NCBI RefSeq assembly: GCF_014200405.1
Contig: NZ_JACHBQ010000001.1
Location: 2,418,001-2,482,000, forward strand
DNA length: 64,000 nt
Direction: 5' to 3'
Source: Cryobacterium roopkundense
GTDB taxonomy: Bacteria > Actinomycetota > Actinomycetes > Actinomycetales > Microbacteriaceae
Each line of letters starts with the position of its first letter. The stretch's first letter is position 1. The translations under genes and the position numbers were made by a program. Shown piece after piece: positions 1 to 64,000 of this stretch. The notes under the pieces are model-generated. The model searched no databases and was not told the DNA's origin. It saw only the letters and a list, made by a program, of their open reading frames with translations.

Positions 1-420
1 CGAGAGCTCGTGCGGCAGTCGCTGAGCCTTTTCGGCGAGCCCCACCATCTTGAGGGTGTCGGGAACGGCCTCCTGGATGAATCCGCGGGACTTACCGATC
101 ACCTGGAGGCTGAACGCCACGTTGTCAAAGACTGTCTTGTTCGGCAGCAGACGGAAGTCTTGGAACACCACGCCGAGATTCCGACGAAAGTACGGCACCT
201 TGCGGTTGGAGATCGACCTCAGGTCATGGCCCAGCACGTGGATGCTGCCACTCGTGGGCTTCTCTTCCTTCAATACGAGACGCAAGCAACTCGATTTTCC
301 CGAGCCGGAAGCGCCGACCAAGAACACGAATTCGCCGCGTAAAATCTCGACGTCGATGGAGTTCAGCGCCGGTCGGGTTGTACCGGGATACTTCTTGGTG
401 ATGTGATCAAATCGAATCAT
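1..420 (-). CDS. ftsE: Cell division ATP-binding protein FtsE (partial)
   Basis: ATPase of the FtsEX complex at the divisome, which activates peptidoglycan hydrolysis through its membrane partner FtsX. On the minus strand the first 140 codons are visible. The Walker A motif GASGSGKS is near residue 37 and the Q-loop VVFQDFRLL near residue 84. The C-terminal half, including the signature and Walker B, lies beyond the left edge of the window. The start is ATG at 418-420 with AAAAGG just upstream. In related actinobacteria the order is prfB-ftsE-ftsX. Here an IS481 element separates it from prfB, so its expression may now depend on a promoter in or after the IS. Confidence 0.9.
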   Translation of the reverse strand, partial: MIRFDHITKKYPGTTRPALNSIDVEILRGEFVFLVGASGSGKSSCLRLVLKEEKPTSGSIHVLGHDLRSISNRKVPYFRRNLGVVFQDFRLLPNKTVFDNVAFSLQVIGKSRGFIQEAVPDTLKMVGLAEKAQRLPHELS

Positions 421-501
421 GGCCTTTTGAGCCTAAGCAGGCATCCTGAAATTCGCTACAGCGACATACCCAAACCCGGCGGATGGGCAGCAGAAGCCGC
501 G

Positions 502-507
502 ACTAGT
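502..507. repeat. Target site duplication, left copy (ACTAGT)
   Basis: ACTAGT abuts the left end of the IS. The same six bases abut the right end at 1590-1595. The right copy contains the prfB stop codon (CTA on the plus strand). Confidence 0.85.
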
Positions 508-551
508 TGTACCCAGCCATGACGTTGGTGACTTAAGGGGTTGAAAAAGGA

Positions 552-607
552 AGGACCTCCGGTGCTTAGTGGAGATGTTCAACGTCTCACTTCACAACGG
601 AGGTCCT
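552..607 (+). promoter_or_regulatory. Hairpin that can hide the transposase ribosome binding site
   Basis: AGGACCTCCG (552-561) and CGGAGGTCCT (598-607) are perfect 10-bp inverted repeats. The right arm contains the GGAGG Shine-Dalgarno of the transposase, whose GTG start is at 609. A transcript entering from outside the element would fold this stem and block translation. A start of transcription between the arms would leave the site free. This is inference from the pairing. Confidence 0.5.
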
Positions 608-608
608 C

Positions 609-1577
609 GTGTCACACATTAACGCCAAGTTGACCGTTCGCGGAAGGGCTCTTTTGGTCGAAAGGGTGCTCGGTGGTCGTCCGGCCGCGCACGTCGCCAA
701 AGAGCTCGGCATCTCCCGCCAGTGCGCGTATCGGTGGGTGCGCCGGTACTGTTCGGAGGGTGAAGCCGGCCTCAGAGACCGGTCCTCACGGCCGCACTCG
801 ATGCCCACCCAGACGAGCCCCGAACGTGAGGCAGCGGTCCTCGAGGCCCGCGGCCGGCTGCGCACGGGCCCGGTCCGCATCGCCGCCGATACGGGCGTTC
901 CCGCGCGGACCGTCTCGAGAGTCCTCGCTCGTCATAACGTCCCCGCGCTCTGGGAATGCGACCCGCTGACCGGCGAACGGATCCGCGCTACCCGCGCCAC
1001 AGCCAACCGGTATGAACGCGCCCGCCCCGGCGAAATGCTCCATATCGACGTGAAGAAGCTCGGGCGTATCGCCGAAGGCGGCGGCTGGCGGGCCCAACCC
1101 GGACAGACCAGGGCCAACCACACAGCCGGTCACGTGCGCGTCGGCTACGACTACGTGCACGCCGTCATCGACGATCACACCCGCCTCGCCTACGCCGAAG
1201 TGCACCCCGACGAAAAGGGCACCACCGCGGCCGGCGTTCTCCTGCGCGCTGCGGCATTCTTCGCCAGCTGCGGCATCCCCAAAATCGAACGAGTCCTCTC
1301 CGACAACGCCTTCGCCTACCGAAACTCCCAAGCGTTCAAAGACGCCGTCGCGACCCTCGGTGCGCAGCAACGCTTCATCAAACCGCACTGCCCCTGGACC
1401 AACGGCAAGGTCGAACGCTTCAACCGCACCCTGCAAACCGAGTGGGCCTACCGCCAGGTGTTCACCAGCAGCGCCCAACGCACCCAAGCCCTTGACCCCT
1501 GGCTCAACTACTACAACACTGAACGCAGCCACACCGGCATCGGAACCACCCCGCTCAAACGAGTGTCACCAACCTGA
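609..1577 (+). CDS. IS481-family transposase
   Basis: DDE transposase, 322 residues, full length for the family. An N-terminal helix-turn-helix (about residues 20-60, with ELGISRQCAYRWVRRY) is followed by a second winged-helix-like segment. The integrase catalytic core starts near residue 140 (LHIDVKKL, first Asp). The second Asp is in VLSDNAFAY. The catalytic Glu is in NGKVERFNRT, followed by the usual YNTERSHTGIG segment near the C-terminus. The start is GTG at 609 with GGAGG eight bases upstream. The gene runs opposite to prfB and ftsE. It appears intact and potentially active. Confidence 0.93.
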   Translation: MSHINAKLTVRGRALLVERVLGGRPAAHVAKELGISRQCAYRWVRRYCSEGEAGLRDRSSRPHSMPTQTSPEREAAVLEARGRLRTGPVRIAADTGVPARTVSRVLARHNVPALWECDPLTGERIRATRATANRYERARPGEMLHIDVKKLGRIAEGGGWRAQPGQTRANHTAGHVRVGYDYVHAVIDDHTRLAYAEVHPDEKGTTAAGVLLRAAAFFASCGIPKIERVLSDNAFAYRNSQAFKDAVATLGAQQRFIKPHCPWTNGKVERFNRTLQTEWAYRQVFTSSAQRTQALDPWLNYYNTERSHTGIGTTPLKRVSPT

Positions 1578-1590
1578 TGGCTCGGTACAA

Positions 1591-2703
1591 CTAGTCCTGC
1601 GGAGCCTTCTTGCGCCAGCGGATTCCAGCGGAGATGAATCCATCGAGGTCGCCGTCGAAGACGTTGCTGGGGTTGTTGACCTCGTACTCGGTGCGCAGGT
1701 CTTTCACCATTTGATAGGGCGCGAGCACGTAGCTGCGCATCTGGTCGCCCCAGCTGGCCGTGATGTTGCCGGCCAGTTCCTTCTTCGTGGCCGCTTCCTT
1801 CTCGCGCTGGAGCAGGAGCAGGCGTGATTGCAACACCCGCATGGCCGCCGCGCGGTTCTGGATCTGACTCTTCTCGTTCTGGCAGCTCACCACCGTTCCG
1901 GTGGGCAGGTGGGTGATGCGCACGGCGGAGTCGGTGGTGTTCACAGACTGGCCGCCGGGGCCGCTCGATCGGAACACGTCAACGCGGATGTCGTTGTCGG
2001 GAACCTCGATGGATTCGGTCTGCTCAATCAGGGGCACCACCTCGACGGCGGCGAAAGACGTTTGGCGTTTCCCGGCCGAGTTGAAGGGGCTCATGCGCAC
2101 GAGGCGGTGGGTGCCGGCCTCGACACTAAGCGTTCCGAAGGCGTATTCGGCATCGACCTCGAAGGTCGCCGACTTGATCCCGGCTTCCTCGGCGTAGCTG
2201 ATGTCGAGAACGCTCGTGCGATAGTTGTGCTGTTCCGCGTAGCGCAGGTACATGCGCAGCAGCATCTCGGCGAAGTCTGCGGCATCCACTCCCCCGGCAC
2301 CGGCACGAATGGTGATCACGGCGTTGCGCTCGTCGAATTCGCCGTTGAGCAGCGTTTGCACCTCCAGGGCACCGAGCAGCTTCTGCAGGCTCGCGAGTTC
2401 GGCAGCGGCCTCATCGGCGGACTCCTGGTCGCCCTCACCGTCGTTGGCCATGCCCACGAGCACCTCGAGGTCGTCCAGGCGAGACTCGATGCTCTCGACC
2501 TTCGCGAGCTCCGACTGGCGGTGGCTGAGCGCGCTCGTCACCTGCTGGGCATGCTCGGTGTCGTCCCACAGGTCGGGCATGCCAGCCTGGCCGCTGAGGT
2601 CTTCGATGTCCGATTTCAGGCGTTCGATATCAATCACCGACCGAATGTCACCAAACGTGGCCCGCAACGCGGCGATCTGCTCCGAATAATCCAAGTCAAT
2701 CAT
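1591..2703 (-). CDS. prfB: Peptide chain release factor 2
   Basis: Class I release factor reading UGA and UAA, 370 residues. The codon-recognition tripeptide SPF is present in [10 protein letters not shown], and the catalytic GGQ is in [15 protein letters not shown]. The start is ATG at 2701-2703 (protein begins MIDLDYSEQ). The frame is open from start to stop, so the programmed +1 frameshift that controls RF2 in many bacteria is absent. The stop codon TAG (CTA at 1591-1593) falls inside the target duplication of the adjacent IS, so the protein is unaltered by the insertion. Confidence 0.95.
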
Positions 2704-2772
2704 GTCGGAGTCCAGCCTACCCGGCCCGGTTGTTGCGCTCGGGTGGCGCGGGCAGGCGTAGCATCGAAATCC

Positions 2773-4026
2773 ATGACTGATTCCGCGCGCCCCTTCAGCC
2801 TGCGGTCGGTTGCCCTCGCAGCTTTTCTGCCAACCCTGCTCTTCTCCATCGGAGAAGGCGCCATTATTCCCTTGATTCCGCTGGTCGCCAATGACCTGGG
2901 GGCGACGCTGGCGATAGCCGGATTCATCTCCGCCATGATCATGCTTGGCGAACTCGTCGGCGATATTCCCAGCGGGTTCATCGTCTCCCGAATCGGCGAG
3001 CGCAATTCCATGCTCTGGGCGTCGCTGCTCACCATCATCGCCGTGCTGATCTGCGTCGCGGCCCCGAACCCGTTCGTGCTCGGCGTAGGCATCTTCATCA
3101 TCGGCATTGCCACCGCCGTCTTCGCCCTCGCCCGCCACGCCTTCATGGCCAGCTACGTGCCGCTCGTGTATCGGGCACGGGCCCTGTCAACGCTCGGCGG
3201 CGTATTTCGGGCCGGCTGGTTCATCGGGCCGATCCTGTCGGCCGGCCTGATCTTCGTCACCGGAAGCACGCAGTCGGCATTCTGGTTGTTCATTGTGTGC
3301 TGTATCGCGGCGGCCACCATTCTGCTGCTGCTGCCCGACCCCGCCGGCACCTTCGGCGCGCGGCCCTCTGCGTCGGAGAGCACCGATTCCACCACAGCGG
3401 ATGCCGCGCCGCTCGTGCGTGCCCCGGGCATCTTCGCGACCATTCGTGACAACCGCGAGGTGCTCGTGCGACTCGGCACCGGAGCCGCCCTCGTCGGCGC
3501 CATGCGGGCCAGCCGCACCGTGATGCTGCCGCTCTGGGCCGTGAGTATCGGCATCAGCGCGCCCCAGACCGCGCTCATCATCGGTATCGCCGGCGGCATC
3601 GACTTCGCGCTCTTCTACGTGAGCGGCCAGATTATGGACCGTTTCGGTCGCATGTGGAGCGCCATTCCGTCGATGATCGGCCTCGGCGCCGGGCACCTCG
3701 TGCTCGCGCTCACCCACGATCTGCCCGCGAACGTGGAGTGGTTCATTGCAATCGCCATGTTCCTCTCCCTCGGGAACGGCATCGGGAGTGGTCTCCTGAT
3801 GACGCTTGGCGCCGATCTGGCACCCGCGACGAGTCCGGCCGCCTTCCTCGGAGCGTGGCGTTTCACGGCGGATGCCGGCAGCGCGGCCGCCCCCCTCGCC
3901 GTCGCGGGAGTGACAGGGCTGGTCTCGCTGTCCCTGGCCAGCGGCATCATGGGGGTATTCGGACTCATAGGGGCCATACTGCTGTATCGGTACATTCCGC
4001 GTTATGCGCCGTTCCGACCCCGCTAG
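2773..4026 (+). CDS. MFS transporter
   Basis: Major facilitator superfamily permease, 417 residues, with about 12 hydrophobic segments. The hydrophilic central loop around residues 195-215 is typical of the family. A GERN-type loop motif after segment 2 ([10 protein letters not shown]) resembles MFS motif A. Divergent from prfB. The ATG at 2773 lies about nine bases after a TAGCAT hexamer that could be a -10 box, so the message may have a very short leader. Substrate unknown; drug or metabolite efflux is the usual role of such proteins. Confidence 0.8.
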
Positions 4027-4055
4027 GTTTGCTCCGAAACCGATAGGCACCACTC

Positions 4056-4589
4056 ATGCTCGCGATCCACACCGATAGATTACTGCTTCGACCGTTCGTC
4101 GGCGATGACGCCGACTTCGTCTTCGACGTGTACTCCCGTTGGGAAGTGCAGCGCTACATCGGTGCCGTTCCGCGGGTGATGGCTTCCCTGTCGGAGGCCT
4201 TCGACCGCATCCATGCCTGGCAGCAGCTCGACGACGGGGTGCACGGCGTGTGGGCCGTCGCTGAAGCGGACAGCGGCAAGCTCCTCGGCACCGTACTGCT
4301 CAAGTTCATCCCCGCGTCGGGCAGCGACCTGACCGTTCTTCCCAGCGGCGACACCGAGATCGGGTGGCACTTCCATCCCGACGCGTGGGGCAAGGGGTGC
4401 GCGAGCGAAGCGGCATCCGCTGTGTTGCGGCACGCCTTCTCGCAGGGGCTGCGGAGGGTTGTCGCCGTGACCAATCCACTCAACCTCGCCTCGCAGCGGG
4501 TGTGCGAGCGCATCGGAATGTCGCATGAGGGGCTCACCGATGCCTACTACAACGCCCGGTGCGAACTGTTCGTCGGCTCGGCGGCCTAG
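4056..4589 (+). CDS. GNAT-family N-acetyltransferase (RimJ/RimL-like)
   Basis: 177 residues. It begins [13 protein letters not shown], the usual first strand of the RimJ/RimL branch. The acetyl-CoA binding region is [19 protein letters not shown], equivalent to the Q/RxxGxG/A motif. The segment [16 protein letters not shown] is the conserved C-terminal helix-strand. Substrate not determinable. It lies 29 bp after the MFS gene on the same strand. Confidence 0.85.
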
Positions 4590-4642
4590 GGCGGGAAGCC
4601 TCCGCCGGGAATGTTCCACGCCCCTCAACTGTTGTCCCGATC

Positions 4643-5086
4643 ATGCCTCTCATCGGAGAATACGAAGCCAGCACCGCCCAGTGGGTACGTGACCAGGTCA
4701 ACCTGTACGAAAGTTCAGGCGGGACAGACGGAACCACGCTGCGCGGCATGCCCGTGATTGTGTTGACGACCCTCGGAGTCAAGAGCGGCAAGCTCCGCAA
4801 GGCACCGCTCATGCGCGTGGAGCATGAGGGCCGGTACGCGGCGATCGCCTCTCTCGGCGGAAGCCCCAAGAACCCGGGCTGGTACGCCAACGTGGTCGCG
4901 CATTCGCTCGTGGAACTGCAGGACGGCACCGAGCGCTGGGACATGATCGCCCGCGAGGTGACCGGCGATGAGAAGGCTGTGTGGTGGGAACGTGCCGTCG
5001 CGGCATTCCCCGACTACGCGGACTACCAGACCAATACCGATCGCGTTATTCCAGTCTTCGTGCTCGAACCCGTTCCCGCCGCCTAG
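4643..5086 (+). CDS. Deazaflavin (F420)-dependent nitroreductase-family oxidoreductase
   Basis: 147 residues, the usual size of the Ddn/DUF385 family. The motifs [20 protein letters not shown] and [11 protein letters not shown] match the cofactor-binding region of these split-barrel proteins. They use F420 in actinobacteria to reduce quinones or nitro compounds. The start ATG at 4643 gives [11 protein letters not shown], matching the family N-terminus. Substrate unknown. Confidence 0.85.
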
Positions 5087-5087
5087 G

Positions 5088-5744
5088 GTGGCGCGGACAG
5101 GTACCCGCGGTCCGTCTATTGACGCGCTGACGCTCGACGACCTCAGCGACAATGACGGTTCGGAACTGCGGAACGGTGACAGCGTGGAGGCGCAACTGTT
5201 CAGCGGATGTGATCTGAGCGGCCGCGACCTCACGGGCGCGTCTTTCACGGAGTGCGAATTCACCGGTGTCACCTTCACCGAGACAAAGCTGCGTGGGGCG
5301 ACGTTCTCGGAGTGCCTCGCCACCGATCTGCACGCGCCGGTCTTCAGCGCACCGCGGTCCACGTGGCGCGACGTGCGGATCGACCACGCCCGGCTGGGCT
5401 CGGTCGAGGCATACGACGCCCAACTGCGCGGGGTGCACATCGATGGGTCGAAGCTCGACTTCGTGAACCTGCGCAACTCCACGCTGACCGATGTTCTCAT
5501 CTCGAACTGCATCATCGACGAACTCGACCTCGGCAGCGCCACGGTCCAGCGCCTCGAGCTGCAGAACTGCCGCATCGGCACTCTCGACGTGACCGGAGCG
5601 AAGCTCAAGGACGTGGACCTGCGCTCGAGTGATTTCGGGGCTATTCACGGCTTGGAAGGCCTGCGCGGAGCGACGATCGACGACGCGCAGCTCTCGCTCC
5701 TCGCCCCCCTGCTCGCCGCCCACCTCGGCATCCGTGTGGAGTAA
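5088..5744 (+). CDS. Pentapeptide-repeat protein
   Basis: 218 residues with consecutive A(D/N)LXX-like repeats from about residue 40 to 190, for example DLSGRDLTGASFTECEF. These fold as a right-handed quadrilateral beta helix. Some family members mimic DNA and protect gyrase, but most have no known role. The GTG start at 5088 lies one base after the stop of the preceding oxidoreductase gene, which suggests co-transcription. Confidence 0.82.
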   Translation: MARTGTRGPSIDALTLDDLSDNDGSELRNGDSVEAQLFSGCDLSGRDLTGASFTECEFTGVTFTETKLRGATFSECLATDLHAPVFSAPRSTWRDVRIDHARLGSVEAYDAQLRGVHIDGSKLDFVNLRNSTLTDVLISNCIIDELDLGSATVQRLELQNCRIGTLDVTGAKLKDVDLRSSDFGAIHGLEGLRGATIDDAQLSLLAPLLAAHLGIRVE

Positions 5745-5758
5745 GGCCCAGCCCGAGA

Positions 5759-6643
5759 CTAGGGGATGGCGGTGGCGGTGAGTTCGAGGTCGGAGCGGGG
5801 ACGATCGCGCTGGGTGGCAATGGCAGCTCCCGCGGCCACGCAGACAACGAGAATGGCGATCTGCTGCTGAAGCGTAAAGGTTTCGCCGAGCACAAGCGCG
5901 CCAAAACCAGCAGCGATGACCGGGCCGAAGCTCGTGATGATGGAGTAGAGCCGCGGGGTGATCCGGCGGAGGATGTAGGTATCGACCGTGTAGGGAAAGG
6001 CCGACGACAACACCCCGATCACGGCCAGCAGGCCGATGACTCCCCAGTTGAGGACTGAGAAGTCGACGGTGAACAGGGCGAGCGGCACGACGAGTGCGAG
6101 ACTCATTAGGCTCGCGATCGTGATTCCTTCCAGACCGGGAAAATCCCCAGCCACGCGTCTCGTCAACAGAATGTAGGCCGCCCACGAGGCCGCGGCGGTG
6201 AGCGCCAGCACAATGCCCAGCACGCTCAGGGATCCGTCGGACCAGGTGAGCAGGAACACTCCCCCGGCCGCCGCAGTCGCGCAGACAAAGTCAAGCGGCC
6301 TGCGTGACGTGGCCAGGGCAAGTCCGAACGGCCCGAGGAATTCGATCGTGGCGGCGATACCCAGGCCGAGTAAACCTACTGCCATATAAAAGGTGACATT
6401 CATGACAGCGAGCACGACACCGAGGGCGAGGGCCGGCCAGACCCTGCGCCAGGTGATCGTGGACAGTTTCGGCCGATAGAACGGCAGTATGACGCAGACC
6501 ATGACAATCTGCCTGGCGGCCACCACGACGGGTGACCCGACAACCGGGATCATCAGGCCAGCCAGACTCGACCCGAAGTTGATGCTGACTTCGGTTGCCA
6601 GCTGCGCCCCTGCGCCATTCAATCGGTCCCGCTTGGTGCTCAC
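5759..6643 (-). CDS. EamA/RhtA-type DMT-family exporter
   Basis: Drug/metabolite transporter with ten hydrophobic segments and two EamA repeats, 294 residues from the chosen start. RhtA-like exporters move threonine, homoserine or other small metabolites. The GTG at 6643 is chosen because GAGGGGAG lies just upstream. An in-frame ATG at 6697 would add 18 residues that look non-conserved. It converges with the pentapeptide-repeat gene. Confidence 0.82.
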   Translation of the reverse strand: MSTKRDRLNGAGAQLATEVSINFGSSLAGLMIPVVGSPVVVAARQIVMVCVILPFYRPKLSTITWRRVWPALALGVVLAVMNVTFYMAVGLLGLGIAATIEFLGPFGLALATSRRPLDFVCATAAAGGVFLLTWSDGSLSVLGIVLALTAAASWAAYILLTRRVAGDFPGLEGITIASLMSLALVVPLALFTVDFSVLNWGVIGLLAVIGVLSSAFPYTVDTYILRRITPRLYSIITSFGPVIAAGFGALVLGETFTLQQQIAILVVCVAAGAAIATQRDRPRSDLELTATAIP

Positions 6644-6735
6644 GACGCTCCCCTCGGCACCGTAAAGGTGCGCTTTCGAGGGTACCGGCTGCGGCATCCG
6701 CTCTCGTACCGGTCACTGCGGTCGGGGCAAGCAGG

Positions 6736-7056
6736 TCAGTCGGGCAGTGGAATGAAGTGATATTCGCTGGTGAGGTGTTCTTTCTTGCAGATGCCGCAGT
6801 AGAGAACGCCAGAGTTGCGCATCGCCAGCACACGAGACGAGCACTGGATCACCTTGGGACCACAGCACGGTGAAATCACCATGAAGCCACCGGGCTCTTG
6901 GGGATCGTGACCGCTCAGTCCCCGATCATGATGAACCCCTTCACAGGGAAAATTAGTGTCAAATTCGAGCAGCTCGACAATTTCAACGTCGAGTACTGCA
7001 TCTAGTAGCGCATCCATGGGCGGAACGGTCCATCCGAGAAGGAGGTGGAGCCGCAT
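6736..7056 (-). CDS. Small cysteine-rich protein of unknown function
   Basis: 106 residues from the ATG at 7056. An ATG at 7017 would give 93, and no clear ribosome binding site decides between them. The C-terminal half has a possible zinc-binding set: SPCCGPKVIQC followed by YCGICKKEH. The middle has PCEGVHHDRG. Proteins of this style are frequent in actinobacteria near mobile regions, but I cannot name the family. No operon partner; it is upstream of the divergent-looking tad fragment and isolated by a terminator. Confidence 0.5.
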   Translation of the reverse strand: MRLHLLLGWTVPPMDALLDAVLDVEIVELLEFDTNFPCEGVHHDRGLSGHDPQEPGGFMVISPCCGPKVIQCSSRVLAMRNSGVLYCGICKKEHLTSEYHFIPLPD

Positions 7057-7160
7057 ACGGGACGCTTCACCCGACGGCGACTGCACCGGATGAACGACGA
7101 GAAAACCGTCGGTACACCAACCGGGGTCCGGGGCTGGACGAAAACTGGAGCACCTCGCCG

Positions 7161-7195
7161 AATAAAAAAAGCCGCCTACAGAGTAAGCGGCTTTC
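7161..7195 (-). terminator. Rho-independent terminator of the tad pilin genes
   Basis: The stem AAAGCCGC (7168-7175) pairs with GCGGCTTT (7187-7194). On the minus strand it is followed by a T-rich run, the complement of 7161-7170. It lies 50 bp beyond the last tad gene and would end the leftward transcript. Confidence 0.8.
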
Positions 7196-7244
7196 GATGA
7201 CGACTACGTGTTCTGTGTACTATACACCACGATTCTCAAAATTG

Positions 7245-7712
7245 TTACCACATCACAGAGCGTGCCACGGCGGTGACTGTCACCGGCAGACCGGAGGGAA
7301 TGACGAGGGTCAGAACGGGCGGACTCCACCAGGCGCTCAACGTCACCGTGGCGCTATGGCCGTCGGCGGAGAACGCGTCGTCGACGCTCAATCCCTCGAA
7401 GGACTCATGGGGAAGCGCCAGATACTCGGTCACGGCGGCCCCGACATCGGCCTGGTTCAGTGCCCGGTCGACGTCACTGGGCTCTCGCCCCACCGTGCCG
7501 AATTCGAAGGCCTCGGATCCGGCGAGCGCGGCGCCGTCCGCGAGCGTGAAGAGTCGCTTGCGCTCGAGGTAGAGCGAAGTGGCAGCGACCACCACGAGAA
7601 TCAGTACCAGCGACAGGAAACCATAGAAGATCGTGAGCAACAGGGTAGAGCCCTCGTCACGTGCTAGCGGATGGCGGTTCGGTGCGTCGGGGTGCGGTGC
7701 CTCGCCAGTCAC
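7245..7712 (-). CDS. TadG/Rv3660c-like Flp pilus-associated protein
   Basis: 155 residues. An N-terminal DEGSTLLLTIFYGFLS transmembrane segment is followed by RKRLFTLADGAALAGSEAF, the pattern of TadG-like helicase/secretory neighbours and pilus assembly proteins in actinobacteria. The GTG start (7710-7712) overlaps the stop of the preceding TadE-like gene by GTGA, which indicates translational coupling. It is the last gene of the leftward tad run. A minor pseudopilin or anchoring role outside the membrane is inferred. Confidence 0.75.
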   Translation of the reverse strand: MTGEAPHPDAPNRHPLARDEGSTLLLTIFYGFLSLVLILVVVAATSLYLERKRLFTLADGAALAGSEAFEFGTVGREPSDVDRALNQADVGAAVTEYLALPHESFEGLSVDDAFSADGHSATVTLSAWWSPPVLTLVIPSGLPVTVTAVARSVMW

Positions 7713-8194
7713 TGTGTGGCCCAGAATCGCGACACGATTTGAGTTGCGGTGGCCTGCAGCGGCACACTCGCCGCTCCCTGCAACGAAAGCACGTCCGGCA
7801 CGAGCGGCAGGACGACGCTCAAGCGCACCCGTACGGTGACCGCGCTCTGCCTCGTCAGGCATCCGGTGGTCGGCGCCGTGCAATCGATGTCCACCTGGGC
7901 TGCGCCCGGCGTGAAGCCGTAGTCGGCAAGGGCGAAGTACACCGCACGCTCGGCACGCGCAGCGGCGGTTGCCTCGTCAGGGGATTGCACGTAGACCCGC
8001 GCGGCCTGGCGTGCGGCGCCTTCCACGGCGAGGGATCCGCCCTGTATCGCCGACATCGCTACGACGAGGTAGACCAGGGGAACGAGCAGGATCAGCCCGG
8101 CCGTGATGAATTCAAGCGACGCCGAGCCGCCGTCTTTCTGCGGGTCCGGGGCCCGTGTCAGGCGTGCCCTAGTCCAGAGTCTCCCGTGAGGCAT
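7709..8194 (-). CDS. TadE-family pilus assembly protein
   Basis: 161 residues. The conserved N-terminal segment GGSASLEFITAGLILLVPLV includes the Glu typical of TadE-like pseudopilins, followed by one transmembrane helix and an extracellular domain with a Cys pair (DCTAPTTGC). The only plausible start, ATG at 8192-8194, overlaps the previous gene by 26 bp. Confidence 0.8.
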   Translation of the reverse strand: MPHGRLWTRARLTRAPDPQKDGGSASLEFITAGLILLVPLVYLVVAMSAIQGGSLAVEGAARQAARVYVQSPDEATAAARAERAVYFALADYGFTPGAAQVDIDCTAPTTGCLTRQSAVTVRVRLSVVLPLVPDVLSLQGAASVPLQATATQIVSRFWATQ

Positions 8195-8567
8195 GGCCCT
8201 CTACCTCCAATCCCCGGTCAACTCCGAACAGTCCCAGCAGGGGAAGCGGCGTCACGACCCGCACCTGAACGCTGGGGAACCCGCCTTCCGCACCGTAGCT
8301 TGCGGTCACATCGTGGGCGTAGGCCGGACCAACGGCGGTCGTGATGAGGTCCCGCGTACGTTCGGCACCCTCCGACAGCCCGCTGTCGGCCAGCGAGGCG
8401 AATCGCGCGCCTTCCGCCGCGGCATCCAGAACTGTGTTGCGCACGTGCAGGGCGAGTGCAAGTTGCATCACCGCGAGGGTCAGCACGGTGAGCAAGGACA
8501 CCACCATCACGAATTCGGCCACTGCGGAACCGCGCTCCTCCATCACGCGCACGCCCACCAAACGCAT
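8169..8567 (-). CDS. TadE-family pilus assembly protein
   Basis: 132 residues from the ATG at 8567. The segment ERGSAVAEFVMVVSLLTVLT is the TadE signature: a polar stretch, Glu, then one transmembrane helix. After it comes ALHVRNTVLDAAAEGARFAS, also typical. The start is uncertain, with GTG at 8591 and ATG at 8543 also possible. It lies between the pilin-like gene and the second TadE gene in one leftward operon. Confidence 0.78.
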   Translation of the reverse strand: MRLVGVRVMEERGSAVAEFVMVVSLLTVLTLAVMQLALALHVRNTVLDAAAEGARFASLADSGLSEGAERTRDLITTAVGPAYAHDVTASYGAEGGFPSVQVRVVTPLPLLGLFGVDRGLEVEGHASRETLD

Positions 8568-8611
8568 ACGAAGTATGTCTGTAATGGTCACGATGCACCG
8601 GAGACACAGCC

Positions 8612-8788
8612 TCAGATTCCGCTGACCCGGGCGATGGCCTGCTGGAAAACGCCGCTGAGAGCGGGGCCGGCGAGTCCCCAAATAATGATGACCAGCCCGG
8701 CCGTCATCAGGGTAATCAAGACCCAGCCGGGCACGTCACCCGTTTCGTCGTTCCAGCGGTCAATTGCGCGGCGAGTGGAGAGAGTCAT
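8612..8788 (-). CDS. Small Flp-pilin-like membrane protein (DUF4244-type)
   Basis: 58 residues, with one hydrophobic helix (WVLITLMTAGLVIIIWGLAG) after a short charged N-terminus. The position between tadC and the tadE genes is where actinobacterial tad loci carry a small Flp pilin or DUF4244 protein. ATG is at 8786-8788 and TGA at 8612-8614. The end of the helix is followed by FQQAIARVSGI, similar in style to pilin tails. Confidence 0.7.
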   Translation of the reverse strand: MTLSTRRAIDRWNDETGDVPGWVLITLMTAGLVIIIWGLAGPALSGVFQQAIARVSGI

Positions 8789-8813
8789 GGTGTGCTGCTT
8801 TCGAGTGGGGTGT

Positions 8814-8897
8814 TCAGAAACCGGCCTGGAGAACCACCAGGCCGGGAAATATGGCGAAGAGAATCGTCATAGGCAGAATCAGGAAGACCAGCGGCAC
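8814..8897 (-). pseudogene. tadC: 3' end of tadC, cut off by the integrated element
   Basis: On the minus strand, 28 codons ending in TGA at 8814-8816 encode a hydrophobic stretch (VPLVFLILPMTILFAIFPG, then LVVLQAGF). This is the usual C-terminus of TadC. The frame continues exactly into the 5' part of tadC at 21587-22446 when the two are joined at GGCAC. It has no start of its own and is not translated as it stands. Confidence 0.9.
8893..8897. other. Left attachment junction of the element (GGCAC core)
   Basis: The host tadC end (to the left) meets element DNA here. The exact crossover dinucleotide lies within GGCAC. Large serine integrases use short cores of this sort. The extent of the full attachment site cannot be read from sequence alone. 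Confidence 0.8.
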
Positions 8898-8920
8898 AAA
8901 CCAAGCAATAAGATACTTAT

Positions 8921-9070
8921 ATGACCTCGACGCGAATCACCTCCACCACGGGCACTGCTCCCCTTGAGCTCAGCGTCAACGGCGCCACCGTTCACATCCA
9001 CGCAGAAGACGGAAGCGGGCAGGTCTACGTGATCGCCGAGCTCATCGCAGCGTTGCGAGTTGCAGCGTGA
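8921..9070 (+). CDS. Small protein upstream of the integrase, unknown function
   Basis: 49 residues, beginning MTSTRITSTTG and ending ELIAALRVAA. ATG at 8921 follows an A/T-rich tract (ataagatacttat) that could hold a -10 box. The stop TGA overlaps the GTG start of the integrase by GTGA, so translation of the two is probably coupled. No family recognised. Confidence 0.5.
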   Translation: MTSTRITSTTGTAPLELSVNGATVHIHAEDGSGQVYVIAELIAALRVAA

Positions 9071-10527
9071 AGGCCGGGATTTACGCCCGCATCAGTCAAG
9101 ACATAGCGGGCACCGAACTCGGTGTGACACGCCAACAGGACGACTGCCGAGCCGAAGCCACACGTCGCGGATGGGAAATCGCGCGCACGTACGTCGACAA
9201 CGACATCAGTGCAACCCGCTCGAAAGTTCGTCCCGAATATCAGCGGATGCTCGACGATGTGGCAAGTGGCTTGATCGATGCACTCGTCGTCTGGGATATC
9301 GACCGCTTGACCAGAACGCCGCGAGAGCTCGAAGACGTTATCGACCTCGCAGACAAGTTCGGGCTCGCGCTCGCCAATGTCGGCGGTGATATCGACCTGT
9401 CGACCTCAGACGGGCGCATGATGGCACGAATCAAGGGCACGCTTGCGCGGCGTGAGGTTGAGCAGATGTCCAAGCGTCTCAAGCGCAAGTTTCAGGAGAA
9501 GGCCGAGAAGGGCGAACCTCACGGTTACAGCCCCTACGGATTCCGGCGTGTTCCAACGCTCGACGCGGGCGGCAACATCGTCGGGAACATTGGCCGTGAC
9601 GAGGTTGACGAGTTCGAGGGTGGGATCATACGCGAGGCCGCGCGCCGAATTCTCGATCACGAATCCCTCCGGTCTGTCGTGATGGACTTCAACGAGCGCG
9701 ACATTCACGGACCCAAGGCGATCGCCTGGAACTCTACGATCCTGCGCCAAATCCTCATGCGCCCAGCCAATGCGGGCCTGCGCCAATACCAGGGCAAGGT
9801 GATCGGGAAGGCGACCACCGAAGCAATCTATCCCGAGGCGACATACAGCGAACTCGTGGCACTGCTCACCGACCCATCGCGCAAATCGAACCACGCCGGC
9901 CCCGGGTACAAGTACCTTCTCAGCGGCGTTGCCATTTGCGGGCTCTGTGGTGGACTCATGCGCCGCCAAATGGGCAAAACGGTAGTCAGTAAGCGGACGG
10001 GCAATTCGAAGCGCCAGCCCGCGTCCTACAACTGCGCGATGTGCTTCAAGGTGCGCCGCAAGCAGGACGACGTGGACGCGCTCGTGACAGGGGTGATCAT
10101 TGCCCGACTGTCGATGCCGGACGCCATTGATATGTTCGCGGTAAATGACACCGCTACGGCCCAGAAATCCCTTGCAGAGATGAACGCCATCGATGCCAAG
10201 CTGGATATCGCCGCGGATCAATTCGCCGAAGACATCATCACGGCCGCGCAACTCAAGCGGATCACGGCACGTTTGCGCGCTGCCAGGGTGACCGCCAACC
10301 GGTCATTCAGGGCAGCCCAACCTCAGACCACGGTAGCTAGCCTCGTCGGCGGTGACGTTGCCGGCAAATGGGCGGAACTCCCTCTCGACGCCCAGCGCGC
10401 GGTCGTGCTCGATCTCGTTTCCGTAAAGATCATGCCATCCGGCAGCGGCAAAGCATTCGATCCAGACGACATCGTTGTCCAATGGAACGACCACAAGAAC
10501 TTAGCTGCGGTTGACCCGCAGTTATGA
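9067..10527 (+). CDS. Large serine recombinase (integrase)
   Basis: 486 residues. The N-terminal resolvase domain (about 1-150) has the catalytic Ser10 in IYARISQD and the conserved Arg residues in DRLTRTPRELED. The recombinase domain (about 160-280) contains YSPYGFRRV. A zinc ribbon follows (CGLCGG near residue 298, CAMC near 326) and then a C-terminal coiled region. The family cuts at a 2-bp core and integrates in one direction unless a directionality factor is present. GTG at 9067 gives the expected MKAGIYARIS start. It is responsible for the insertion into tadC, being next to the left end. Confidence 0.93.
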   Translation: MKAGIYARISQDIAGTELGVTRQQDDCRAEATRRGWEIARTYVDNDISATRSKVRPEYQRMLDDVASGLIDALVVWDIDRLTRTPRELEDVIDLADKFGLALANVGGDIDLSTSDGRMMARIKGTLARREVEQMSKRLKRKFQEKAEKGEPHGYSPYGFRRVPTLDAGGNIVGNIGRDEVDEFEGGIIREAARRILDHESLRSVVMDFNERDIHGPKAIAWNSTILRQILMRPANAGLRQYQGKVIGKATTEAIYPEATYSELVALLTDPSRKSNHAGPGYKYLLSGVAICGLCGGLMRRQMGKTVVSKRTGNSKRQPASYNCAMCFKVRRKQDDVDALVTGVIIARLSMPDAIDMFAVNDTATAQKSLAEMNAIDAKLDIAADQFAEDIITAAQLKRITARLRAARVTANRSFRAAQPQTTVASLVGGDVAGKWAELPLDAQRAVVLDLVSVKIMPSGSGKAFDPDDIVVQWNDHKNLAAVDPQL

Positions 10528-10595
10528 AAGTGCCCCCGTGCTGGTCCAACAGCGCGAGGGCGAGATCCGCAACACCAACTAGAGGAATACGAACC

Positions 10596-11084
10596 ATGGA
10601 CACACTAACCGGAAACAATGTGGGGGGAACCACCATGAACACAATTAACATGCCCGAAGGCACGATCCCATTCGCGTGCTCCATCGAAGGATGTGTCGGG
10701 CCTACCTATGACCCGGAGAGTCACGCGGAGGCAGATGCCCTATTGAATCTGCATAACGCCGTTGCCTACGAGAACGACCTGCTCGAGGTCACCCCGGCCA
10801 TGTTCACCGCGACCGAGGGCAGATGGATACTCTCGGTGGAAATCGCCAACGAGATGACGCCGGCAGAAGCGATCGCAGCCGCCGACGAATTGCATCGTCA
10901 GGCCGAACGAGTGCAGGCGCTGAACGATGCCGTGGAAGCTCAGGCATGGTTTGACACACACCCGAATCCGCTCGGCGAATCGGTGTCCAGCGTCATGTAC
11001 GAATTCCGGGACCGGCGCGCAGCGCTGATGATCATCGTGGCGCGGTGCTCACTGCTACCAGCGCTTCCGATCATCACCGCCTAA
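10596..11084 (+). CDS. Hypothetical element protein
   Basis: 162 residues from ATG 10596 (AGAGGA nine bases upstream). An ATG at 10635 with GGGGGAA upstream would give 149. An early segment, PFACSIEGCVGPTYDP, has two Cys that could bind metal. A helical middle part (MTPAEAIAAADELHRQAERV) follows. No family recognised. It is the first gene after the integrase. Confidence 0.6.
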   Translation: MDTLTGNNVGGTTMNTINMPEGTIPFACSIEGCVGPTYDPESHAEADALLNLHNAVAYENDLLEVTPAMFTATEGRWILSVEIANEMTPAEAIAAADELHRQAERVQALNDAVEAQAWFDTHPNPLGESVSSVMYEFRDRRAALMIIVARCSLLPALPIITA

Positions 11085-11180
11085 CGCACGCTCGACAACG
11101 CCCCGACCTGCGAGAGTGGGCCGGGGCACCACAAAGGGGGGTCCCCCCGTTGACACCACCGCGGTAGCTTGAATCACCAA

Positions 11181-11256
11181 GTCGCTGTAGCTCAGTGGAT
11201 AGAGCGAACGTTTTCTAAGCGTGCTGTCGGAGGTTCGAATCCTCCCAGCGACACCA
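11181..11256 (+). tRNA. tRNA-Arg (TCT), element-borne
   Basis: 76 nt including encoded CCA. The acceptor stem GTCGCTG pairs with CAGCGAC. The D-arm is GCTC-AGTGGATA-GAGC. The anticodon loop TTTCTAA places TCT at 11214-11216. The T-arm is GGAGG-TTCGAAT-CCTCC. The anticodon stem is imperfect (A27-G43 mismatch, T31-G39). It decodes AGA, a rare codon in high-GC hosts. It lies within the integrated element, so it is cargo, not the integration site. Confidence 0.9.
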
Positions 11257-11278
11257 AGATCGACACTGAAGGAACCAC

Positions 11279-11740
11279 ATGCCAAACAACCACTCCAGCC
11301 AGCCGAACCAGAAGCCCACGATATCGGCTGACCCCGAAGCAACATTCGTCTCGATCTACTGCCTAGACGTGTCCCACGACGGCGAGAAGGTGCCGGTCCG
11401 TACGTTCCGACCGTTCGGCGTCACGGAGATTGACGGCGAACAGGTTGTGCAGTGGGCCGAATCCCGACCGGGTTACCAGTCCAACGCGAGTGACACTCTA
11501 GCTCCGCTCAAGGGGCACGCTACGCAATTCCTGCGCGGCAACGAGTACCTACCCGAGGTCAGTGCGCAGCAGTCGCCCGAGGGTGTCGAGCGTTCGCGAA
11601 TCAGCCTGGTCTGCCCCAGACATTCGGCACCTCGCCTAGTTCGCCGCGCCGAGGCTCTGGACCCGATCTTTTCCAAGCTGGCGCAGTTCAGGATCTCTGA
11701 GATCGAGCTGGGCCTCTTCATTCGGCGAGTTGGCAAGTAG
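11279..11740 (+). CDS. Hypothetical element protein
   Basis: 153 residues. ATG at 11279 has GAAGGAA upstream. No transmembrane segment, no recognised domain. The middle is polar with a single Cys (SLVCPRHS), and the C-terminus is basic (FIRRVGK). It follows the tRNA by 22 bp. Confidence 0.55.
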   Translation: MPNNHSSQPNQKPTISADPEATFVSIYCLDVSHDGEKVPVRTFRPFGVTEIDGEQVVQWAESRPGYQSNASDTLAPLKGHATQFLRGNEYLPEVSAQQSPEGVERSRISLVCPRHSAPRLVRRAEALDPIFSKLAQFRISEIELGLFIRRVGK

Positions 11741-11809
11741 CTTGCGATCAAGGTGCTAGAGTGTAAGCGAACCAAGGCGGGCGTCTGATCGGCCTAAAGT
11801 TCTAAACAC

Positions 11810-11853
11810 AGCCTCCCAGCAGAGGAAGATTCTCCCTGCTCGGAGGCTTTCTC
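11810..11853 (+). terminator. Strong hairpin, probable terminator
   Basis: AGCCTCC (11810-11816) pairs with GGAGGCT (11842-11848). The inner arms are AGCAG/CTGCT, and TTCTC follows the stem. It lies 70 bp after the preceding gene. The right arm holds GGAGG, the only Shine-Dalgarno candidate for the short ORF that follows, so the structure could instead control translation. Confidence 0.55.
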
Positions 11854-12069
11854 ATTTCCACCTCAACGATAGGCCGCGCACGAGTCGCGTCCCTCTCCCG
11901 CTCACGATCATCTGACGATCCTGATCTCATCGAAGCGCGGCGCGAACTCGCAGCCGCGAACCTAACCGCGTACATTACGCGCGTGGTGGCGGCTGCACCG
12001 CCTTTCACCCCTGAACAGCGCGAACGACTCACCTCGCTTCTGCGACCCATCGGCGGTGCAGCGGCATGA
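11854..12069 (+). CDS. Small helical phage-type protein with a possible ATT start
   Basis: An open frame with no ATG, GTG or TTG. From the ATT at 11854 (GGAGG eight bases upstream) it encodes 71 residues. The C-terminal part, EARRELAAANLTAYITRVV then PPFTPEQRERLTSLLRP, closely resembles the small helical proteins that sit just upstream of primase genes in actinophages and integrated elements. The stop overlaps the next start by ATGA. The true start is uncertain; coding potential is supported by the conserved-looking end and coupling. Confidence 0.55.
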   Translation: MSTSTIGRARVASLSRSRSSDDPDLIEARRELAAANLTAYITRVVAAAPPFTPEQRERLTSLLRPIGGAAA

Positions 12070-12482
12070 GCGCAGAAAAAAACCGGCCCGCGGGAACGGG
12101 ACCGGCTGAAATTCTCGCTGGCGGCTCGAATACCTCAATCGTATCGGCAGAACCCGCCATACCCGTAGAACCCACGGGCTTGATCGGCTGCACTGTCGAG
12201 AAGCCCCTCGACGCAGCCTTATGGCGCTTGCGCTCCGGCGAGATCGGCCTCGAAGACCTCACACCAGGCCTAGCGGGATTCTGCACCCTGAGCCACGCGG
12301 ATGGGTACGCGGCGGGATTCACGGCGGGTGTGGCATCTGTCGCAGTCGAATTGCGGCAGGCCATTTCAGATCGTGACCGGTATTACCGCGCGGCATTCGC
12401 TCCTATGCAGCCAATCAAGCCCGGCCCGTCATACGCTGAGCTCGAGAAGCGCCGCCACACGTTCGCAGGGGTGGCCGAATGA
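12066..12482 (+). CDS. Hypothetical element protein upstream of the primase-like gene
   Basis: 138 residues. The start overlaps the preceding stop (ATGA), and the stop overlaps the next start. The segment HADGYAAGFTAGVASVAVEL is a helix typical of small phage proteins. The C-terminus SYAELEKRRHTFAGVAE is charged. No function can be assigned. The tight coupling suggests it acts with the DUF3631 ATPase. Confidence 0.6.
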   Translation: MSAEKNRPAGTGPAEILAGGSNTSIVSAEPAIPVEPTGLIGCTVEKPLDAALWRLRSGEIGLEDLTPGLAGFCTLSHADGYAAGFTAGVASVAVELRQAISDRDRYYRAAFAPMQPIKPGPSYAELEKRRHTFAGVAE

Positions 12483-13828
12483 GCGCGCCGGTCGCGTTCT
12501 CAGACGGTTCGACGGTTCACGACGGCTCTAGCGGTTCAATACTGGGGTCTACCTTGACCGGCGTCAGGACCTGGCTCGCTCGATTCATCTCCGTTCCCGA
12601 CGACATCGACCTCGACCTACTCGCACTCTGGGCCGCACACACTCACGTTGCGCTCGAGACGTACTCGACACCGCGCCTGGTCCTCGACTCCACGATGCCG
12701 GGGAGCGGCAAGACTACCGTCCTCGAGCACATGCAGCGTCTCTGCTACGCGCCCATTCAGGCAGCGTCGATCTCATCCCCGGCGCTGCTCGCCCGAATGC
12801 TTTCCAAAGGGATTAGAACGATCCTGATTGACGAGGTAGACCGCTCACTCGACCCGAAGAAACCCGGCGTTGAAGACCTTATAGCCATTCTCAACAGCGG
12901 GTACAAGCGCGGCGCCACTCGCCCAGTGCTCGTACCGGTCAAGGGCGGGGACTGGGACGTTGCGGAGATGTCCACCTACGCGCCCGTAGCGATGGCGGGC
13001 AACTCTCCCCACCTGCCCGACGACACTCGCTCACGCTCTATTCGCGTGCTGCTCATGCCTGATCTCTACGGAGTTGTTGAGTCCTCCGACTGGGAAGAGA
13101 TTGAGCCGGATGCACGCGACCACGCCGAAGCACTCGCCAACGCGATGGAGAGCGCACGCGAGTTCATCCGCACGGTGCGCCCTGCCCTGCCCGAGGGTTG
13201 CGTCGGTCGCATGAAGGAGAAGTGGAACCCGTTGATGCGTGTGGCTGCTGCTGCTGGCGGCACATGGCCGGTCGTCGTGACGCAGCTAATCGAGCGTGAC
13301 ATTCAAGAAGTCGAGATGGAACGAGAAGAAGGCCTGATGAAACTCCCACCCCAGATGGTCATGCTCATGGATCTCTACGCAGCATGGCCCGAGGACGAGC
13401 ATTTCGTGAACGCGAACGAGCTCGTGCGCCGCCTCATCCAGCGCAACCCCGACTACTGGGACACGGCGAGCGCCTACGGCCGGGCCCTCACCGTGCAGCG
13501 ACTCGGCAGGACTCTCGTGCAGATCAAGATCAGGTCCTCGAAGAACTCGCGGGACCAGCGCGGATATGCCCGCGCCGACTTCCTCAAGTCCTGGCGACAG
13601 TCCGGCATCATCCCCCGTATTGAACCGGTGGAACCGTCTGGAAGCGGAGAAGCGTCTGCCAATACCCCTGTATTCGAACCGGTGGAACCGTCGCAGACCG
13701 TCGAACCGGCTACAGCCCGCACCATCTGCCGCGTCTGCTCCGCTCCCCTGCTCGCTCCAGCATCACGCGCCGCGGGGATCTGTGGGAAGCGCAACCCCGA
13801 GCACGATGCCGAGCGGGTCGCAGCATGA
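12479..13828 (+). CDS. DUF3631-type primase/helicase-like ATPase
   Basis: 449 residues. Walker A is STMPGSGKTTVLE near residue 78 and Walker B is ILIDEVDRSLDP near residue 118. The DUF3631 region spans about 60-340. The family replaces or assists replicative helicases and primases in actinobacterial phages and satellites, so replication of the excised element is the likely role. The C-terminus has a candidate zinc site (CRVCSAPLLAP ... CGKRNPEHD). A proline-rich linker near 380-405 is encoded by direct repeats. The start ATG overlaps the previous stop. Confidence 0.78.
   Translation: MSAPVAFSDGSTVHDGSSGSILGSTLTGVRTWLARFISVPDDIDLDLLALWAAHTHVALETYSTPRLVLDSTMPGSGKTTVLEHMQRLCYAPIQAASISSPALLARMLSKGIRTILIDEVDRSLDPKKPGVEDLIAILNSGYKRGATRPVLVPVKGGDWDVAEMSTYAPVAMAGNSPHLPDDTRSRSIRVLLMPDLYGVVESSDWEEIEPDARDHAEALANAMESAREFIRTVRPALPEGCVGRMKEKWNPLMRVAAAAGGTWPVVVTQLIERDIQEVEMEREEGLMKLPPQMVMLMDLYAAWPEDEHFVNANELVRRLIQRNPDYWDTASAYGRALTVQRLGRTLVQIKIRSSKNSRDQRGYARADFLKSWRQSGIIPRIEPVEPSGSGEASANTPVFEPVEPSQTVEPATARTICRVCSAPLLAPASRAAGICGKRNPEHDAERVAA
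12504..12536 (+). repeat. GACGGTTC repeats at the 5' end of the DUF3631 gene
   Basis: Three GGTTC blocks within 33 bp inside the first codons (GACGGTTC twice, then GCGGTTC). Their inverse, GAACC, is repeated five times at the 3' end of the same gene. Confidence 0.6.
13621..13711 (+). repeat. GAACCGGTGGAACCGTC direct repeats
   Basis: The 17-mer GAACCGGTGGAACCGTC occurs at 13622-13638 and 13676-13692, and another GAACCGG follows at about 13703. It encodes repeated EPVEP in the protein and is the inverse of the blocks near 12510. It could be iteron-like. Confidence 0.6.
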
Positions 13829-14067
13829 GCCGCGCAACGGACGCCTACACGCGCCTTCAGGAAGCCATGACCACAACCGATCCCGAGTGCCAGCGTGACG
13901 AGCGATTCATCCGCGATGACCAGGCACCCGGTGAACTCGCGCCGCTCTGCCGAGCATGCCCCCTGTATGACCTCTGCGCCGAATACGCCGAACTTGCGCG
14001 CCCCATCGGCGGCATCTGGGCAGGCAAGCGCTACAACCGCAGCACGACCACGAAAGCGAAGTCATGA
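13825..14067 (+). CDS. WhiB-family iron-sulfur transcription factor
   Basis: 80 residues. The four cysteines C22, C42, C45 and C51 match the C-(n)-C-x2-C-x5-C ligand pattern for a 4Fe-4S cluster. GGIWAGKRY is the WhiB G-I/V-W turn followed by basic residues for DNA binding. WhiB proteins are restricted to actinobacteria and their phages; phage copies can interfere with the host sigma factor region 4. The start overlaps the preceding stop (ATGA). Confidence 0.88.
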   Translation: MSRATDAYTRLQEAMTTTDPECQRDERFIRDDQAPGELAPLCRACPLYDLCAEYAELARPIGGIWAGKRYNRSTTTKAKS

Positions 14068-14345
14068 GCCCGAGAATCCTGAATCGCCACCTCTGCGGCG
14101 CCACTCACACCAGCATCCGGAGCTTCATCGTCTGCTCCTTCCCGCGTGCAGTGGTTCGAGGGTCGGGGAAGTTCGGCGTCATCATCAAGTGCAGGGCCGT
14201 CGAGGTCATGCAATTCACGACGGTAGCCGAAGCCGTCGAGGCCAAGCGACTGCTGGATGTCGTGAGTTGCGCCGCAGGGTGCCGGCGTGAACACGAGGTC
14301 GTGCAGTTCAATCCGAACTCCTCGCACCCAGGGAGTCCGAGTTGA
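14064..14345 (+). CDS. Hypothetical element protein
   Basis: 93 residues, with five Cys including a CAAGC pattern near the C-terminus. The start overlaps the WhiB stop and the stop overlaps the next start, so it belongs to a coupled gene string. No family recognised. Confidence 0.5.
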   Translation: MSPRILNRHLCGATHTSIRSFIVCSFPRAVVRGSGKFGVIIKCRAVEVMQFTTVAEAVEAKRLLDVVSCAAGCRREHEVVQFNPNSSHPGSPS

Positions 14346-14740
14346 ACGCGCGACCTCCGACCGCGTACGTGCATACGGGAACGATGGTCATCATGCCCGC
14401 GCGCATCGCCGCGATGCTCGAACGACATGCACGCCTCGATGAGTTGCGGATCTCGGCTCGCGGTGTCGACGCCGAGTTCGATGCCGTCATGGTCGCGTTC
14501 CACATTGCAGCGACGGAGTGGCGCACTACCGCACTCGGTAGGACTCAAGCGCCGAAGCCGGAAGCGGGCCCACTATCGGAATGGGTCAGCACCGCAGAAG
14601 CGGGGTCAGCCCTCCACATCACCACGCGCGCCGTCGTCCTCGCAATCTCTGAAGGACGAATACGCGCAAACAAAGTCAGCGGGAACTGGCGCATCGCACG
14701 CGAAGACCTCGAACACCACAAAGCCGCACGAGCGGCCTGA
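14342..14740 (+). CDS. HTH (excisionase-like) domain protein
   Basis: 132 residues from a TTG start at 14342 that overlaps the previous stop. The C-terminal half has a MerR/excisionase-type winged helix: WVSTAEAGSALHITTRAVVL, then ISEGRIRANKVSGNWRIARED. Such domains act as excision factors, repressors or terminase small subunits. The exact role is not decidable. The N-terminal half is helical with no recognised domain. Confidence 0.65.
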   Translation: MNARPPTAYVHTGTMVIMPARIAAMLERHARLDELRISARGVDAEFDAVMVAFHIAATEWRTTALGRTQAPKPEAGPLSEWVSTAEAGSALHITTRAVVLAISEGRIRANKVSGNWRIAREDLEHHKAARAA

Positions 14741-14755
14741 ACATTGGATCAGCAC

Positions 14756-15616
14756 ATGAGCATCAACTACACCCCCACCGCCGAAGCCATCAGCCGCCGA
14801 GACGCCGAAGACCGCGCCAGCCGCATCCACGACCAGGACGAAGCCGTTGCCCTGCTCAAGAGTGCCGACCGGAACAGTGACCGTGGACTCGGCTTCGCCA
14901 TCCGCAGGCGCGCCACCATGTTCTCGTGGGACCTCACCGGGCAGACCAACGGCACCCTTGCCAACGACCTGAACACCGAGTTCCGCGCGATCGTCACGGC
15001 ACACAAGGCCTACGGTCAGGGCATCCGCCAGGACCTCGACGCCCGCGCCGTGAGCGCCGAGTATGCGAAGGACCTCATGGAAGCCGGGGACTTTGCGCAC
15101 CGCCTCGACACCGTACTCGAGCGCGCCGTCACCAACCGTGATCAGGCGGTGAAGTCATTCGAGGGCACCATCGCCGCGATCACCACACCCACCGGAACAG
15201 CAGAACAGCAGCTTCTCGTTGAGATCCGCGCCGGTCGTGTGTGGGACCGCCTCACCCGTGAGCTCGACGTGATCAAGGACCCGGCCAGCGCCATGAGCCT
15301 GATCACCACGCGCATCCTCACCGCCGACCCTGCCGAGCTGTCCGTCATCGTCAGTGACGCACCGTCGTACCTCATCGGTCGTGGCCTGCCCAACGCCAAG
15401 ACCAGCATCGTCGCCACGCTGGCACAGAGCCACCCCGCAGTGTCCAAGGCCTATGACCGCATGAACGCCGCCGAGCGCCTGCTCATCGGTGCGCGGTCCA
15501 ACCACCGCCGCCTCACCTCGCGCATTGTCGCTGTCCCGAGCAGCTACAAGGTCGAGCCCGCCGGCACGGAACTCAAGCGCTCGAGCAGCTACACCGACCT
15601 CACCCTCATCAAGTAA
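14756..15616 (+). CDS. Hypothetical element protein, 286 residues
   Basis: Mostly alpha-helical and polar, with no signal peptide or transmembrane segment. It begins SINYTPTAEAISRRDAEDRA. It resembles in composition phage proteins of the early-to-structural boundary, but no fold is recognised. The ATG at 14756 is preferred over a TTG at 14744. Being the largest unknown gene in a satellite-like element, it is a candidate for helper interaction, but that is speculation. Confidence 0.55.
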   Translation: MSINYTPTAEAISRRDAEDRASRIHDQDEAVALLKSADRNSDRGLGFAIRRRATMFSWDLTGQTNGTLANDLNTEFRAIVTAHKAYGQGIRQDLDARAVSAEYAKDLMEAGDFAHRLDTVLERAVTNRDQAVKSFEGTIAAITTPTGTAEQQLLVEIRAGRVWDRLTRELDVIKDPASAMSLITTRILTADPAELSVIVSDAPSYLIGRGLPNAKTSIVATLAQSHPAVSKAYDRMNAAERLLIGARSNHRRLTSRIVAVPSSYKVEPAGTELKRSSSYTDLTLIK

Positions 15617-15623
15617 TAGCCCG

Positions 15624-15974
15624 ATGCGCGTCTGTTCAGTGAGTGGCTGCCCAAAAATCTACGAGGGCACCAAGTCCCGCTGCCCCCTGCACACCAAGGC
15701 AGGTGACCGGGCACGAGGTACCACCAAAGAGCGGGGTTATTCGGGCGCCGGTCACCGCGGGTTTCGTGACGCCATTCTCGAACGTGATCCGATTTGCGTA
15801 ATTTGCAAGGCTGCTGAAAGTTCAGTCGCTGATCATTACCCGCTGAGTCGTCGCGATCTCGTTGACGCAGGCATGGATCCTAACGATCCCTCGAATGGTC
15901 GCGGCTTATGCAAAACCGACCATGACCGTGAGACGGCACGAGCTCAGCCCGGAGGTTGGAATGACCGAGGCTAA
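15624..15974 (+). CDS. HNH endonuclease
   Basis: 116 residues. The core has two zinc-type pairs and the HNH residues: CVICKAAESSVADHYPLSR, then NGRGLCKTDHDRET. An N-terminal Cys-rich part (CSVSGCPKI ... CPLH) is common in phage HNH proteins. These are often encoded next to terS and needed for cos cleavage with the large terminase. Here it is followed after 160 bp by the small terminase gene. Confidence 0.85.
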   Translation: MRVCSVSGCPKIYEGTKSRCPLHTKAGDRARGTTKERGYSGAGHRGFRDAILERDPICVICKAAESSVADHYPLSRRDLVDAGMDPNDPSNGRGLCKTDHDRETARAQPGGWNDRG

Positions 15975-16135
15975 GCACTCTTGGACAGCGACCCGAGGGC
16001 GTCAGTCAGGCACAAGGCCCGTGGCGGGACCCTCTCTCCGCTTCTCTAAGGCGCGACCGACGGAGAGGGCTGCCCGGTCACGATGCGTACGGAGCCCCCA
16101 ATTGTCCCCCACCTCGACACCCCGAAAGGCACCCA
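15975..16135 (+). other. Gap between HNH and terS, candidate cos/pac region
   Basis: A non-coding stretch with an interrupted inverted repeat (CTCTCCG near 16034 and CGGAGAG near 16061). In many phages with the HNH-terS order the packaging site is in or near this gap. There is no direct evidence of cutting here. Confidence 0.3.
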
Positions 16136-16552
16136 TTGACCAAGCCCGCGACTGAGACCGCGACGAAGCTCTTGCCCGACCCCCCAACCGTGCTCGGCGA
16201 TCGTGGCCGCACGCTTTGGGCACAGATCCATGAGACCTACGAATTCGACCCGCAAGACACCAACCTCGTGATCGAGGTGTGCCGCACCCTCGACACGATC
16301 GACACGCTCGCCGCGGCCATTGCTGCGGATGGGGTCATGGTCACTGGCTCTCAGGGCCAGCTCGTCATGAACGGGGCGGTCGGTGAACTCCGTCAGCAGC
16401 AGGCTGCGTATGCCCGTCTCGTGACGATGTTGAACCTGAATGCCGCGGCGACTGGTTCGGCTTTGATCACGGCGACTTCTGCCAGTGCATCCGCTGCGGC
16501 GAATGCTCGTTGGTCCAAGGTCGCTCAGGCTAAGCGGGCCAATCGTGGCTAG
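16136..16552 (+). CDS. Phage terminase small subunit (P27 family)
   Basis: 138 residues from a TTG start with AAAGG seven bases upstream. The features LGDRGRTLWAQIHETYEFDP and VIEVCRTLDTIDTLAAAIAA, then NGAVGELRQQQAAYARLV, match the P27 small terminase family. TerS recognises packaging sites and partners the large ATPase/nuclease subunit, which is absent from this element. A lone TerS is a hallmark of satellites that redirect a helper's packaging motor. Confidence 0.83.
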   Translation: MTKPATETATKLLPDPPTVLGDRGRTLWAQIHETYEFDPQDTNLVIEVCRTLDTIDTLAAAIAADGVMVTGSQGQLVMNGAVGELRQQQAAYARLVTMLNLNAAATGSALITATSASASAAANARWSKVAQAKRANRG

Positions 16553-16916
16553 GCTCCGTTCCGCTTCTGCTGCCACTGTCGCCGCCGGCTACACCCCGGC
16601 CGAGCTGCTCGATCCCCGTCATGCCGTCTGGACCAACCCGAAGCACGCCGCGCAGTGGATGGAAGATCACCACCTGAATTCGAGCGTGGCACGGATGCGG
16701 GATCTCCCCGGCCCGCTGAACCGTCACGGGCACGCCGCGCAGCAGTGGGCACACGCCCAAGGCCTAACCACGCGCTACCCCGGCGGCGGTGTCGGCATCG
16801 ACTGGCACCAGGTCAACGCGGCCGGCATTAATTGGGCAAGCGGCGCACGAATCATGGAAAAGCTCGAACATGCGGGCGTCACCATCACCAAAGACAACGA
16901 CACGAACGGATCTTGA
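16545..16916 (+). CDS. Hypothetical element protein
   Basis: 123 residues from a GTG start overlapping the terS stop by 8 bp. It contains VWTNPKHAAQWMEDHHLNSS and a His-rich segment (NRHGHAAQQWAHAQG). No recognised family. It lies where a large terminase gene would begin in a full phage. Confidence 0.5.
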   Translation: MARLRSASAATVAAGYTPAELLDPRHAVWTNPKHAAQWMEDHHLNSSVARMRDLPGPLNRHGHAAQQWAHAQGLTTRYPGGGVGIDWHQVNAAGINWASGARIMEKLEHAGVTITKDNDTNGS

Positions 16917-16917
16917 A

Positions 16918-17214
16918 ATGACCACATCGAACCTCGATTTCAACAGCATCACCGGTAAGAAAGGGATCGACCAGGCGCGCGCTTTGCGAATGGTCTTGGC
17001 GGTCCTAGAGAACGACTGCACGCAATCCGTTTCGGTGGCTGATGAGGTGTACCGGGATGAGCGCGGGTCGGAACTTGCTACGTGGGAGCTGGTGGTGTCG
17101 CTTGCAGCAGGACTAGCCGGTGTGTGGGAACGACGCGCCGACGGCGAGGCGACCATCGACGCCATTCGAGAAGGACTCATGATCCACGCCGAAGGGAAGT
17201 CAGTCCATGAGTGA
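16918..17214 (+). CDS. Hypothetical protein upstream of the tape measure gene
   Basis: 98 residues, acidic and helical. Tail assembly chaperones normally precede the tape measure gene, and this is in that position. It lacks a visible frameshift extension and I cannot match it to that family. The stop overlaps the tape measure start by 8 bp. Confidence 0.5.
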   Translation: MTTSNLDFNSITGKKGIDQARALRMVLAVLENDCTQSVSVADEVYRDERGSELATWELVVSLAAGLAGVWERRADGEATIDAIREGLMIHAEGKSVHE

Positions 17215-19981
17215 CCGGACTGTAAGGGTCAGCCTCACGGCGAACGTGGCTGGCTATCTCGCAGCCATGGAGAAGGCGAGGAAGTCCACCGATAACGTCG
17301 GCAAGTCTTCCGCAGAAGTCAAAACGAAGTTCGAAGCGCAGAACGCCGCCATGGCCCAGCTCGGCGCCGGCATGGCCACTGCGGGTGTTGTTGCTGCGGC
17401 GAGTGTCGCTCTCGCGGTAGCCAAGTTCGCTGAATTCGATCAGGCCATGTCGAACGTCAGCGCTGCCACGCACGAGACAACCGAGAATATGGATCTACTT
17501 CGCGATGCTGCTCTCGACGCTGGCGGGCGCACGGTGTTCTCTGCCACGGAGGCCGCGAACGCGATCGAGGAACTGGGCAAGGCGGGACTGAGCACGCAGG
17601 ACATTCTCGGGGGTGCGTTGAATGGTGCTCTCGACCTCGCTGCGGCGGGCGGTCTCGGTGTCGCGGATGCCGCAGGTATCGCGGCCGTGGCTCTGAAGAC
17701 CTTCAAGCTCGAGGGCACGGATATGTCTCACGTCGCGGATCTGCTCGCGGCCGGCGCTGGCAAGGCCATGGGTGATGTGACAGATCTCTCAGCGGCTCTC
17801 TCGCAGTCCGGGCAGGTCGCATCCTCCACGGGGCTGAGCATCGAGGAAACCACGGCCACGCTGTCCGCATTCGCCGCTCAGGGGCTTTTGGGCTCCGATG
17901 CGGGCACGAGCTTCAAGAGCATGTTGCAGCGCCTCACGCCGCAGTCTGCGGAAGCTGCGGCGGCAATGAAGACTCTCGGCATCGATGCGTATGACGCGGG
18001 TGGCAACTTCATTGGAATGGCGAAGTTCGCGGGTGTTCTCCAGACGGCTTTGAAAGACAAGACCGTCGAAGAACGCAACGCGGCCATGGCTACGATCTTC
18101 GGTTCCGATGCCGTGCGCGCTGCCACAGTCCTCTACTCCGAGGGCGAGAAGGGCATTTCGAAGTGGACTGAAGCTGTCGATGATCAGGGATACGCTGCAG
18201 AGACGGCACGAGCCCGCCTCGACAACCTCAGGGGCGACGTGGAGGCGCTGGGAGGCGCTTTCGACACGGCTCTCATTCAGTCCGGGTCAGCGGCCAATGA
18301 CTCGCTACGCGCGCTCGTGCAGACGGGCACCACTGCCGTAGACATGTTCAACAGCGCTCCCCCAATCGTGCAGGAGGCTAGTCTCGCACTCGGTGTCGCT
18401 ACGGCGGCGATCGGGCTCACGGGGGGCGCGTTCATGCTCGGTGTTCCCAAGATCGTCGCGTTCCGGGATGGCATGGCGGCGCTGAACCTCACAATGGGCC
18501 GGACCGCCCTCGCGGGGGGCGCTGTCGGTCTGGGAATCACTGCCCTTGCAATGATCATCGGAGGGGTGGCAACGGCACAGGCAGACGCCAAGGCCAAGGC
18601 AATCGCGTACGGCGACACCCTCGACGCTGTGAGTAACAAGATCTCTGCCAGCACGCGCGAAATGGTCAAGGCCAACCTCGCCGCCGATATCAGCATCATG
18701 GGGATTGGGACAGGTTCATCCGCCTATGACGCTGCGGAAAAGATCGGGCTGGGGCTCGACCTCATCACCAACGCTGCCAGCGGCAATATCGACGCCATGA
18801 ATGAGCTTCTGCCGCTCCTGAACAAGGACACGTCATCCGGAGCATTCAAGAACCTCATGAAAGAGACGGGGCTGAATGCGATCGAACTGACACGGGCGAT
18901 CAACGATGTCACCAACGGCGTCAAGGGTGAAAGCGCAAGCATCGAGGACGCCATTCGAGTGGCCCAGCAGAAGCAGAGCGTGGACCAGGCAACGGTCACG
19001 GCTGCGGATGGTGTTGCGTCGGCGACGCTCACTGCCGCCGACGCGTACCTCGCAGCCAGCGACACAGCTTCCGGACTTCAGTCAACTCTCATGGACCTCA
19101 TCAACTCCATGAACGAGCTCAACGGTGTCGGGCAGGATGCGTCTAGCGCGAACATGGCCTATCAGGAATCGCTCGACGCAGTTGACGCCCAGATAGCCGA
19201 GGTCACGGCCGGGACCGATGGTTACGTGCGAACCCTCGACATCGGCACCGAGGCGGGACGATCGAACCGGGCCATGCTGGACGACCTCGCGGCCAGCAGC
19301 CAGGACGCGGCGCAGAAGCAGTTCGACCTCGACAGCAACACGGCCAACTACAGGACCACGCTCGAGGCCGGTCACCAGGCCGTTGTAGATCGCGCCATAG
19401 CCCTCGGTGCGAACGCCGACGAGGCCAACCGAATCGCGGACGAGATCTCGAAGATTCCGACAGAATCAGCGTGGAAGATGATCGCGGATACGTCCGACGC
19501 TAACCGTACGATTGACGACTTTATCGCAGCTATGGGCCGCAGGGTCGGAACGATCAACTTCCGTGCGCAGCTTCCCGACCTCAACGGGGCCGTGTCGGGC
19601 AGCGGGCGCATGGGCACCTTCGCCACGGGAGGATTCACGGGCATCGGTGGCAAGTACGAGCCGGCAGGAATCGTCCACAAGCAAGAGTTTGTCTCAACTG
19701 CCGAGGCCACCGCGATCCCCTCGAACCGAGCCATGCTCGAATTCATGAACAACGGAGGGAGGGCTCAGGGTTACTCAGGCGGCGGCTACGTTACCGGCCA
19801 GAACGTGCAGTACGTGAACAACAACAACGGAGGCAACTCCACGGTTCACGTCAACCCGCAGGTGTCCCTCGCTGGTGCAACGATCACGGCCGTCATGGAC
19901 GGCCGACCTATCACGCTGATGATTCAAGACCAGATTGTCAGCGCCAATCAGTCCCGTGACGCGAAGTTCCGTCGCGGGTAG
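17207..19981 (+). CDS. Phage tail tape measure protein (TP901-type core)
   Basis: 924 residues. The core (about 60-340) matches the TP901 tape measure family, with FDQAMSNVSAATHETTENMD and GDVTDLSAALSQSGQVASST. A hydrophobic region near 385-450 follows, then a long helical part. The C-terminal segment has GGFTGIGGKYEPAGIVHKQE, the typical end of tape measure proteins. In siphophages this protein sets tail length. By the usual ratio of about 1.5 angstrom per residue, a tail of roughly 140 nm would be expected, if all residues count. No other tail gene is in the element. Confidence 0.9.
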   Translation: MSDRTVRVSLTANVAGYLAAMEKARKSTDNVGKSSAEVKTKFEAQNAAMAQLGAGMATAGVVAAASVALAVAKFAEFDQAMSNVSAATHETTENMDLLRDAALDAGGRTVFSATEAANAIEELGKAGLSTQDILGGALNGALDLAAAGGLGVADAAGIAAVALKTFKLEGTDMSHVADLLAAGAGKAMGDVTDLSAALSQSGQVASSTGLSIEETTATLSAFAAQGLLGSDAGTSFKSMLQRLTPQSAEAAAAMKTLGIDAYDAGGNFIGMAKFAGVLQTALKDKTVEERNAAMATIFGSDAVRAATVLYSEGEKGISKWTEAVDDQGYAAETARARLDNLRGDVEALGGAFDTALIQSGSAANDSLRALVQTGTTAVDMFNSAPPIVQEASLALGVATAAIGLTGGAFMLGVPKIVAFRDGMAALNLTMGRTALAGGAVGLGITALAMIIGGVATAQADAKAKAIAYGDTLDAVSNKISASTREMVKANLAADISIMGIGTGSSAYDAAEKIGLGLDLITNAASGNIDAMNELLPLLNKDTSSGAFKNLMKETGLNAIELTRAINDVTNGVKGESASIEDAIRVAQQKQSVDQATVTAADGVASATLTAADAYLAASDTASGLQSTLMDLINSMNELNGVGQDASSANMAYQESLDAVDAQIAEVTAGTDGYVRTLDIGTEAGRSNRAMLDDLAASSQDAAQKQFDLDSNTANYRTTLEAGHQAVVDRAIALGANADEANRIADEISKIPTESAWKMIADTSDANRTIDDFIAAMGRRVGTINFRAQLPDLNGAVSGSGRMGTFATGGFTGIGGKYEPAGIVHKQEFVSTAEATAIPSNRAMLEFMNNGGRAQGYSGGGYVTGQNVQYVNNNNGGNSTVHVNPQVSLAGATITAVMDGRPITLMIQDQIVSANQSRDAKFRRG

Positions 19982-19994
19982 TCGAACCCCGATG

Positions 19995-20030
19995 AACGCC
20001 CCGCTGTCTTCGGACGGCGGGGCGTTTCTG
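19995..20030 (+). terminator. Strong terminator after the tape measure gene
   Basis: The 14-bp stem AACGCCCCGCTGTC (19995-20008) pairs with GACGGCGGGGCGTT (20013-20026). The loop is TTCG and TTCTG follows. It ends the long plus-strand transcription unit. Confidence 0.85.
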
Positions 20031-20054
20031 CGTTCTGCCGTCTAGGGTTGCTCC

Positions 20055-20270
20055 ATGAACGATCTTCTCCCCTTCTCCGCGCCGCCACCCATCGCCTATT
20101 CAATAGCTGATGCTGCCCGAGCCGTAGGCATGAGCCAAGAGGCGTTCAAGAAGTACCTCGTGTCTGGTGACATCACCCGCAGGTACCCGAACTCGAAGCC
20201 GATCGTGCTCCACTCCGATCTGGTCGAGTGGGCCGGCCTGCTCCCCGTCGACAAGCCGCTACCTAAGTAG
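20055..20270 (+). CDS. Small HTH protein, possible excisionase/directionality factor
   Basis: 71 residues. YSIADAARAVGMSQEAFKKY is a MerR/Xis-like helix-turn-helix, followed by a wing (DITRRYPNSKPIVLHSDLVEW). Short HTH proteins of this kind serve as excision factors or repressors. A role as directionality factor for the serine integrase is possible but not shown. Confidence 0.65.
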   Translation: MNDLLPFSAPPPIAYSIADAARAVGMSQEAFKKYLVSGDITRRYPNSKPIVLHSDLVEWAGLLPVDKPLPK

Positions 20271-20321
20271 GTTTCGTCGGCGCGTCTGCCAAGCTGGGCA
20301 CCCAAAGAGAACGGATGTCAC

Positions 20322-20630
20322 ATGATCATTCAAGCCGGAATCCAATCCGATGAGTTAGCCGTCGAGGCTGCCCTGCTCAACCAAACCCACATCGGGCTCG
20401 CGTTCGGAGCGAACATGGATAACGGCACGGTGACGTATGGTCGCATCGCAGCATTCAACATCGATGCCGAGTATGTCACCGTATATCTAGCAGGGGTCGG
20501 CGCGGGAGAGGATTACTCGTGCATCAACCTGAAGCACACCGAAAAACTCCACTTCAGCCGCTATACGCGTGAAAACCAACTCACGGGAACCCTGGAACGG
20601 ATCGAGAAGAATACCGAGAAGAGCCGCTAG
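20322..20630 (+). CDS. Hypothetical element protein
   Basis: 102 residues with a beta-rich centre (TYGRIAAFNIDAEYVTVYLA). ATG at 20322, with AGAGAACGGA upstream. No family recognised. Confidence 0.55.
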   Translation: MIIQAGIQSDELAVEAALLNQTHIGLAFGANMDNGTVTYGRIAAFNIDAEYVTVYLAGVGAGEDYSCINLKHTEKLHFSRYTRENQLTGTLERIEKNTEKSR

Positions 20631-20644
20631 AACCTCCCACAAAT

Positions 20645-21017
20645 GCCCTCGATGTCCTCACGAATGCCGAGGGTACTCAAATCGGAGTACCCACCCCGTG
20701 ATTTGTCGCCCGGGTCAAATCATCTCCACGCGTGGGGGTCATCACCACAACTGGCAGCCGGGAGGTCCGTCAGCGATTCTGACTGAACTCGAAGGCCTGC
20801 GAAAGTGTGGCCCTGAGGTCCACGGTTCAGTTGTGTACTTCAGGGACACGGGTCACCAAGCATCCGCGGATTCTGAGTACCCCTTGCACTCGTGGCCCTC
20901 GTGCCCACGAGTGTCCTGACCGCTTGAGGGGTCACTCTACGCGACCCCCCTTAGATTCTGATCGAGGGGTATGCAAACTTCGCACCCCCTCAGGGGTTAC
21001 CACTTTGTGGAACCCCT
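20645..21017. repeat. Dense cluster of inverted repeats near the right end of the element
   Basis: Non-coding region with nine short perfect inverted repeats in 373 bp. Examples: GGGTACTC/GAGTACCC (20671-20692), TGATTTG/CAAATCA (20699-20722), the palindrome CCACGCGTGG (20726-20735), CCCTGA/TCAGGG (20811-20845), CACTCGTGG/CCACGAGTG (20887-20913), GGGGTC/GACCCC (20928-20948), GAGGGG/CCCCTC (20964-20991), and AGGGGTTaCCAC/GTGGAACCCCT (20992-21017). The last three share GAGGGGT. Possible origin, packaging site or structured RNA. Confidence 0.7.
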
Positions 21018-21049
21018 CTCAACCCTGGCCCGCATGCCCTCGTAGACAG

Positions 21050-21394
21050 CTCGACGCGGTGGAGATGGTGCGCCGGTCCGAGCGAGCGCTGGGGCTGGCG
21101 ATTCGGGAGGGGCAGTTCCGTGGGGAGATAACGCGTCGTGGACAAGGCGGAGGGGTTGGGCCTGGAGCCACATCTCGTTCAGACCATGATCTGGCTCGGG
21201 TCACGGACTTCGCATCCATAAACGAGCTCAGCGGGAATAGCGCCGGTATCTACGACCTCACCGACCACGTGACCGAAGAGGAGTTCGAAGTGAGCCTATC
21301 GATCGCGAGGGAGGAGGGCCACGGTTGCCAGCACCATGTTCGCGGCCCCGGGCATATGGTCACCAGCATCATGTTCGTGACCTCACGCAGATGA
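21050..21394 (+). pseudogene. Remnant of a phage-type DNA-metabolism/regulatory protein
   Basis: In one frame the translation LDAVEMVRRSERALGLAIRE, later TDFASINELSGNSAGIYDLT and FEVSLSIAREEG, looks like conserved coding sequence of a type seen in actinobacterial phages. The upstream part of the frame runs into the inverted-repeat cluster and the downstream part turns into non-conserved sequence. An ORF from ATG 21065 could still give 109 residues. I judge it a 5'- and 3'-truncated remnant. Confidence 0.45.
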
Positions 21395-21586
21395 TCCCGC
21401 GACCATTCCGGCGACCTTACCGAATTGGTGGCTCAGCAAGTTAGGCACGTCCCCAACATGGTCGGCACGACCGCCAGGGACCCGCCAAAGGGCGTCCACT
21501 GCATGGACTCCCTTTGAGCCGATGAACTACTCAGCGCGCAGGGCATACTCATGTCGCATTAAAAGAGTTTTAATTAGGTATTGACA
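21395..21586. other. Right-end non-coding DNA of the element
   Basis: No gene seen. It contains the palindromic TTAAAAGAGTTTTAA (21559-21573), A/T-rich compared with its surroundings, 13 bp from the attachment core. It may be part of the attachment site arms or an integrase binding site. Confidence 0.4.
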
Positions 21587-22446
21587 GGCACGAGCATGGC
21601 GACCTCTTTCTGACCGGCCACCTCGAGCAAGGCTCGCTTCGCCTGATCTCGCGCGTCCTGAGCCTGAGCACGCAGTACCTCGGCCAGCGGAGACCCGCGG
21701 TCGAGTGCGCCGGTGACCTGGTCCACCAAACGGGTGACCTCGGGCAGGTCGAGGTCGTGGGCCAGGGACTTCAGCGCTTCCGCGAGCGGCACCCCCGTGC
21801 GCACCTCGGCGACAACGCCCGCGAACTCCCGCGACAACTCACCCGAGCTCGTGCCAGCGACCCGCCGCAAGGAGTCAAGGATGCCCTCCCCCGCAGACAG
21901 ACACAGGGTGAGGAACTCCAGAATCGTCGGCAGCTCGCTGCGCATGCGGGCCAGCCGCGCGGTTGCGGCGCGCTGCAACAACCACTCGCGGGCGAGGGTT
22001 CCGCCGATCCCCAGCAACAAGGGCAGCGCAAGCTGCAGCACGAGCGGTAGCGAGCGGACCGCGGGGATCGACGCGGTCAGCACCACCCCGGCGGCCAGAG
22101 ATACGAGACCCCAGACAAGTTGGCCCGAGCGGAATTCATCGACGGTTCGGCTGGAACCGGACTGTCGCATCCGCTTCTCGATGGTATCTGAACCGCCCAG
22201 AACGCTCGATAGCGCGCGCTTCATCCAGCCGAATGCCGGCGCACAGAGCGTGCCCAAGACGGGGAGAGGGCTCACGGACACCCGCCCCATGAACGACCGC
22301 GCCTCCGCTGACACATCCAGGATGTAAGGCGCCACCCGGTCTGCCAAACGCGGCCGACGCAGCCGCGGTGTCAGGCTCACGAGCGACCACAATCCCAGGC
22401 CCAGAGTGGTGCCCAGAAGAACCGCCCACCCGAGCGACGCGGTCAT
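21574..22446 (-). CDS. tadC: TadC, type II secretion F-family protein, C-terminally truncated
   Basis: Inner-membrane platform protein of the Flp pilus machine. 290 residues from ATG 22446 (GTG at 22455 is also possible). N-terminal transmembrane segments are followed by the T2SSF domain (about 155-280, with LPTILEFLTLCLSAGEGILD). The conserved end GQKEVAMLVP is followed by the element-derived VNT and a stop. The last 25 residues, a transmembrane helix, are left at 8814-8897. The product therefore lacks its final membrane segment and is probably non-functional while the element is in place. Confidence 0.9.
   Translation of the reverse strand: MTASLGWAVLLGTTLGLGLWSLVSLTPRLRRPRLADRVAPYILDVSAEARSFMGRVSVSPLPVLGTLCAPAFGWMKRALSSVLGGSDTIEKRMRQSGSSRTVDEFRSGQLVWGLVSLAAGVVLTASIPAVRSLPLVLQLALPLLLGIGGTLAREWLLQRAATARLARMRSELPTILEFLTLCLSAGEGILDSLRRVAGTSSGELSREFAGVVAEVRTGVPLAEALKSLAHDLDLPEVTRLVDQVTGALDRGSPLAEVLRAQAQDARDQAKRALLEVAGQKEVAMLVPVNT
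21587..21591. other. Right attachment junction of the element (GGCAC core)
   Basis: Same five bases as at 8893-8897. To the right is host tadC, to the left element DNA. The element adds codons for Val-Asn-Thr and a stop to the truncated tadC. Confidence 0.8.
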
Positions 22447-22530
22447 CGACGGCACCCGATGGGGTCATCTCTGGTCGGACGCTGATCGGTCATGGATGCA
22501 CTATGCCCCGATTACGCTGGCCCCAGCGAG

Positions 22531-22539
22531 TTATCCACA
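22531..22539 (+). promoter_or_regulatory. DnaA-box-like site TTATCCACA upstream of tadC
   Basis: A perfect match to the DnaA box consensus, 85 bp upstream of the tadC start. The same nonamer plus GG lies upstream of tadA at 29485. Significance unclear; single boxes occur by chance and in promoters. Confidence 0.4.
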
Positions 22540-22602
22540 GGGCACGTATGCAAGATGGCACCCCGTTCGGGGACGAGCCCGTTCCAACGCCGGCGTCTGC
22601 CC

Positions 22603-23388
22603 CTAAGGATTCCAGCCGAGCCTGCGGCTCAACTCCCGGGAGGCGTAGTCAAGGGCGTCGAGGATCGAGTCCTGAACGGGTGCCAGTGCCGGGCCGGGCA
22701 GGGCGGCCGCGGCCCGGGTGCTGTAGGCATGGGTGACAGCGATGGCCGCCACGATGCGGCCGGTGCGGTCCCGCACGGGCTTGGCGATGGATGTGAGGCC
22801 ATCCGTCACCTCACCGAACTCGCGGGCGAAGCCCTGTCGCCGCACCACATCCAGCTGGTGCCCGAATTCGGCGTGCGTGCGCGGCCCCCTGCCCGTGCGC
22901 TGGATGAAGGCGTAATTGGGCGGAAAGAGGGCCTGCAACTGATCGTGCCCGAGGCCGGCCAGGATCATACGACCGGATGCCGTCAGGTGCGTCGGCAGGC
23001 GCACATCCTTCTGGGTGACCAGCGGCGTACGCGCGGGGGCCGTCTGTTCGTGGATGTAGAGCGTCTCCTGGCCGTGCACAACCGCGAGGTGCGCAGACTC
23101 CCCGAGCGCCGCGACCAGCCGCTCCAGCACCGGCCGGCCGAAGCGGGCCAACGGCACCTGAATACCGAACGCCTGTCCGATTTCCAGCGCGGCAAGACCG
23201 AGGGCGTAGGACTTCTCCTCCGGCAGGTGGGTGACATAGCCGAGGGCGCGCATTCCGCGCAGCAGTCGAAAGAGCGAGGAACGTGGTGCGCCGACCGCCT
23301 GAGCGATCTGCGCAGCCGAGACAGGGTTCGCTTGGGTGGCGAGATAGCTCAGGACGAGAAGGGGACGAAGCGGGCTGTCGGTGGTCAT
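22603..23388 (-). CDS. IclR-family transcriptional regulator
   Basis: 261 residues. N-terminal winged HTH (SAAQIAQAVGAPRSSLFRLL) and C-terminal effector domain with the usual THLTASGRMILAG and GFAREFGEVTDGLTSIAKPV segments. It is divergent from the YjiH-like membrane gene, which it probably controls; the 150-bp gap would hold the operator. Unrelated to tad function. Confidence 0.88.
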   Translation of the reverse strand: MTTDSPLRPLLVLSYLATQANPVSAAQIAQAVGAPRSSLFRLLRGMRALGYVTHLPEEKSYALGLAALEIGQAFGIQVPLARFGRPVLERLVAALGESAHLAVVHGQETLYIHEQTAPARTPLVTQKDVRLPTHLTASGRMILAGLGHDQLQALFPPNYAFIQRTGRGPRTHAEFGHQLDVVRRQGFAREFGEVTDGLTSIAKPVRDRTGRIVAAIAVTHAYSTRAAAALPGPALAPVQDSILDALDYASRELSRRLGWNP

Positions 23389-23539
23389 GGGGCTCTGCTT
23401 TCCGGGCGGAATCTCATATCTGAGACTGCATCCGCCGCGGTTCCATTGTCCCTGATCCGAGTTCGGGGTTCGATGGATCTAGGCAGAAGTGCGCGGCGGC
23501 ATCCGTCACTCCTATCGACGAAGACGTCAGGAGACGACG

Positions 23540-24856
23540 ATGACAGTGACCACCGAAGCCCCGATTACGCGAACACCGCCGATGTGGAAGCTTTTTGTCT
23601 ACAGCGGCATCGGGGCGTTCATGTTTTTCGTGCCGCTGACCATCAGCGGCACGAGCACGATCATGCTTGACCACATCGTCACCTTCCTCCAGGCGAACAT
23701 CGGCCCTGCGCTGCCGTACTACGCGCTCGCCATCATCGTGGCCGGCGCCGGCTACCCCTTCGTGACGGGGAGTTGGAAGAAGTCCGCCGTCGAGGTCGTG
23801 TTCTCGCTGTTCAAGGTTGTCGGCATGGTCGTGGGCGTGATGATGGTGTTCAGAGTCGGCCCCGCGTGGCTGTTCGAGCCGGACATGGGCCCGTTCCTGT
23901 TCGAGAAGCTGGTGATTCCCGTCGGCTTGCTCGTGCCCATCGGAGCCGTTTTCCTGGCGTTGCTGGTGAGCTACGGTCTGCTGGAATTCATCGGTGTCAT
24001 GGTGCAGCGGGTGATGCGCCCGATTTGGAAGACTCCAGGCCGCAGCGCGATCGACGCCGTCGCCTCCTTCGTCGGCAGCTACTCGCTGGGATTGCTCATT
24101 ACAAACCGGGTCTACAAGGAGGGCAAGTACACGGCCAGGGAATCCGCGATCATCGCCACCGGGTTCTCCACGGTTTCGGCGACCTTCATGGTCATCGTGG
24201 CCAAGACCCTCGACCTGATGGGTCAGTGGACGGCCTACTTCTGGGTGACGTTTCTGGTCACGTTCCTGGTCACGGCCGTGACTGTGCGCATCTGGCCGCT
24301 GAACAGCATCCCGGATACCTATCACCCCGACGCCGTTCCGCAGCCCGAGGAGGTAGTCACGGGCAGAAGGCTGTCGGTTGCCTGGGCACAGGCACAGGGT
24401 GCGGTCGCGGCGGCTCCTTCGCTCGGCGCCAATGTCTGGCGCAACGTGCGCGACGGGCTGCTGATGGCCATGGCCATCCTGCCTTCCATTCTCTCGATCG
24501 GGTTGCTCGGACTCGTGCTCGCCACGTACACGCCGGTATTCGACTGGCTCGGCTACCTCTTCTATCCCTTCACGTGGGCGCTGCAACTGCCCGAGCCGAT
24601 GCTCGTGGCTAAGGCGAGCGCCGTGGGCGTGGCCGAGATGTTCCTGCCGGCACTGCTCGCGGCCGAGGCGGTTCCGGTGGTGAAGTTCGTGGTCGGCGTC
24701 GTGTCGGTCTCCGGAATCATCTTCTTCTCCGCTCTGGTGCCCTGCATCATGGCCACGGACATTCCGATTCCCGTATGGAAGCTTCTGGTCATTTGGTTCC
24801 AACGCGTGGTGCTGACACTGGTGATTGTGACTCCGATCGCGTTCTTGCTGTTCTGA
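23540..24856 (+). CDS. YjiH-family nucleoside-recognition (Gate) domain membrane protein
   Basis: 438 residues with about ten hydrophobic segments. SYSLGLLITNRVYKEGKYTA and AVGVAEMFLPALLAAEA are characteristic of the YjiH group with a Gate domain. The transported compound is unknown. ATG at 23540 with AGGAGA nine bases upstream. Divergent from the IclR gene, so probably induced by the substrate through that regulator. Confidence 0.82.
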   Translation: MTVTTEAPITRTPPMWKLFVYSGIGAFMFFVPLTISGTSTIMLDHIVTFLQANIGPALPYYALAIIVAGAGYPFVTGSWKKSAVEVVFSLFKVVGMVVGVMMVFRVGPAWLFEPDMGPFLFEKLVIPVGLLVPIGAVFLALLVSYGLLEFIGVMVQRVMRPIWKTPGRSAIDAVASFVGSYSLGLLITNRVYKEGKYTARESAIIATGFSTVSATFMVIVAKTLDLMGQWTAYFWVTFLVTFLVTAVTVRIWPLNSIPDTYHPDAVPQPEEVVTGRRLSVAWAQAQGAVAAAPSLGANVWRNVRDGLLMAMAILPSILSIGLLGLVLATYTPVFDWLGYLFYPFTWALQLPEPMLVAKASAVGVAEMFLPALLAAEAVPVVKFVVGVVSVSGIIFFSALVPCIMATDIPIPVWKLLVIWFQRVVLTLVIVTPIAFLLF

Positions 24857-24967
24857 GCGCCCCGCGTCCTGGCCCGGAGCGCGTGCGCCGGGACCGGGCG
24901 ACTCATAGGCGGATGCCGCCTTTGAGCGTACGATGTGCGCCGACGGCGATTGCGGGAGGTGAACGAT

Positions 24968-25555
24968 ATGAAACTCGCACCCTGGCTCGTCGCGGCCGCT
25001 CTCGCAGCGACCCTGGGACCGTGCCTCAGCGCCTGTACGAGTATCGAGCCCACCGGTGGCCGGGCCACGTCCACTTCTCGATCGGGCGAATCCAGGGCCA
25101 ATGCCGCCCGGAATTCCGACCTGACCTTCAGCGAGCCGAAGTTCAAGTCGCTCGAGCAGGGCACGCTCGTGGGCGAGACCGAAACCGGAGTCATCGATGT
25201 CACCAACAACTCGGACACGGATGTCGACATCGGGTCGATGAACGTCCTTCGCGCCAAGGGCGGCACCGCCGATGCGGCGAGCGACTTCAGCGTCGTCGGC
25301 GATTCCTGCCAGGGCCTCATCCCCGCCCACGGATCCTGCACAATCACCGTCGATTACACGCCAACTGAAGTCGGAACTGCCAGCGCTGTGCTGCAACTCT
25401 GGCTTCCGGACAGTAACTCGGTTCTCGATATTCCGGTCACGCGAACGGGGATGATCACCACCCCGGTCCAATCCACGCCCCGCGCGACGGATTCGACGGA
25501 CACGACAGAGGCCCCGACCGGCGACCCGACGACATCCCCCTCGCCCGAGGACTGA
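24968..25555 (+). CDS. Lipoprotein with an immunoglobulin-like (ASPM/SPD-2/Hydin-type) domain
   Basis: 195 residues. Signal peptide MKLAPWLVAAALAATLG with lipobox LSAC, so lipid-anchored outside the membrane. Residues about 55-160 form a beta-sandwich of the choice-of-anchor type (TGVIDVTNNSDTDVDIGSMN, then SCTITVDYTPTEVGTA). The C-terminal 30 residues are Thr/Pro-rich. GGGAGGTGA lies upstream of the start. Function unknown. Confidence 0.72.
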   Translation: MKLAPWLVAAALAATLGPCLSACTSIEPTGGRATSTSRSGESRANAARNSDLTFSEPKFKSLEQGTLVGETETGVIDVTNNSDTDVDIGSMNVLRAKGGTADAASDFSVVGDSCQGLIPAHGSCTITVDYTPTEVGTASAVLQLWLPDSNSVLDIPVTRTGMITTPVQSTPRATDSTDTTEAPTGDPTTSPSPED

Positions 25556-25614
25556 TCGCGACCACCCCCAAAGAGTCATTTGACGGTTGCTGTGTGGGCA
25601 GATAGGTTTCTCCC

Positions 25615-26148
25615 ATGACCTCTATGTCACCGCCCGGACCGCTCGACGCCCTCCGGGTGGTGGCGCATCCGCTTCGCTTGCGCCTGCTGTCACTCCTCAC
25701 GGGTGAGAGCCTCAGTGCTTCCGAGGCGGCACGCGCCCTCGGCGAGACGCAGGCGAACGTCTGCTACCACCTGCGCCGGCTGGCCCAGGCCGGCCTGGTC
25801 GATCTCGTCGAGGAAACCCGCGTGCGCGGTGGCGCTGCGAAGCGGTACCGTCACAACCCGCTCAGCGGGTCGACCCTGGTAGCAGGCGCTGACGACGCGA
25901 CCACGGCGCTGCTCGGCACGCTCTCCGGTGAACTCGCCCGCCGTTCGACCCTCGCCACGGGCGCGCAGCTCGCGTTCACAGATGCCGAGGTGTGGGTCTC
26001 CCCGGACGCCTGGGCCCGAATCCAATCACTCGCCCGAGAACTCGGCACGCTCGTGCACGACGAAGCGCGGGCCCGCGACGCCGGGCTCATCCATCTCGGC
26101 GCCACTCTCGCAGTCTTTCCCATGCGGGCGACGACGGCGATGTCATGA
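25615..26148 (+). CDS. ArsR-family winged-helix regulator
   Basis: 177 residues. ARALGETQANVCYHLRRLAQAGLV is the recognition region of an ArsR/HTH_20-type protein (the string is given here in two parts: ARALGETQANVC and YHLRRLAQAGLV). It lacks the metal-binding Cys pair. Its stop overlaps the MFS start (ATGA), so the two form an operon; ArsR-MFS pairs of this kind are usual for export genes. Confidence 0.82.
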   Translation: MTSMSPPGPLDALRVVAHPLRLRLLSLLTGESLSASEAARALGETQANVCYHLRRLAQAGLVDLVEETRVRGGAAKRYRHNPLSGSTLVAGADDATTALLGTLSGELARRSTLATGAQLAFTDAEVWVSPDAWARIQSLARELGTLVHDEARARDAGLIHLGATLAVFPMRATTAMS

Positions 26149-27581
26149 CCCGGGCAGGCGCCTACCGGGATGTCTTCCTGCTACCCGGTGCCGCCCGGGT
26201 GTTCCTACCGGCTCTGGTCGGTCGGCTCTCGTTTGCGATGGTCACTCTCGCCCTGCTCTTCGCCGTGCAGTCCAGCACCGGTTCCTTCGCGCTCGCCGGA
26301 GCAGCGACCGGTGCGTTCGGACTGGCCAACGTGCTGGCCTCGCCATATCGGGCACGACTTGTGGATCGGCGGGGACAGCGCGTCATTCTGAGGGCGCTCG
26401 TGGTCGCGTACGCGATCGGGCTCTGCGCTCTTGCGGCTCTCACCGCCACACCAGATGCTGGCGGCTGGGCCGTCGTCCTGCTGGCCGCCGCCACGGGACT
26501 CTTCCCGCCGCCGCTCGGCGCAGCGATGCGAGTGGTGTGGGGCAGGATCTGCCCGACGCCCGCGCTGCGTATTCGGGCCTACAGCGTGGACGCCGTCTGT
26601 GAGGAGCTGCTCTTCACGACGGGGCCACTGCTCGCCGCCGGCATCATCACGATCTGGTCGGCGCCAGCGGCCCTCCTGCTGACCGCCGGAGTCGCCATCG
26701 TCGGCACGGTCGGTATGACGAGCAGCACCGCCTCCCTCGCCCAGCCCACCGTCACGGTCGCCCCGCCGGTGCACGCCCGCCCCCTGCGACAACGCAGTTT
26801 CTTTGCCGTGCTGGTGGCCCTGCTCGGGGTCGGGGTCGTTCTCGGGGTCGTCGAGGTCGCGGCTCCCGCCTTCGCCGATTCCCTGGGTTCCGTGGGCTTG
26901 GCCGGCGTGCTGCTGGCAGCCTTCGCCACCGGTAGCGCATTCGGCGGGCTGCTCTACGGTCACCGCGACTGGAGTGGGCCACTCTCCCGCCGCCTGATCG
27001 CCCTGGGGCTGGGCATGGCGCTGTTCTGCGCCCTGCTCGCGCTTGCTCCGAGTGTGGTCTTCGTGGGTTTCGGCCTCGCCGCGGTGGGATTCTTCCTGGC
27101 ACCTTCCCTGATTACCGGCTACCTCCTGGCCGACAGCCTCACCGGCCCCGAGGTTCGCACCGAGGCCGCGAGTTGGATCAACACCGCCGTCAACACGGGT
27201 GCCGCACTGGCCGCCGCCGGCGCGGGGCTGGCCGTCGACACGTCATCCACGACGGCTGCCTTCCTGTTGGGTGCGGGCGGAGCGCTCGCCTGCTTGACCG
27301 CGGCGGCCCCCATTCTGGTGAAGCGAGGCTTCCCCGCGCCCTCCCCCGCGCGTTCAGGAGAACCAGCGTCGCTCCTCCGGCAAACGCCCGAGGGCGATCA
27401 TCACCCGATAGGCCACAACGGAGACCACGAGCCCCCCGACGATGACACCGACACCGGCCGGGGTGTTGTACGCGAAGGCAGCCTCCGGCCTGGTCGCGAG
27501 CAGAGCCAGAATGATCCACGGTGCCGCGACCCCGAGCCTGGCCGCATTCACGATCCACGATTGCCGGGCCTCGACCTCTGA
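26145..27581 (+). CDS. MFS transporter with an extended C-terminal tail
   Basis: 478 residues. The first about 400 form a 12-segment MFS protein (LYRARLVDRRG-type loop near residue 65). The normal end of the family would be near 27350, but no stop codon occurs until 27581. The last about 75 residues are polar and come from the antisense strand of the tadB 3' end. The overlap of 228 bp is convergent. Either the stop was lost when this block was placed next to tadB, or a sequencing error hides it. Confidence 0.75.
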   Translation: MTRAGAYRDVFLLPGAARVFLPALVGRLSFAMVTLALLFAVQSSTGSFALAGAATGAFGLANVLASPYRARLVDRRGQRVILRALVVAYAIGLCALAALTATPDAGGWAVVLLAAATGLFPPPLGAAMRVVWGRICPTPALRIRAYSVDAVCEELLFTTGPLLAAGIITIWSAPAALLLTAGVAIVGTVGMTSSTASLAQPTVTVAPPVHARPLRQRSFFAVLVALLGVGVVLGVVEVAAPAFADSLGSVGLAGVLLAAFATGSAFGGLLYGHRDWSGPLSRRLIALGLGMALFCALLALAPSVVFVGFGLAAVGFFLAPSLITGYLLADSLTGPEVRTEAASWINTAVNTGAALAAAGAGLAVDTSSTTAAFLLGAGGALACLTAAAPILVKRGFPAPSPARSGEPASLLRQTPEGDHHPIGHNGDHEPPDDDTDTGRGVVREGSLRPGREQSQNDPRCRDPEPGRIHDPRLPGLDL

Positions 27582-28217
27582 GCGGATGGCGGCATCCTGC
27601 CGAAGCCACGCGGCCAGGTTTCGCAGAACCAGCGTCACATCGCTACCGCCCACCTCCCTGGCCATACGCAGGGTTTCCAGAATGCGGTCGGCGATCGGAT
27701 CCGCCAGCCCACGCTTGAGCTCGTCCAGGCAATAGGTGAAGTTGCCCGTGGCTCGATACTCGCGTTCGAATTGAGCGAACGCGCTGCGGATCGGAGCCGG
27801 CCCCGAGATGGCAAGACTGCTGACGCTGTCGGGCAGCGCGAGCCCGGACCGCAGGGCCGAGACGAGGTGATCGACCACGTCGGGCCACACCGTGCGGTTG
27901 GCCCGACGCCGCGCTCTCGCACGCCACGACACGATCAGGCCCGGCAGGACTGCACCGACGAGGGCTGCAACCACCGTGAGCGCACTTACAGCGAAGATTC
28001 CCTGAACCAGTCCGGCCGCTCCCAGACCCACCGTGACGGAGGCGGCGGCAAAGACGCCCACCGGCACCGACCCGAGGCCGGCCTGAGCGAGGTGCGCACG
28101 CATTCGTCCAGGGAGGGTGGGGCTGCCACTCCGAGGCTTCGTGCCGGCCGGCCACAGGAGCGGCGACACGACGAGCAGAAGACCCGCACCGAGCAGGCAG
28201 CCAAGCACTAGCGTCAT
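27354..28217 (-). CDS. tadB: TadB, type II secretion F-family protein
   Basis: 287 residues. N-terminal transmembrane pair, then the T2SSF domain (WPDVVDHLVSALRSGLALPD) and two C-terminal helices, ending GRLPEERRWFS, complete. It is the inner-membrane partner of TadC and the TadA ATPase. ATG overlaps the tadA stop (ATGA). The expected next gene, tadC, lies 4.9 kb away after four unrelated genes. Confidence 0.9.
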   Translation of the reverse strand: MTLVLGCLLGAGLLLVVSPLLWPAGTKPRSGSPTLPGRMRAHLAQAGLGSVPVGVFAAASVTVGLGAAGLVQGIFAVSALTVVAALVGAVLPGLIVSWRARARRRANRTVWPDVVDHLVSALRSGLALPDSVSSLAISGPAPIRSAFAQFEREYRATGNFTYCLDELKRGLADPIADRILETLRMAREVGGSDVTLVLRNLAAWLRQDAAIRSEVEARQSWIVNAARLGVAAPWIILALLATRPEAAFAYNTPAGVGVIVGGLVVSVVAYRVMIALGRLPEERRWFS

Positions 28218-29446
28218 GCGGAGCCCTGCCTCAGAATCGTCGCGGGATCGAGGCCGCTGGCCCGGAACTTGGCGAGCTTGGTGGGGTGCCCTCCGGTCGG
28301 TTCGAGGTGCCCGTGCGTCGAGAGGAACAACGGGCTGGCCTCGATCATCGCCCCGGAGAGCAGACCGCTCGGTGCAATGATCTCTGTCACCCGGCGGTGC
28401 CCATGTCGATCGATCTCGCAGTGCACGACGATGTCGATGCACCCCGCCACGGTGGGCAACACAAAAGATGAGTCAATATTGCGACCGGCCAGTAGGGGAA
28501 GGGTCGAGAGTTTGGCGAGAGCGTCACGGGCACTGTTCGCGTGAATCGAGCACATGCCAGGCAGCCCGCTGTTCAGGGCAATGAGCAGGTCGAGGCTCTC
28601 CGCCTCCCGCACCTCGCCCACGATCAGGCGGTCCGGCCGCATGCGCAGGGATTCCTTGATGAGGCGCCGCAGCGTGATCTCGCCAGTGCCCTCGAGACTC
28701 GGCTGCCGGCACTGCATGGCCACCACGTCGCGAGAGCTCAGATCGAGTTCGAAGGTCTCCTCCACCGTGACGATGCGTTCCGTCGGCCGGGTCGCCGACA
28801 GGAGGGCGTTGAGCATCGTGGTCTTACCCGTCTGGGTTGCACCAGACACCAGAATGTTTTGACCGCTCAGCACGCAAATGCGCAGGAACTCCGCCGCCTG
28901 GCCGGTGAGCGAGCCGAGGGCCACGAGTTGAGTCAAATCGTGGATGCGTCGGGTGAATTTGCGAATATTCACCGCCCAGTACTTTCGCGTGATGTCTGGT
29001 ATCACCACGTGCAGCCGAGACCCGTCGGGCAAGGACGCGTCAACGAACGGACTCGACAGGTCGACACGGCGACCGGATGCCTGCAGCATCCGTTCGACCA
29101 GGTCGCGCACTTCGCGTTCGGTGAGCATCATGCTGGTGAGCTCGGGAACGCCGTCCCGCGCCACGAAAACCCGTTCCGGTCCGTTGATCCAGACTTCTTC
29201 GACGTCGGGATCGTCGAGGTAGGGCTGCAGCGCGCCGAACCCGGTCAGCGATGCGACTACCTCACGAGTCGCCTGGTGCTCGTCGGGGATCAGCGGCATC
29301 GACCCACCGAGGGCACGTTCGGTGTAGCGTCTCACCTCGTCGCGCACGTATTGTTCCGCGAGCACATTATCCGCGGCCAGGTCGACGCCATCGCGGCGCA
29401 CACGCAGTCGTACCTGCTCGGTAATAATTCGAACGGCCTCAGTCAT
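28214..29446 (-). CDS. tadA: TadA/CpaF-family secretion ATPase
   Basis: 410 residues. Walker A is SGATQTGKTTMLNALL near residue 208. The Asp and His boxes typical of type II/IV secretion ATPases follow (IVTVEETFELDL, MRPDRLIVGEVRE, and CSIHANSARDAL). It powers Flp pilus assembly at the cytoplasmic membrane. Complete and in frame, heading the leftward tad operon. Confidence 0.93.
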   Translation of the reverse strand: MTEAVRIITEQVRLRVRRDGVDLAADNVLAEQYVRDEVRRYTERALGGSMPLIPDEHQATREVVASLTGFGALQPYLDDPDVEEVWINGPERVFVARDGVPELTSMMLTEREVRDLVERMLQASGRRVDLSSPFVDASLPDGSRLHVVIPDITRKYWAVNIRKFTRRIHDLTQLVALGSLTGQAAEFLRICVLSGQNILVSGATQTGKTTMLNALLSATRPTERIVTVEETFELDLSSRDVVAMQCRQPSLEGTGEITLRRLIKESLRMRPDRLIVGEVREAESLDLLIALNSGLPGMCSIHANSARDALAKLSTLPLLAGRNIDSSFVLPTVAGCIDIVVHCEIDRHGHRRVTEIIAPSGLLSGAMIEASPLFLSTHGHLEPTGGHPTKLAKFRASGLDPATILRQGSA

Positions 29447-29484
29447 GGCTGAATGATGCCCTGATTTCTACAATCCCGTCAAAG

Positions 29485-29493
29485 TTATCCACA
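29485..29493 (+). promoter_or_regulatory. DnaA-box-like site TTATCCACA upstream of tadA
   Basis: A perfect DnaA-box nonamer 39 bp before the tadA start, in the short gap between tadA and soxG. Matches the one before tadC. Confidence 0.4.
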
Positions 29494-29521
29494 GGTGCCC
29501 GTTCGACCGGGAGCCGTGCTG

Positions 29522-30127
29522 TCAGTCGTTGGCCGCCGGATCCGACGCCGCGTCGACCAGCCAGTCGGCCAGGTACCGGGCAAAGGAACTCCGAACCAGG
29601 ATCTCGATAGCCCCTCTCTCTCTCGCGAGCAGCACGACGATTGTCTGGGCGAGGTGGCTCTGCAGAGCGCTTCCGTCGGGGAATGCGTCAGGGTGCATAT
29701 CGATCGCCGTGCCCTTGGCCAGCAGCCCGGCGGCATCTCCGGTGACGAGCACGGAGACACGCTGGCCTGACTGGTCCACGATGGCAGCACGCGTACCGGC
29801 CAGGACACGGCGGAGGCGCTCTTCGAGCCCGGGGCCCCCACGTGTCGCCGGATCGGTGCTGGTGTCGATGACGAGCCACTCATCGGGACCGAGCCAAACA
29901 ACCGACGCCACCTCGCTCGAGGAAAACGTGCAGGCCCGTGTGGGCAAGGCCTGGCCCAGCTCGGTGGCGACGAGGTGCACCTCGTCCGCGGCCAGGCGCA
30001 GGTTGAGGTGTCGCGCAAGCGGCAGGGAGCGAATCTGTGTCACCGAATTCGATACGGCCGCAAACGCCCCGGCATGGCCGTCCAGCGGATTGCGCGCCAC
30101 GAGGGTATCCAGTTGAGTGTCATCCAT
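29522..30127 (-). CDS. soxG: Sarcosine oxidase gamma subunit
   Basis: 201 residues. SoxG of the heterotetrameric enzyme, located against SoxA. The pattern LGPDEWLVID and the DQSGQRVSVLVTG segment match the gamma subunit. ATG 30127 or GTG 30130, both with AAGGAG upstream; the start overlaps the soxA stop. Last gene of soxBDAG. Confidence 0.88.
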   Translation of the reverse strand: MDDTQLDTLVARNPLDGHAGAFAAVSNSVTQIRSLPLARHLNLRLAADEVHLVATELGQALPTRACTFSSSEVASVVWLGPDEWLVIDTSTDPATRGGPGLEERLRRVLAGTRAAIVDQSGQRVSVLVTGDAAGLLAKGTAIDMHPDAFPDGSALQSHLAQTIVVLLARERGAIEILVRSSFARYLADWLVDAASDPAAND

Positions 30128-32984
30128 CACGTCGGACTCCTTCAGGGTCAAATAGCACGTGGCTCCCCAGCGTCACCGGTACGAGCCGGCCGTCGACGAC
30201 CGCATTGAGCCTCTCGCCGTGCCGGGAATGGCCTCCGTTCACGAAGGCCAGCGCGAAGGTGCGCCCCAACGCGGCGCTCCGGTAGCTCGACGAGACGAAT
30301 CCGTGCATCGGAACGGGCACCTGCTGCAGGGAATCCGCCACGACCAACTGTGTTCCCTCCGGCAGGAGGGTTTTGGGATCATCGGGCAGTACCCCGACCA
30401 GCTGCGGACGGGTGGGATCGTTGTTGGCGATCCGGGCGAACGATCTCTTACCGATGAAATCAAGCTTCTTCTTGGAGACAACCCAGGACATGCCGAGGTC
30501 CTGCGGCGTCATCGTTCCGTCCGTGTCCTGCCCGATGATCGGGTAGCCCTTCTCCGCCCGCAGAACATGCATGGTTTCGGTGCCGTAGGGAGTCAGGTCG
30601 TGCCACTGGCCCGCATCGTAGATGCGCTCCCAGAGGGCCAGCCCGTACCAGCTCATCGCGCTCACCTCGTAGGCCAGTTCGCCGGAGAAACTCACGCGCG
30701 CAAGCCGGACCGGCACACCGTCCAACTCCGTGTCACGCCAGGTCATGAACGGAAAGGCCTCGTTGGACGTGTCCACATCGGGAAACAGCCCTCCAATGAG
30801 ACTCCGTGACTTCGGCCCCACCACCGGAAATGTCACCCACTGTTCGGTGACCGACGCGAGGTGCACCCGAAGATGCGGCCATTCAGTTTGCAGCCACTCC
30901 TCCATCCAGTCCAGTACTTTTGCTGCGCCACCCGTCGTCGTGTACACGAGGAAGCGGTCGTCCGCCAGGCGCAGCACTGTCCCGTCGTCGATCACCATGC
31001 CGTCGACGCCACACATCACGCCGTACCGAATAGAACCCACCTTGAGGGAGCTCATCAAATTTGTGTAGAGCATGTCGAGAAACGCGCCCGCGTCCGCTCC
31101 CTGCACATCGATCTTGCCGAGCGTCGTGCCATCGAGCATGCCGACACCCGAGCGCACCGCGCTGCATTCACGCAGCACGGCCGCCGCCATGTCCTCACTG
31201 GCCTTCGGGTAGAACCAGGGCCGCCTCCACTGCCCCACGTCCTCGAACCGCGCGCCGTGTTCGACATGCCAGTCGTGCACACTGGTCACGCGAACGGGGT
31301 CGAACAGGTCCCCGCGGTTTCGTCCGGCCAGCGTCGCGAAGGCCACGGGTGTGTACGGCGGGCGGAATTTTGTTGTACCCAGCTCCGCGATGGGCCGCCC
31401 GAGGAGGACCGCCGCGATTCCGGAGGCGATGACACCGGAGGTCTTCCCCTGATCGTGTGCGGTCCCGATCGTGGTGTATCGCTTGATGTGCTCGACAGAG
31501 TGCATGCCCGCTCCGATGGCACGAGAGATATCGGCCACGGTCGCGTCCCGTTGCAGGTCGACGAAGTGCGTGTGCAGAGTCGCCGCCGGTCCGGACGGCA
31601 CAAACCAGAGCACGAGCCCCGGCCGCGCGTCGCTGTCACCGGATTCGCTGCCCCTGGCCACGACGGGCTCTCCCGCCCCACCCCCGAGCTCGTCCACCAG
31701 ACCCTCGGCAACCACGCGCGCGTCGTTCAACACATCGGTCAGGGAGAAATGTCCGCCGGCCGATCCCACCACGGCCAGGCCTCTCACCGGCGAACTCGGG
31801 AGAAAAGCCCCGAGCGCGGCGACGTAGGCCAGGCTGCCACCGGCCTGGCTGTAGAGATGGACGGCGGGGTTCCAGCCGCCGCTGACCAGGAGGGTATCCG
31901 CTGCCACCCGAGTGGACACGCCGACATGCCCTTCCCCGAGGGGCGCGAACGACACTCCGCAGACGCGATCGTCGCCATCCGTCCCCGTCACGACGCTGCC
32001 CGGGTGCACCGGAATGCCGCGTTCGGCCGCGCCATCCAGCCACTCCGCCGCGATCACCCGCCGGGCATCGATGATGCCCACGACCGGCACGCCGGAATCG
32101 TGCAGCTCGAATGCTGCCGTGTAGGCGCTGTCGTTCGTGGTGAAGACGCACGCGGCGCTGCCGACGCGAACGGCGTAACGGTTGAGGAACGTGCGCGCCG
32201 CATGGGCGAGCATGATCCCCGGCCTGTCGTTGTCTGCAAACACCACGGGACGTTCGTGCGCCCCGGTCGCGACAACGGTCTGCAACGCCCGGATGCGACA
32301 CACTCTCTGGCGAAGGGACCCGGATGGCGAATCCGTGCCGAGGTGATCCGTGCGTCGCTGCACGGCGAGCGCCAGCCCGTCGTCGTAGACACCGAACACC
32401 GTCGTCCGCTGCAGGTGCGTGACCCGGTCGTTACCGCGGAGTTCCTCCACCAGTCGTTCTGCCCAGAGCGGTCCCGGCACGTCGTTGATCAGTTGTCGGC
32501 TGCCCAGCAGGCTTCCCCCTGCCTCAGACTGTTCGTCCACGAGGGCCACTCGGAGGCCCGCACGGGCGGCCGTGATCGCCGCGACCAGCCCGGCCGGCCC
32601 TGATCCGACAACGAGCACGTCCACGTGCAGATGCACAGAGTCGTAGCGGGCGGGGTCGACCACGTCGGCCAGTTTTCCTTGGCCGGGCACGCCGTGGGCC
32701 ACCAACCCCGGGCAGAGCTCCGTGGTAGCCGCAAGCTGCATGGGATCGGGAAACGGAGCGTCAATCTGCACGACACCGCTGGGGTCTTCGGCGCCTGCGG
32801 CGGCGATCCCGCGGCTTCGTCCGAATTTAATGCTGCTGGTGACGGAATGCACTCCAGCCGCAAGCAATGCCGAGCCGAGGGTGTCGCCCCGGTATCCCTG
32901 CAACTGGACCCCGTTGTAGAGAAACGGGATGACGACGCCGCGTTCGACTCGACCGCCGTCGGGTGCTCGGAATGGCTGGCTCAT
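30120..32984 (-). CDS. soxA: Sarcosine oxidase alpha subunit
   Basis: 954 residues, the usual size. The N-terminal 2Fe-2S-ferredoxin-like fold (about 10-95) is followed by an NAD-binding Rossmann motif, VDVLVVGSGPAGLVAA. The C-terminal third is a GcvT-type aminomethyltransferase domain that binds tetrahydrofolate and forms 5,10-methylene-THF from the methyl group removed from sarcosine. Overlaps soxD and soxG, consistent with a single operon. Confidence 0.93.
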   Translation of the reverse strand: MSQPFRAPDGGRVERGVVIPFLYNGVQLQGYRGDTLGSALLAAGVHSVTSSIKFGRSRGIAAAGAEDPSGVVQIDAPFPDPMQLAATTELCPGLVAHGVPGQGKLADVVDPARYDSVHLHVDVLVVGSGPAGLVAAITAARAGLRVALVDEQSEAGGSLLGSRQLINDVPGPLWAERLVEELRGNDRVTHLQRTTVFGVYDDGLALAVQRRTDHLGTDSPSGSLRQRVCRIRALQTVVATGAHERPVVFADNDRPGIMLAHAARTFLNRYAVRVGSAACVFTTNDSAYTAAFELHDSGVPVVGIIDARRVIAAEWLDGAAERGIPVHPGSVVTGTDGDDRVCGVSFAPLGEGHVGVSTRVAADTLLVSGGWNPAVHLYSQAGGSLAYVAALGAFLPSSPVRGLAVVGSAGGHFSLTDVLNDARVVAEGLVDELGGGAGEPVVARGSESGDSDARPGLVLWFVPSGPAATLHTHFVDLQRDATVADISRAIGAGMHSVEHIKRYTTIGTAHDQGKTSGVIASGIAAVLLGRPIAELGTTKFRPPYTPVAFATLAGRNRGDLFDPVRVTSVHDWHVEHGARFEDVGQWRRPWFYPKASEDMAAAVLRECSAVRSGVGMLDGTTLGKIDVQGADAGAFLDMLYTNLMSSLKVGSIRYGVMCGVDGMVIDDGTVLRLADDRFLVYTTTGGAAKVLDWMEEWLQTEWPHLRVHLASVTEQWVTFPVVGPKSRSLIGGLFPDVDTSNEAFPFMTWRDTELDGVPVRLARVSFSGELAYEVSAMSWYGLALWERIYDAGQWHDLTPYGTETMHVLRAEKGYPIIGQDTDGTMTPQDLGMSWVVSKKKLDFIGKRSFARIANNDPTRPQLVGVLPDDPKTLLPEGTQLVVADSLQQVPVPMHGFVSSSYRSAALGRTFALAFVNGGHSRHGERLNAVVDGRLVPVTLGSHVLFDPEGVRRDG

Positions 32985-33259
32985 GGAATCACCGGCGCTT
33001 TCTCATCGAGTGCGTAGACGGCCAGGAAGCGATACGTTGTCGTGTCCCGCACCGCGTTGAACCAGCGTCGACACCCGGCCGAGTGCATCCAGCGTTCCCG
33101 GAAGGCGCCCTTCGTGTTGTCGCGGAAGAAGACGTAGTGCGCCCACTGCTCATCCGACAGGTCGAGGGAGTTCTCCGGATAGGGCACATGGGCCTGGCCT
33201 CCGTAGGAGAAGTCGACCTCTTCGCGTGGGCCACACCACGGGCATTCAATGAGCTGCAT
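32981..33259 (-). CDS. soxD: Sarcosine oxidase delta subunit
   Basis: 92 residues. IECPWCGPREEVDFSYGGQA is the zinc-binding start of SoxD, followed by WMHSAGCRRWFNAVRDTTT. It contacts SoxA in the tetramer. The stop overlaps the soxA start. Confidence 0.93.
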   Translation of the reverse strand: MQLIECPWCGPREEVDFSYGGQAHVPYPENSLDLSDEQWAHYVFFRDNTKGAFRERWMHSAGCRRWFNAVRDTTTYRFLAVYALDEKAPVIP

Positions 33260-33284
33260 GGGAATCCTTCTGGTCTGGTGAGCT

Positions 33285-34535
33285 TTAGTGGGCGACGGCG
33301 GCTGCGCCGTGCTCGTCGACGAGGTGGCCCGTCACAAACCGGTCGAGGCCGAACGGCTTGACCAATTCGTGCGGCGAGCCGGTGGCGATGGTGTGGGCGA
33401 ACACATCGCCGACCCCGGGGGTAGCTTTGAACCCGCCTGTGCCCCACCCGCAGTTCAGGAACAGGTTTTCGTAGGGTGTCAGACCGACGATGGGAGAGGC
33501 ATCCGGTGTCACGTCCACGACTCCGCCCCAGGTGCGCAGCAGGTGTGCGCGGGCGAAAACGGGGAAGAGTTCGACCGCCGCGGCCATCTGGCGCTCGATG
33601 ATGTGGAAGGACCCGCGCTGACCGTACCCGGTATAGGCATCGACACCGGCGCCCATCACCAGCTCGCCCTTATGGGCCTGGGAAACGTAGACGTGCACGG
33701 CGTTTGACATCACGATCGTGGGGTGGACCGGTTCGAGCAGCTCAGAAACCAGCGCCTGCAAGGGATGACTCTGGATGGGAACGCGGATGCCGAGGGTGTC
33801 GGTCAGGGTAGACGTGTGGCCCGCCGCCGCGAGTGCCACGCTGCCGGCCCCGATGTCGCCGCGGTTGGTGCGAACACCCACCACGCGATCACCCTCCGTC
33901 AGAAATCCGGTGACTTCGGTGTCTTGAATGAGATGCACACCCGCTTGGCTGACGCGACGGGCGAACGCCCAGCCCACGTAGTCGTGCTTGGCGATGCCGG
34001 CCCGCGGCTGGTAGGTGGCCCCGAGTATGGGGTAGCGAATGTCAGAGGAGATGTTCACAATGGGGCACAACTCCCGAACTCTCTCGGTGTCCACCCATTC
34101 GGCGTCGATCCCGTTGAGCTTGTTTGCCTCCACCCTGCGGTGCGAGTCACGCACGTCCTGCTGGGTGTGTGCGAGGTTGAGCACGCCGCGCTGGCTGAAC
34201 AGAATGGGGTAGTCCAGGTCTTCCTCGAGCCCTTCCCACAGCTTGAGCGAGTGCTCATAGATGGCCGCGCTGGCGTCCCACAGGTAGTTGGACCGAATCA
34301 GGGTGGTGTTCCGGGCCATGTTGCCTCCCGCCAGCCATCCCCGCTCGATCACGGCGATGTTGGTAATGCCGTGATTTTTCACCAGGTAATGGGCCGTGGC
34401 CAGCCCATGCCCACCGCCACCGACGATCACCACGTCGTAGTTGCGCTTGGGAATGGGGTTCTCCCAGAGGAAGTCCGGGTGCTCCGGCAGTTCGGATCCC
34501 GGTGTGGCGGGCTGTCCAGCCGTCTTCGCGACCAC
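33285..34535 (-). CDS. soxB: Sarcosine oxidase beta subunit
   Basis: 416 residues. N-terminal FAD-binding motif [16 protein letters not shown], and the [15 protein letters not shown] segment of the beta subunit. It carries the flavin site where sarcosine is oxidised to glycine and formaldehyde equivalents. First gene of the leftward soxBDAG operon, divergent from the GntR gene with a palindrome in the gap. Confidence 0.93.
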
Positions 34536-34558
34536 GTGGGGTCCCTTCTGTCATCCAA

Positions 34559-34570
34559 CTGATATATCAG
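34559..34570. promoter_or_regulatory. Palindrome CTGATATATCAG, candidate GntR operator
   Basis: A perfect 12-bp palindrome between the divergent soxB and gntR genes, close to the soxB start. A related half, CTGATATATGTCGG, lies at 40955-40968 before the dimethylglycine oxidase-like gene. Binding by the adjacent FCD-type GntR protein is inferred. Confidence 0.6.
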
Positions 34571-34643
34571 GCTTGCGTCGAATAGTATGGGCTCCTCCGG
34601 CACGGTGTCAACACGCCGTCGTCATCCGAGCAGAGGGGCCACC

Positions 34644-35312
34644 ATGGCAGGCAACACGGAGGTTCGGCCCCACGATGCGGCCGGCTCACTCGCCGATCGC
34701 GCGTACGCGGTACTGCGTGATCGCCTCATCGTGCTGGACATCGCCCCAGGCTCTCCCATCAACGACGAACGCGTCGGCACAGAGTTGGGCCTGGGCCGCA
34801 CGCCGGTTCGAGAGGCACTGAAGCGCCTCGAAGCCGATCATCTGGTGGCCGCGTATTCCCGGCGCGGCACATTCGCGACACCGGTCGACATCACCGATCT
34901 GGCCGAAATTTCGGAGATACGCGAACGCCTGGAGCCCCTCGCTGCTTCCCGGGCCGCCCGATTGGCGAGCCCTGCGACCCGCGCCGAGTTGCGTGCCCTC
35001 GCCGACACGCTGGAAGAGCGGGGACTCCAGTCGGGCGACCCACGGGACGCGATGCGCTATGACATGCAGGTGCACCGCAGCATCTACAGCGCTTCCGGCA
35101 GCCGCCACCTCGAGGACACTCTCGTTCGTTACGACAATCTGGCAACGCGCATCTGGTGCGTGGTACTCGACCGGCTTCCCTCCGTGAGCGAGCACGTGGT
35201 GGAGCACATCCACTTGCTGCGGCTCATAGCGGATGGCCATGCCGACGCCGCAGAGGCGGCAGCGCGGCAGCACGTCGTGGAATTCGAAAGACTCATCCGC
35301 AGCGTGCTCTGA
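34644..35312 (+). CDS. GntR-family regulator (FCD/FadR subfamily)
   Basis: 222 residues. N-terminal winged helix with ERVGTELGLGRTPVREALKR. C-terminal all-helical FCD domain with the metal-binding His/Asp residues (MRYDMQVHRSIYSASGSRHL). ATG at 34644 with AGAGGGG upstream. Divergent from soxBDAG, so probably its repressor, released by a methylated amine or one of its breakdown products. Confidence 0.87.
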   Translation: MAGNTEVRPHDAAGSLADRAYAVLRDRLIVLDIAPGSPINDERVGTELGLGRTPVREALKRLEADHLVAAYSRRGTFATPVDITDLAEISEIRERLEPLAASRAARLASPATRAELRALADTLEERGLQSGDPRDAMRYDMQVHRSIYSASGSRHLEDTLVRYDNLATRIWCVVLDRLPSVSEHVVEHIHLLRLIADGHADAAEAAARQHVVEFERLIRSVL

Positions 35313-35417
35313 CCTCCAGCGCGCCCTGAACTTCAGCCGAGGAATCCGTTCCACGAGTCCACCATGTTTCGGGCAGATCAGCGTTTCGCGCCAATTGGCC
35401 CGATCCGGCCTTTTTGC

Positions 35418-35447
35418 TTGACAGCACTGCAGATATCGCGACATTCT
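35418..35447 (+). promoter_or_regulatory. Candidate sigma-70 promoter of the Rieske operon
   Basis: TTGACA at 35418-35423, then a spacer of 17-18 bases to CATTCT. The -10 match is weak. The leader has a TGTTGCG half similar to the operator halves near 40041 and 41043. Confidence 0.35.
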
Positions 35448-35495
35448 GTTGCGTACTACGAAGCTTGTTGTCATTACTGCGATCAGGACCCATCT

Positions 35496-35834
35496 ATGCG
35501 AATTTGTTCCTTGGCCGACCTTGCGCCGGGTGTAGCCCTGCGGGTCGACACCGTGAGTCCCCCGATCGCCGTCTTCCATACGGAGGACGGCGAAGTCTTC
35601 GCGGTCGACGACACGTGTACGCATCAGGACGCCTCCCTCACGGACGGCTGGTTGGAGGGGTGCGAGGTGGAGTGCCCGCTGCACGCCTCCCGGTTCGACC
35701 TGCGCACGGGACGAGTTGACGCTCCCCCGGCCAAGCGCGGCATTCGCACGCATGCCGTTACGATCACCGACGGGGATGTCCATGTGCTGATCTCAGCGGC
35801 CGAACCCAACCTGCCTCCCGGCGTTTCGTACTGA
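35496..35834 (+). CDS. Rieske-type ferredoxin
   Basis: 112 residues. The 2Fe-2S ligands are in CTHQDASLTD and CPLHASRF, the C-x-H and C-x2-H Rieske pattern. It carries electrons from the FAD reductase encoded next to the oxygenase encoded two genes on. Start ATG at 35496, AGGA eight bases upstream. Confidence 0.9.
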   Translation: MRICSLADLAPGVALRVDTVSPPIAVFHTEDGEVFAVDDTCTHQDASLTDGWLEGCEVECPLHASRFDLRTGRVDAPPAKRGIRTHAVTITDGDVHVLISAAEPNLPPGVSY

Positions 35835-35849
35835 GGCGCGGCGCACCAG

Positions 35850-37100
35850 GTGAGCACGGATCACGCCGGAACCGCCGCGAGCGGTCTGAAGTCGGTCACG
35901 ATCGTCGGGGCGAGTCTCGCCGGCCACGCCAGCGCCCGGGCGCTCCGGGCTCAGGGCTTCGACGGGCGCATCACCATGATCGGCGACGAGGTGCACCGCC
36001 CCTATGACCGACCACCCCTCTCCAAGGAGTTCCTGACCGGCAGGGCGACCCTCGAGGACCTGGCGCTGGAAGCCGACGACGAGCAACTCGACGTCGAGTG
36101 GATCCTCGGCACGCGCGCGCTCAGCCTGGATTGCCCGGAACGCCTCGTCACCCTGTCGACCGGCCAGAGCGTGCGCTCTGACGCCGTCATGATCGCGACC
36201 GGGTCCGTTGCCCGCCGATTCGACCGGATGATCGACGGTGTGCATACTCTCCGAACCGTCGAGGACGCCGTGGCCCTGCGCGCCGACCTGGTACCCGGTG
36301 CGCGACTCGTCGTGGCCGGGTCCGGGTTCATCGGTCTCGAAGTCGCCTCCGCAGCCCGCGCTCTCGGCGTCGACGTCACCGTGCTCGGATCCTCGCAGTG
36401 GCCGCTCTCTCGGACATTCGGCGACACAGTCGCCGCCACCGTTCAACGCCTTCAGGAGAGCCGGGGTGTGCGAGTGCGAAACAACGTCATCGTCGACGCC
36501 GTGCTGGGAACCGACCGGGTCACCGGCGTTCGGCTGTCGACCGGCGAGCAGATCGACGCCGACGTGGTCGTTCTCGGTATCGGGTCCCGTCCGGCGGTGG
36601 GTTGGCTGGGCGAGTCCGGTCTCGACGTGCGCGCTGGCGTCGTTTGCGACGAATTCGGGGCAACTGCGGCTCCAGGCATCCTGGCCGTCGGTGACTGCGC
36701 AGCCTGGTTCGACCCGATTCGCGGGCGCGCCCACCGGATCGAACACTGGACTGATTCCCGAGATCGTCCCTCCATCAGCGTTGCTCGGTTGCTCTCGGGG
36801 AGAACGCCCCGGCAGGGGCTGCGCCCCAGCTATCTCTGGTCTGACCAGTGCGGCTCCCGCATTCAGTTCGCCGGGCGCCTGCTCGGCGGCGAAGAGCTCA
36901 CCATCGAGGCGGGAGGCGTGGAGACCGGCGACCTCCTGATGGTCTACCGGCGAGGAGGGAACCCCGTTGCCGCTGTCGGTTTCAACCAGACTCGCCTGAT
37001 GGCGCAGTGGCGCAAAAGTCTCACCGTGTCGGCAGCATCCGTCTCGCCCCCGGCTACCGTTCCGGTGGCCGAACCCCTTTCTCAACCTTTCGGAGCGTGA
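35850..37100 (+). CDS. FAD-dependent ferredoxin reductase
   Basis: 416 residues from a GTG start. Two Rossmann motifs, VTIVGASLAGHASARALR for FAD and LVVAGSGFIGLEVASAA for NADH. APGILAVGDCA is the conserved FAD segment. The C-terminal reductase domain is complete. It is the reductase of the three-component Rieske system. Confidence 0.9.
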   Translation: MSTDHAGTAASGLKSVTIVGASLAGHASARALRAQGFDGRITMIGDEVHRPYDRPPLSKEFLTGRATLEDLALEADDEQLDVEWILGTRALSLDCPERLVTLSTGQSVRSDAVMIATGSVARRFDRMIDGVHTLRTVEDAVALRADLVPGARLVVAGSGFIGLEVASAARALGVDVTVLGSSQWPLSRTFGDTVAATVQRLQESRGVRVRNNVIVDAVLGTDRVTGVRLSTGEQIDADVVVLGIGSRPAVGWLGESGLDVRAGVVCDEFGATAAPGILAVGDCAAWFDPIRGRAHRIEHWTDSRDRPSISVARLLSGRTPRQGLRPSYLWSDQCGSRIQFAGRLLGGEELTIEAGGVETGDLLMVYRRGGNPVAAVGFNQTRLMAQWRKSLTVSAASVSPPATVPVAEPLSQPFGA

Positions 37101-37107
37101 ATCCACC

Positions 37108-38241
37108 ATGATCATTGACCAGTTAGCCACCCCGCTGCCCGGCTCCCTGCTGTCGACCTTGCCGGGATCGGCGTACACGGATGCCGCGATCTTCGCGAGC
37201 GAACAGGAGAAGATCTTCGAGAAGATGTGGTTCTGCGCCGTGCGAGCCAGTGACGTGGCCGTTCCCGGAGCCTTCAGAACCATCGCTGTCGGGCGGGAGT
37301 CCGTCATCGTGAGCCGCAACCGCAAGGGAAAGGCCCGCGCCTTCTTCAACGTGTGCCGACACCGGGGCATGCAGATCTGCTCGGGGGAAGACAGCGCCGG
37401 CAGACGCACCTTCCAGTGCGGATATCACGCGTGGACGTACGACCTGGACGGTGTTCTCATCGCCGCGCCTAACCTCACCAAGATGCCCGACGTGGATCGC
37501 GCGGACCACGGCTTGCGCCGCGTCGCGGTGCGGGAGTGGCTCGGCTACATCTGGGTCTGCGTCGCCGACGAGCCGCCATCCTTTGACGAGACGGTTCTCG
37601 GCGAAGTGGTCGATCGCTTGGGTGAGGTGTCGAACCTGGACAGGTATGCCGTTGACACGCTCGCCATCGGGCGACGGATCGTCTACGACGTGAAGGCCAA
37701 TTGGAAGCTCATCATCGAGAACTTCATGGAGTGCTATCACTGCGCTACGATCCATCCGGAGCTCACCGAGGTGCTCCCGGAATTCGCCGACGGTCTCGCT
37801 GCCCAGGCCTTCGTCAACCACGGCGCCGAGTTCGGCGCTGAGATCAAGGGATTCACCATCGATGGTTCCGTCGGACACGACCTGTTGCCGGGCGTGGGCG
37901 CCGATCAGGCCCGCAAGTACTACGCGATCACCGTGAAACCGCAGGTGTTCATCAATATGGTGCCCGACCACATCATCTTCCACCGCATGTACCCGGTTTC
38001 ACCGGACCACACCATCGTGGAATGCGATTGGCTCTACCTGCCCGGCGTGGTCGAGAGCGGGCAAGACCTCACGGCGTCTGTCGAACTGTTCCACAGGGTG
38101 AACAGCCAGGACTTTGACGCGTGCGAGCGCACCCAGCCCGCCATGTCGTCGCGCGTCTATCGCGATGGAGGTGTCTTGGTGCCAGCTGAACACCACATAG
38201 CTCTCTTCCACGTGTGGCAGCAGCGGATGCTCACGACGTGA
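37108..38241 (+). CDS. Rieske oxygenase, predicted betaine-type N-demethylase
   Basis: 377 residues. The Rieske cluster ligands are CRHRG and CGYHAW. The mononuclear iron site is ENFMECYHCATIHPEL. The alpha-subunit fold resembles GbcA-type glycine betaine demethylases and related quaternary-amine oxygenases. The neighbouring dimethylglycine and sarcosine oxidases suggest glycine betaine to dimethylglycine as its reaction, but a substrate such as stachydrine or carnitine is not excluded. It ends the plus-strand operon and converges with an IclR gene 1 bp away. Confidence 0.82.
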   Translation: MIIDQLATPLPGSLLSTLPGSAYTDAAIFASEQEKIFEKMWFCAVRASDVAVPGAFRTIAVGRESVIVSRNRKGKARAFFNVCRHRGMQICSGEDSAGRRTFQCGYHAWTYDLDGVLIAAPNLTKMPDVDRADHGLRRVAVREWLGYIWVCVADEPPSFDETVLGEVVDRLGEVSNLDRYAVDTLAIGRRIVYDVKANWKLIIENFMECYHCATIHPELTEVLPEFADGLAAQAFVNHGAEFGAEIKGFTIDGSVGHDLLPGVGADQARKYYAITVKPQVFINMVPDHIIFHRMYPVSPDHTIVECDWLYLPGVVESGQDLTASVELFHRVNSQDFDACERTQPAMSSRVYRDGGVLVPAEHHIALFHVWQQRMLTT

Positions 38242-38242
38242 T

Positions 38243-39049
38243 TCAGCCGCGGTAGCCCATGAGCGCACTCACGCTGTCGGCGGCGGCCACCACGTCGAGA
38301 GCGTGTTCGGCCATGACCTCCGCCGACCACCGATAGGCCGGGCCGGATGCCGAAAGTGCGCCGATGACGGTACCGTTCGCTCCGAAGATGGGCGCTGCAA
38401 TCGCATTGAGGCCGTCTTCGAGCTCACCCAGGGTCGTCGCCCAGCCCTCGGCCCTGACGCGGTCGAGTTCGGTCCGCAGCAGGGTGGGGTCTGTGATCGT
38501 GTGCTCCGTGAAGCGAGCGAAGCCAGACTCAAGACCGACCGCCGGTGCGAGGTGCGGCCATGCCAAGAGCACCTTCCCAGAGCTCGTCGCGTGCAGGGGG
38601 GTGCGTCGACCGACCCAGCTATCCACCCTGACTGCCCCCGTACCCTCTGCCTGGTAGACATTGACCGCGCTATCGCCCTGCCGAACGGCCACATTGACGG
38701 TTTCGCCAATTAGGGCCGACAGCGCGGTGCACGCGTCCACGCCCTGTGTCGAGATCTCGAGGGTGCCGGTGACGGCTTCGGCCAGCCTCAGGATGTTCAA
38801 CCCGAGGCGATACCGTCCACGTGCGCCCGCGAGCTCGACCATACCCCGAAGTTCCAGCACCGCCAGCAGGCGGGAGATCGTCGACCGATGCACGCCCACG
38901 ATGTTCGCGACCTCAGACACGCTGGCATCGCCCGCGCGCGCGATGATCTCAAGAACGGTGACGGCCCGATCGACGGACTGGGCTCCAGTATTCTCGCCCG
39001 CCGTGACGGGCGAGGCGCTGGCGTCGTCACCTTCTCTGTCATTGCTCAC
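38243..39049 (-). CDS. IclR-family regulator
   Basis: 268 residues from a GTG start. HTH with EVANIVGVHRSTISRLLAV and effector domain with GETVNVAVRQGDSAVNVY and LHATSSGKVLLAW. Similar over its length to the second IclR protein of the cluster. Convergent with the Rieske gene and on the same strand as purU, 84 bp downstream of it. Confidence 0.88.
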   Translation of the reverse strand: MSNDREGDDASASPVTAGENTGAQSVDRAVTVLEIIARAGDASVSEVANIVGVHRSTISRLLAVLELRGMVELAGARGRYRLGLNILRLAEAVTGTLEISTQGVDACTALSALIGETVNVAVRQGDSAVNVYQAEGTGAVRVDSWVGRRTPLHATSSGKVLLAWPHLAPAVGLESGFARFTEHTITDPTLLRTELDRVRAEGWATTLGELEDGLNAIAAPIFGANGTVIGALSASGPAYRWSAEVMAEHALDVVAAADSVSALMGYRG

Positions 39050-39133
39050 GCCCCCATCTTTTCACCGAAAGCGCCTGGGATTCTCACGACACGTTCACGT
39101 CGACTCCGCACGCTTCGGGTCGTCCACTCTCGG

Positions 39134-40006
39134 CTAGCGAAAGACGACCGTCCGATTGCCGTTCGGGAAGACCCGCCGCTCGCTGTGCCATTGCACCGCA
39201 CGCGACAGCACCTGGGTCTCGACGTCACGTCCGGCAGCGACCAGCTCGTCGGGTCCCAGGTTGTGATCCACCCGTACGACATCCTGCTCGATGATGGGGC
39301 CCTCGTCGAGGTCGTCGTTGATGTAATGCGCGGTCGCACCGATCAACTTCACGCCGCGGTCATGCGCCTGGTGGTAGGGCTTGGCCCCCTTGAAGCTCGG
39401 CAGGAATGAGTGATGGATGTTGATGGCACGCCCGGACAACGCGTGACTGGTCTCCGGCGAGAGCACTTGCATATACCTGGCGAGCACGACCAAGTCGATA
39501 TCGTGTTCGGCGATCACATCGAGCAGCGCGGCCTCGGCGTGCACCTTCGTGTCCCGGGTAACCGGCAGGTGCAGGTACTCGATGCCGTAGCTCTGCACCA
39601 GCGCCGCGTGATCGGGATGGTTAGACACGACAACGGGCACATCGATATTCAGGGTGCCCATGTTGTGGCGGAAGAGCAGATCGTTCAGGCAATGCCCGAA
39701 TCGACTCACCATGATGAGGGTGCGCGTGCGGGTCGCGCTGTCCACCAGGTCGAAGGTCATCTTGTTTCGGGCCGCCACGTCAGCAAAGGCGGCCACGAGA
39801 CCGTCGACGGAGGGCACGGCGCCGACGAAGTCGAACTGAATCCGCATGAAGAACCGACCCGTCCGTCGGTCATCCAGCTGGTGACTGCTCATGATGTTGG
39901 CGCCGAATTCGTTCAGGAAACGCGACACGTCATAGACCAGGCCGGGGCCGTCCTGGCAGGAAAGGGTCAGGATGTACTCTCGACCGGGTTCGCGGAGATG
40001 AGGCAT
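39134..40006 (-). CDS. purU: Formyltetrahydrofolate deformylase
   Basis: 290 residues. N-terminal ACT domain (EYILTLSCQDGPGLVYDVSR) and C-terminal formyltransferase-fold domain with HHSFLPSFKGAKPYHQAHD and GATAHYINDDLDEGPII. It hydrolyses 10-formyl-THF to formate and THF. In demethylation clusters it regenerates THF loaded by SoxA and the dimethylglycine oxidase. ATG at 40004-40006 with TAAGGA upstream. Divergent from the IclR gene. Confidence 0.93.
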   Translation of the reverse strand: MPHLREPGREYILTLSCQDGPGLVYDVSRFLNEFGANIMSSHQLDDRRTGRFFMRIQFDFVGAVPSVDGLVAAFADVAARNKMTFDLVDSATRTRTLIMVSRFGHCLNDLLFRHNMGTLNIDVPVVVSNHPDHAALVQSYGIEYLHLPVTRDTKVHAEAALLDVIAEHDIDLVVLARYMQVLSPETSHALSGRAINIHHSFLPSFKGAKPYHQAHDRGVKLIGATAHYINDDLDEGPIIEQDVVRVDHNLGPDELVAAGRDVETQVLSRAVQWHSERRVFPNGNRTVVFR

Positions 40007-40023
40007 GGCGTCCTTACGATCGT

Positions 40024-40064
40024 CGTATGATGCATGATACGCAACATGACGCAACATGCGCAAC
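40024..40064. promoter_or_regulatory. Operator cluster between purU and iclR
   Basis: The near-palindrome CGTATGATGCATGATACG (40024-40041) is followed by GCAACAT (40041), GCAACAT (40051) and GCAAC (40060), at 10- and 9-bp spacing. The GCAACAT halves recur as a perfect palindrome before the dimethylglycine oxidase-like gene. Likely sites of the adjacent IclR protein. Confidence 0.55.
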
Positions 40065-40108
40065 GTTTTCGTGCAGATGGCCGAACGCCGCACGATAGAA
40101 TCGTGCCC

Positions 40109-40912
40109 ATGGCCACCGATGACGCCCTCAAAGCCAGCCTCGTCCAGTCGGTCGACCGAGCATTGGACATCCTGGCGATGCTCGCCACAGACGGAGAATT
40201 GGGCGTGACCGAAATGTCGCGCACCCTCGATGTGCACAAGTCCACGGTGTCGCGTCTGGTCGCCACCCTGGAACACCATGGCCTCGTGGAACAGCTGTCA
40301 GACCGCGGCCGGTACCAGCTCGGACTCGGACTCGTTCGGCTGGCAGGAGCCGCGAGCGGGCGACTCGACCTGGTCACCGAAAGCCGCGCCCTGATCCGTG
40401 AGCTTGCGACACAGACCGGAGAGACCGTCAATCTCGTCAGCCTGTCGGGGCTGGAAACGCTCTACCTCGATCAGGCCTCTGGTGGATCCGCCCTGCAGAT
40501 TCACAACTGGCTCGGCAAACGCAATCCGGTCTACGCAACGGCGAACGGCAGGGCGCTCCTCGCGTGGCGCGAGACGGCGGAGATTGATCGCCTTCTCGGC
40601 GGCCTCCTCGACACCGACGGAGCCTTTGCTCCCCTCACCAGCCACACCGTGACAGACCCGGCCGCCCTTAGCGCCGAGTTGGCCCGCGTGCGAGAACTCG
40701 GTTACGCCGTCGTTGTGGACGAGCTCGAGCTGGGCCTCACCGCGATCGCCGCCCCGATCCATGGCACCGACGGAACCGTGATCGCCTCCCTGTCGGTCTC
40801 CGGCCCGAGCTTTCGCCTCGTGGCCGAGCGGGTCGAGACAACTGCGGCCCTTCTGGTCGCAGCAGCAGCGAGAATTTCCTCGCGCATGAGGCACTTCCCG
40901 TTTGCCCCCTGA
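40109..40912 (+). CDS. IclR-family regulator
   Basis: 267 residues from ATG 40109 (an earlier start at 40034 would add a non-conserved leader crossing the operators). HTH with EMSRTLDVHKSTVSRLVAT; effector domain with GETVNLVSLSGLETLYLD and VYATANGRALLAW. Placed between purU and the dimethylglycine oxidase-like gene, both of which have GCAACAT-type sites, so it probably controls both. Confidence 0.88.
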   Translation: MATDDALKASLVQSVDRALDILAMLATDGELGVTEMSRTLDVHKSTVSRLVATLEHHGLVEQLSDRGRYQLGLGLVRLAGAASGRLDLVTESRALIRELATQTGETVNLVSLSGLETLYLDQASGGSALQIHNWLGKRNPVYATANGRALLAWRETAEIDRLLGGLLDTDGAFAPLTSHTVTDPAALSAELARVRELGYAVVVDELELGLTAIAAPIHGTDGTVIASLSVSGPSFRLVAERVETTAALLVAAAARISSRMRHFPFAP

Positions 40913-40954
40913 CACCACCGCGGACCGCGACGCGGTCACCCCGGCGGCGAACCG

Positions 40955-41063
40955 CTGATATATGTCGGTGGCGTTAAGACTCCATGCCAGGCGTCACGAA
41001 AACTCAGATAGTCCTTGACCTGAACCCCGTGTGACCACCACGATGTTGCTTAGGAAGCAACAT
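40955..41063. promoter_or_regulatory. Two operator types before the dimethylglycine oxidase-like gene
   Basis: CTGATATATGTCGG (40955-40968) resembles the soxB/gntR palindrome. ATGTTGCTT (41043-41051) and AAGCAACAT (41055-41063) form a perfect 9-bp inverted repeat with a 3-bp spacer, matching the GCAACAT halves before purU/iclR. This suggests joint control by the GntR and IclR proteins. Confidence 0.55.
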
Positions 41064-41114
41064 GATGCGACATATGCAACAAGTCGCGTTCTCAACCGAG
41101 GGAATGAGTGGAAC

Positions 41115-43583
41115 ATGGTGAAGAAGGCGCTGGGCGGGCCATCCGTTGTCATCATCGGGGGTGGTGTCGTGGGCGCGTCGGTCGCCGACGAGCTCACCCT
41201 CCTCGGCTACACCAACGTCACCGTCGTCGACGCGGGGCCGCTGCCGGCAACCGGGGGCTCGAGTTCGCATGCCCCCGGCGTGGTCTTTCAAACTAACGGC
41301 ACTCAGGTCATGACGGAATTCGCTCAGTACACCGTCCAGAAATTCGGGTCTCTCCAGTGGCAGGGTGATCCGTGCTACCTGCCGGTGGGCGGGCTCGAGA
41401 TTGCCACCACTCCCGAGCGAGCCGCCGAGCTGACCCGACGATTCGGATACGCCGAAGCCTGGGGCGTCGAGGGCGCCCGACTGCTCGACGCCGCCGAAAC
41501 GGTTTCGACCTGGGACCTCCTGGACCGGGACACGGTGCACGGAGGGCTCTTCGTTCCGGGGGACGGTATCGCCAAATCCGTCCGCGCCATCGCGGCACAG
41601 TTGCACAGGGCGGTGTCCCGCGGGGCAACGGTTCTCGATCGACATGAGGTCGTCGGCATCACCCAACTCGCCGGACGGGTCACGGGAGTGGATACCGATC
41701 AGGGGCATCTCGCCGCCGACATCGTGGTGTGCTGCGCCGGCATCTGGGGCCCCAAAATCGCCGCCATGGTGGGGCAGCGCCTTGCGCTGACACCGCTCGC
41801 ACACCAGTTCGCCTGGACCGGCGGAATAGCCCCGCTTGCCGCCCGCACGACCGAGGCCGTGCGCCCCGTGCTCCGCCACCAGGACGCTGCCCTGTACTAC
41901 CGGGAAAACGGCACCGGACTCGGCATCGGCTCCTACCGACACCGCGCCATGCCCGTGGAGGTCGATGACCTCACCCACTGGAACGAAACGGGAACAGAGC
42001 CATCGGTGCTCCCATTCACGCCGGAAGACTTCGAGTTCGCGCTTGAAGAAACGGCACGAATTCTGCCCTCGACACGGGGCATCGAACTGGCCACACCGTT
42101 CAATGGAGTCTTCTCCTTCACCGTCGACAACATGCCGCTCATGGGCCCGCATGCCACCCTCGATGGATTCTGGTTCGCAGAGGCCGTCTGGGTCACGCAC
42201 TCGGCCGGAGTCGGAAAAGCCATGGCCGAATGGATCGTCAACGGGCGCTGCAGCTCATTTGACCTGCACGCCTGCGACATCAACCGATTTGAGAATTTCC
42301 AACTCGGTCCGGCGTTCGTTGCGGCGACCGATTCACGCAATTTCATCGAGGTCTATGACATCATCCACCCGCTCAAGCCTCGTGAGCACTCCCGCATGAT
42401 GCGCACGTCACCCTTTTACCCTCGCCAATACGAGCTGGGCGGCGCATTCCTGGAGGCCAACGGGTGGGAACGGCCGCACTGGTACGCCGCGAACGACGCC
42501 CTACTCACGAGCGACCGCAACACAGGCTGGAATGTACCGGAGCCCGACGCCTGGGCGGGGCAGCACTGGTCGCCCACCATCGCGGCCGAGGCGATGATCA
42601 CTCGAACGGATGTGGCGCTCTACGATATGACAGCGTTGAAGCGGCTCGAAGTGAGCGGTCCTGGCGCCACCGAATTTCTGCAGGGAATCGTCACCGGAAA
42701 CGTGGCACGTGCAGTCGGGTCCGTCACCTACTGCCTGATGCTCGACGATGCCGGCAAAATCCACTCCGATATCACCGTGGCTCGGCTTGGTGACGAACTG
42801 TACCAGGTGGGGGCGAACGGGGCGATCGACCTCCATTGGCTGCGCCGCAGCATTCCGGAAGGCTCCGCCGTGCAGGTGCGGGACACGACTCCGGGTACCT
42901 GCTGCATCGGAATTTGGGGTCCGAAGGCACGTCTCGTGCTGGAGTCGCTCACCGATGCCGATTTCTCGAACGCCGGCTTCAAATACTTCACCGCGCAGCA
43001 GGCGTACCTCGGACTGGTTGAGGTCACGGCCATGCGCCTGTCCTACGTTGGCGAACTCGGCTGGGAACTCTACTGTTCCGCCGACCAGGGCCTCGCCCTC
43101 TGGGATTTGCTGATGGAAGCCGGAGCAGAGCACGGCATCATTGCAGCGGGACGCGGCGCATTCAATGCCCTACGGCTGGAAAAGGGCTATCGCTCGTTCG
43201 GGTCGGACATGAACTCCGGCCACTCGCCGGCCGAGGCCGGACTGGAATTCGCAGTACGGATGGCCAAGCCGGAATTCGTCGGCAAGAACGCCTTGGTCGC
43301 TGCGCCAGGGCCCTCCCAGCGACTCTGTCTCCTGCTGATTGACGATGAGAACGGAATCGTTCTGGGCTCGGAGCCGGTGTACTACGAGGGCGTTGCCGTG
43401 GGGTACGTCACCTCGGCCGCGTACGGCTACACTCTCGGCACTCCACTGGCCTATGCCTGGCTGCCCACCGGGGTGGGCGAGCCAGGCACGAGCGTTGACA
43501 TCGGGTACTTCGGACGAAGAATTGCGGCGACCGTAGCCGTCGAGCCCGCCTTCGACCCTGAGGGCCTTCGCATCCGCTGCTGA
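41115..43583 (+). CDS. Dimethylglycine oxidase-like FAD/GcvT fusion protein
   Basis: 822 residues, close to the 830-residue Arthrobacter dimethylglycine oxidase. FAD motif SVVIIGGGVVGASVADEL at the start, then SSSHAPGVVFQTNG with the His that carries covalent FAD in that family. The DAO fold runs to about 400. A central domain follows, then the GcvT aminomethyltransferase and its C-terminal barrel (about 430-822), which would pass the methylene group to THF. Sarcosine dehydrogenase activity cannot be excluded. ATG 41115 is preferred over an earlier start that would place the operator in the coding region. Confidence 0.85.
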   Translation: MVKKALGGPSVVIIGGGVVGASVADELTLLGYTNVTVVDAGPLPATGGSSSHAPGVVFQTNGTQVMTEFAQYTVQKFGSLQWQGDPCYLPVGGLEIATTPERAAELTRRFGYAEAWGVEGARLLDAAETVSTWDLLDRDTVHGGLFVPGDGIAKSVRAIAAQLHRAVSRGATVLDRHEVVGITQLAGRVTGVDTDQGHLAADIVVCCAGIWGPKIAAMVGQRLALTPLAHQFAWTGGIAPLAARTTEAVRPVLRHQDAALYYRENGTGLGIGSYRHRAMPVEVDDLTHWNETGTEPSVLPFTPEDFEFALEETARILPSTRGIELATPFNGVFSFTVDNMPLMGPHATLDGFWFAEAVWVTHSAGVGKAMAEWIVNGRCSSFDLHACDINRFENFQLGPAFVAATDSRNFIEVYDIIHPLKPREHSRMMRTSPFYPRQYELGGAFLEANGWERPHWYAANDALLTSDRNTGWNVPEPDAWAGQHWSPTIAAEAMITRTDVALYDMTALKRLEVSGPGATEFLQGIVTGNVARAVGSVTYCLMLDDAGKIHSDITVARLGDELYQVGANGAIDLHWLRRSIPEGSAVQVRDTTPGTCCIGIWGPKARLVLESLTDADFSNAGFKYFTAQQAYLGLVEVTAMRLSYVGELGWELYCSADQGLALWDLLMEAGAEHGIIAAGRGAFNALRLEKGYRSFGSDMNSGHSPAEAGLEFAVRMAKPEFVGKNALVAAPGPSQRLCLLLIDDENGIVLGSEPVYYEGVAVGYVTSAAYGYTLGTPLAYAWLPTGVGEPGTSVDIGYFGRRIAATVAVEPAFDPEGLRIRC

Positions 43584-43618
43584 CCGGACTGCCTCGCCGG
43601 GCTCGTGGGGCCGGCTGG

Positions 43619-44443
43619 CTAGCGCGCCGACCAGCCGCCGTCCATGGTGTAGCTCGATCCTGTCACCATGGCGGCGTGGTCGGAGGCCAGCCAAGCCACG
43701 AGCGACCCGACCTCAGCCGGTTCCACGAGTCGCTTGATAGCCGCCTCGGTCAGCATGATCCTACTGAGCACCTCGGATTTGGGGATCCCGTGAGCGAGGG
43801 CTTGATCGGCGATCTGCTTCTCGACCAAGGCCGTGCGAACGTATCCGGGGCTCACGCAGTTGCTCGTCACCCCGTGTTCGCCACCCTCGAGAGCCGTCAC
43901 CTTCGATAGTCCCTCTAGCCCGTGCTTGGCCGATACGTACGCGGCTTTGAAGGGAGAGGCCCGAAGGCCGTGCACGGACGACACGTTGATGATTCGGCCG
44001 AAGTTCCGCTCATACATCTGCGGGAGCGCGGCACGGATCAGGAGGAACGGCGCTTCGAGCATCAAGGCGAGGATGCGGCGAAAATCCGCCGGGTCGAAGT
44101 CCTGAATGGGATTGATTCTCTGGATCCCCGCGTTGTTTACGAGAATGTCAACCCCGTCCATCGCCGCGGCCAGGCCTTGCTCGGCGAGTTCCTGGGTGTC
44201 GAGGAGGTTGACGGCCCAGCTCGAACCCTCAACCTCCTCGGCGAGCGCTGCGGCACCGTGCGAGTCCATGTCCGCGACAATCACGTGTGCGCCCTGCCCG
44301 GCGAGCGCGCGGGCAACGGCGGCTCCGATACCGCTCGCTCCCCCGGTGACCATGGCGCGCTTGCCCTCGAGCGATCGGCCGACCGACATCTCACGCGTCT
44401 GGGAACCGGCGGCCGCGTGTGACTCGTGCAGTGTGGTGGTCAT
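43619..44443 (-). CDS. Short-chain dehydrogenase, 3-hydroxybutyrate dehydrogenase-like
   Basis: 274 residues. The NAD motif TGGASGIGAAVARALA and catalytic YVSAKHG with the upstream Ser in NVSSVHG are present. SPFKAAYVSAKHGLEGLSK and TSNCVSPGYVRTALVEKQI are typical of D-3-hydroxybutyrate dehydrogenases. Why it sits in a betaine cluster is not clear; a role in carnitine or hydroxy-acid use is possible. Same strand as the downstream-read MHS gene, 43 bp apart. Confidence 0.82.
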   Translation of the reverse strand: MTTTLHESHAAAGSQTREMSVGRSLEGKRAMVTGGASGIGAAVARALAGQGAHVIVADMDSHGAAALAEEVEGSSWAVNLLDTQELAEQGLAAAMDGVDILVNNAGIQRINPIQDFDPADFRRILALMLEAPFLLIRAALPQMYERNFGRIINVSSVHGLRASPFKAAYVSAKHGLEGLSKVTALEGGEHGVTSNCVSPGYVRTALVEKQIADQALAHGIPKSEVLSRIMLTEAAIKRLVEPAEVGSLVAWLASDHAAMVTGSSYTMDGGWSAR

Positions 44444-44486
44444 GAGTTGTCCTTCGAGGTGCGTTGTGTTGTCGCGGACACGGTAT

Positions 44487-45893
44487 CTATTTCAGGGCCG
44501 GTGCGGGGTCGAGGCCGTGCTTGCGTGCGTCGACGGCATCGACTTCACGCAGGGACACGCCCTTGGTCTCCTTGAGCGTGACGACCGCCACGACCGTGAT
44601 GGCACACGCGATCATGATGTAGATCGCGACGGGCACCCAAGAGTTGTACTTTTGCAGCAGAGCAGCTGCGATGATCGGCGCCATCGAACCGGCGAGGATG
44701 GAGGTGACCTGGTAGCCCAGGGACACACCCGAGTAGCGCATGCGTGTCGGGAACATCTCGCTCATGATGGCCGGCTGGCCGGCGTACATGAGGGCGTGGA
44801 AGCACAGGCCCACCGTGATGGCCAGGACGATCAGCACCGGGTTCAGTGTGTCGAACATGGGGAACGCGAAGAAGGCCCACGTCGACCCGAGCACGGCGCC
44901 GGCGAGATAGACGGGCTTGCGACCGAGGGCATCTGAGAGACGCCCGACCTGTGGGATCACGAGGAAATGCACGACGTGCGCAATGAGCAGGGCGAGAAGC
45001 AGCTGGCTGGTGTCGTACTGGTGCACCACCACGAGGTAGACGATGGAGAAACTGACGATGATGTAGTACAAGATGTTCTCGGCGAAACGCAGGCCCATGG
45101 CTCCGAGGATGCCCTTCGGGTACTTGCGTACGACTTCGAGCACACCGTAGTTGACGGCCTTGTCTGCCTCGACCTGCGCACGAGCCTCGAGGAAGATCGG
45201 GGCTTCGCTCACGTGGGTGCGGATGTAGTAGCCGATGATCACGATGATCGCCGAGAGCCAGAAGGCCACGCGCCAGCCCCAGCTGAGGAACTGGTCGGCG
45301 GGAAGCAAAGTACTCATGGTCAGCAGTACGAGGGTGGCCAGCAGGTTGCCGACCGGGACAGCGGCCTGGGGCCAGCTCGACCAGAAGCCACGCGACTTGT
45401 TCGGGCTGTGCTCGGCGACAAGCAGAACGGCGCCACCCCACTCGCCTCCGACGGCGAATCCCTGAATGAACCGCAGCGCCACCAGAAGGGCCGGGGCCCA
45501 GTATCCGATGGTGTCAAATCCCGGCAGGCAACCCATGAGGAACGTGGCGACACCGACCATGACAATCGTGACCTGCAGGGTGTGCTTGCGGCCGAGGCGG
45601 TCGCCGATCTGACCGAAGACGATGCCGCCGAGCGGGCGGGCGATGAATCCGACGGCGTAGGTGACGAACGCCGCGATGATGCCGTCGAGTTCGCTGCCCG
45701 CGTTCGGGAAGAAAACATGGCCAAAGACCAGGCTTGCCGCAGTGGCGTACAGGAAGAATTCGTACCACTCGACAACGGTGCCCACCATGGAGGCGGCGAC
45801 GACCTTCTTCAGGCCGGAGGTCTCGGTGACCGCCCCCTGTTGCTTTCCCGTCTTTCCGGGCTCTGCGGCCCCGACTCGCTCATTGACGCTCAT
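44487..45893 (-). CDS. MHS-family MFS transporter
   Basis: 468 residues, 12 hydrophobic segments. The metabolite:H+ symporter signatures are GTVVEWYEFFLYATAASLVF and RPLGGIVFGQIGDRLGRKHT. The family includes ProP and KgtP and imports betaine, proline, dicarboxylates or other acids. It heads the operon with the SDR. Uptake of the substrate of this cluster is a reasonable guess. Confidence 0.85.
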   Translation of the reverse strand: MSVNERVGAAEPGKTGKQQGAVTETSGLKKVVAASMVGTVVEWYEFFLYATAASLVFGHVFFPNAGSELDGIIAAFVTYAVGFIARPLGGIVFGQIGDRLGRKHTLQVTIVMVGVATFLMGCLPGFDTIGYWAPALLVALRFIQGFAVGGEWGGAVLLVAEHSPNKSRGFWSSWPQAAVPVGNLLATLVLLTMSTLLPADQFLSWGWRVAFWLSAIIVIIGYYIRTHVSEAPIFLEARAQVEADKAVNYGVLEVVRKYPKGILGAMGLRFAENILYYIIVSFSIVYLVVVHQYDTSQLLLALLIAHVVHFLVIPQVGRLSDALGRKPVYLAGAVLGSTWAFFAFPMFDTLNPVLIVLAITVGLCFHALMYAGQPAIMSEMFPTRMRYSGVSLGYQVTSILAGSMAPIIAAALLQKYNSWVPVAIYIMIACAITVVAVVTLKETKGVSLREVDAVDARKHGLDPAPALK

Positions 45894-46076
45894 GTTTGGT
45901 CTCCTTCAGTGTCTTCTCTGACACTCTCTGGACTAGCAGCTCGACTCAGAAGCCGGGCTAGTACGCGGTGAGGTGATGGCGGCTGCTGCTGCAGCGGATG
46001 CCTTCACTGAGTATTCCTGTGCAATCGTCCTGCATCAAGAACCACTTCGACACACACCGTGTGCATAATTGCAGAT

Positions 46077-47009
46077 ATGACACATCCGACCGGCTCGCTC
46101 TCCGCTCCACCGCCGAACTCCGACGACCTGCTGGTGCTGCTCGCCGTGGCGCGCACGGGTCGATTCACGCTTGCTGCGGAGAGCCTCGGCCTCAACCACA
46201 CGACGGTCTCTCGCCGCATCACCGCGCTGGAGAAGGCCCTCGACGGCCGGGTGCTGTCCAAGACAGTCGGGGGGTGGGAACTCACCGACCTCGGGAGTCG
46301 GGCGGTGGAAGCGGCCGAAAACGTGGAGTCCGCCGTCGCCCTGTTGCGTGGCCCTCCCGGGGCCGCACCCCAGCTCTCCGGCGTGGTGCGGCTCTCGGCC
46401 ACAGACGGGTTCAGCGCGTATATAGCCGCGCCCGCCATAGCCGCCTTGCAACGCTCCAACCCGATGTTGCGGGTGGAGATCGTTACGGTGACCCGTCGCG
46501 CACTGCAACACCGCTCGGGCCTCGACATCGAGGTTGTCGTCGGCGAGCCGCAGGTGCACCGGGCTGAGGCCTTCCGGCTCGGCTATTACATGCTCGGAAT
46601 GTACGCGTCGCGGGGCTATCTGGCCGAGCACGGCATGCCACGGGACATGATTGAGCTGTGCACGCATCCGCTCGTGTATTTCGTCGATTCCATGCTGCAG
46701 GTCGACGATCTCGATGCCCCCCGCCGGCTGGTGCCCGAAATGCGGGATTCCATCAGCTCGACGAATGTGTTCGTGCACGTCGAAGCGACAAGGGCGGGTG
46801 CCGGTATCGGCTTTCTGCCGTGTTTCATGGCGGATCGCCACGCCGACCTGGTGCGACTACTCCCCAGCGAGTTCAAGGAGCAGCTCCCCTATTGGATGGT
46901 GCTTCGACCCGACTCGCTGCGCCAACCCGCCGTTGCGGCGGTCGTGGCCGCCCTGCGAGCACAGACTGCGGCATACGGACACGCGCTCATGGGCCAACCC
47001 GCGGCATAA
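46077..47009 (+). CDS. LysR-family regulator
   Basis: 310 residues from ATG 46077. N-terminal HTH with FTLAAESLGLNHTTVSRRIT. Effector domain with VRLSATDGFSAYIAAP. Divergent from the MHS/SDR operon; the 183-bp gap contains CACACCGTGTG and TGCATAATTGCA, possible T-N11-A type binding sites overlapping the start region. Confidence 0.85.
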   Translation: MTHPTGSLSAPPPNSDDLLVLLAVARTGRFTLAAESLGLNHTTVSRRITALEKALDGRVLSKTVGGWELTDLGSRAVEAAENVESAVALLRGPPGAAPQLSGVVRLSATDGFSAYIAAPAIAALQRSNPMLRVEIVTVTRRALQHRSGLDIEVVVGEPQVHRAEAFRLGYYMLGMYASRGYLAEHGMPRDMIELCTHPLVYFVDSMLQVDDLDAPRRLVPEMRDSISSTNVFVHVEATRAGAGIGFLPCFMADRHADLVRLLPSEFKEQLPYWMVLRPDSLRQPAVAAVVAALRAQTAAYGHALMGQPAA

Positions 47010-47053
47010 GGACAGCAGACTCGCGCAATGAAAGTAGACTGAGTGCTGCACTC

Positions 47054-47138
47054 GCGGGAGTGGTGGAATTGGTAGACACGCAGGATTTAGGATCCTGTGC
47101 TTTCGAGCGTGGGGGTTCAAGTCCCCTCTCCCGCACCA
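47054..47138 (+). tRNA. tRNA-Leu (TAG)
   Basis: 85 nt with encoded CCA. The acceptor GCGGGAG pairs with CTCCCGC. The anticodon stem CAGGA/TCCTG encloses the loop TTTAGGA, giving anticodon TAG. A long class-II variable arm (TGCTTTCGAGCGT) is present, as expected for leucine. Confidence 0.95.
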
Positions 47139-47250
47139 GGCCGGAACCCCCGGGAACGGGGGCGGCAACGCGGTCAATTTTCGGTCAAACGCGGTATTCT
47201 GTGCCACAGCACCGCTGTCATCCGGCCGCCGCCAACTGGAGCAATCAACC

Positions 47251-47988
47251 GTGATTCATACCGCCCTGATTCCCTGGCTCGATCCGACCCAGATCATCAA
47301 CTCCGCCGGGCCGTGGGCGCTTCTGGTCGTCTGCGCGATCGTGTTCGCCGAGACCGGCCTGCTGGTGGGGTTCCTGCTTCCTGGCGATACGCTGCTCATC
47401 ATCACGGGCCTGCTGGCGTTTCCCGCCGCCGGAGTGATCACCCTCGACATCTGGTGGGTCGCGCTCGCCATCGGTTTCGCCGCCTTCGTTGGAGGGGAGG
47501 TCGGCTACGTAATCGGGCGAAAGTTCGGACCTCATGTGTTTGAACGCAAGGAATCGGGCCTGTTCAGCATCAGGAATGTCGAGCGGACGAATGCCTTCTT
47601 TGTGCGGTTCGGCGGCGTCGCCGTGATCGTGGCCCGATTTGTACCGATCGTGCGAACCTTCGCACCGGTCGCCGCCGGCGTAGGCCGCATGGACTACCGG
47701 AAGTACTCGCTGTATAACCTGATCGGCGCGCTTCTCTGGGGCACCGGCCTCACCTTCGCGGGTTACTTCCTCGGGTATATTCCGCCCGTGGCCGACTTCG
47801 TCACGAGCTACATCGACCTGATTCTGCTCGGTGCCGTCGTGATCACCCTGATTCCCACCGTCTACCACTACGTGCAGTCCAGCGTGAGGTCTCGACGTGC
47901 CGCTCGGACCCGCCCGCCCACGCACGGCAGCCTCGTATTGGATCCGGAGACGTTTACGACGAACCACGACGGTCGACACGAGGCGTAG
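47251..47988 (+). CDS. DedA-family membrane protein
   Basis: 245 residues from a GTG start. Conserved segments: VFAETGLLVGFLLPGDTLLI and FVGGEVGYVIGRKFG, then RFVPIVRTFAPVAAGVGRMD and GALLWGTGL. DedA proteins move lipid carriers such as undecaprenyl phosphate across the membrane. Convergent with the CDF gene. Confidence 0.9.
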   Translation: MIHTALIPWLDPTQIINSAGPWALLVVCAIVFAETGLLVGFLLPGDTLLIITGLLAFPAAGVITLDIWWVALAIGFAAFVGGEVGYVIGRKFGPHVFERKESGLFSIRNVERTNAFFVRFGGVAVIVARFVPIVRTFAPVAAGVGRMDYRKYSLYNLIGALLWGTGLTFAGYFLGYIPPVADFVTSYIDLILLGAVVITLIPTVYHYVQSSVRSRRAARTRPPTHGSLVLDPETFTTNHDGRHEA

Positions 47989-47992
47989 AACC

Positions 47993-48907
47993 TCAGGGGT
48001 GCAGGTGTTCGTGACCGTGCTCGGCGTGCTCGGCCGGTTCGAGCTGAAACGTTGAATGCTCCACATCAAAGTGCTGCGCAAGGCAGTCCGACAACTCGTG
48101 GAGCAGCGCGGCGGCTCCCCCGTTGACGAGCACCGCCGGTTCCACGACGATATGGGCCGTGAAAACGTGTGCCCCACTCGTGATCGCCCAGACGTGCACG
48201 TCATGCACGGCGACAACGCCGGCGGTTTCCGTGAGGTGTCGTCGAATCTCGGCCACGTCAGTGTCGGCCGGAGCCGACTCGCTGAAGACCCGCACGACAT
48301 CGCGCAGGAGAAAGAAGGCTCGCGGCATGATCATGGCAGCGATGACAAGCGACGCAATCGCATCCGCTGGCGCATATCCGGTGAGCAGGATGACTGTCGC
48401 GGCGACGATGACGGCGATCGAACCGAGAGTGTCGCCGAGAACCTCGAGATAGGCCCCGCGCATGTTGATCGAACCACCGGCCGCGGGGCGCAGCAGTAGC
48501 AAGGCAGCCACATTGGCCACGAGGCCGATCAGCGCGACCACGAGCATCGGGCCCGCCAGAACCTCGGTGGCAACGGGATGGATCAGCCGGGACACGGCCC
48601 CCACCACGACGAACACACCGATAGCAACCAGAATGAGGCCGTTGATCAGCGCACCGAAAACCTCGGCCCTCTGATACCCGAAAGTTTGTCGGTCCGTGGC
48701 CGGCCGTGCCGCCACGATGGTTGCGGCCAGCGCCACCAGGAGGCCGACGAGATCGGAGAGCATGTGACCGGCGTCTGCCAGCAGGGCCAGGGAACCCGTG
48801 ACCATGGCACCGATGGCCTCCACGATCAAGACCAGCCCGATGATTCCGATGGCCAGGGTCAATCGGGTGCGGTTCGAGCCCGCGTCGTGAGCGTGATCGT
48901 GACCCAT
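47993..48907 (-). CDS. Cation diffusion facilitator (CDF) transporter
   Basis: 304 residues. Starts with a His-rich MGHDHAHDA and ends EHAEHGHEHLHP, both metal-binding. Six transmembrane segments; the zinc site is in LADAGHMLSDLVG, and the second half of the site (DAIASLVIAAMI) is present. It exports zinc or a related divalent metal. The C-terminal cytoplasmic domain has GVVAVHDVHVWAI. Confidence 0.92.
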   Translation of the reverse strand: MGHDHAHDAGSNRTRLTLAIGIIGLVLIVEAIGAMVTGSLALLADAGHMLSDLVGLLVALAATIVAARPATDRQTFGYQRAEVFGALINGLILVAIGVFVVVGAVSRLIHPVATEVLAGPMLVVALIGLVANVAALLLLRPAAGGSINMRGAYLEVLGDTLGSIAVIVAATVILLTGYAPADAIASLVIAAMIMPRAFFLLRDVVRVFSESAPADTDVAEIRRHLTETAGVVAVHDVHVWAITSGAHVFTAHIVVEPAVLVNGGAAALLHELSDCLAQHFDVEHSTFQLEPAEHAEHGHEHLHP

Positions 48908-48982
48908 TCCTCCACGTTAGGGGCGTCGCCGGACTAAAACCAGCCGGCGCCCCAATTGGGAATGAGTGGCGTTCTCACGAGG

Positions 48983-49576
48983 CTAGGGAGCGCCTAGAAC
49001 CTCGCGAACCAGGGGCAGCAGGGATTCAAAAGCGATGGCGCGGTGACTAACCTGATTCTTCACGTGGGCAGAGAGCTCGGCCGCTGAAATGGCGTAGCCG
49101 TCGGGTAGGAAGATCGGGTCATAGCCGAAGCCGTTGGCACCATTAGGCTCGTGCAGCAGCTGTCCTGGCCATTCGCCCACCACCGTTCGCTCCGTTCCAT
49201 CCGGAAGCACCAGGGCCGCGGCGCAGGTGAAGTGCGCGCCCCGGTGGTCGTCCGCGATGTCACTGACCTGCCAGAGCAGCAGCCGAAGATTCTCCTCGGC
49301 ATCCTTGCTCGGCCCGGCCCAGCGAGCGGAGAAGATTCCCGGGGAACCTCCGAGCACATCGACGCAGATACCGGAATCGTCGGCGATGGCAGGCAGCCCA
49401 GTGTGGGCGGCGGCCGCGCGCGCCTTGATCAGGGCATTTTCCGTGAAGGTCGCGCCGTTTTCGACGGGTTCCGGCCCGTCGTATGCGAGAACCTCCACCC
49501 CGACCAGCTGCGGGGCGAGAATACGCCGCAGCTCATCGACCTTGTGCTGGTTGTGGGTCGCCAGAACGATTTGCAC
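48983..49576 (-). CDS. rdgB: Non-canonical purine NTP pyrophosphatase (RdgB/HAM1)
   Basis: 197 residues. Starts VLATHNQHKVDELR, the substrate-binding SHTR-like start. It has FTENALIKARAAA, DDSGICVDVLGG, and GANGFGYDPIFLPDG. Hydrolyses ITP, dITP and XTP. Downstream of rph in the conserved murI-rph-rdgB order. Confidence 0.95.
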   Translation of the reverse strand: MQIVLATHNQHKVDELRRILAPQLVGVEVLAYDGPEPVENGATFTENALIKARAAAAHTGLPAIADDSGICVDVLGGSPGIFSARWAGPSKDAEENLRLLLWQVSDIADDHRGAHFTCAAALVLPDGTERTVVGEWPGQLLHEPNGANGFGYDPIFLPDGYAISAAELSAHVKNQVSHRAIAFESLLPLVREVLGAP

Positions 49577-49580
49577 GGTC

Positions 49581-50315
49581 TCAGGCCTCCAATGCAGCGT
49601 TCTGGAATTCCGTCAGGGTTATCGCGCCAGCCAAGGCAAGATCGAGCAGGGTGTCCAGTTCGCTTCGATCGAAGGGCGCGGCCTCCGCCGTCCCCTGTAC
49701 CTCGACGAATTTTCCACGTCCGGTGACGACAACATTCATGTCGGTGTCGGCCCGGACGTCCTCGGTATATGCCAGGTCGAGCATAGGCACGCCCCCGATG
49801 ATTCCGACAGAGACCGCCGACACGCTGTCGGTGAGCGGCTGAGCCTTCTGCGCGATGAATTTCTTGTCACGACCCCACGCAAGGGCGTCCGCAAGCGCGA
49901 CGTAGGCTCCGGTGATGGCGGCCGTGCGCGTGCCACCATCCGCTTGCAACACATCGCAGTCGAGAACTATCGTATTCTCACCGAGTGCCTTCATATCGAC
50001 GACGGCCCGTAGGCTGCGACCCACCAGGCGGCTGATCTCGTGTGTTCGTCCGCCCACCTTGCCCTTGACCGATTCGCGGTCCATCCGGGAGTTCGTGGAC
50101 CGGGGAAGCATCGAGTACTCTGCGGTCACCCACCCCTTGCCCTTACCCGCCATCCAGCGCGGTACACCGTTCGTGAACGACGCAGTGCAGAGCACCCGGG
50201 TGCGCCCATAGGAGATCAGGGCCGAGCCCTCGGCCTGCTCACTCCAACCCCGTTCGATCGTGATGGGTCGCAGTTCGTCGTTGGTACGTCCGTCGATGCG
50301 CAAAGTGTCGGTCAC
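49581..50315 (-). CDS. rph: Ribonuclease PH
   Basis: 244 residues. [20 protein letters not shown] at the N-terminus, and [20 protein letters not shown] with the phosphate-binding Arg residues. The GTG start overlaps the murI stop (GTGA). Phosphorolytic trimming of tRNA 3' ends. Confidence 0.96.
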
Positions 50316-51181
50316 GGGTGCTCCTTGGGGATGGATGTGTGCTGGAGTGCGGCGAACTCGTTGAGGTCGCTGAGGCTGAGGGAACCCGTCTCGATCAGGT
50401 TGACCCTGGAAATCTCAGGGCCGAGCAATCGGTGGGCGAGGTGCAGGAAGTCTTCGGCACTCGCGCCGGTGGCCTCATAGCGATAGGTCGGCGCCGTGCG
50501 GCTGTGCCGCTCCAGGCCCTGGCTGACGAGCACACGATAGACGTCGTTCGCGGTTTCGGTGTCGCTCGATACCAGGGTCACCGAATCGCCCATGACGTAG
50601 GAAATTGCCCCTCGAAGGAATGGATAGTGCGTGCAACCGAGCACAAGGGTGTCAATGTCCGCCTCGCGCAGTGGCGCCAAGTACTCCGCGGCCACCTCCA
50701 GGACTTCCGCACCAGACGTCACACCGGCCTCCACGAACTCCACGAACCGGGGACAGGCCTGACTGAACAGCCTGATGTGCGTCGCCGCGGCGAATGCGTC
50801 GTTGTAGGCGCGCGAGTTGACGGTGCCGGATGTTCCGATCACCCCGACGCGATGGTTGCGTGTCGTGGCCACGGCACGTCGGACGGCTGGCTGGATGACC
50901 TCGATGACGGGCACGGTGTAGCGCTCTCGCGCATCCCGCAACATGGCTGCCGACGCGGTGTTGCACGCGATCACGATCAGCTTGACCTCTTGTGCGACAA
51001 GGTCGTCGAGGACGTCCAAGGCGAATCCGCGCACGTCCGCGATCTTCTTTGGCCCGTAGGGAGAGTGGGCGGTATCGCCGATATAGAGCAGGGATTCGTT
51101 GGGCAACTGGTCCTTGATCGCGCGGGCGACCGTGAGGCCACCCACTCCGGAGTCAAAGATTCCAATCGGTGCGTCAGTCAC
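50312..51181 (-). CDS. murI: Glutamate racemase
   Basis: 289 residues from the GTG at 51181, which gives the canonical [17 protein letters not shown] start; ATG at 51205 would add 8. The catalytic Cys pair is in [10 protein letters not shown] and LGCTHYPFL. Makes D-glutamate for peptidoglycan. Confidence 0.95.
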
Positions 51182-51243
51182 AGGGATCAAGCCTAGTCGC
51201 CGCATGGCGTCTCGCGCGGCAGGGAGGCGGATAGGCTCTTGGC

Positions 51244-52578
51244 GTGACCCAGTCCTCAGCATTCCGCACCGACCGCTACGAGCTCACGATGGTCGACGCC
51301 GCCATCAACAGTGGGCGCGCCAATCTGGAATGCATGTTTGAGGCCTTCGCACGACGTCTGCCCACGGGGCGGCGCTATGGAATCGTCGGCGGAACCGGGC
51401 GTCTCCTGGAGCTCATTCGGCAATTCCGCTTCGGCGACGCCGAACTCACTTGGCTCGAGGACAATGCCGTCGTGCGTCGTCCCACCCTCGATTTTCTTGC
51501 CGACTATTCTTTCACCGGGAGTATCTGGGGTTACCGGGAGGGCGACGCCTATTTTCCAGGCTCGCCCCTCCTGCAGGTCGAGAGCAGCTTCGCCGAAGGT
51601 GTCGTGCTGGAGACGATCATTCTCAGCGTGCTGAACTACGACACATCCGTGGCCAGCGCGGCCGCTCGCATGGTATCCGTGAGCCTGGGGCGACCCATCG
51701 CCGAAATGGGATCACGCCGAACAGGTGAGTACTCGGCCGTGGCCGCGGCGCGCGCGGCGTACATCGCCGGCTTTGCGTCCACAAGCAGCCTGGAGGCGGG
51801 ACGAACCTGGGGAATCCCCACGATGGGAACGGCCGCCCACTCCTTCGTGCTGCTCCACAACAGCGAGGAAGAGGCCTTCCGCGCCCAGGTCGACGCCTTC
51901 GGAGCCGACACGACCCTGCTCGTGGACACCTACGATGTGCCGCGAGGAATCGCCCTCGCCGTGGCCGTGGCCGGCCCCCAACTCGGTGCGATCCGCATCG
52001 ACTCGGGAGATCTGCCCACCGTTGTGGCCGCAGCACGCGCCCAACTCGATGCCCTCGGCGCTGTCAACACCACGATTACCGTCACGAGCGACCTGGACGA
52101 GTTTGCGATCGCTGCCCTGTCGGCCTCACCGGTCGACGCATTCGGTGTCGGAACATCGGTAGTCACCGGCTCCGGCGAGCCCGCTGCCGGACTCGTCTAC
52201 AAGCTCGTCGCCCACAAGGGCCCCGCCGCCGAGTGGATCTCCGTCGCGAAGACCTCCGCCTCCAAGGTGTCTATCGGAGGCCGGAAGAACGCCGTGCGAC
52301 GGCTCGACGAGTTCGGCACGGCACAGGAAGAAATCGTGCTGCTCGGGGCTGGCCCCTCCGCCGAGGTACTCGCCCCACTCACCGATGGTGGGGCGCCGGC
52401 TACCGAACGACCGCTTCTGGTTCCGCTGATCACGGACGGTGTCTTCGACGAAGGCTTCATGGGACCGGAGGGTACCTCGCGTGCGCGTGCACACAACGCC
52501 ACTGCCATGCAGGAACTGCCCATCGAGGCGTTCAGGCTCGGCCGCGGTGAAGCGGTCATCCCGACGACCTATCGGTAG
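51244..52578 (+). CDS. pncB: Nicotinate phosphoribosyltransferase
   Basis: 444 residues from a GTG start. The segments [20 protein letters not shown] and [20 protein letters not shown], then IRIDSGDL, are the conserved active-site regions. Salvages nicotinate into NAD. Divergent from murI. Confidence 0.94.
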
Positions 52579-52590
52579 ATCGGCACCGCG

Positions 52591-52636
52591 GGTTATCGGC
52601 GGAACGGGTTATCGGCGGAACGGGTTATCGGCAGAA
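52591..52636. repeat. Three tandem 16-bp repeats after pncB
   Basis: GGTTATCGGCGGAACG at 52591-52606 and 52607-52622, then a shortened, one-base-different third copy (52623-52636). It lies between the convergent pncB and DUF3039 genes. Confidence 0.8.
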
Positions 52637-52653
52637 TCGGAGCGGGCACGCTT

Positions 52654-52941
52654 CTACTGGTCTTTCATCTTGTCGTAGATGCCCTTGCAGGTCGGGCACA
52701 CCGGGAATTTCTCCGGGTCGCGGCCCGGAAGCCACTTCTTGCCGCAGAGGGCTTTGACCGGCTTGCCGGTGATGGCCGACTCGAGGATCTTGTCTTTGGG
52801 TACGTAGTGAGAGAACCGCTCGTGGTCGCCGGGCTCGATCTGCTCCTGATTGAGCAGTTCCTCCAACTCGCGATCGAGAGTGGAGATGCCACCGCCGGGC
52901 TGGCCGGGCTCTGCGATGCTCGCGCGGAAGATGTCATTCAT
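52654..52941 (-). CDS. DUF3039 protein
   Basis: 95 residues. ISTLDRELEELLNQEQIEPG and FSHYVPKDKILESAITGKPV, then ALCGKKW and CPTCKGIYDKM, are the DUF3039 pattern found across actinobacteria. Four conserved Cys/His suggest a zinc site. The ATG at 52941 gives the family-typical start. Confidence 0.88.
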   Translation of the reverse strand: MNDIFRASIAEPGQPGGGISTLDRELEELLNQEQIEPGDHERFSHYVPKDKILESAITGKPVKALCGKKWLPGRDPEKFPVCPTCKGIYDKMKDQ

Positions 52942-52966
52942 GATTCCAGTGTAGGCCGTGGCCGGT

Positions 52967-54538
52967 TCAGGCGCGCAGGGCCGACGCGAGCATGTCGGGA
53001 CCGCGTCGCTCGAACGTGCGCCCGCCGACCCACACACCGACGATCACGGCAAGCAGACCGACGCCCACACCCGTGGTGAGGGCCAGCATGTGCCACATGG
53101 GATCTTCCCTGAAGCCAAGGACTGCGCACGCAGCCGCCGGAACGGTCAACACGATGGGACCCAGGAAAGCGAGACTCTGCGTGAACGCCGACGACTCGGA
53201 TGCCTGCGGCTGGGCAAAGGGGCTGTCGCCGGGCTTCGTCACCGGGTATGGCATCCGGCTTGACGTGAAACTCGAGAATCCCAGACCGGTCAAGAAGAGG
53301 CACGTGCTGACGCCCAGCATGGACGGCAAAACCACCCAGTCCTCGTACACATAGATGCTGAGAGCTGAGCCGAGTCCGATCAGTGGGATTCCCAGTGCCA
53401 AGGCTGGAAGGAGTCGGCCAATCCGGTCTGCGAATCCACGCGTTCCGGAAGCCACGTGCAACCAGATAGCTGTGCTGTCATAGGCGACATCGTTGTGCAC
53501 CGCCCAACCCAGAAAGAGGCACATCAGCGGCACCGGAATCAGGGCCAGCCAGTGCAGGGGCACACCCGCGATGGCCAACGGCAGCACCGCGAGGATCGGC
53601 ACGAAGGGGATCATGATGAGGGAGACCCAGTATCGGGAATCCCGGGCCCAATAGGTGAAACTGCGTGCGGCGATCACACCGATCGCGTTGTGGGGCAGGC
53701 GATCGAACCAGCCCAGCCCGCCCTGGTGCCGTGCGACGGCAGCGCGCCCGGGTGTCACGAGCATGCGGGCGACCGTGGCCTGCCACGCCACCCAGAGCAG
53801 GAAAACCGTGGCGCCCGCGATGAGTAGCTTCAGCACGGCCGGGGCCCAGAAGCCTGTCGCGGCGTCTCCGGCCACGGCCGACGAGGCACCGAGGGGCGTC
53901 CAGCTCAGAATGGTGCCCAGCTCCCCCAACAGCCCCCGGCCACTGCGACCCCAGTTCGTGTTCAGCACGAGTAGAACGATGGGGGCCAAGACCACGAGCA
54001 AGACGATGCCACCGACCCCGGTGAACTCACGAGAACGCCGAGTGGCCAGCAACAGGGCACCCCAGGCCATGCTGAGCCTGGCGAGAATCACACATGTCGC
54101 GAGGGTGAACGCGGCGGCGACGAGCGCCAGCATGGTCTCGAGCACCCCTCGTGACCAGGTCACGACAGTTCCCAATAACACGAGGGTGAGGGTGACTGCG
54201 GGAACGCCGAGGAGCCCGGCTAGCAGGAGGCCGAACGACAACTCGCGATTCGCCAACCCGAGCAACGCGAACTTTCGGGGTTCCATGCTGTCCTCAGTGC
54301 CCAGTATCAGCGGCAAGACGAAGAATCCCAGCACGATGATCGAACCGGCGACGGTCAGGGCATCGCGAATAAGTGTGACATCACCGGCAAGGCGAAGGCC
54401 GACCAGCGCCACCACGAGCACGACTGCCATGGCCGTCGCGTAGGCCAATCCCGCGAGAACACCCACCACCTGCGCAGGGCTTCGTTTGAAATGATTGGAC
54501 AGCAGTCGCAGCTTTAGTCCGAGAAACTGTGCAACCAC
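52967..54538 (-). CDS. ABC transporter permease
   Basis: 523 residues from a GTG start with about 12 hydrophobic segments. ABC-2-like full-length permease paired with the ATPase upstream, whose stop overlaps its start by 25 bp. No periplasmic domain or substrate-binding partner, so export is more likely than import. Substrate unknown. Confidence 0.8.
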   Translation of the reverse strand: MVAQFLGLKLRLLSNHFKRSPAQVVGVLAGLAYATAMAVVLVVALVGLRLAGDVTLIRDALTVAGSIIVLGFFVLPLILGTEDSMEPRKFALLGLANRELSFGLLLAGLLGVPAVTLTLVLLGTVVTWSRGVLETMLALVAAAFTLATCVILARLSMAWGALLLATRRSREFTGVGGIVLLVVLAPIVLLVLNTNWGRSGRGLLGELGTILSWTPLGASSAVAGDAATGFWAPAVLKLLIAGATVFLLWVAWQATVARMLVTPGRAAVARHQGGLGWFDRLPHNAIGVIAARSFTYWARDSRYWVSLIMIPFVPILAVLPLAIAGVPLHWLALIPVPLMCLFLGWAVHNDVAYDSTAIWLHVASGTRGFADRIGRLLPALALGIPLIGLGSALSIYVYEDWVVLPSMLGVSTCLFLTGLGFSSFTSSRMPYPVTKPGDSPFAQPQASESSAFTQSLAFLGPIVLTVPAAACAVLGFREDPMWHMLALTTGVGVGLLAVIVGVWVGGRTFERRGPDMLASALRA

Positions 54539-56265
54539 TCCATCCCCTCCGCAACCTTGTGTCCGCCCGCCAACTCGACAAACCGATCTTCCAGGGTCTT
54601 CTCGCCCCTGACCTCGTCAATTGTGCCGGAGGCCAGAACCGCACCGTGAACGATAATCGCAACGCTGTCACACACGCGTTGGATCATGTCCATACCGTGG
54701 CTCGACAGCACGACTGTTCCCCCGGCTGCCACGTATTTCTGGAGAATTTCGGTCACGGTGACGGCCGAGACAGGATCAACAGATTCAAAGGGCTCATCGA
54801 GCACAAGCAACCGCGGCGAATGGATCATGGCGCACGCCAGCGCGATCTTCTTCGTCATCCCCGCCGAGTAATCGGCGACCAGCCGGTTCAGGGCATCGTC
54901 GAGACCGAACGCGCTCACCAGGTCTTGGGACCTCTTGCGCACGGTGTCGTTGTCGAGTCCACGAAGAATTCCGGAGTAGTAGAGCAGCTGCGCGCCGGTC
55001 AGCCGGTCGAAGAGGCGAAGTCGATCAGGAAGAACGCCGATGACGCGTTTGGCTTCGCGCGGCTTGCGCCAGACGTCGAGGCCATTGACTGCAACAGATC
55101 CACCGTCGGGACGCAACAGCCCGGTGATCATGGACAGCGTTGTGGTCTTCCCCGCTCCGTTCGGTCCGACGATGCCATAAAAAGAACCGGCGCGAACCTC
55201 AAGGTCGATCCCTGACACGGCAATGTTCTGGCCGAAGCGTTTGGAGAGCCCCACCGCGGAAAGCACAACGGGTGACGTCGAAACGGTGCGGGACGGTGCG
55301 GGCGAGGTCGACGTGCGGGCGCTGGTGGACCGCGGCTGACGTGCCGCACTGGGCCGGGTCGTGAGCTGTTCTGCAGTACCGACCGACGCCCACGTCTCCG
55401 CGACGGAAGACGTCGGCGCGGCGCTGGCCGGCATGGCAACCGCCGGCGCGGCAGCAATCGTCGGCACAACCGCCTCCAGCGATGCAGAGGTCTTTTCTGC
55501 AGTCGCCGACTGCTCAGAACTGACAGGTCCGCTCGGCGTCGCAGTCCGAACGGATGCCGGCACTGACTCTAAGGCGTCGATGGCGCTCTGCGGACCCACC
55601 CCGCTCACAGACGTCTCGGAGGTCTGCGTTCCCTCGGCCGACGGGGCCGCTGCGGAAATAACCTTCGACGCGCCAGCCAGCTGGACGGCGAGCTTCGTTG
55701 CCGCCGCGCGCGCAGTTGCGGTCTTGGTTGCAGCGGTCTTTGCCGCCGCCGCCTTGACGGCAGCGGCCCGGGTAGCTGCGGCCTTAGTCGCCGCGGCTGA
55801 CCGCGCGGCACTCGTGCCCGTCGTGCCGGTCTTCACTGCCGCCGGTTTCGCGGCCGCCGGTTTCGCTGTTCTGGACTGCGCGGGAGTGCGCGCGGGTGCG
55901 GAAGCCTTCTTGGCCTCGGAGGTCGCCGAGCCGGACACGTCTGCGGCGTCGGAGACAGCCGCCGCGCCCGTTGACGTGCGCGGTGCAGCAACCTTCTTGA
56001 CCCCTGCCGGTTTACGTTGGCTGGGCGCGGCGGCCGATCGTGTTGTCGCTGATTCAGGGGCCGCAGATCCAGCCGGCTTCGCCCTCGCCGCCGTCGTACG
56101 GGCTGCGGCCGGTTTGCGCACCGGGGACGTGCGCACGGTGGCCGGTTTCGCGGTCACACGGGCGGAATCCGCGATAAAGGGAGAAGAAACAGCCGGATCA
56201 ACTGCGCCAGTGCGCGCGTCTGACGGCTGCCCGTCGGGCTCTGAGTTCGGCGGCGCAGTGGTCAC
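54514..56265 (-). CDS. ABC ATPase with a long Ala/Lys/Pro-rich N-terminal extension
   Basis: 583 residues. The ATPase domain is the last about 250, starting near residue 333 (VLSAVGLSKRFGQNIAVSGI). Walker A is GPNGAGKTTTLSM, the signature YSAGMTKKIAL (a variant of LSGGQ) and Walker B LLVLDEPFESVD. The first about 315 residues are low-complexity, rich in Ala, Thr, Lys and Pro, with repeats like KAAATRAAAVKAAAAK that resemble histone H1-like tails. No start codon near the ATPase domain has a clear ribosome site, so the extension is probably translated. Confidence 0.88.
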   Translation of the reverse strand: MTTAPPNSEPDGQPSDARTGAVDPAVSSPFIADSARVTAKPATVRTSPVRKPAAARTTAARAKPAGSAAPESATTRSAAAPSQRKPAGVKKVAAPRTSTGAAAVSDAADVSGSATSEAKKASAPARTPAQSRTAKPAAAKPAAVKTGTTGTSAARSAAATKAAATRAAAVKAAAAKTAATKTATARAAATKLAVQLAGASKVISAAAPSAEGTQTSETSVSGVGPQSAIDALESVPASVRTATPSGPVSSEQSATAEKTSASLEAVVPTIAAAPAVAMPASAAPTSSVAETWASVGTAEQLTTRPSAARQPRSTSARTSTSPAPSRTVSTSPVVLSAVGLSKRFGQNIAVSGIDLEVRAGSFYGIVGPNGAGKTTTLSMITGLLRPDGGSVAVNGLDVWRKPREAKRVIGVLPDRLRLFDRLTGAQLLYYSGILRGLDNDTVRKRSQDLVSAFGLDDALNRLVADYSAGMTKKIALACAMIHSPRLLVLDEPFESVDPVSAVTVTEILQKYVAAGGTVVLSSHGMDMIQRVCDSVAIIVHGAVLASGTIDEVRGEKTLEDRFVELAGGHKVAEGMEWLHSFSD

Positions 56266-56432
56266 CCCGCTAACCTACCAAGGTCAATCTGACAGAGCGG
56301 TGTCAGCACGCAATTGTCCGAAATAAGACGGAGAAAAAGGTCGCCGGAATGTCACAAATCGGCCGCAGGTTGGCGCACTATTCCCCATTCTGAGGCTAAA
56401 CAGTTATGGTGAGACTGGCATAACGGTGTGTC

Positions 56433-56461
56433 TTGACAGAAACTTGTGGGTGAACCCTAAG
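56433..56461 (+). promoter_or_regulatory. Candidate promoter of the surface-polymer genes
   Basis: TTGACA at 56433-56438 followed 17-18 bases later by CTAAGC, a weak -10. The GTG start of the nucleotidyltransferase is at 56522, with a 60-base leader. Confidence 0.35.
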
Positions 56462-56521
56462 CAAACTCTCTACGAAAAGAGCTACTTGGACGACGCCCAA
56501 TCCACTCTTGAGGAGATAATC

Positions 56522-57214
56522 GTGACTACCCAGATAGTTATTCTCGCGGCCGGAATGGGCAGCCGACTCGGTCGCTCGCTTCCGAAGCCGCTGACCGAAC
56601 TCAGCGACGGTCGCACGATCATGCAGCAGCAGTTCGACAACATCGATCACGCCTTCGGCAAAGCCGCCCAGGTCACCATCGTCGTCGGCTACAAGCTAGA
56701 GCACATCATCGAGGCATTCCCGCAGGCTTCCTTCGTATACAACGAGGAGTACGACCAGACGAACACGTCGAAGAGCCTGCTCCGTGCCCTGCAGGCATCG
56801 GCGACCGGTGGCGTGTTGTGGATGAACGGCGACGTCGTTTTCGATCCCGCGATTCTCGACCGTGCCGCCGCCATGATGGCCCGCGACCAGTCGTTCGTGA
56901 CAGTAAACACCGACAAGGTCTCCGACGAAGAGGTCAAGTACACGACAAGCGCCGAGGGCTACATCAAGGAACTCTCCAAGACCGTGAAGAACGGGCTTGG
57001 CGAGGCCGTTGGCATCAACTACGTTTCCAGCGCCGACAAGGCAGTTCTCATGCGCCAACTGACGAAGGTCGGCGACCAGGACTACTTCGAGCGTGGCATC
57101 GAGCTCGCGATCGAGCAGAACAGCATGCTCGTAGAGCCGGTCAACATCTCCGACTTTTACGCCGTCGAGGTGGACTTCGCCGAAGACCTCGAGCGTGCCA
57201 ACCTGTTCGTTTAG
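56522..57214 (+). CDS. Sugar-phosphate/phosphocholine-type nucleotidyltransferase
   Basis: 230 residues from GTG 56522 (GAGGAG six bases upstream). Signature VILAAGMGSRLG, then LPKPLTEL, and the metal-binding Asp in LWMNGDVVFD. The size and NTSKSLLRAL segment resemble LicC-like and glycerol- or choline-phosphate cytidylyltransferases. It probably activates a building block for the polymer made by the genes that follow. Confidence 0.82.
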   Translation: MTTQIVILAAGMGSRLGRSLPKPLTELSDGRTIMQQQFDNIDHAFGKAAQVTIVVGYKLEHIIEAFPQASFVYNEEYDQTNTSKSLLRALQASATGGVLWMNGDVVFDPAILDRAAAMMARDQSFVTVNTDKVSDEEVKYTTSAEGYIKELSKTVKNGLGEAVGINYVSSADKAVLMRQLTKVGDQDYFERGIELAIEQNSMLVEPVNISDFYAVEVDFAEDLERANLFV

Positions 57215-57283
57215 GCACGGTTTGACTCGTGAGCTGATGCGCCGTGAACCGGCGGTCGCATTCGCTCACCTACGATAGATCGC

Positions 57284-58084
57284 GTGAGTAGTTTCGCCCG
57301 AGTGCGTCCGCAACAGCGCACCCCGTTTGCGCGTTATTGGCATTCCCTGTGGCTGTTGACCCGGCGTGACCTGCGCGTTCGATATTCAACGTCCGTTCTT
57401 GGATACTTCTGGTCCATCCTGGACCCGCTGGTAATGGCCGGAATTTACTGGTTCGTCTTCACCCAGGTGTTTCAGCGAGACGTCGGCGCAACGCCCTATA
57501 TCGTCTTCCTGCTCTCCGCCCTCCTGCCGTGGATGTGGTTCAACGGAGCCATCTCAGACTGCACACGCGCCTTTCTGCGCGAGGCCAAGCTCATCCGCTC
57601 GACACGGATACCCCGCACGATCTGGGTCAATCGCCTCGTGTTGTCCAAGGGCATCGAGTTCCTCGCGTCGATACCCGTCCTGGTGCTGTTCGCGATCGTC
57701 TACGGCGCGGAACTCAATGCCGACGCGCTGTTCTTTCCCCTGGCCATCCTGCTGCAGGCCTCACTCACGGCGGGTGTCGGGCTGCTGATTGCTCCGCTCG
57801 TGGTGTTCTTCCGTGATCTGGAACGGGCCGTCAAGCTCATCCTGCGGTTTCTCTTCTACGCGTCGCCGATCATCTACAGCACCGCGGACCTGCCGGCCAA
57901 CCTGCATTTCTGGGCGGCCTTCAATCCCCTCAGCGGAATCTTCAGCCTGTACCGGTCCGCGTTCTTCCCCGAGCAGCTGGACTGGTTCGCGGTGTCGATG
58001 AGCGCGATCCTGTCCCTGGCCTTCCTCGCCGTTGGGCTGTTCGTCTTCTCGCGCACCGAGCGCGCCGTGCTGAAGGAGATCTAG
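57284..58084 (+). CDS. ABC-2 permease for polysaccharide/teichoic acid export
   Basis: 266 residues, six hydrophobic segments, from a GTG start. The pattern LTRRDLRVRYSTSVLGYFWS and DPLVMAGIYWFVFTQVF is that of TagG/Wzm. FLSALLPWMWFNGAI and NPLSGIFSLYRSAFF are also conserved. Pairs with the downstream ATPase, whose start overlaps its stop by one base. Confidence 0.9.
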   Translation: MSSFARVRPQQRTPFARYWHSLWLLTRRDLRVRYSTSVLGYFWSILDPLVMAGIYWFVFTQVFQRDVGATPYIVFLLSALLPWMWFNGAISDCTRAFLREAKLIRSTRIPRTIWVNRLVLSKGIEFLASIPVLVLFAIVYGAELNADALFFPLAILLQASLTAGVGLLIAPLVVFFRDLERAVKLILRFLFYASPIIYSTADLPANLHFWAAFNPLSGIFSLYRSAFFPEQLDWFAVSMSAILSLAFLAVGLFVFSRTERAVLKEI

Positions 58085-58857
58085 TGCCCTCGACAGCCAA
58101 CACGGCGCCCGCAGCCGCGCCGGTCATCTCGCTGACGGATGTGGGCATCCGCTTCCGCCGTAACCGCCGGGGACGCCGAAACTTCAAGGATCTCTTCGCC
58201 GCGCGCAGTCGTCGGAGCCGCCCCGGGGAATTCTGGGCCCTGCAGCACGTGTCGTTCACCGTGCATCGTGGCGAGGCAATCGGCGTCGTCGGACGCAACG
58301 GCCAGGGCAAGTCCACACTCCTGAAACTCGTGACGGGTGTCGTACTTCCCGATGAGGGCGTCGTGCACGTCACCGAAGGAGTGGCTCCACTCATCGAGAT
58401 CACCGGTGGTTTCGTCGACGATCTCAGCGTGCGCGACAACGTGTACCTCACCGCGGGGCTGCACGGCATGACCCGCAAGCAGGTCGATGCCCGCTTCAAC
58501 GAGATCATCGAATTCGCCGAGATCGCAGATTTCATCGACACGCCCTACAAACATCTCTCCAGCGGGATGAAGGTGCGTATCGCCTTCGCCGTCATCTCAC
58601 GACTCGAGGAACCCATCATTCTGGTCGATGAGGTGCTCGCCGTGGGCGACAAGGCGTTTCGAGAAAAATGCTATCGGCGCATCGAGGAACTGCTGGCCGG
58701 GGGGCGCACACTCTTCATCGTCTCCCACAACGAGCGCGACCTGCGACGCTTCTGCACCCGTGCGCTCTACCTCGACAAGGGCACGCTTGTGCTCGACGGG
58801 CCCATTCAGGACGTGCTGGTGCGCTACAACGCCGAGTACGGGATCAAGCCTGCCTGA
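58084..58857 (+). CDS. ABC ATPase for polysaccharide/teichoic acid export
   Basis: 257 residues. Walker A is GRNGQGKSTLLK, the signature LSSGMKVRIAFA and Walker B PIILVDEVLAVGD. Of the TagH/Wzt type without a C-terminal carbohydrate-binding domain. Starts at GTG 58084, sharing a base with the permease stop TAG. Confidence 0.9.
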   Translation: MPSTANTAPAAAPVISLTDVGIRFRRNRRGRRNFKDLFAARSRRSRPGEFWALQHVSFTVHRGEAIGVVGRNGQGKSTLLKLVTGVVLPDEGVVHVTEGVAPLIEITGGFVDDLSVRDNVYLTAGLHGMTRKQVDARFNEIIEFAEIADFIDTPYKHLSSGMKVRIAFAVISRLEEPIILVDEVLAVGDKAFREKCYRRIEELLAGGRTLFIVSHNERDLRRFCTRALYLDKGTLVLDGPIQDVLVRYNAEYGIKPA

Positions 58858-59120
58858 GGCACTCCGACCGAGCGGCCGGGCGGCAGCCGCCCCGCGCCAA
58901 AACCCTCGAGCAGTTCGCTGAGGTCAAGCTGGAGCACCGTCGCGAGGCGAATCAGGGTATGGAATGTCGGGTTACCGTGGCCGCGATCGATTCGCGCATA
59001 GTTGGAAACATTCAGCCCCGCCGCCAGGGCCACCGCCTCCTGATTGAGGGACAGGGCGAGGCGTCGCTCGCGAAGTCGAAGGCCCAAGAGTCGGCTGGCT
59101 TCGGAAGTGACATCAGGCAT
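58824..59120 (-). CDS. XRE-family HTH regulator
   Basis: 98 residues. LRLRERRLALSLNQEAVALA and AGLNVSNYARIDRGHGNPT form a Cro/C1-type HTH. The 3' end overlaps the ATPase gene by 34 bp in convergent orientation. Target unknown. Confidence 0.8.
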   Translation of the reverse strand: MPDVTSEASRLLGLRLRERRLALSLNQEAVALAAGLNVSNYARIDRGHGNPTFHTLIRLATVLQLDLSELLEGFGAGRLPPGRSVGVPQAGLIPYSAL

Positions 59121-59206
59121 ACGTACTGTTTAGTCGACCCGCCCTGCCTTTACCAGACCCCGCGTGGGGCACGTAAGCTCGAATATGACACTGAAGGAGA
59201 TCTGCC

Positions 59207-60121
59207 GTGGCCAGGACCCCCGCACCACTCGCATCCTCAACTGGAGGGAGTCCGCAGGGCGGGCAACTTCCCGCCGGCTTCGTGCGCGGTTTTGATCGTC
59301 TGCTGGCGATTCACCGGCCCGTGGTACTTGCGCACATCCGCGCGATCCGTCGGCACAACCCTCGCGCAACCCCGGACGAGATCGTGCGTGTGCTCGAGCG
59401 TCGCTATCTCACGGCCGTCACGACTGGCGGGGCTTTCGTGGGTGCCACCGCCGTTATCCCGGGGGTTGGCACCGGCATCACCCTCGCCCTCTCCGGCGTG
59501 GAAACGGCCGGGTTTCTGGAAGCCACCGCCCTATTCGCCCAGTCAGTGAGCGAAGTGCACGGGCTCACCATCGATGACCCGGAGCGAGCCAGAGCACTGG
59601 TGATGACCATGATGCTTGGCACTGAAGGATCCGACCTCGTGCGCCAGCTCGCGGGTCAATTCACGGGCGGGGGTACTGCCCGCACCGCATACTGGGGTGA
59701 ACTCATCACGACAAGCCTTCCGCGCACTATTCTCGGACCGCTCACCGACAAGCTCAAGGCGGTCTTCATCCGACAATTCGCCGCAAAGGGGGGCGTGAGC
59801 CTGCTCGGCAAGGCACTGCCCTTCGGGGTCGGAGCTGTCATCGGCGGAACGGGCAACCACCTGCTCGGTAAACGAGTCGTGCACTCGTCACGACTCGCGT
59901 TCGGGCCCGCTCCCCTGATTCTGGGCCCGGAACTCGAACCCACCATTCGTCTGGCCGTGGTGCGGCCCAGGCTCGCGGGCTCGGCCTCGGAGCGCGCCTC
60001 ACGTTCCCTGGCCAGAATCAGTTCCGGCACCCGAGCGATGCTCCCCCGTGGGCGGCGCGGCACACAGTCAGTCTCTGACGACGATCCCGCAGAATCCGAA
60101 CCTGGCCGGAGTTTAGACTAG
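59207..60121 (+). CDS. Conserved actinobacterial protein of unknown function
   Basis: 304 residues from GTG 59207 with GAAGGAGA upstream. The middle has hydrophobic, glycine-rich stretches (GGAFVGATAVIPGVGTGITL, then GVSLLGKALPFGVGAVIGG) that may insert into the membrane. The C-terminal 60 residues are charged and low-complexity. Not matched to a known function. Its stop codon lies in a tandem repeat. Confidence 0.65.
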   Translation: MARTPAPLASSTGGSPQGGQLPAGFVRGFDRLLAIHRPVVLAHIRAIRRHNPRATPDEIVRVLERRYLTAVTTGGAFVGATAVIPGVGTGITLALSGVETAGFLEATALFAQSVSEVHGLTIDDPERARALVMTMMLGTEGSDLVRQLAGQFTGGGTARTAYWGELITTSLPRTILGPLTDKLKAVFIRQFAAKGGVSLLGKALPFGVGAVIGGTGNHLLGKRVVHSSRLAFGPAPLILGPELEPTIRLAVVRPRLAGSASERASRSLARISSGTRAMLPRGRRGTQSVSDDDPAESEPGRSLD

Positions 60122-60192
60122 GACCGGAGTTCAGACTAGGCCGGAGTTCAGACTCAGCCGGAGTTCAGACTCAGCCGGAGTTCAGACTCAGC
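60106..60192. repeat. Tandem 17-bp repeats around the gene end
   Basis: About five copies of CCGGAGTTCAGACTCAG or close variants, starting at 60106, 60124, 60141, 60158 and 60175. The first copy contains the stop codon of the gene upstream (as AGTTTAGACTAG). Confidence 0.85.
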
Positions 60193-60203
60193 CACAGATC
60201 GGA

Positions 60204-61532
60204 CTAGTCGTCTGTCGCGCGCCGCTCAGACTCATGCGAGGCCCGCTCAGCCAGATCCCGGTCCGCCAGGTCCCGGGTGGCGTCGGACTGGTCATAGACG
60301 TCGTCGCCGGCGTGTATGGCGGCATGGCGCTTCCATTCGTGCATGAGGCCGTCCACCACCGAGTGAAACCGTGCCGTGGACGAGCCCGGCGTCGTGTCTC
60401 CGAAGTAATGGTGGACCCACGCGTCGAGTCGAGCGGACGCCGTTCGGTTGTTCGCCAGGGCGCGTAGCACCCGCGGAATCTCCGAAGCGTCGGAAGCTTC
60501 GAGCCATTCGCAGTCCGACAGATACCCGCTCGTGTCGATGAGCGCCGCCGGGTTGACGGGACGGGTGATCATGAGCGGTTTTCCCGCCGCGAGCCGGTCG
60601 TAGACCATGGCCGAAATGTCAACGATGGCCACGTCGGCCGCCGACAGCTGCCAGCCGAGATCGGGACCGGTATCGAAAATGTGGTGTGCGGCAGGGTCTC
60701 GAGCGTTCGCCGCGGACAGCGCCGCAATGATGCGCTTGTTCGCCACGGCGTATTCATGGTCGACGACTCCGCTTCTCGGGTGCGGTCGATAGATGACCCG
60801 GTGCTCCCCGGTGCCCAGCAGCGCGGTGACGAGGGCGACGCCGTGCGTCGCCACCGATCCATACGCCGCGGCCGGACGGTCGCCCTCCCATGTGGGAGCG
60901 TAGAGCACGACCTGTCGCTCGTCGGGTGTGTACGGGAGCGGCCCGGAGAAGTGGTCAGCCTGCGGGCGCCCGATGGAAATGGCTCGCTTGTCGAAGTCGT
61001 AGTCCCACAGCACGCGGTTCAAACGAGCGAGGGCCGCTTCGCCGGCTACGAGGGAGTAGTCGTAGGCCTTGAACTGGTTCGTCACCATATACATCTTGTC
61101 GCTCTCACCATGATTGATGAAGACGTGCCACATGCGCCCGTAACGCATCATCTGGAAGTTACGCGGGTTCTGATTGATATAGAACACGATGCGAATGTTT
61201 TGCTCCGCAATGACGTGTTCCAGGTCTGACACCCGTCTCACGTAGGTCACCGGCAGGGGCGATTCCTGCATGAGCCTCAGAGTTCCGCCGCCGGTACGGC
61301 TCAACACCAGAACCGGCCAGGTCTCCGCGAGCTTCACGAGTGGTTTGTACCACTGGCGCAACTGGTACATGTTCACGGGCCCGTCGGCGAAGTACACCGC
61401 GATTGTGAAGTGATTCTTCGGAAGCGTATCCAGTGCGGCCAGCCGGCCCGTGAGCAACTTCTGCGCTTTGCGTGACGCCGAGACGTCCCTGACCAACTTG
61501 AATGCGCGCCTGACGTCCTTCTGAATACCCAC
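60204..61532 (-). CDS. CDP-glycerol glycerophosphotransferase-family enzyme
   Basis: 442 residues. The C-terminal domain has INHGESDK, LYAPTWEG, IYRPHPRSG and DVAIVDISAMVYDRL, the conserved motifs of TagB/TagF. Such enzymes transfer glycerol or ribitol phosphate from CDP-linked donors into teichoic-acid-like chains. GTG start. The last 40 residues are highly charged (DLADRDLAERASHES). Confidence 0.88.
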   Translation of the reverse strand: MGIQKDVRRAFKLVRDVSASRKAQKLLTGRLAALDTLPKNHFTIAVYFADGPVNMYQLRQWYKPLVKLAETWPVLVLSRTGGGTLRLMQESPLPVTYVRRVSDLEHVIAEQNIRIVFYINQNPRNFQMMRYGRMWHVFINHGESDKMYMVTNQFKAYDYSLVAGEAALARLNRVLWDYDFDKRAISIGRPQADHFSGPLPYTPDERQVVLYAPTWEGDRPAAAYGSVATHGVALVTALLGTGEHRVIYRPHPRSGVVDHEYAVANKRIIAALSAANARDPAAHHIFDTGPDLGWQLSAADVAIVDISAMVYDRLAAGKPLMITRPVNPAALIDTSGYLSDCEWLEASDASEIPRVLRALANNRTASARLDAWVHHYFGDTTPGSSTARFHSVVDGLMHEWKRHAAIHAGDDVYDQSDATRDLADRDLAERASHESERRATDD

Positions 61533-61557
61533 GTCTTAAGCCTACCCTTTGGGCGTC

Positions 61558-62463
61558 TCAGACAAGTGGCGGGCGCCCGGCCACCGACATCCGCCACACG
61601 GTTCGTGCCGACAGCACTCGACGCTCCCCCGGGTCGCTGCGCCACCCCTCGCGCCAGCCGCCGAACCACGCCCGGAGCGCGGCACGGTCCCGCGACCACC
61701 GCACGATCTGAATGAGGGTCCAGGATCCCACGTACACCGGCACGAGCACGGCGGGCAGGTTACGGCGCGCCAGCCAGACCCTGTTCCGGGCGTTGAGACG
61801 GTAGTACTCAGAATGCCTGGTGGGGTGCATGAAGGGGTGATTGGCCTCCAAATCCCCCGCATACCAGGCCCTCAGGCCCTGGTCCCAGACCCGCCAGGCG
61901 AGCTCGATACCCTCGTGGGCGTAGAAGAACGGTTCGGCCCAGCCTCCGGTGGCATCGAAAACGGCTCGCGGCAGCAACACAGCCCCTTCCCACACCGAGA
62001 ACACGGCGCCGGACTCGGTCGCCTCACCCTTGCGAATGCGGGGTATCCAGCGCCGCGGCGACGCCAGGCCCGTCGGATCCACCACACGGGGTTGAAGCAG
62101 CCCAATCGACGGATCCGCGCGCAACTTGTCGATGGCCTCGCGCAGGAAGAACGGATCGGGGATGCTCGCGTCATCGTCGAGAAAGAACAGGAACTCGCCG
62201 CTCACCTGAGAGACGCCACGGTTTCGGCCGGCGGGGATACCGAGATTGGTGGGCAGCCCGAGAGTCCTCACGTGGCTCGGCAGGTCGATGGGTTGCCAAC
62301 CGTTTCCCACACAGACCACGTCGAGGTGCACGCCCTCCTGAGCCAGCAGGCTGCGGATACCACGCGCAAGGTCGTGCGGCCGCGTGCCCTGCGTGAGCAC
62401 GACGACGCCGACCGTGGGGATGGACGAACCGACGCGGCCGACGCTCGACTCAGGAACGGACAC
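61558..62463 (-). CDS. Family 2 glycosyltransferase
   Basis: 301 residues. Starts PTVGVVVLTQGTRPHDLARG. The nucleotide-sugar site has GIPAGRNRGVSQVSGEF and FFLDDDASIPD (the DxD-like metal site). One hydrophobic patch near the C-terminus may attach it to the membrane. Overlaps the next gene by 14 bp. Confidence 0.88.
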   Translation of the reverse strand: MSVPESSVGRVGSSIPTVGVVVLTQGTRPHDLARGIRSLLAQEGVHLDVVCVGNGWQPIDLPSHVRTLGLPTNLGIPAGRNRGVSQVSGEFLFFLDDDASIPDPFFLREAIDKLRADPSIGLLQPRVVDPTGLASPRRWIPRIRKGEATESGAVFSVWEGAVLLPRAVFDATGGWAEPFFYAHEGIELAWRVWDQGLRAWYAGDLEANHPFMHPTRHSEYYRLNARNRVWLARRNLPAVLVPVYVGSWTLIQIVRWSRDRAALRAWFGGWREGWRSDPGERRVLSARTVWRMSVAGRPPLV

Positions 62464-63262
62464 GCTTCGAACCCATGATGGCTACGAAATGCCCAATCAA
62501 CGACAGGAAGGCCAAGGGAACCAAAACGACGAGCAGCACGCGGTCGACCAGCGGCTCACCGAATATCAAACCGAACAGGGCAGCAGCGAAGATTACCATG
62601 GTGAGCTCAACCGAGTGATACAGGCGGTGGAAGGGCAGGAACCGGGCAAGGCGGCGTACGCGCTTCAGCAGGCTCGAGGTGGGCGTCTTTTCGCCCTGTG
62701 TGTCGGCCAGTTTGGTCAGGCCGGCATTGGCCCGCGCCACATGTACCATGTCGTTCAGAGCTTTATTGAGCACGATAATCAGGGCCAGGAGCAGGGCGAG
62801 GCTGGTCCAGAGGAAGTCGGCCGGAGCGTCAATGGGATACGCTGCGGCGCGAAATCCCAGAGCGATCGGAATGAGCGATTCCGTGGAGTAATGGCCCACC
62901 TTGTCGAGGAAAACCCCCGCGGGGGACGATGTGCGGCGCCACCGGGCCACCTCACCGTCGCAGCAATCGATCAGCATCTGCAGCTGTCCGAGAATCAGGG
63001 CAAGCAGCGCGCCCCAGATCCCCGGAATAAGCAGCGCAGCCGCGGTCGACCACCCAACGAGGATCATCAGACCGGTCACCCCGTTGGCGGAGATGCGGGT
63101 CTTCAGGAGCATCCAGGTGACGTACGGCGAGAGATCACGTAGGTACAGGCTGGCGGTCCAGTGTTCCGCATTGGCCCGCAGGCGCACCTCTGGCGGCTGC
63201 GCCACCCGGCGCAACTCGGCGATCGACGCAGGCCGCGCGGATCCGGGTGAAGCTTGCGTCAT
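62450..63262 (-). CDS. CDP-alcohol phosphatidyltransferase-family enzyme
   Basis: 270 residues with about six hydrophobic segments. The CDP-alcohol motif is LIDCCDGEVARWR followed by GVFLDKVGHY. The usual D-x2-DG-x2-AR-x8-G-x3-D-x3-D has His where the last Asp (the general base) is expected. It probably transfers a phospho-alcohol onto a polymer or lipid, but the His could mean altered chemistry. ATG at 63262. Confidence 0.83.
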   Translation of the reverse strand: MTQASPGSARPASIAELRRVAQPPEVRLRANAEHWTASLYLRDLSPYVTWMLLKTRISANGVTGLMILVGWSTAAALLIPGIWGALLALILGQLQMLIDCCDGEVARWRRTSSPAGVFLDKVGHYSTESLIPIALGFRAAAYPIDAPADFLWTSLALLLALIIVLNKALNDMVHVARANAGLTKLADTQGEKTPTSSLLKRVRRLARFLPFHRLYHSVELTMVIFAAALFGLIFGEPLVDRVLLVVLVPLAFLSLIGHFVAIMGSKRVRS

Positions 63263-63264
63263 GG

Positions 63265-64000
63265 TTATCTTCCCGTGTGTGCCGTGATGTTGCTGGTGAG
63301 CTTGAGAAACCCGAGGACAAAGCCGATGCCCCAGCAGAAATGAATGCACGGCAAGACTACGAGAAAGTTTAGGACCGCACGAAACCCGTCTGGACGGGCC
63401 ACCACGATCGTGGCCCCGACCACGATCGCGAGGTATCCAGCGGGCAGGAGGAAGCCGATCAACAGCCACGGTGTGGTGCCCCAGAGTGCCTGACCGACAC
63501 CGGCCAGGCCGAGCAGAACGCCCACAGTCACTCCGAGCACCATCACGGGCGGAATAAAGTAGCGGATGCCGTTGGCCGCGGGATACCGGCGCGCGAGTTC
63601 TCCGCGCCACAGGCCCGTTGAGAGCATCTGACGGCCCAGCTTCGCGAGGCTCGGCCGCGGGCGGTAGAGCACCCGAAGCCGAGGAGTGAACCAGACCGTG
63701 CCCCCGGCCTCGCGCAGGCGACGGTTGAGGTCCCAGTCCTGGCCGCGTTTGACGCCCTCGTCGAAGAGGCCCACCGCGAGAATGCTCTCGGTGCGGAAGC
63801 AGCCGAGGTACACAGTTTCCGCCGTACCCTCCTTGCCCCCCACGTGGTGCGGCGTGCCGCCGAGGCCGATGCGCGTGCCGTAGGCGCGCGCGACGGCCTT
63901 CTCGAACGGGCTCACGCCCCGGGCATCCATGATGCCCCCCACGTTGTCGGCGGCGGTACGTTCCAGCGTCTCCACCGCGAGTCGGGCGTAGTCCGGCGGA
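63265..64000 (-). CDS. Family 2 glycosyltransferase (partial)
   Basis: The 5' end lies beyond the right edge of the window. The visible part, about 245 codons, has the acceptor-site motif KRGQDWDLNRRLREAGG, similar to GtrB/rhamnosyl-type GT2 enzymes, and four C-terminal hydrophobic segments. It overlaps no other gene and ends 2 bp before the CDP-alcohol enzyme start, so the two are co-transcribed. Confidence 0.87.
   Translation of the reverse strand, partial: PPDYARLAVETLERTAADNVGGIMDARGVSPFEKAVARAYGTRIGLGGTPHHVGGKEGTAETVYLGCFRTESILAVGLFDEGVKRGQDWDLNRRLREAGGTVWFTPRLRVLYRPRPSLAKLGRQMLSTGLWRGELARRYPAANGIRYFIPPVMVLGVTVGVLLGLAGVGQALWGTTPWLLIGFLLPAGYLAIVVGATIVVARPDGFRAVLNFLVVLPCIHFCWGIGFVLGFLKLTSNITAHTGR

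Follow-up and report, generated by a model that had tools for sequence, protein, structure and literature searches.

The piracy for which phage satellites are known concerns the heads of their helper phages, which are stolen or resized. Tape measure proteins (TMPs) have been reported in the Vibrio PLEs, in PLE-like elements and in some cf-PICIs (PMC12987554), and in the PLEs the satellite TMP replaces that of the helper in chimeric tails, as supported by tmp deletion, western blotting, and mass spectrometry (PMC12987554, Nature 2026). The Vibrio PLEs are so far the only satellites known for which the presence of an own TMP in helper-made tails has been demonstrated experimentally. The PICIs, as described, are hallmarked by attachment sites that are never used by prophages and by helper-dependent induction, specific packaging, and interference. 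The window analyzed here, a stretch of 64,000 nucleotides of Cryobacterium roopkundense (NZ_JACHBQ010000001.1 of GCF_014200405.1, positions 2,418,001-2,482,000), holds a complete, bounded integrated element with a PICI-like layout, which belongs to a widespread, apparently undescribed actinobacterial group of phage parasites. Its members have neither portal nor packaging motor, bring their own TMP, and probably remodel part of the tail of the helper.

Integration site and boundaries

The element occupies positions 8898..21591 on the plus strand (12,694 bp with one core copy counted), and thus extends beyond the stretch of 15624..19981 to which a first-pass annotation had drawn attention. Its boundaries were set by comparing the junctions with the intact tadC gene of Cryobacterium relatives, in which the site is crossed without interruption. 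The only sequence common to both junctions of the window is the 5-bp core GTGCC, of which the left copy (8893..8897) reads GGCAC, or GTGCC on the tadC strand, and the right copy lies at 21587..21591. The split host gene is on the minus strand, with its 5' part, carrying the T2SSF domain, at 21592..22455 (the open reading frame continues to 21574, inside the element) and its 3' part on the far side at 8824..8897, as placed from the open reading frames together with the junction comparison. The best match to tadC stops at residue 290-293 in 30 of the 30 other Cryobacterium genomes searched. The insertion sites seen are tadC in the window and tRNA genes in relatives.

Gene content of the element

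The genes of the element listed here are all on the plus strand. The first is that of a large serine integrase of 486 aa (9067..10527; PF00239, E 2.3e-29; phrog_95, E 3.2e-90), followed by an open reading frame with no assigned function (10524..11084, with a start possibly at 10596 and a match to DUF6907 below that family's cut-off) and by an element-borne tRNA-Arg(TCT) gene called at 11181..11256, which also sits between integrase and TMP in three relatives (L081, L083, L120). A role of this tRNA in codon supply was considered and rejected, AGA making up 4 of the 243 arginine codons of the element, while five genes flanking it have 4 among 102. Next come p153 (11279..11740; homologues in L033/L083, L046/L092, and L050/L120), p138a (12066..12482), whose homologues in relatives directly precede a helicase-type gene, and a DUF3631/AAA-type protein of 449 aa that is the presumed replication protein (12479..13828; PF12307, E 3.3e-17). 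A WhiB-like regulator of 80 aa (13825..14067; PF02467, E 6.2e-4, below cut-off; phrog_31604, E 3.3e-5), an HTH_17/excisionase-like protein (14342..14740; PF12728, E 6e-5, below cut-off; phrog_1840, E 0.008), and p286, a protein of 286 aa (14756..15616) whose family is present in 24 of the 48 element loci considered below, precede the phage-type genes.

These begin with an HNH endonuclease gene adjoining TerS (15624..15974; phrog_589, E 3.5e-18), whose product is presumably associated with packaging and is 56-62% identical to the HNH proteins of three prophage loci (L043, L044, L047). TerS itself, of 138 aa (16136..16552), matches PF05119 (Terminase_4) with E 8.4e-6 and 26.6 bits (cut-off, 24.7), and phrog_1496 with E 9.5e-21; it is adjoined by a small protein, p123 (16545..16916), with weak homologues in L077 and L102. 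The intact TMP of 924 aa follows at 17207..19981 (PF10145, E 1.2e-45; phrog_1533, E 5.9e-87), its start overlapped by p98 (16918..17214), which occupies the presumed tail-chaperone position of prophages without homology to the gene found there. Profile comparison of p98 with both prophage families of that position, which are named by gene position only and gave no PHROGs match, returned probabilities below 1%, and p98 was rejected as a tail assembly chaperone. The HNH, TerS, and TMP reading frames are all on one strand and uninterrupted. Behind them lie p71 (20055..20270), HTH/excisionase-like by eye only and without a family match, and p102 (20322..20630), an open reading frame with no assigned function.

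The combination proposed in the first-pass annotation, an HNH nuclease, TerS, and a full-length TMP without large terminase, portal, capsid, connector, or lysis genes, was upheld when 16 open reading frames of the element were compared with Pfam and PHROGs: the first three were confirmed, and none of the 16 matched a family of large terminases, portals, capsids, connectors, tail tubes, or lysis proteins. No major tail gene, baseplate hub gene, or XRE repressor was recognized in the window element either. The suspicion that the 286-residue protein might be a divergent structural gene was not borne out, since p286 matches no Pfam or PHROG family and its predicted model, which is confident and all-helical (pLDDT 88.9), has no match in the PDB or among viral folds at E<=0.001; p286 is therefore not a recognizable structural protein, and its reading as a hidden capsid or scaffold was rejected.

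The host genome was also searched for a resident helper. Neither TerL family pointed to a convincing prophage, phrog_9 giving none (4 of 14 genomes were positive in its control) and phrog_2 a single weak match, which lies within a 1174-aa frame; in the portal-family search, the control itself gave no match. A helper phage need not be resident in the host genome.

Related loci in actinobacteria

At least 48 non-identical loci, the window included, combine an integrase with a TMP and are devoid of TerL, portal, and major tail genes, chiefly in Microbacteriaceae and Micrococcaceae; because the loci were gathered by TMP, from the best 80 of 140 and the best 80 of 438, a TMP is present in 48 of 48 by selection and prevalence is not estimable from the collection. 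One of the relative searches contributed 41 of its 50 distinct places, nine weak places being left out at that stage. By the first rule, the 173 non-identical loci fell into 46 elements, 118 prophages, and 9 short loci, and by the final rule into 48, 112, and 10, with 3 undecided, L074 and L078 being reassigned to the elements because each holds only one connector homologue. The zero counts of TerL, portal, major tail, and minor head genes are not evidence, as their absence defines the element class. Genes that do not define it are distributed as follows, the summed prophage counts being low because prophage stretches are often cut: protease, 0 of 48 element loci versus a summed 71 over the 112 prophage loci; scaffold clusters 16 and 69, 0 of 48 versus 49; the Dit cluster, 0 of 48 versus 57; and the tail14 cluster, 0 of 48 versus 48. 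The MCP families a, c, and d occur in 0 and b in 1 of the 48, versus a summed 63 over the same prophage loci. Under the first rule, the element type made up 2 of the 80 best TMP loci of IMG/VR versus 35 of the 80 best of genome contigs, and such mobile elements may thus be missed by virus catalogues.

Exact tRNA direct repeats of 24-53 bp enclose integrase and TMP in 10 of the 13 tRNA-flanked elements tested. These ten relatives measure 10.3-16.2 kb and gave no TerL, portal, capsid, or major tail match, a connector being found only in L074. Capsid-less islands of the kind predicted do therefore recur in actinobacteria, one member of the 48 (L060) holding a capsid protein, and the two contrary expectations, a unique, decaying island and relatives with full capsid genes, are contradicted by the 47 other loci, by open genes and the constraint on relatives' TMPs (see below), and by the ten bounded relatives, respectively. 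No PHROGs match to TerL, portal, or capsid was obtained in 20 of the 31 unlabeled open reading frames of at least 230 aa between integrase and TMP.

The integrases of the 48 loci are of various types. Two of the loci, L078 and L079, come from Microbacterium (Microbacterium sp. Leaf320 and M. murale). A repressor cluster is present in 19 loci, 18 of which also have an xis-like cluster (one representative of each was named by Pfam), and a head scaffold cluster is present in four, one of them named by PHROGs. A gene of the prophage tail-chaperone position lies directly upstream of the TMP in nine relatives, and a spike- or minor-tail-type candidate gene lies downstream of it in several; homology of the relatives' post-TMP open reading frames to Dit was unsupported on comparison. 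TerS was recognized in only 14 of the 48, so that the TerS and TMP pair, put forward earlier as the mark of a new satellite type, exists in the window without being the constant part of the group, and TMPs in satellites were already known (PMC12987554).

Evolution of the tape measure protein

In an alignment of 14 elements, invariant TMP residues span positions 60 to 809, and with dN/dS of 0.08-0.31 in eight element pairs the element TMPs are, judging from these ratios, under purifying selection. They are homologous to the TMPs of siphophage-like prophages and similar to prophage TMPs in length (934 versus 944.5 aa, p 0.17), which gives no sign of an altered tail length. The closest TMPs to that of the window are P0005 (77%) and P0006 (68%). 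Of the earlier suggestion that the satellite sets tail length or tail-tip identity, the first part is accordingly unsupported, and the second retains some support from the post-TMP genes of relatives, not from the window. The TMP tree, which has short-search support only and was built without the truncated L070 and L135, the frameshifted L085, and the prophage rows of IMG/VR, contains 25 changes between element and prophage labels, at least 17 of them forced by starred branches, which argues that TMPs pass between elements and prophages. This exchange is not free, as the labels cluster slightly more than they do after shuffling, where values as low were reached in 9 and 6 of 500 trials. The closest prophage TMP came from the same genus in 14 of 33 cases versus a permuted mean of 2.6. 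One element of the p286 family, L271, has a distant TMP with phrog_58 as its best family. The group would offer many natural TMP swaps for asking which roles a tape measure has besides length.

A proposed satellite life cycle and its alternatives

The element is probably a PICI-like satellite whose TerS and HNH would redirect packaging and whose own TMP would enter helper-made tails. A temperate siphophage helper would enter the cell or be induced, upon which the element would excise and replicate; its HNH and TerS would direct the large terminase of the helper to satellite DNA, and its TMP would replace or compete with the helper TMP, giving chimeric tails comparable to those of the Vibrio PLEs. 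The gain would probably be independence of the helper TMP rather than tail length, given the prophage-type lengths and the kinship with TMPs of local phages; it might consist in evading superinfection exclusion and defences aimed at the TMP or the tail or, alternatively, in DNA ejection adapted to the satellite. The spike- or minor-tail-type gene behind the TMP in several relatives suggests that re-tooling may reach further into the tail end. Weighing against the satellite reading are the recognition of TerS in only 14 of the 48 loci, the nine of 23 places found by p286 in which no TMP was recognized, the window's lack of a recognizable tail chaperone, and a host genome in which the TerL families phrog_9 and phrog_2 gave no convincing prophage. 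A broader proposal is tentative and invites more doubt than belief: that a wide actinobacterial satellite lineage re-tools the helper tail rather than the head. Such satellites would contribute the tape measure and sometimes also a spike or receptor-binding protein, for satellite-specific DNA entry and host range, and would steal heads, packaging motor, and tail tube; the TMP would be an exchangeable cassette, picked up anew from host-sharing phages.

A satellite could also use its TMP as a weapon, jamming or mis-measuring the tails of the helper or of competitors in a dominant-negative manner that protects the host and favors the satellite. Defences of satellites and prophages are known to act on tail assembly, as reported for Tai (PMC11364771) and Rta (PMC12987554), and the TMP of the window is preceded by p98, which is non-homologous to the presumed chaperones; however, invariant residues across most of the TMP, prophage-like lengths, exchange with prophages, and the prophage tail-module genes beside the TMP in some relatives all fit a working structural part better, making the weapon unlikely.

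Less probable still is an integrative element that moves by other means, such as conjugative mobilization, with the phage genes as passengers. WhiB and DUF3631 are not known to be phage-specific, and TMP is not universal among related elements. When p286 rather than TMP was used to find loci, 23 places were obtained, with a TMP gene in 12 (one frameshifted), remnants in two, and no recognized TMP in nine, where a distant one could escape; six of the nine carry a small serine recombinase, which argues that the p286 backbone can exist apart from phage genes. Against passenger status, 16 window open reading frames gave no relaxase or coupling-protein match, and the 3' half of the elements repeatedly contains genes for TerS, HNH, scaffold, capsid, and TMP.

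That the element is a prophage in decay, deprived of head and tail genes and left with HNH, TerS, and TMP by chance, is very improbable, although the first-pass annotation had allowed for a decayed prophage: this gene order would arise by deletion of the stretch from TerS to TMP, and broken members exist (a frameshifted TMP in L085/L035, one reduced to 285 aa in L070, and TMP remnants in L280 and L272), but the same outcome in 48 non-identical loci despite various integrases, att repeats bounding ten members, p286, replication, and HTH genes unseen in prophage loci, and TMPs that are mostly open and under purifying selection speak against it.

Comparison with known satellites

The reading as a PICI-like satellite can be set against the systems described. 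The PICIs and SaPIs are likewise elements of 10-16 kb with an integrase, regulator and replication genes, sometimes TerS, and their own att sites, and some members carry scaffold or capsid-protein genes (PMC6092414, PMC8569155). At 12,694 bp, the window element lies within the PICI size of around 12-15 kb, and for the integrase, replication module, and master regulator that PICIs carry in conserved order it has an integrase, DUF3631, and WhiB/HTH, with no XRE repressor recognized. PICIs also have genes exclusive to them; the p286 family, searched with the L096 copy, had no match in 50,697 phage records and none in the 112 prophage loci, whose early regions mostly fall outside the stretch read, but nine of the 23 places with p286 have no recognized TMP. 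Host group and gene families differ, and PICIs are defined, in those accounts, by the absence of phage structural genes, whereas the collected loci keep a tail structural gene, the TMP (PMC6092414, PMC8569155). The cf-PICIs share HNH and TerS (PMC10690885) and, in some cases, a putative tmp (PMC12987554, Extended Data Fig. 10), but are described as encoding capsid, protease, portal, connectors, and TerL, none of which was recognized in the window element (PMC10690885). MulchRoom and MiniFlayer of Streptomyces are also actinobacterial phage satellites, but with TerL, portal, and capsid genes of their own, and MulchRoom presumably obtains its tail from the helper, the opposite division of labor (PMC10690885).

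Like the window element, the PLEs of Vibrio cholerae, which are satellites, encode a TMP without having a full phage structural set (PMC12987554). Compared by description, they belong to another phylum, and the helper type is apparently different, ICP1 being lytic and contractile and the element TMPs siphophage-like. The PLEs encode a TMP together with a chaperone and a baseplate hub, whereas in the window the TMP is accompanied by TerS and HNH, unlike in the PLEs, with chaperone and hub unrecognized and a chaperone-position gene in the nine relatives. Control of the tail was shown only in 2026, in this one Vibrio family; were it to occur also in a second group, wider than the first, apparently independent of it, and from a different phylum, tail piracy would become a general strategy.

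Insertion Site and Boundaries

In the 4.45-Mb Cryobacterium chromosome contig, tadC is interrupted by a 12,694-bp element (window 8898-21591), its junctions having been placed by comparison with the intact tadC of relatives. Uninterrupted tadC genes, e.g., that of the compared locus L237, read across the site as ...GCTCGTGCCGCTGGTC..., the halves of which are separated in the window, and GTGCC is the sole sequence common to both window junctions. In all 31 Cryobacterium genomes searched, that of the window included, the best tadC match stops at one of residues 290-293 of the window ORF, which is 293 residues long. The same cluster (homologous protein group) of integrases adjoins the same tad-gene clusters in Agreia pratensis (L032), Cryobacterium sp. 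HLT2-28 (L035), and Pseudolysinimonas kribbensis (L046), and tadC is therefore a recurrent integration site.

In thirteen relatives the integrase adjoins a tRNA gene. The 3′ part of that tRNA gene (24-53 bp) recurs as an exact direct repeat beyond the tape measure protein (TMP) gene in ten of these; no bounding repeat was found in the other three. The repeat-bounded relatives span 10.3-16.2 kb, enclose both integrase and TMP, and gave no internal match to large terminase (TerL), portal, capsid, or major tail genes; one of them (L074) encloses a connector homologue. The elements of the group are complete.

Gene Content of the Window Element

On the forward strand the element encodes, in order, a serine integrase, an unassigned ORF, tRNA-Arg(TCT) (11181-11256), p153, p138a, a DUF3631/AAA protein, a WhiB-like protein, an HTH_17/xis-like protein, the all-helical 286-residue protein p286 (14756-15616), an HNH nuclease, the small terminase subunit (TerS), p123, p98, the TMP (17207-19981; 924 aa), p71, and p102. 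The HNH, TerS, and TMP genes are genuine and lie where the first-pass annotation had located them; the absence of capsid, portal, TerL, connector, and lysis genes that it reported also holds, none being recognised among the 16 ORFs scanned, nor were tail tube or tail tip genes. The window's genome contains no second copy of TMP or TerS. Near the right end, p71 (20055-20270) is by eye HTH excisionase-like, without a family match; one possible role is that of recombination directionality factor for the integrase.

tRNA-Arg(TCT) genes also occur in L081 (4634-4707), L083 (4899-4972), and L120 (5030-5101), and in several elements from different genera the gene sits between the integrase and replication genes. 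The window element has no AGA codon enrichment; as a guess, the carried tRNA might counter host anticodon cleavage or serve the helper.

Distribution of Related Elements

A TMP search of 398 genomes of the window's family gave matches in 48, at 50 distinct places; leaving out nine weak ones, 41 (window included) were read at about 20 kb each and comprised 19 elements and 22 ordinary prophages. A further 160 loci were drawn from GTDB contigs and IMG/VR with an alignment of element TMPs as query (the best 80 of 140 and the best 80 of 438). Dropping identical TMP cores reduced the set to 173 loci, of which 48 were classed as elements and 112 as prophages; 10 were too short and three undecided. 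Classes were defined by TerL, portal, major tail, and minor head genes, and the prophage-class clusters (TerL, portal, protease, major capsid, major tail) were named through the phage protein families of PHROGs. Among markers outside the class definition, the protease, Dit-position, and tail14 clusters occurred in none of the 48 elements and a capsid protein in one. The capsid-less islands sought elsewhere following the first-pass annotation do exist, as non-identical loci. The region from integrase to TMP holds 31 unlabelled ORFs of at least 230 aa; none of the 20 that were run against PHROGs matched TerL, portal, or capsid. Named hosts are Microbacteriaceae, Micrococcaceae, Cellulomonadaceae, Promicromonosporaceae, Georgenia, Luteimicrobium, and Klenkia.

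The gene order is often integrase, an XRE repressor (19 loci have its cluster), an xis-like HTH_17 gene, a gene for a replication initiator or of AAA type, p286, either TerS or scaffold, and TMP. In the 3′ part of the att-bounded element L086, an RmrA-like protein (13790-14923; PADLOC, E 3.6e-120) is possible defence cargo.

These loci had been picked by their TMP; a second search of the same 398 genomes with p286 gave 23 places in 22 genomes, 11 with a TMP of the window family (frameshifted in L035), one with a distant TMP (L271), two with remnants, and nine with none recognised. The L271 TMP (10172-13843, genome G159; 1224 aa) has phrog_58 as its best family and gave no match to the element TMP model. 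The window TMP also weakly matches phrog_58, so the L271 protein is distant rather than unrelated, and the same backbone therefore carries different TMPs. The p286 elements thus often, but not invariably, carry a TMP cassette. At six places without a recognised TMP (L273, L275-L279), a small serine recombinase (~214-226 aa) follows soon after p286.

Head, Packaging, and Tail Genes

Across the 48 elements, TerS was counted in 14, HNH in three, a scaffold cluster in four, and a major capsid protein in one. The window HNH shares 56-62% identity with those of L043, L044, and L047, prophages whose TMPs are homologous; this similarity points to phages of such type as the likeliest helpers. In L060, a capsid protein (10690-12276; phrog_10, E 7e-24) lies ahead of TerS and TMP without a portal or TerL hit, and is possibly a capsid-size modifier.

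Directly ahead of the TMP, nine elements carry a homologue of the prophage gene at the tail-assembly-chaperone position, a name that rests on position, as the gene has no PHROGs match; L147 has a tail spike ahead of the TMP. Directly after it, at least 10 of the 48 carry a candidate tail-tip or receptor-binding gene. As the Pfam and PADLOC scans covered ten post-TMP proteins, further candidates may have escaped notice. The candidates include beta-helix proteins (L076, L079, and, slightly under the Pfam cut-off, L112) and GDSL esterases (L084, L091). The first part of the L079 protein (residues 26-84) resembles a pre-neck appendage protein of phages (E 1e-8), although the top match of L079 is a glucanase; the phage genes that L084 matches are annotated as esterase or tail fibre. 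The L105 and L137 genes are homologues of a gene trailing the tail genes in prophages, and those of L085, L092, and L106 form one family, L106 matching minor tail proteins of Microbacterium phages (E 1e-6). Neither the chaperone-position homologue nor a tail-tip or receptor-binding candidate was recognised in the window element.

Conservation and Exchange of the TMP

Among 14 aligned elements, invariant TMP residues span positions 60 to 809. TMP dN/dS is 0.08-0.31 for eight element pairs; four pairs of an element with a prophage give 0.15-0.46. Most dS values are close to saturation. In sequence and in its prophage-like length, the element TMP appears to be a functional component.

A tree of 95 TMPs (45 element and 47 prophage labels counted) requires 25 label changes, at least 17 of them forced by starred branches, compared with a mean of 31 when labels were shuffled. 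Of 500 shuffles, 9 and 6 were as low as observed, and labels are therefore slightly clustered; the changes thus indicate repeated passage of TMPs between elements and phages. Among 33 named elements, 14 have their closest prophage TMP in their own genus, against a permutation expectation of 2.6; at family level the figures are 27 and 16.3. Of 45 element TMPs, 17 have a prophage TMP, not that of another element, as their closest relative.

Proposed Mechanism and Comparison With Known Satellites

Beyond the integration, gene content, and TMP conservation and exchange observed here, the element would excise upon helper infection, TerS and HNH would steer packaging, and the satellite TMP, by analogy with the PLE system, may be built into helper-made tails. 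The earlier proposal that this TMP sets tail length finds no support in the equal lengths of the two classes (median 934 in 45 elements versus 944.5 in 108 prophages; p 0.17), which suggest a different benefit. In HK97, the TMP takes part in DNA entry. Escape from DNA-entry blocks or from tail-directed defence, such as Tai (PMC11364771) or Rta (PMC12987554), is a likelier gain than tail length.

No actinobacterial satellite with a TMP was found in the literature searched, a scope outside which most subscription papers and bioRxiv-only work fall. The layout frequent among the elements resembles that of PICIs (PMC6092414), although the window element itself has no recognised XRE repressor. Capsid redirection through a satellite-borne capsid homologue is described for SaPIbov5 (PMC8569155). 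The PLEs of Vibrio cholerae are the model for the proposed mechanism: their transduction falls by 96-99.9% when tmp is deleted, and the TMP present in PLE11 particles is that of the PLE, not that of the helper (PMC12987554).
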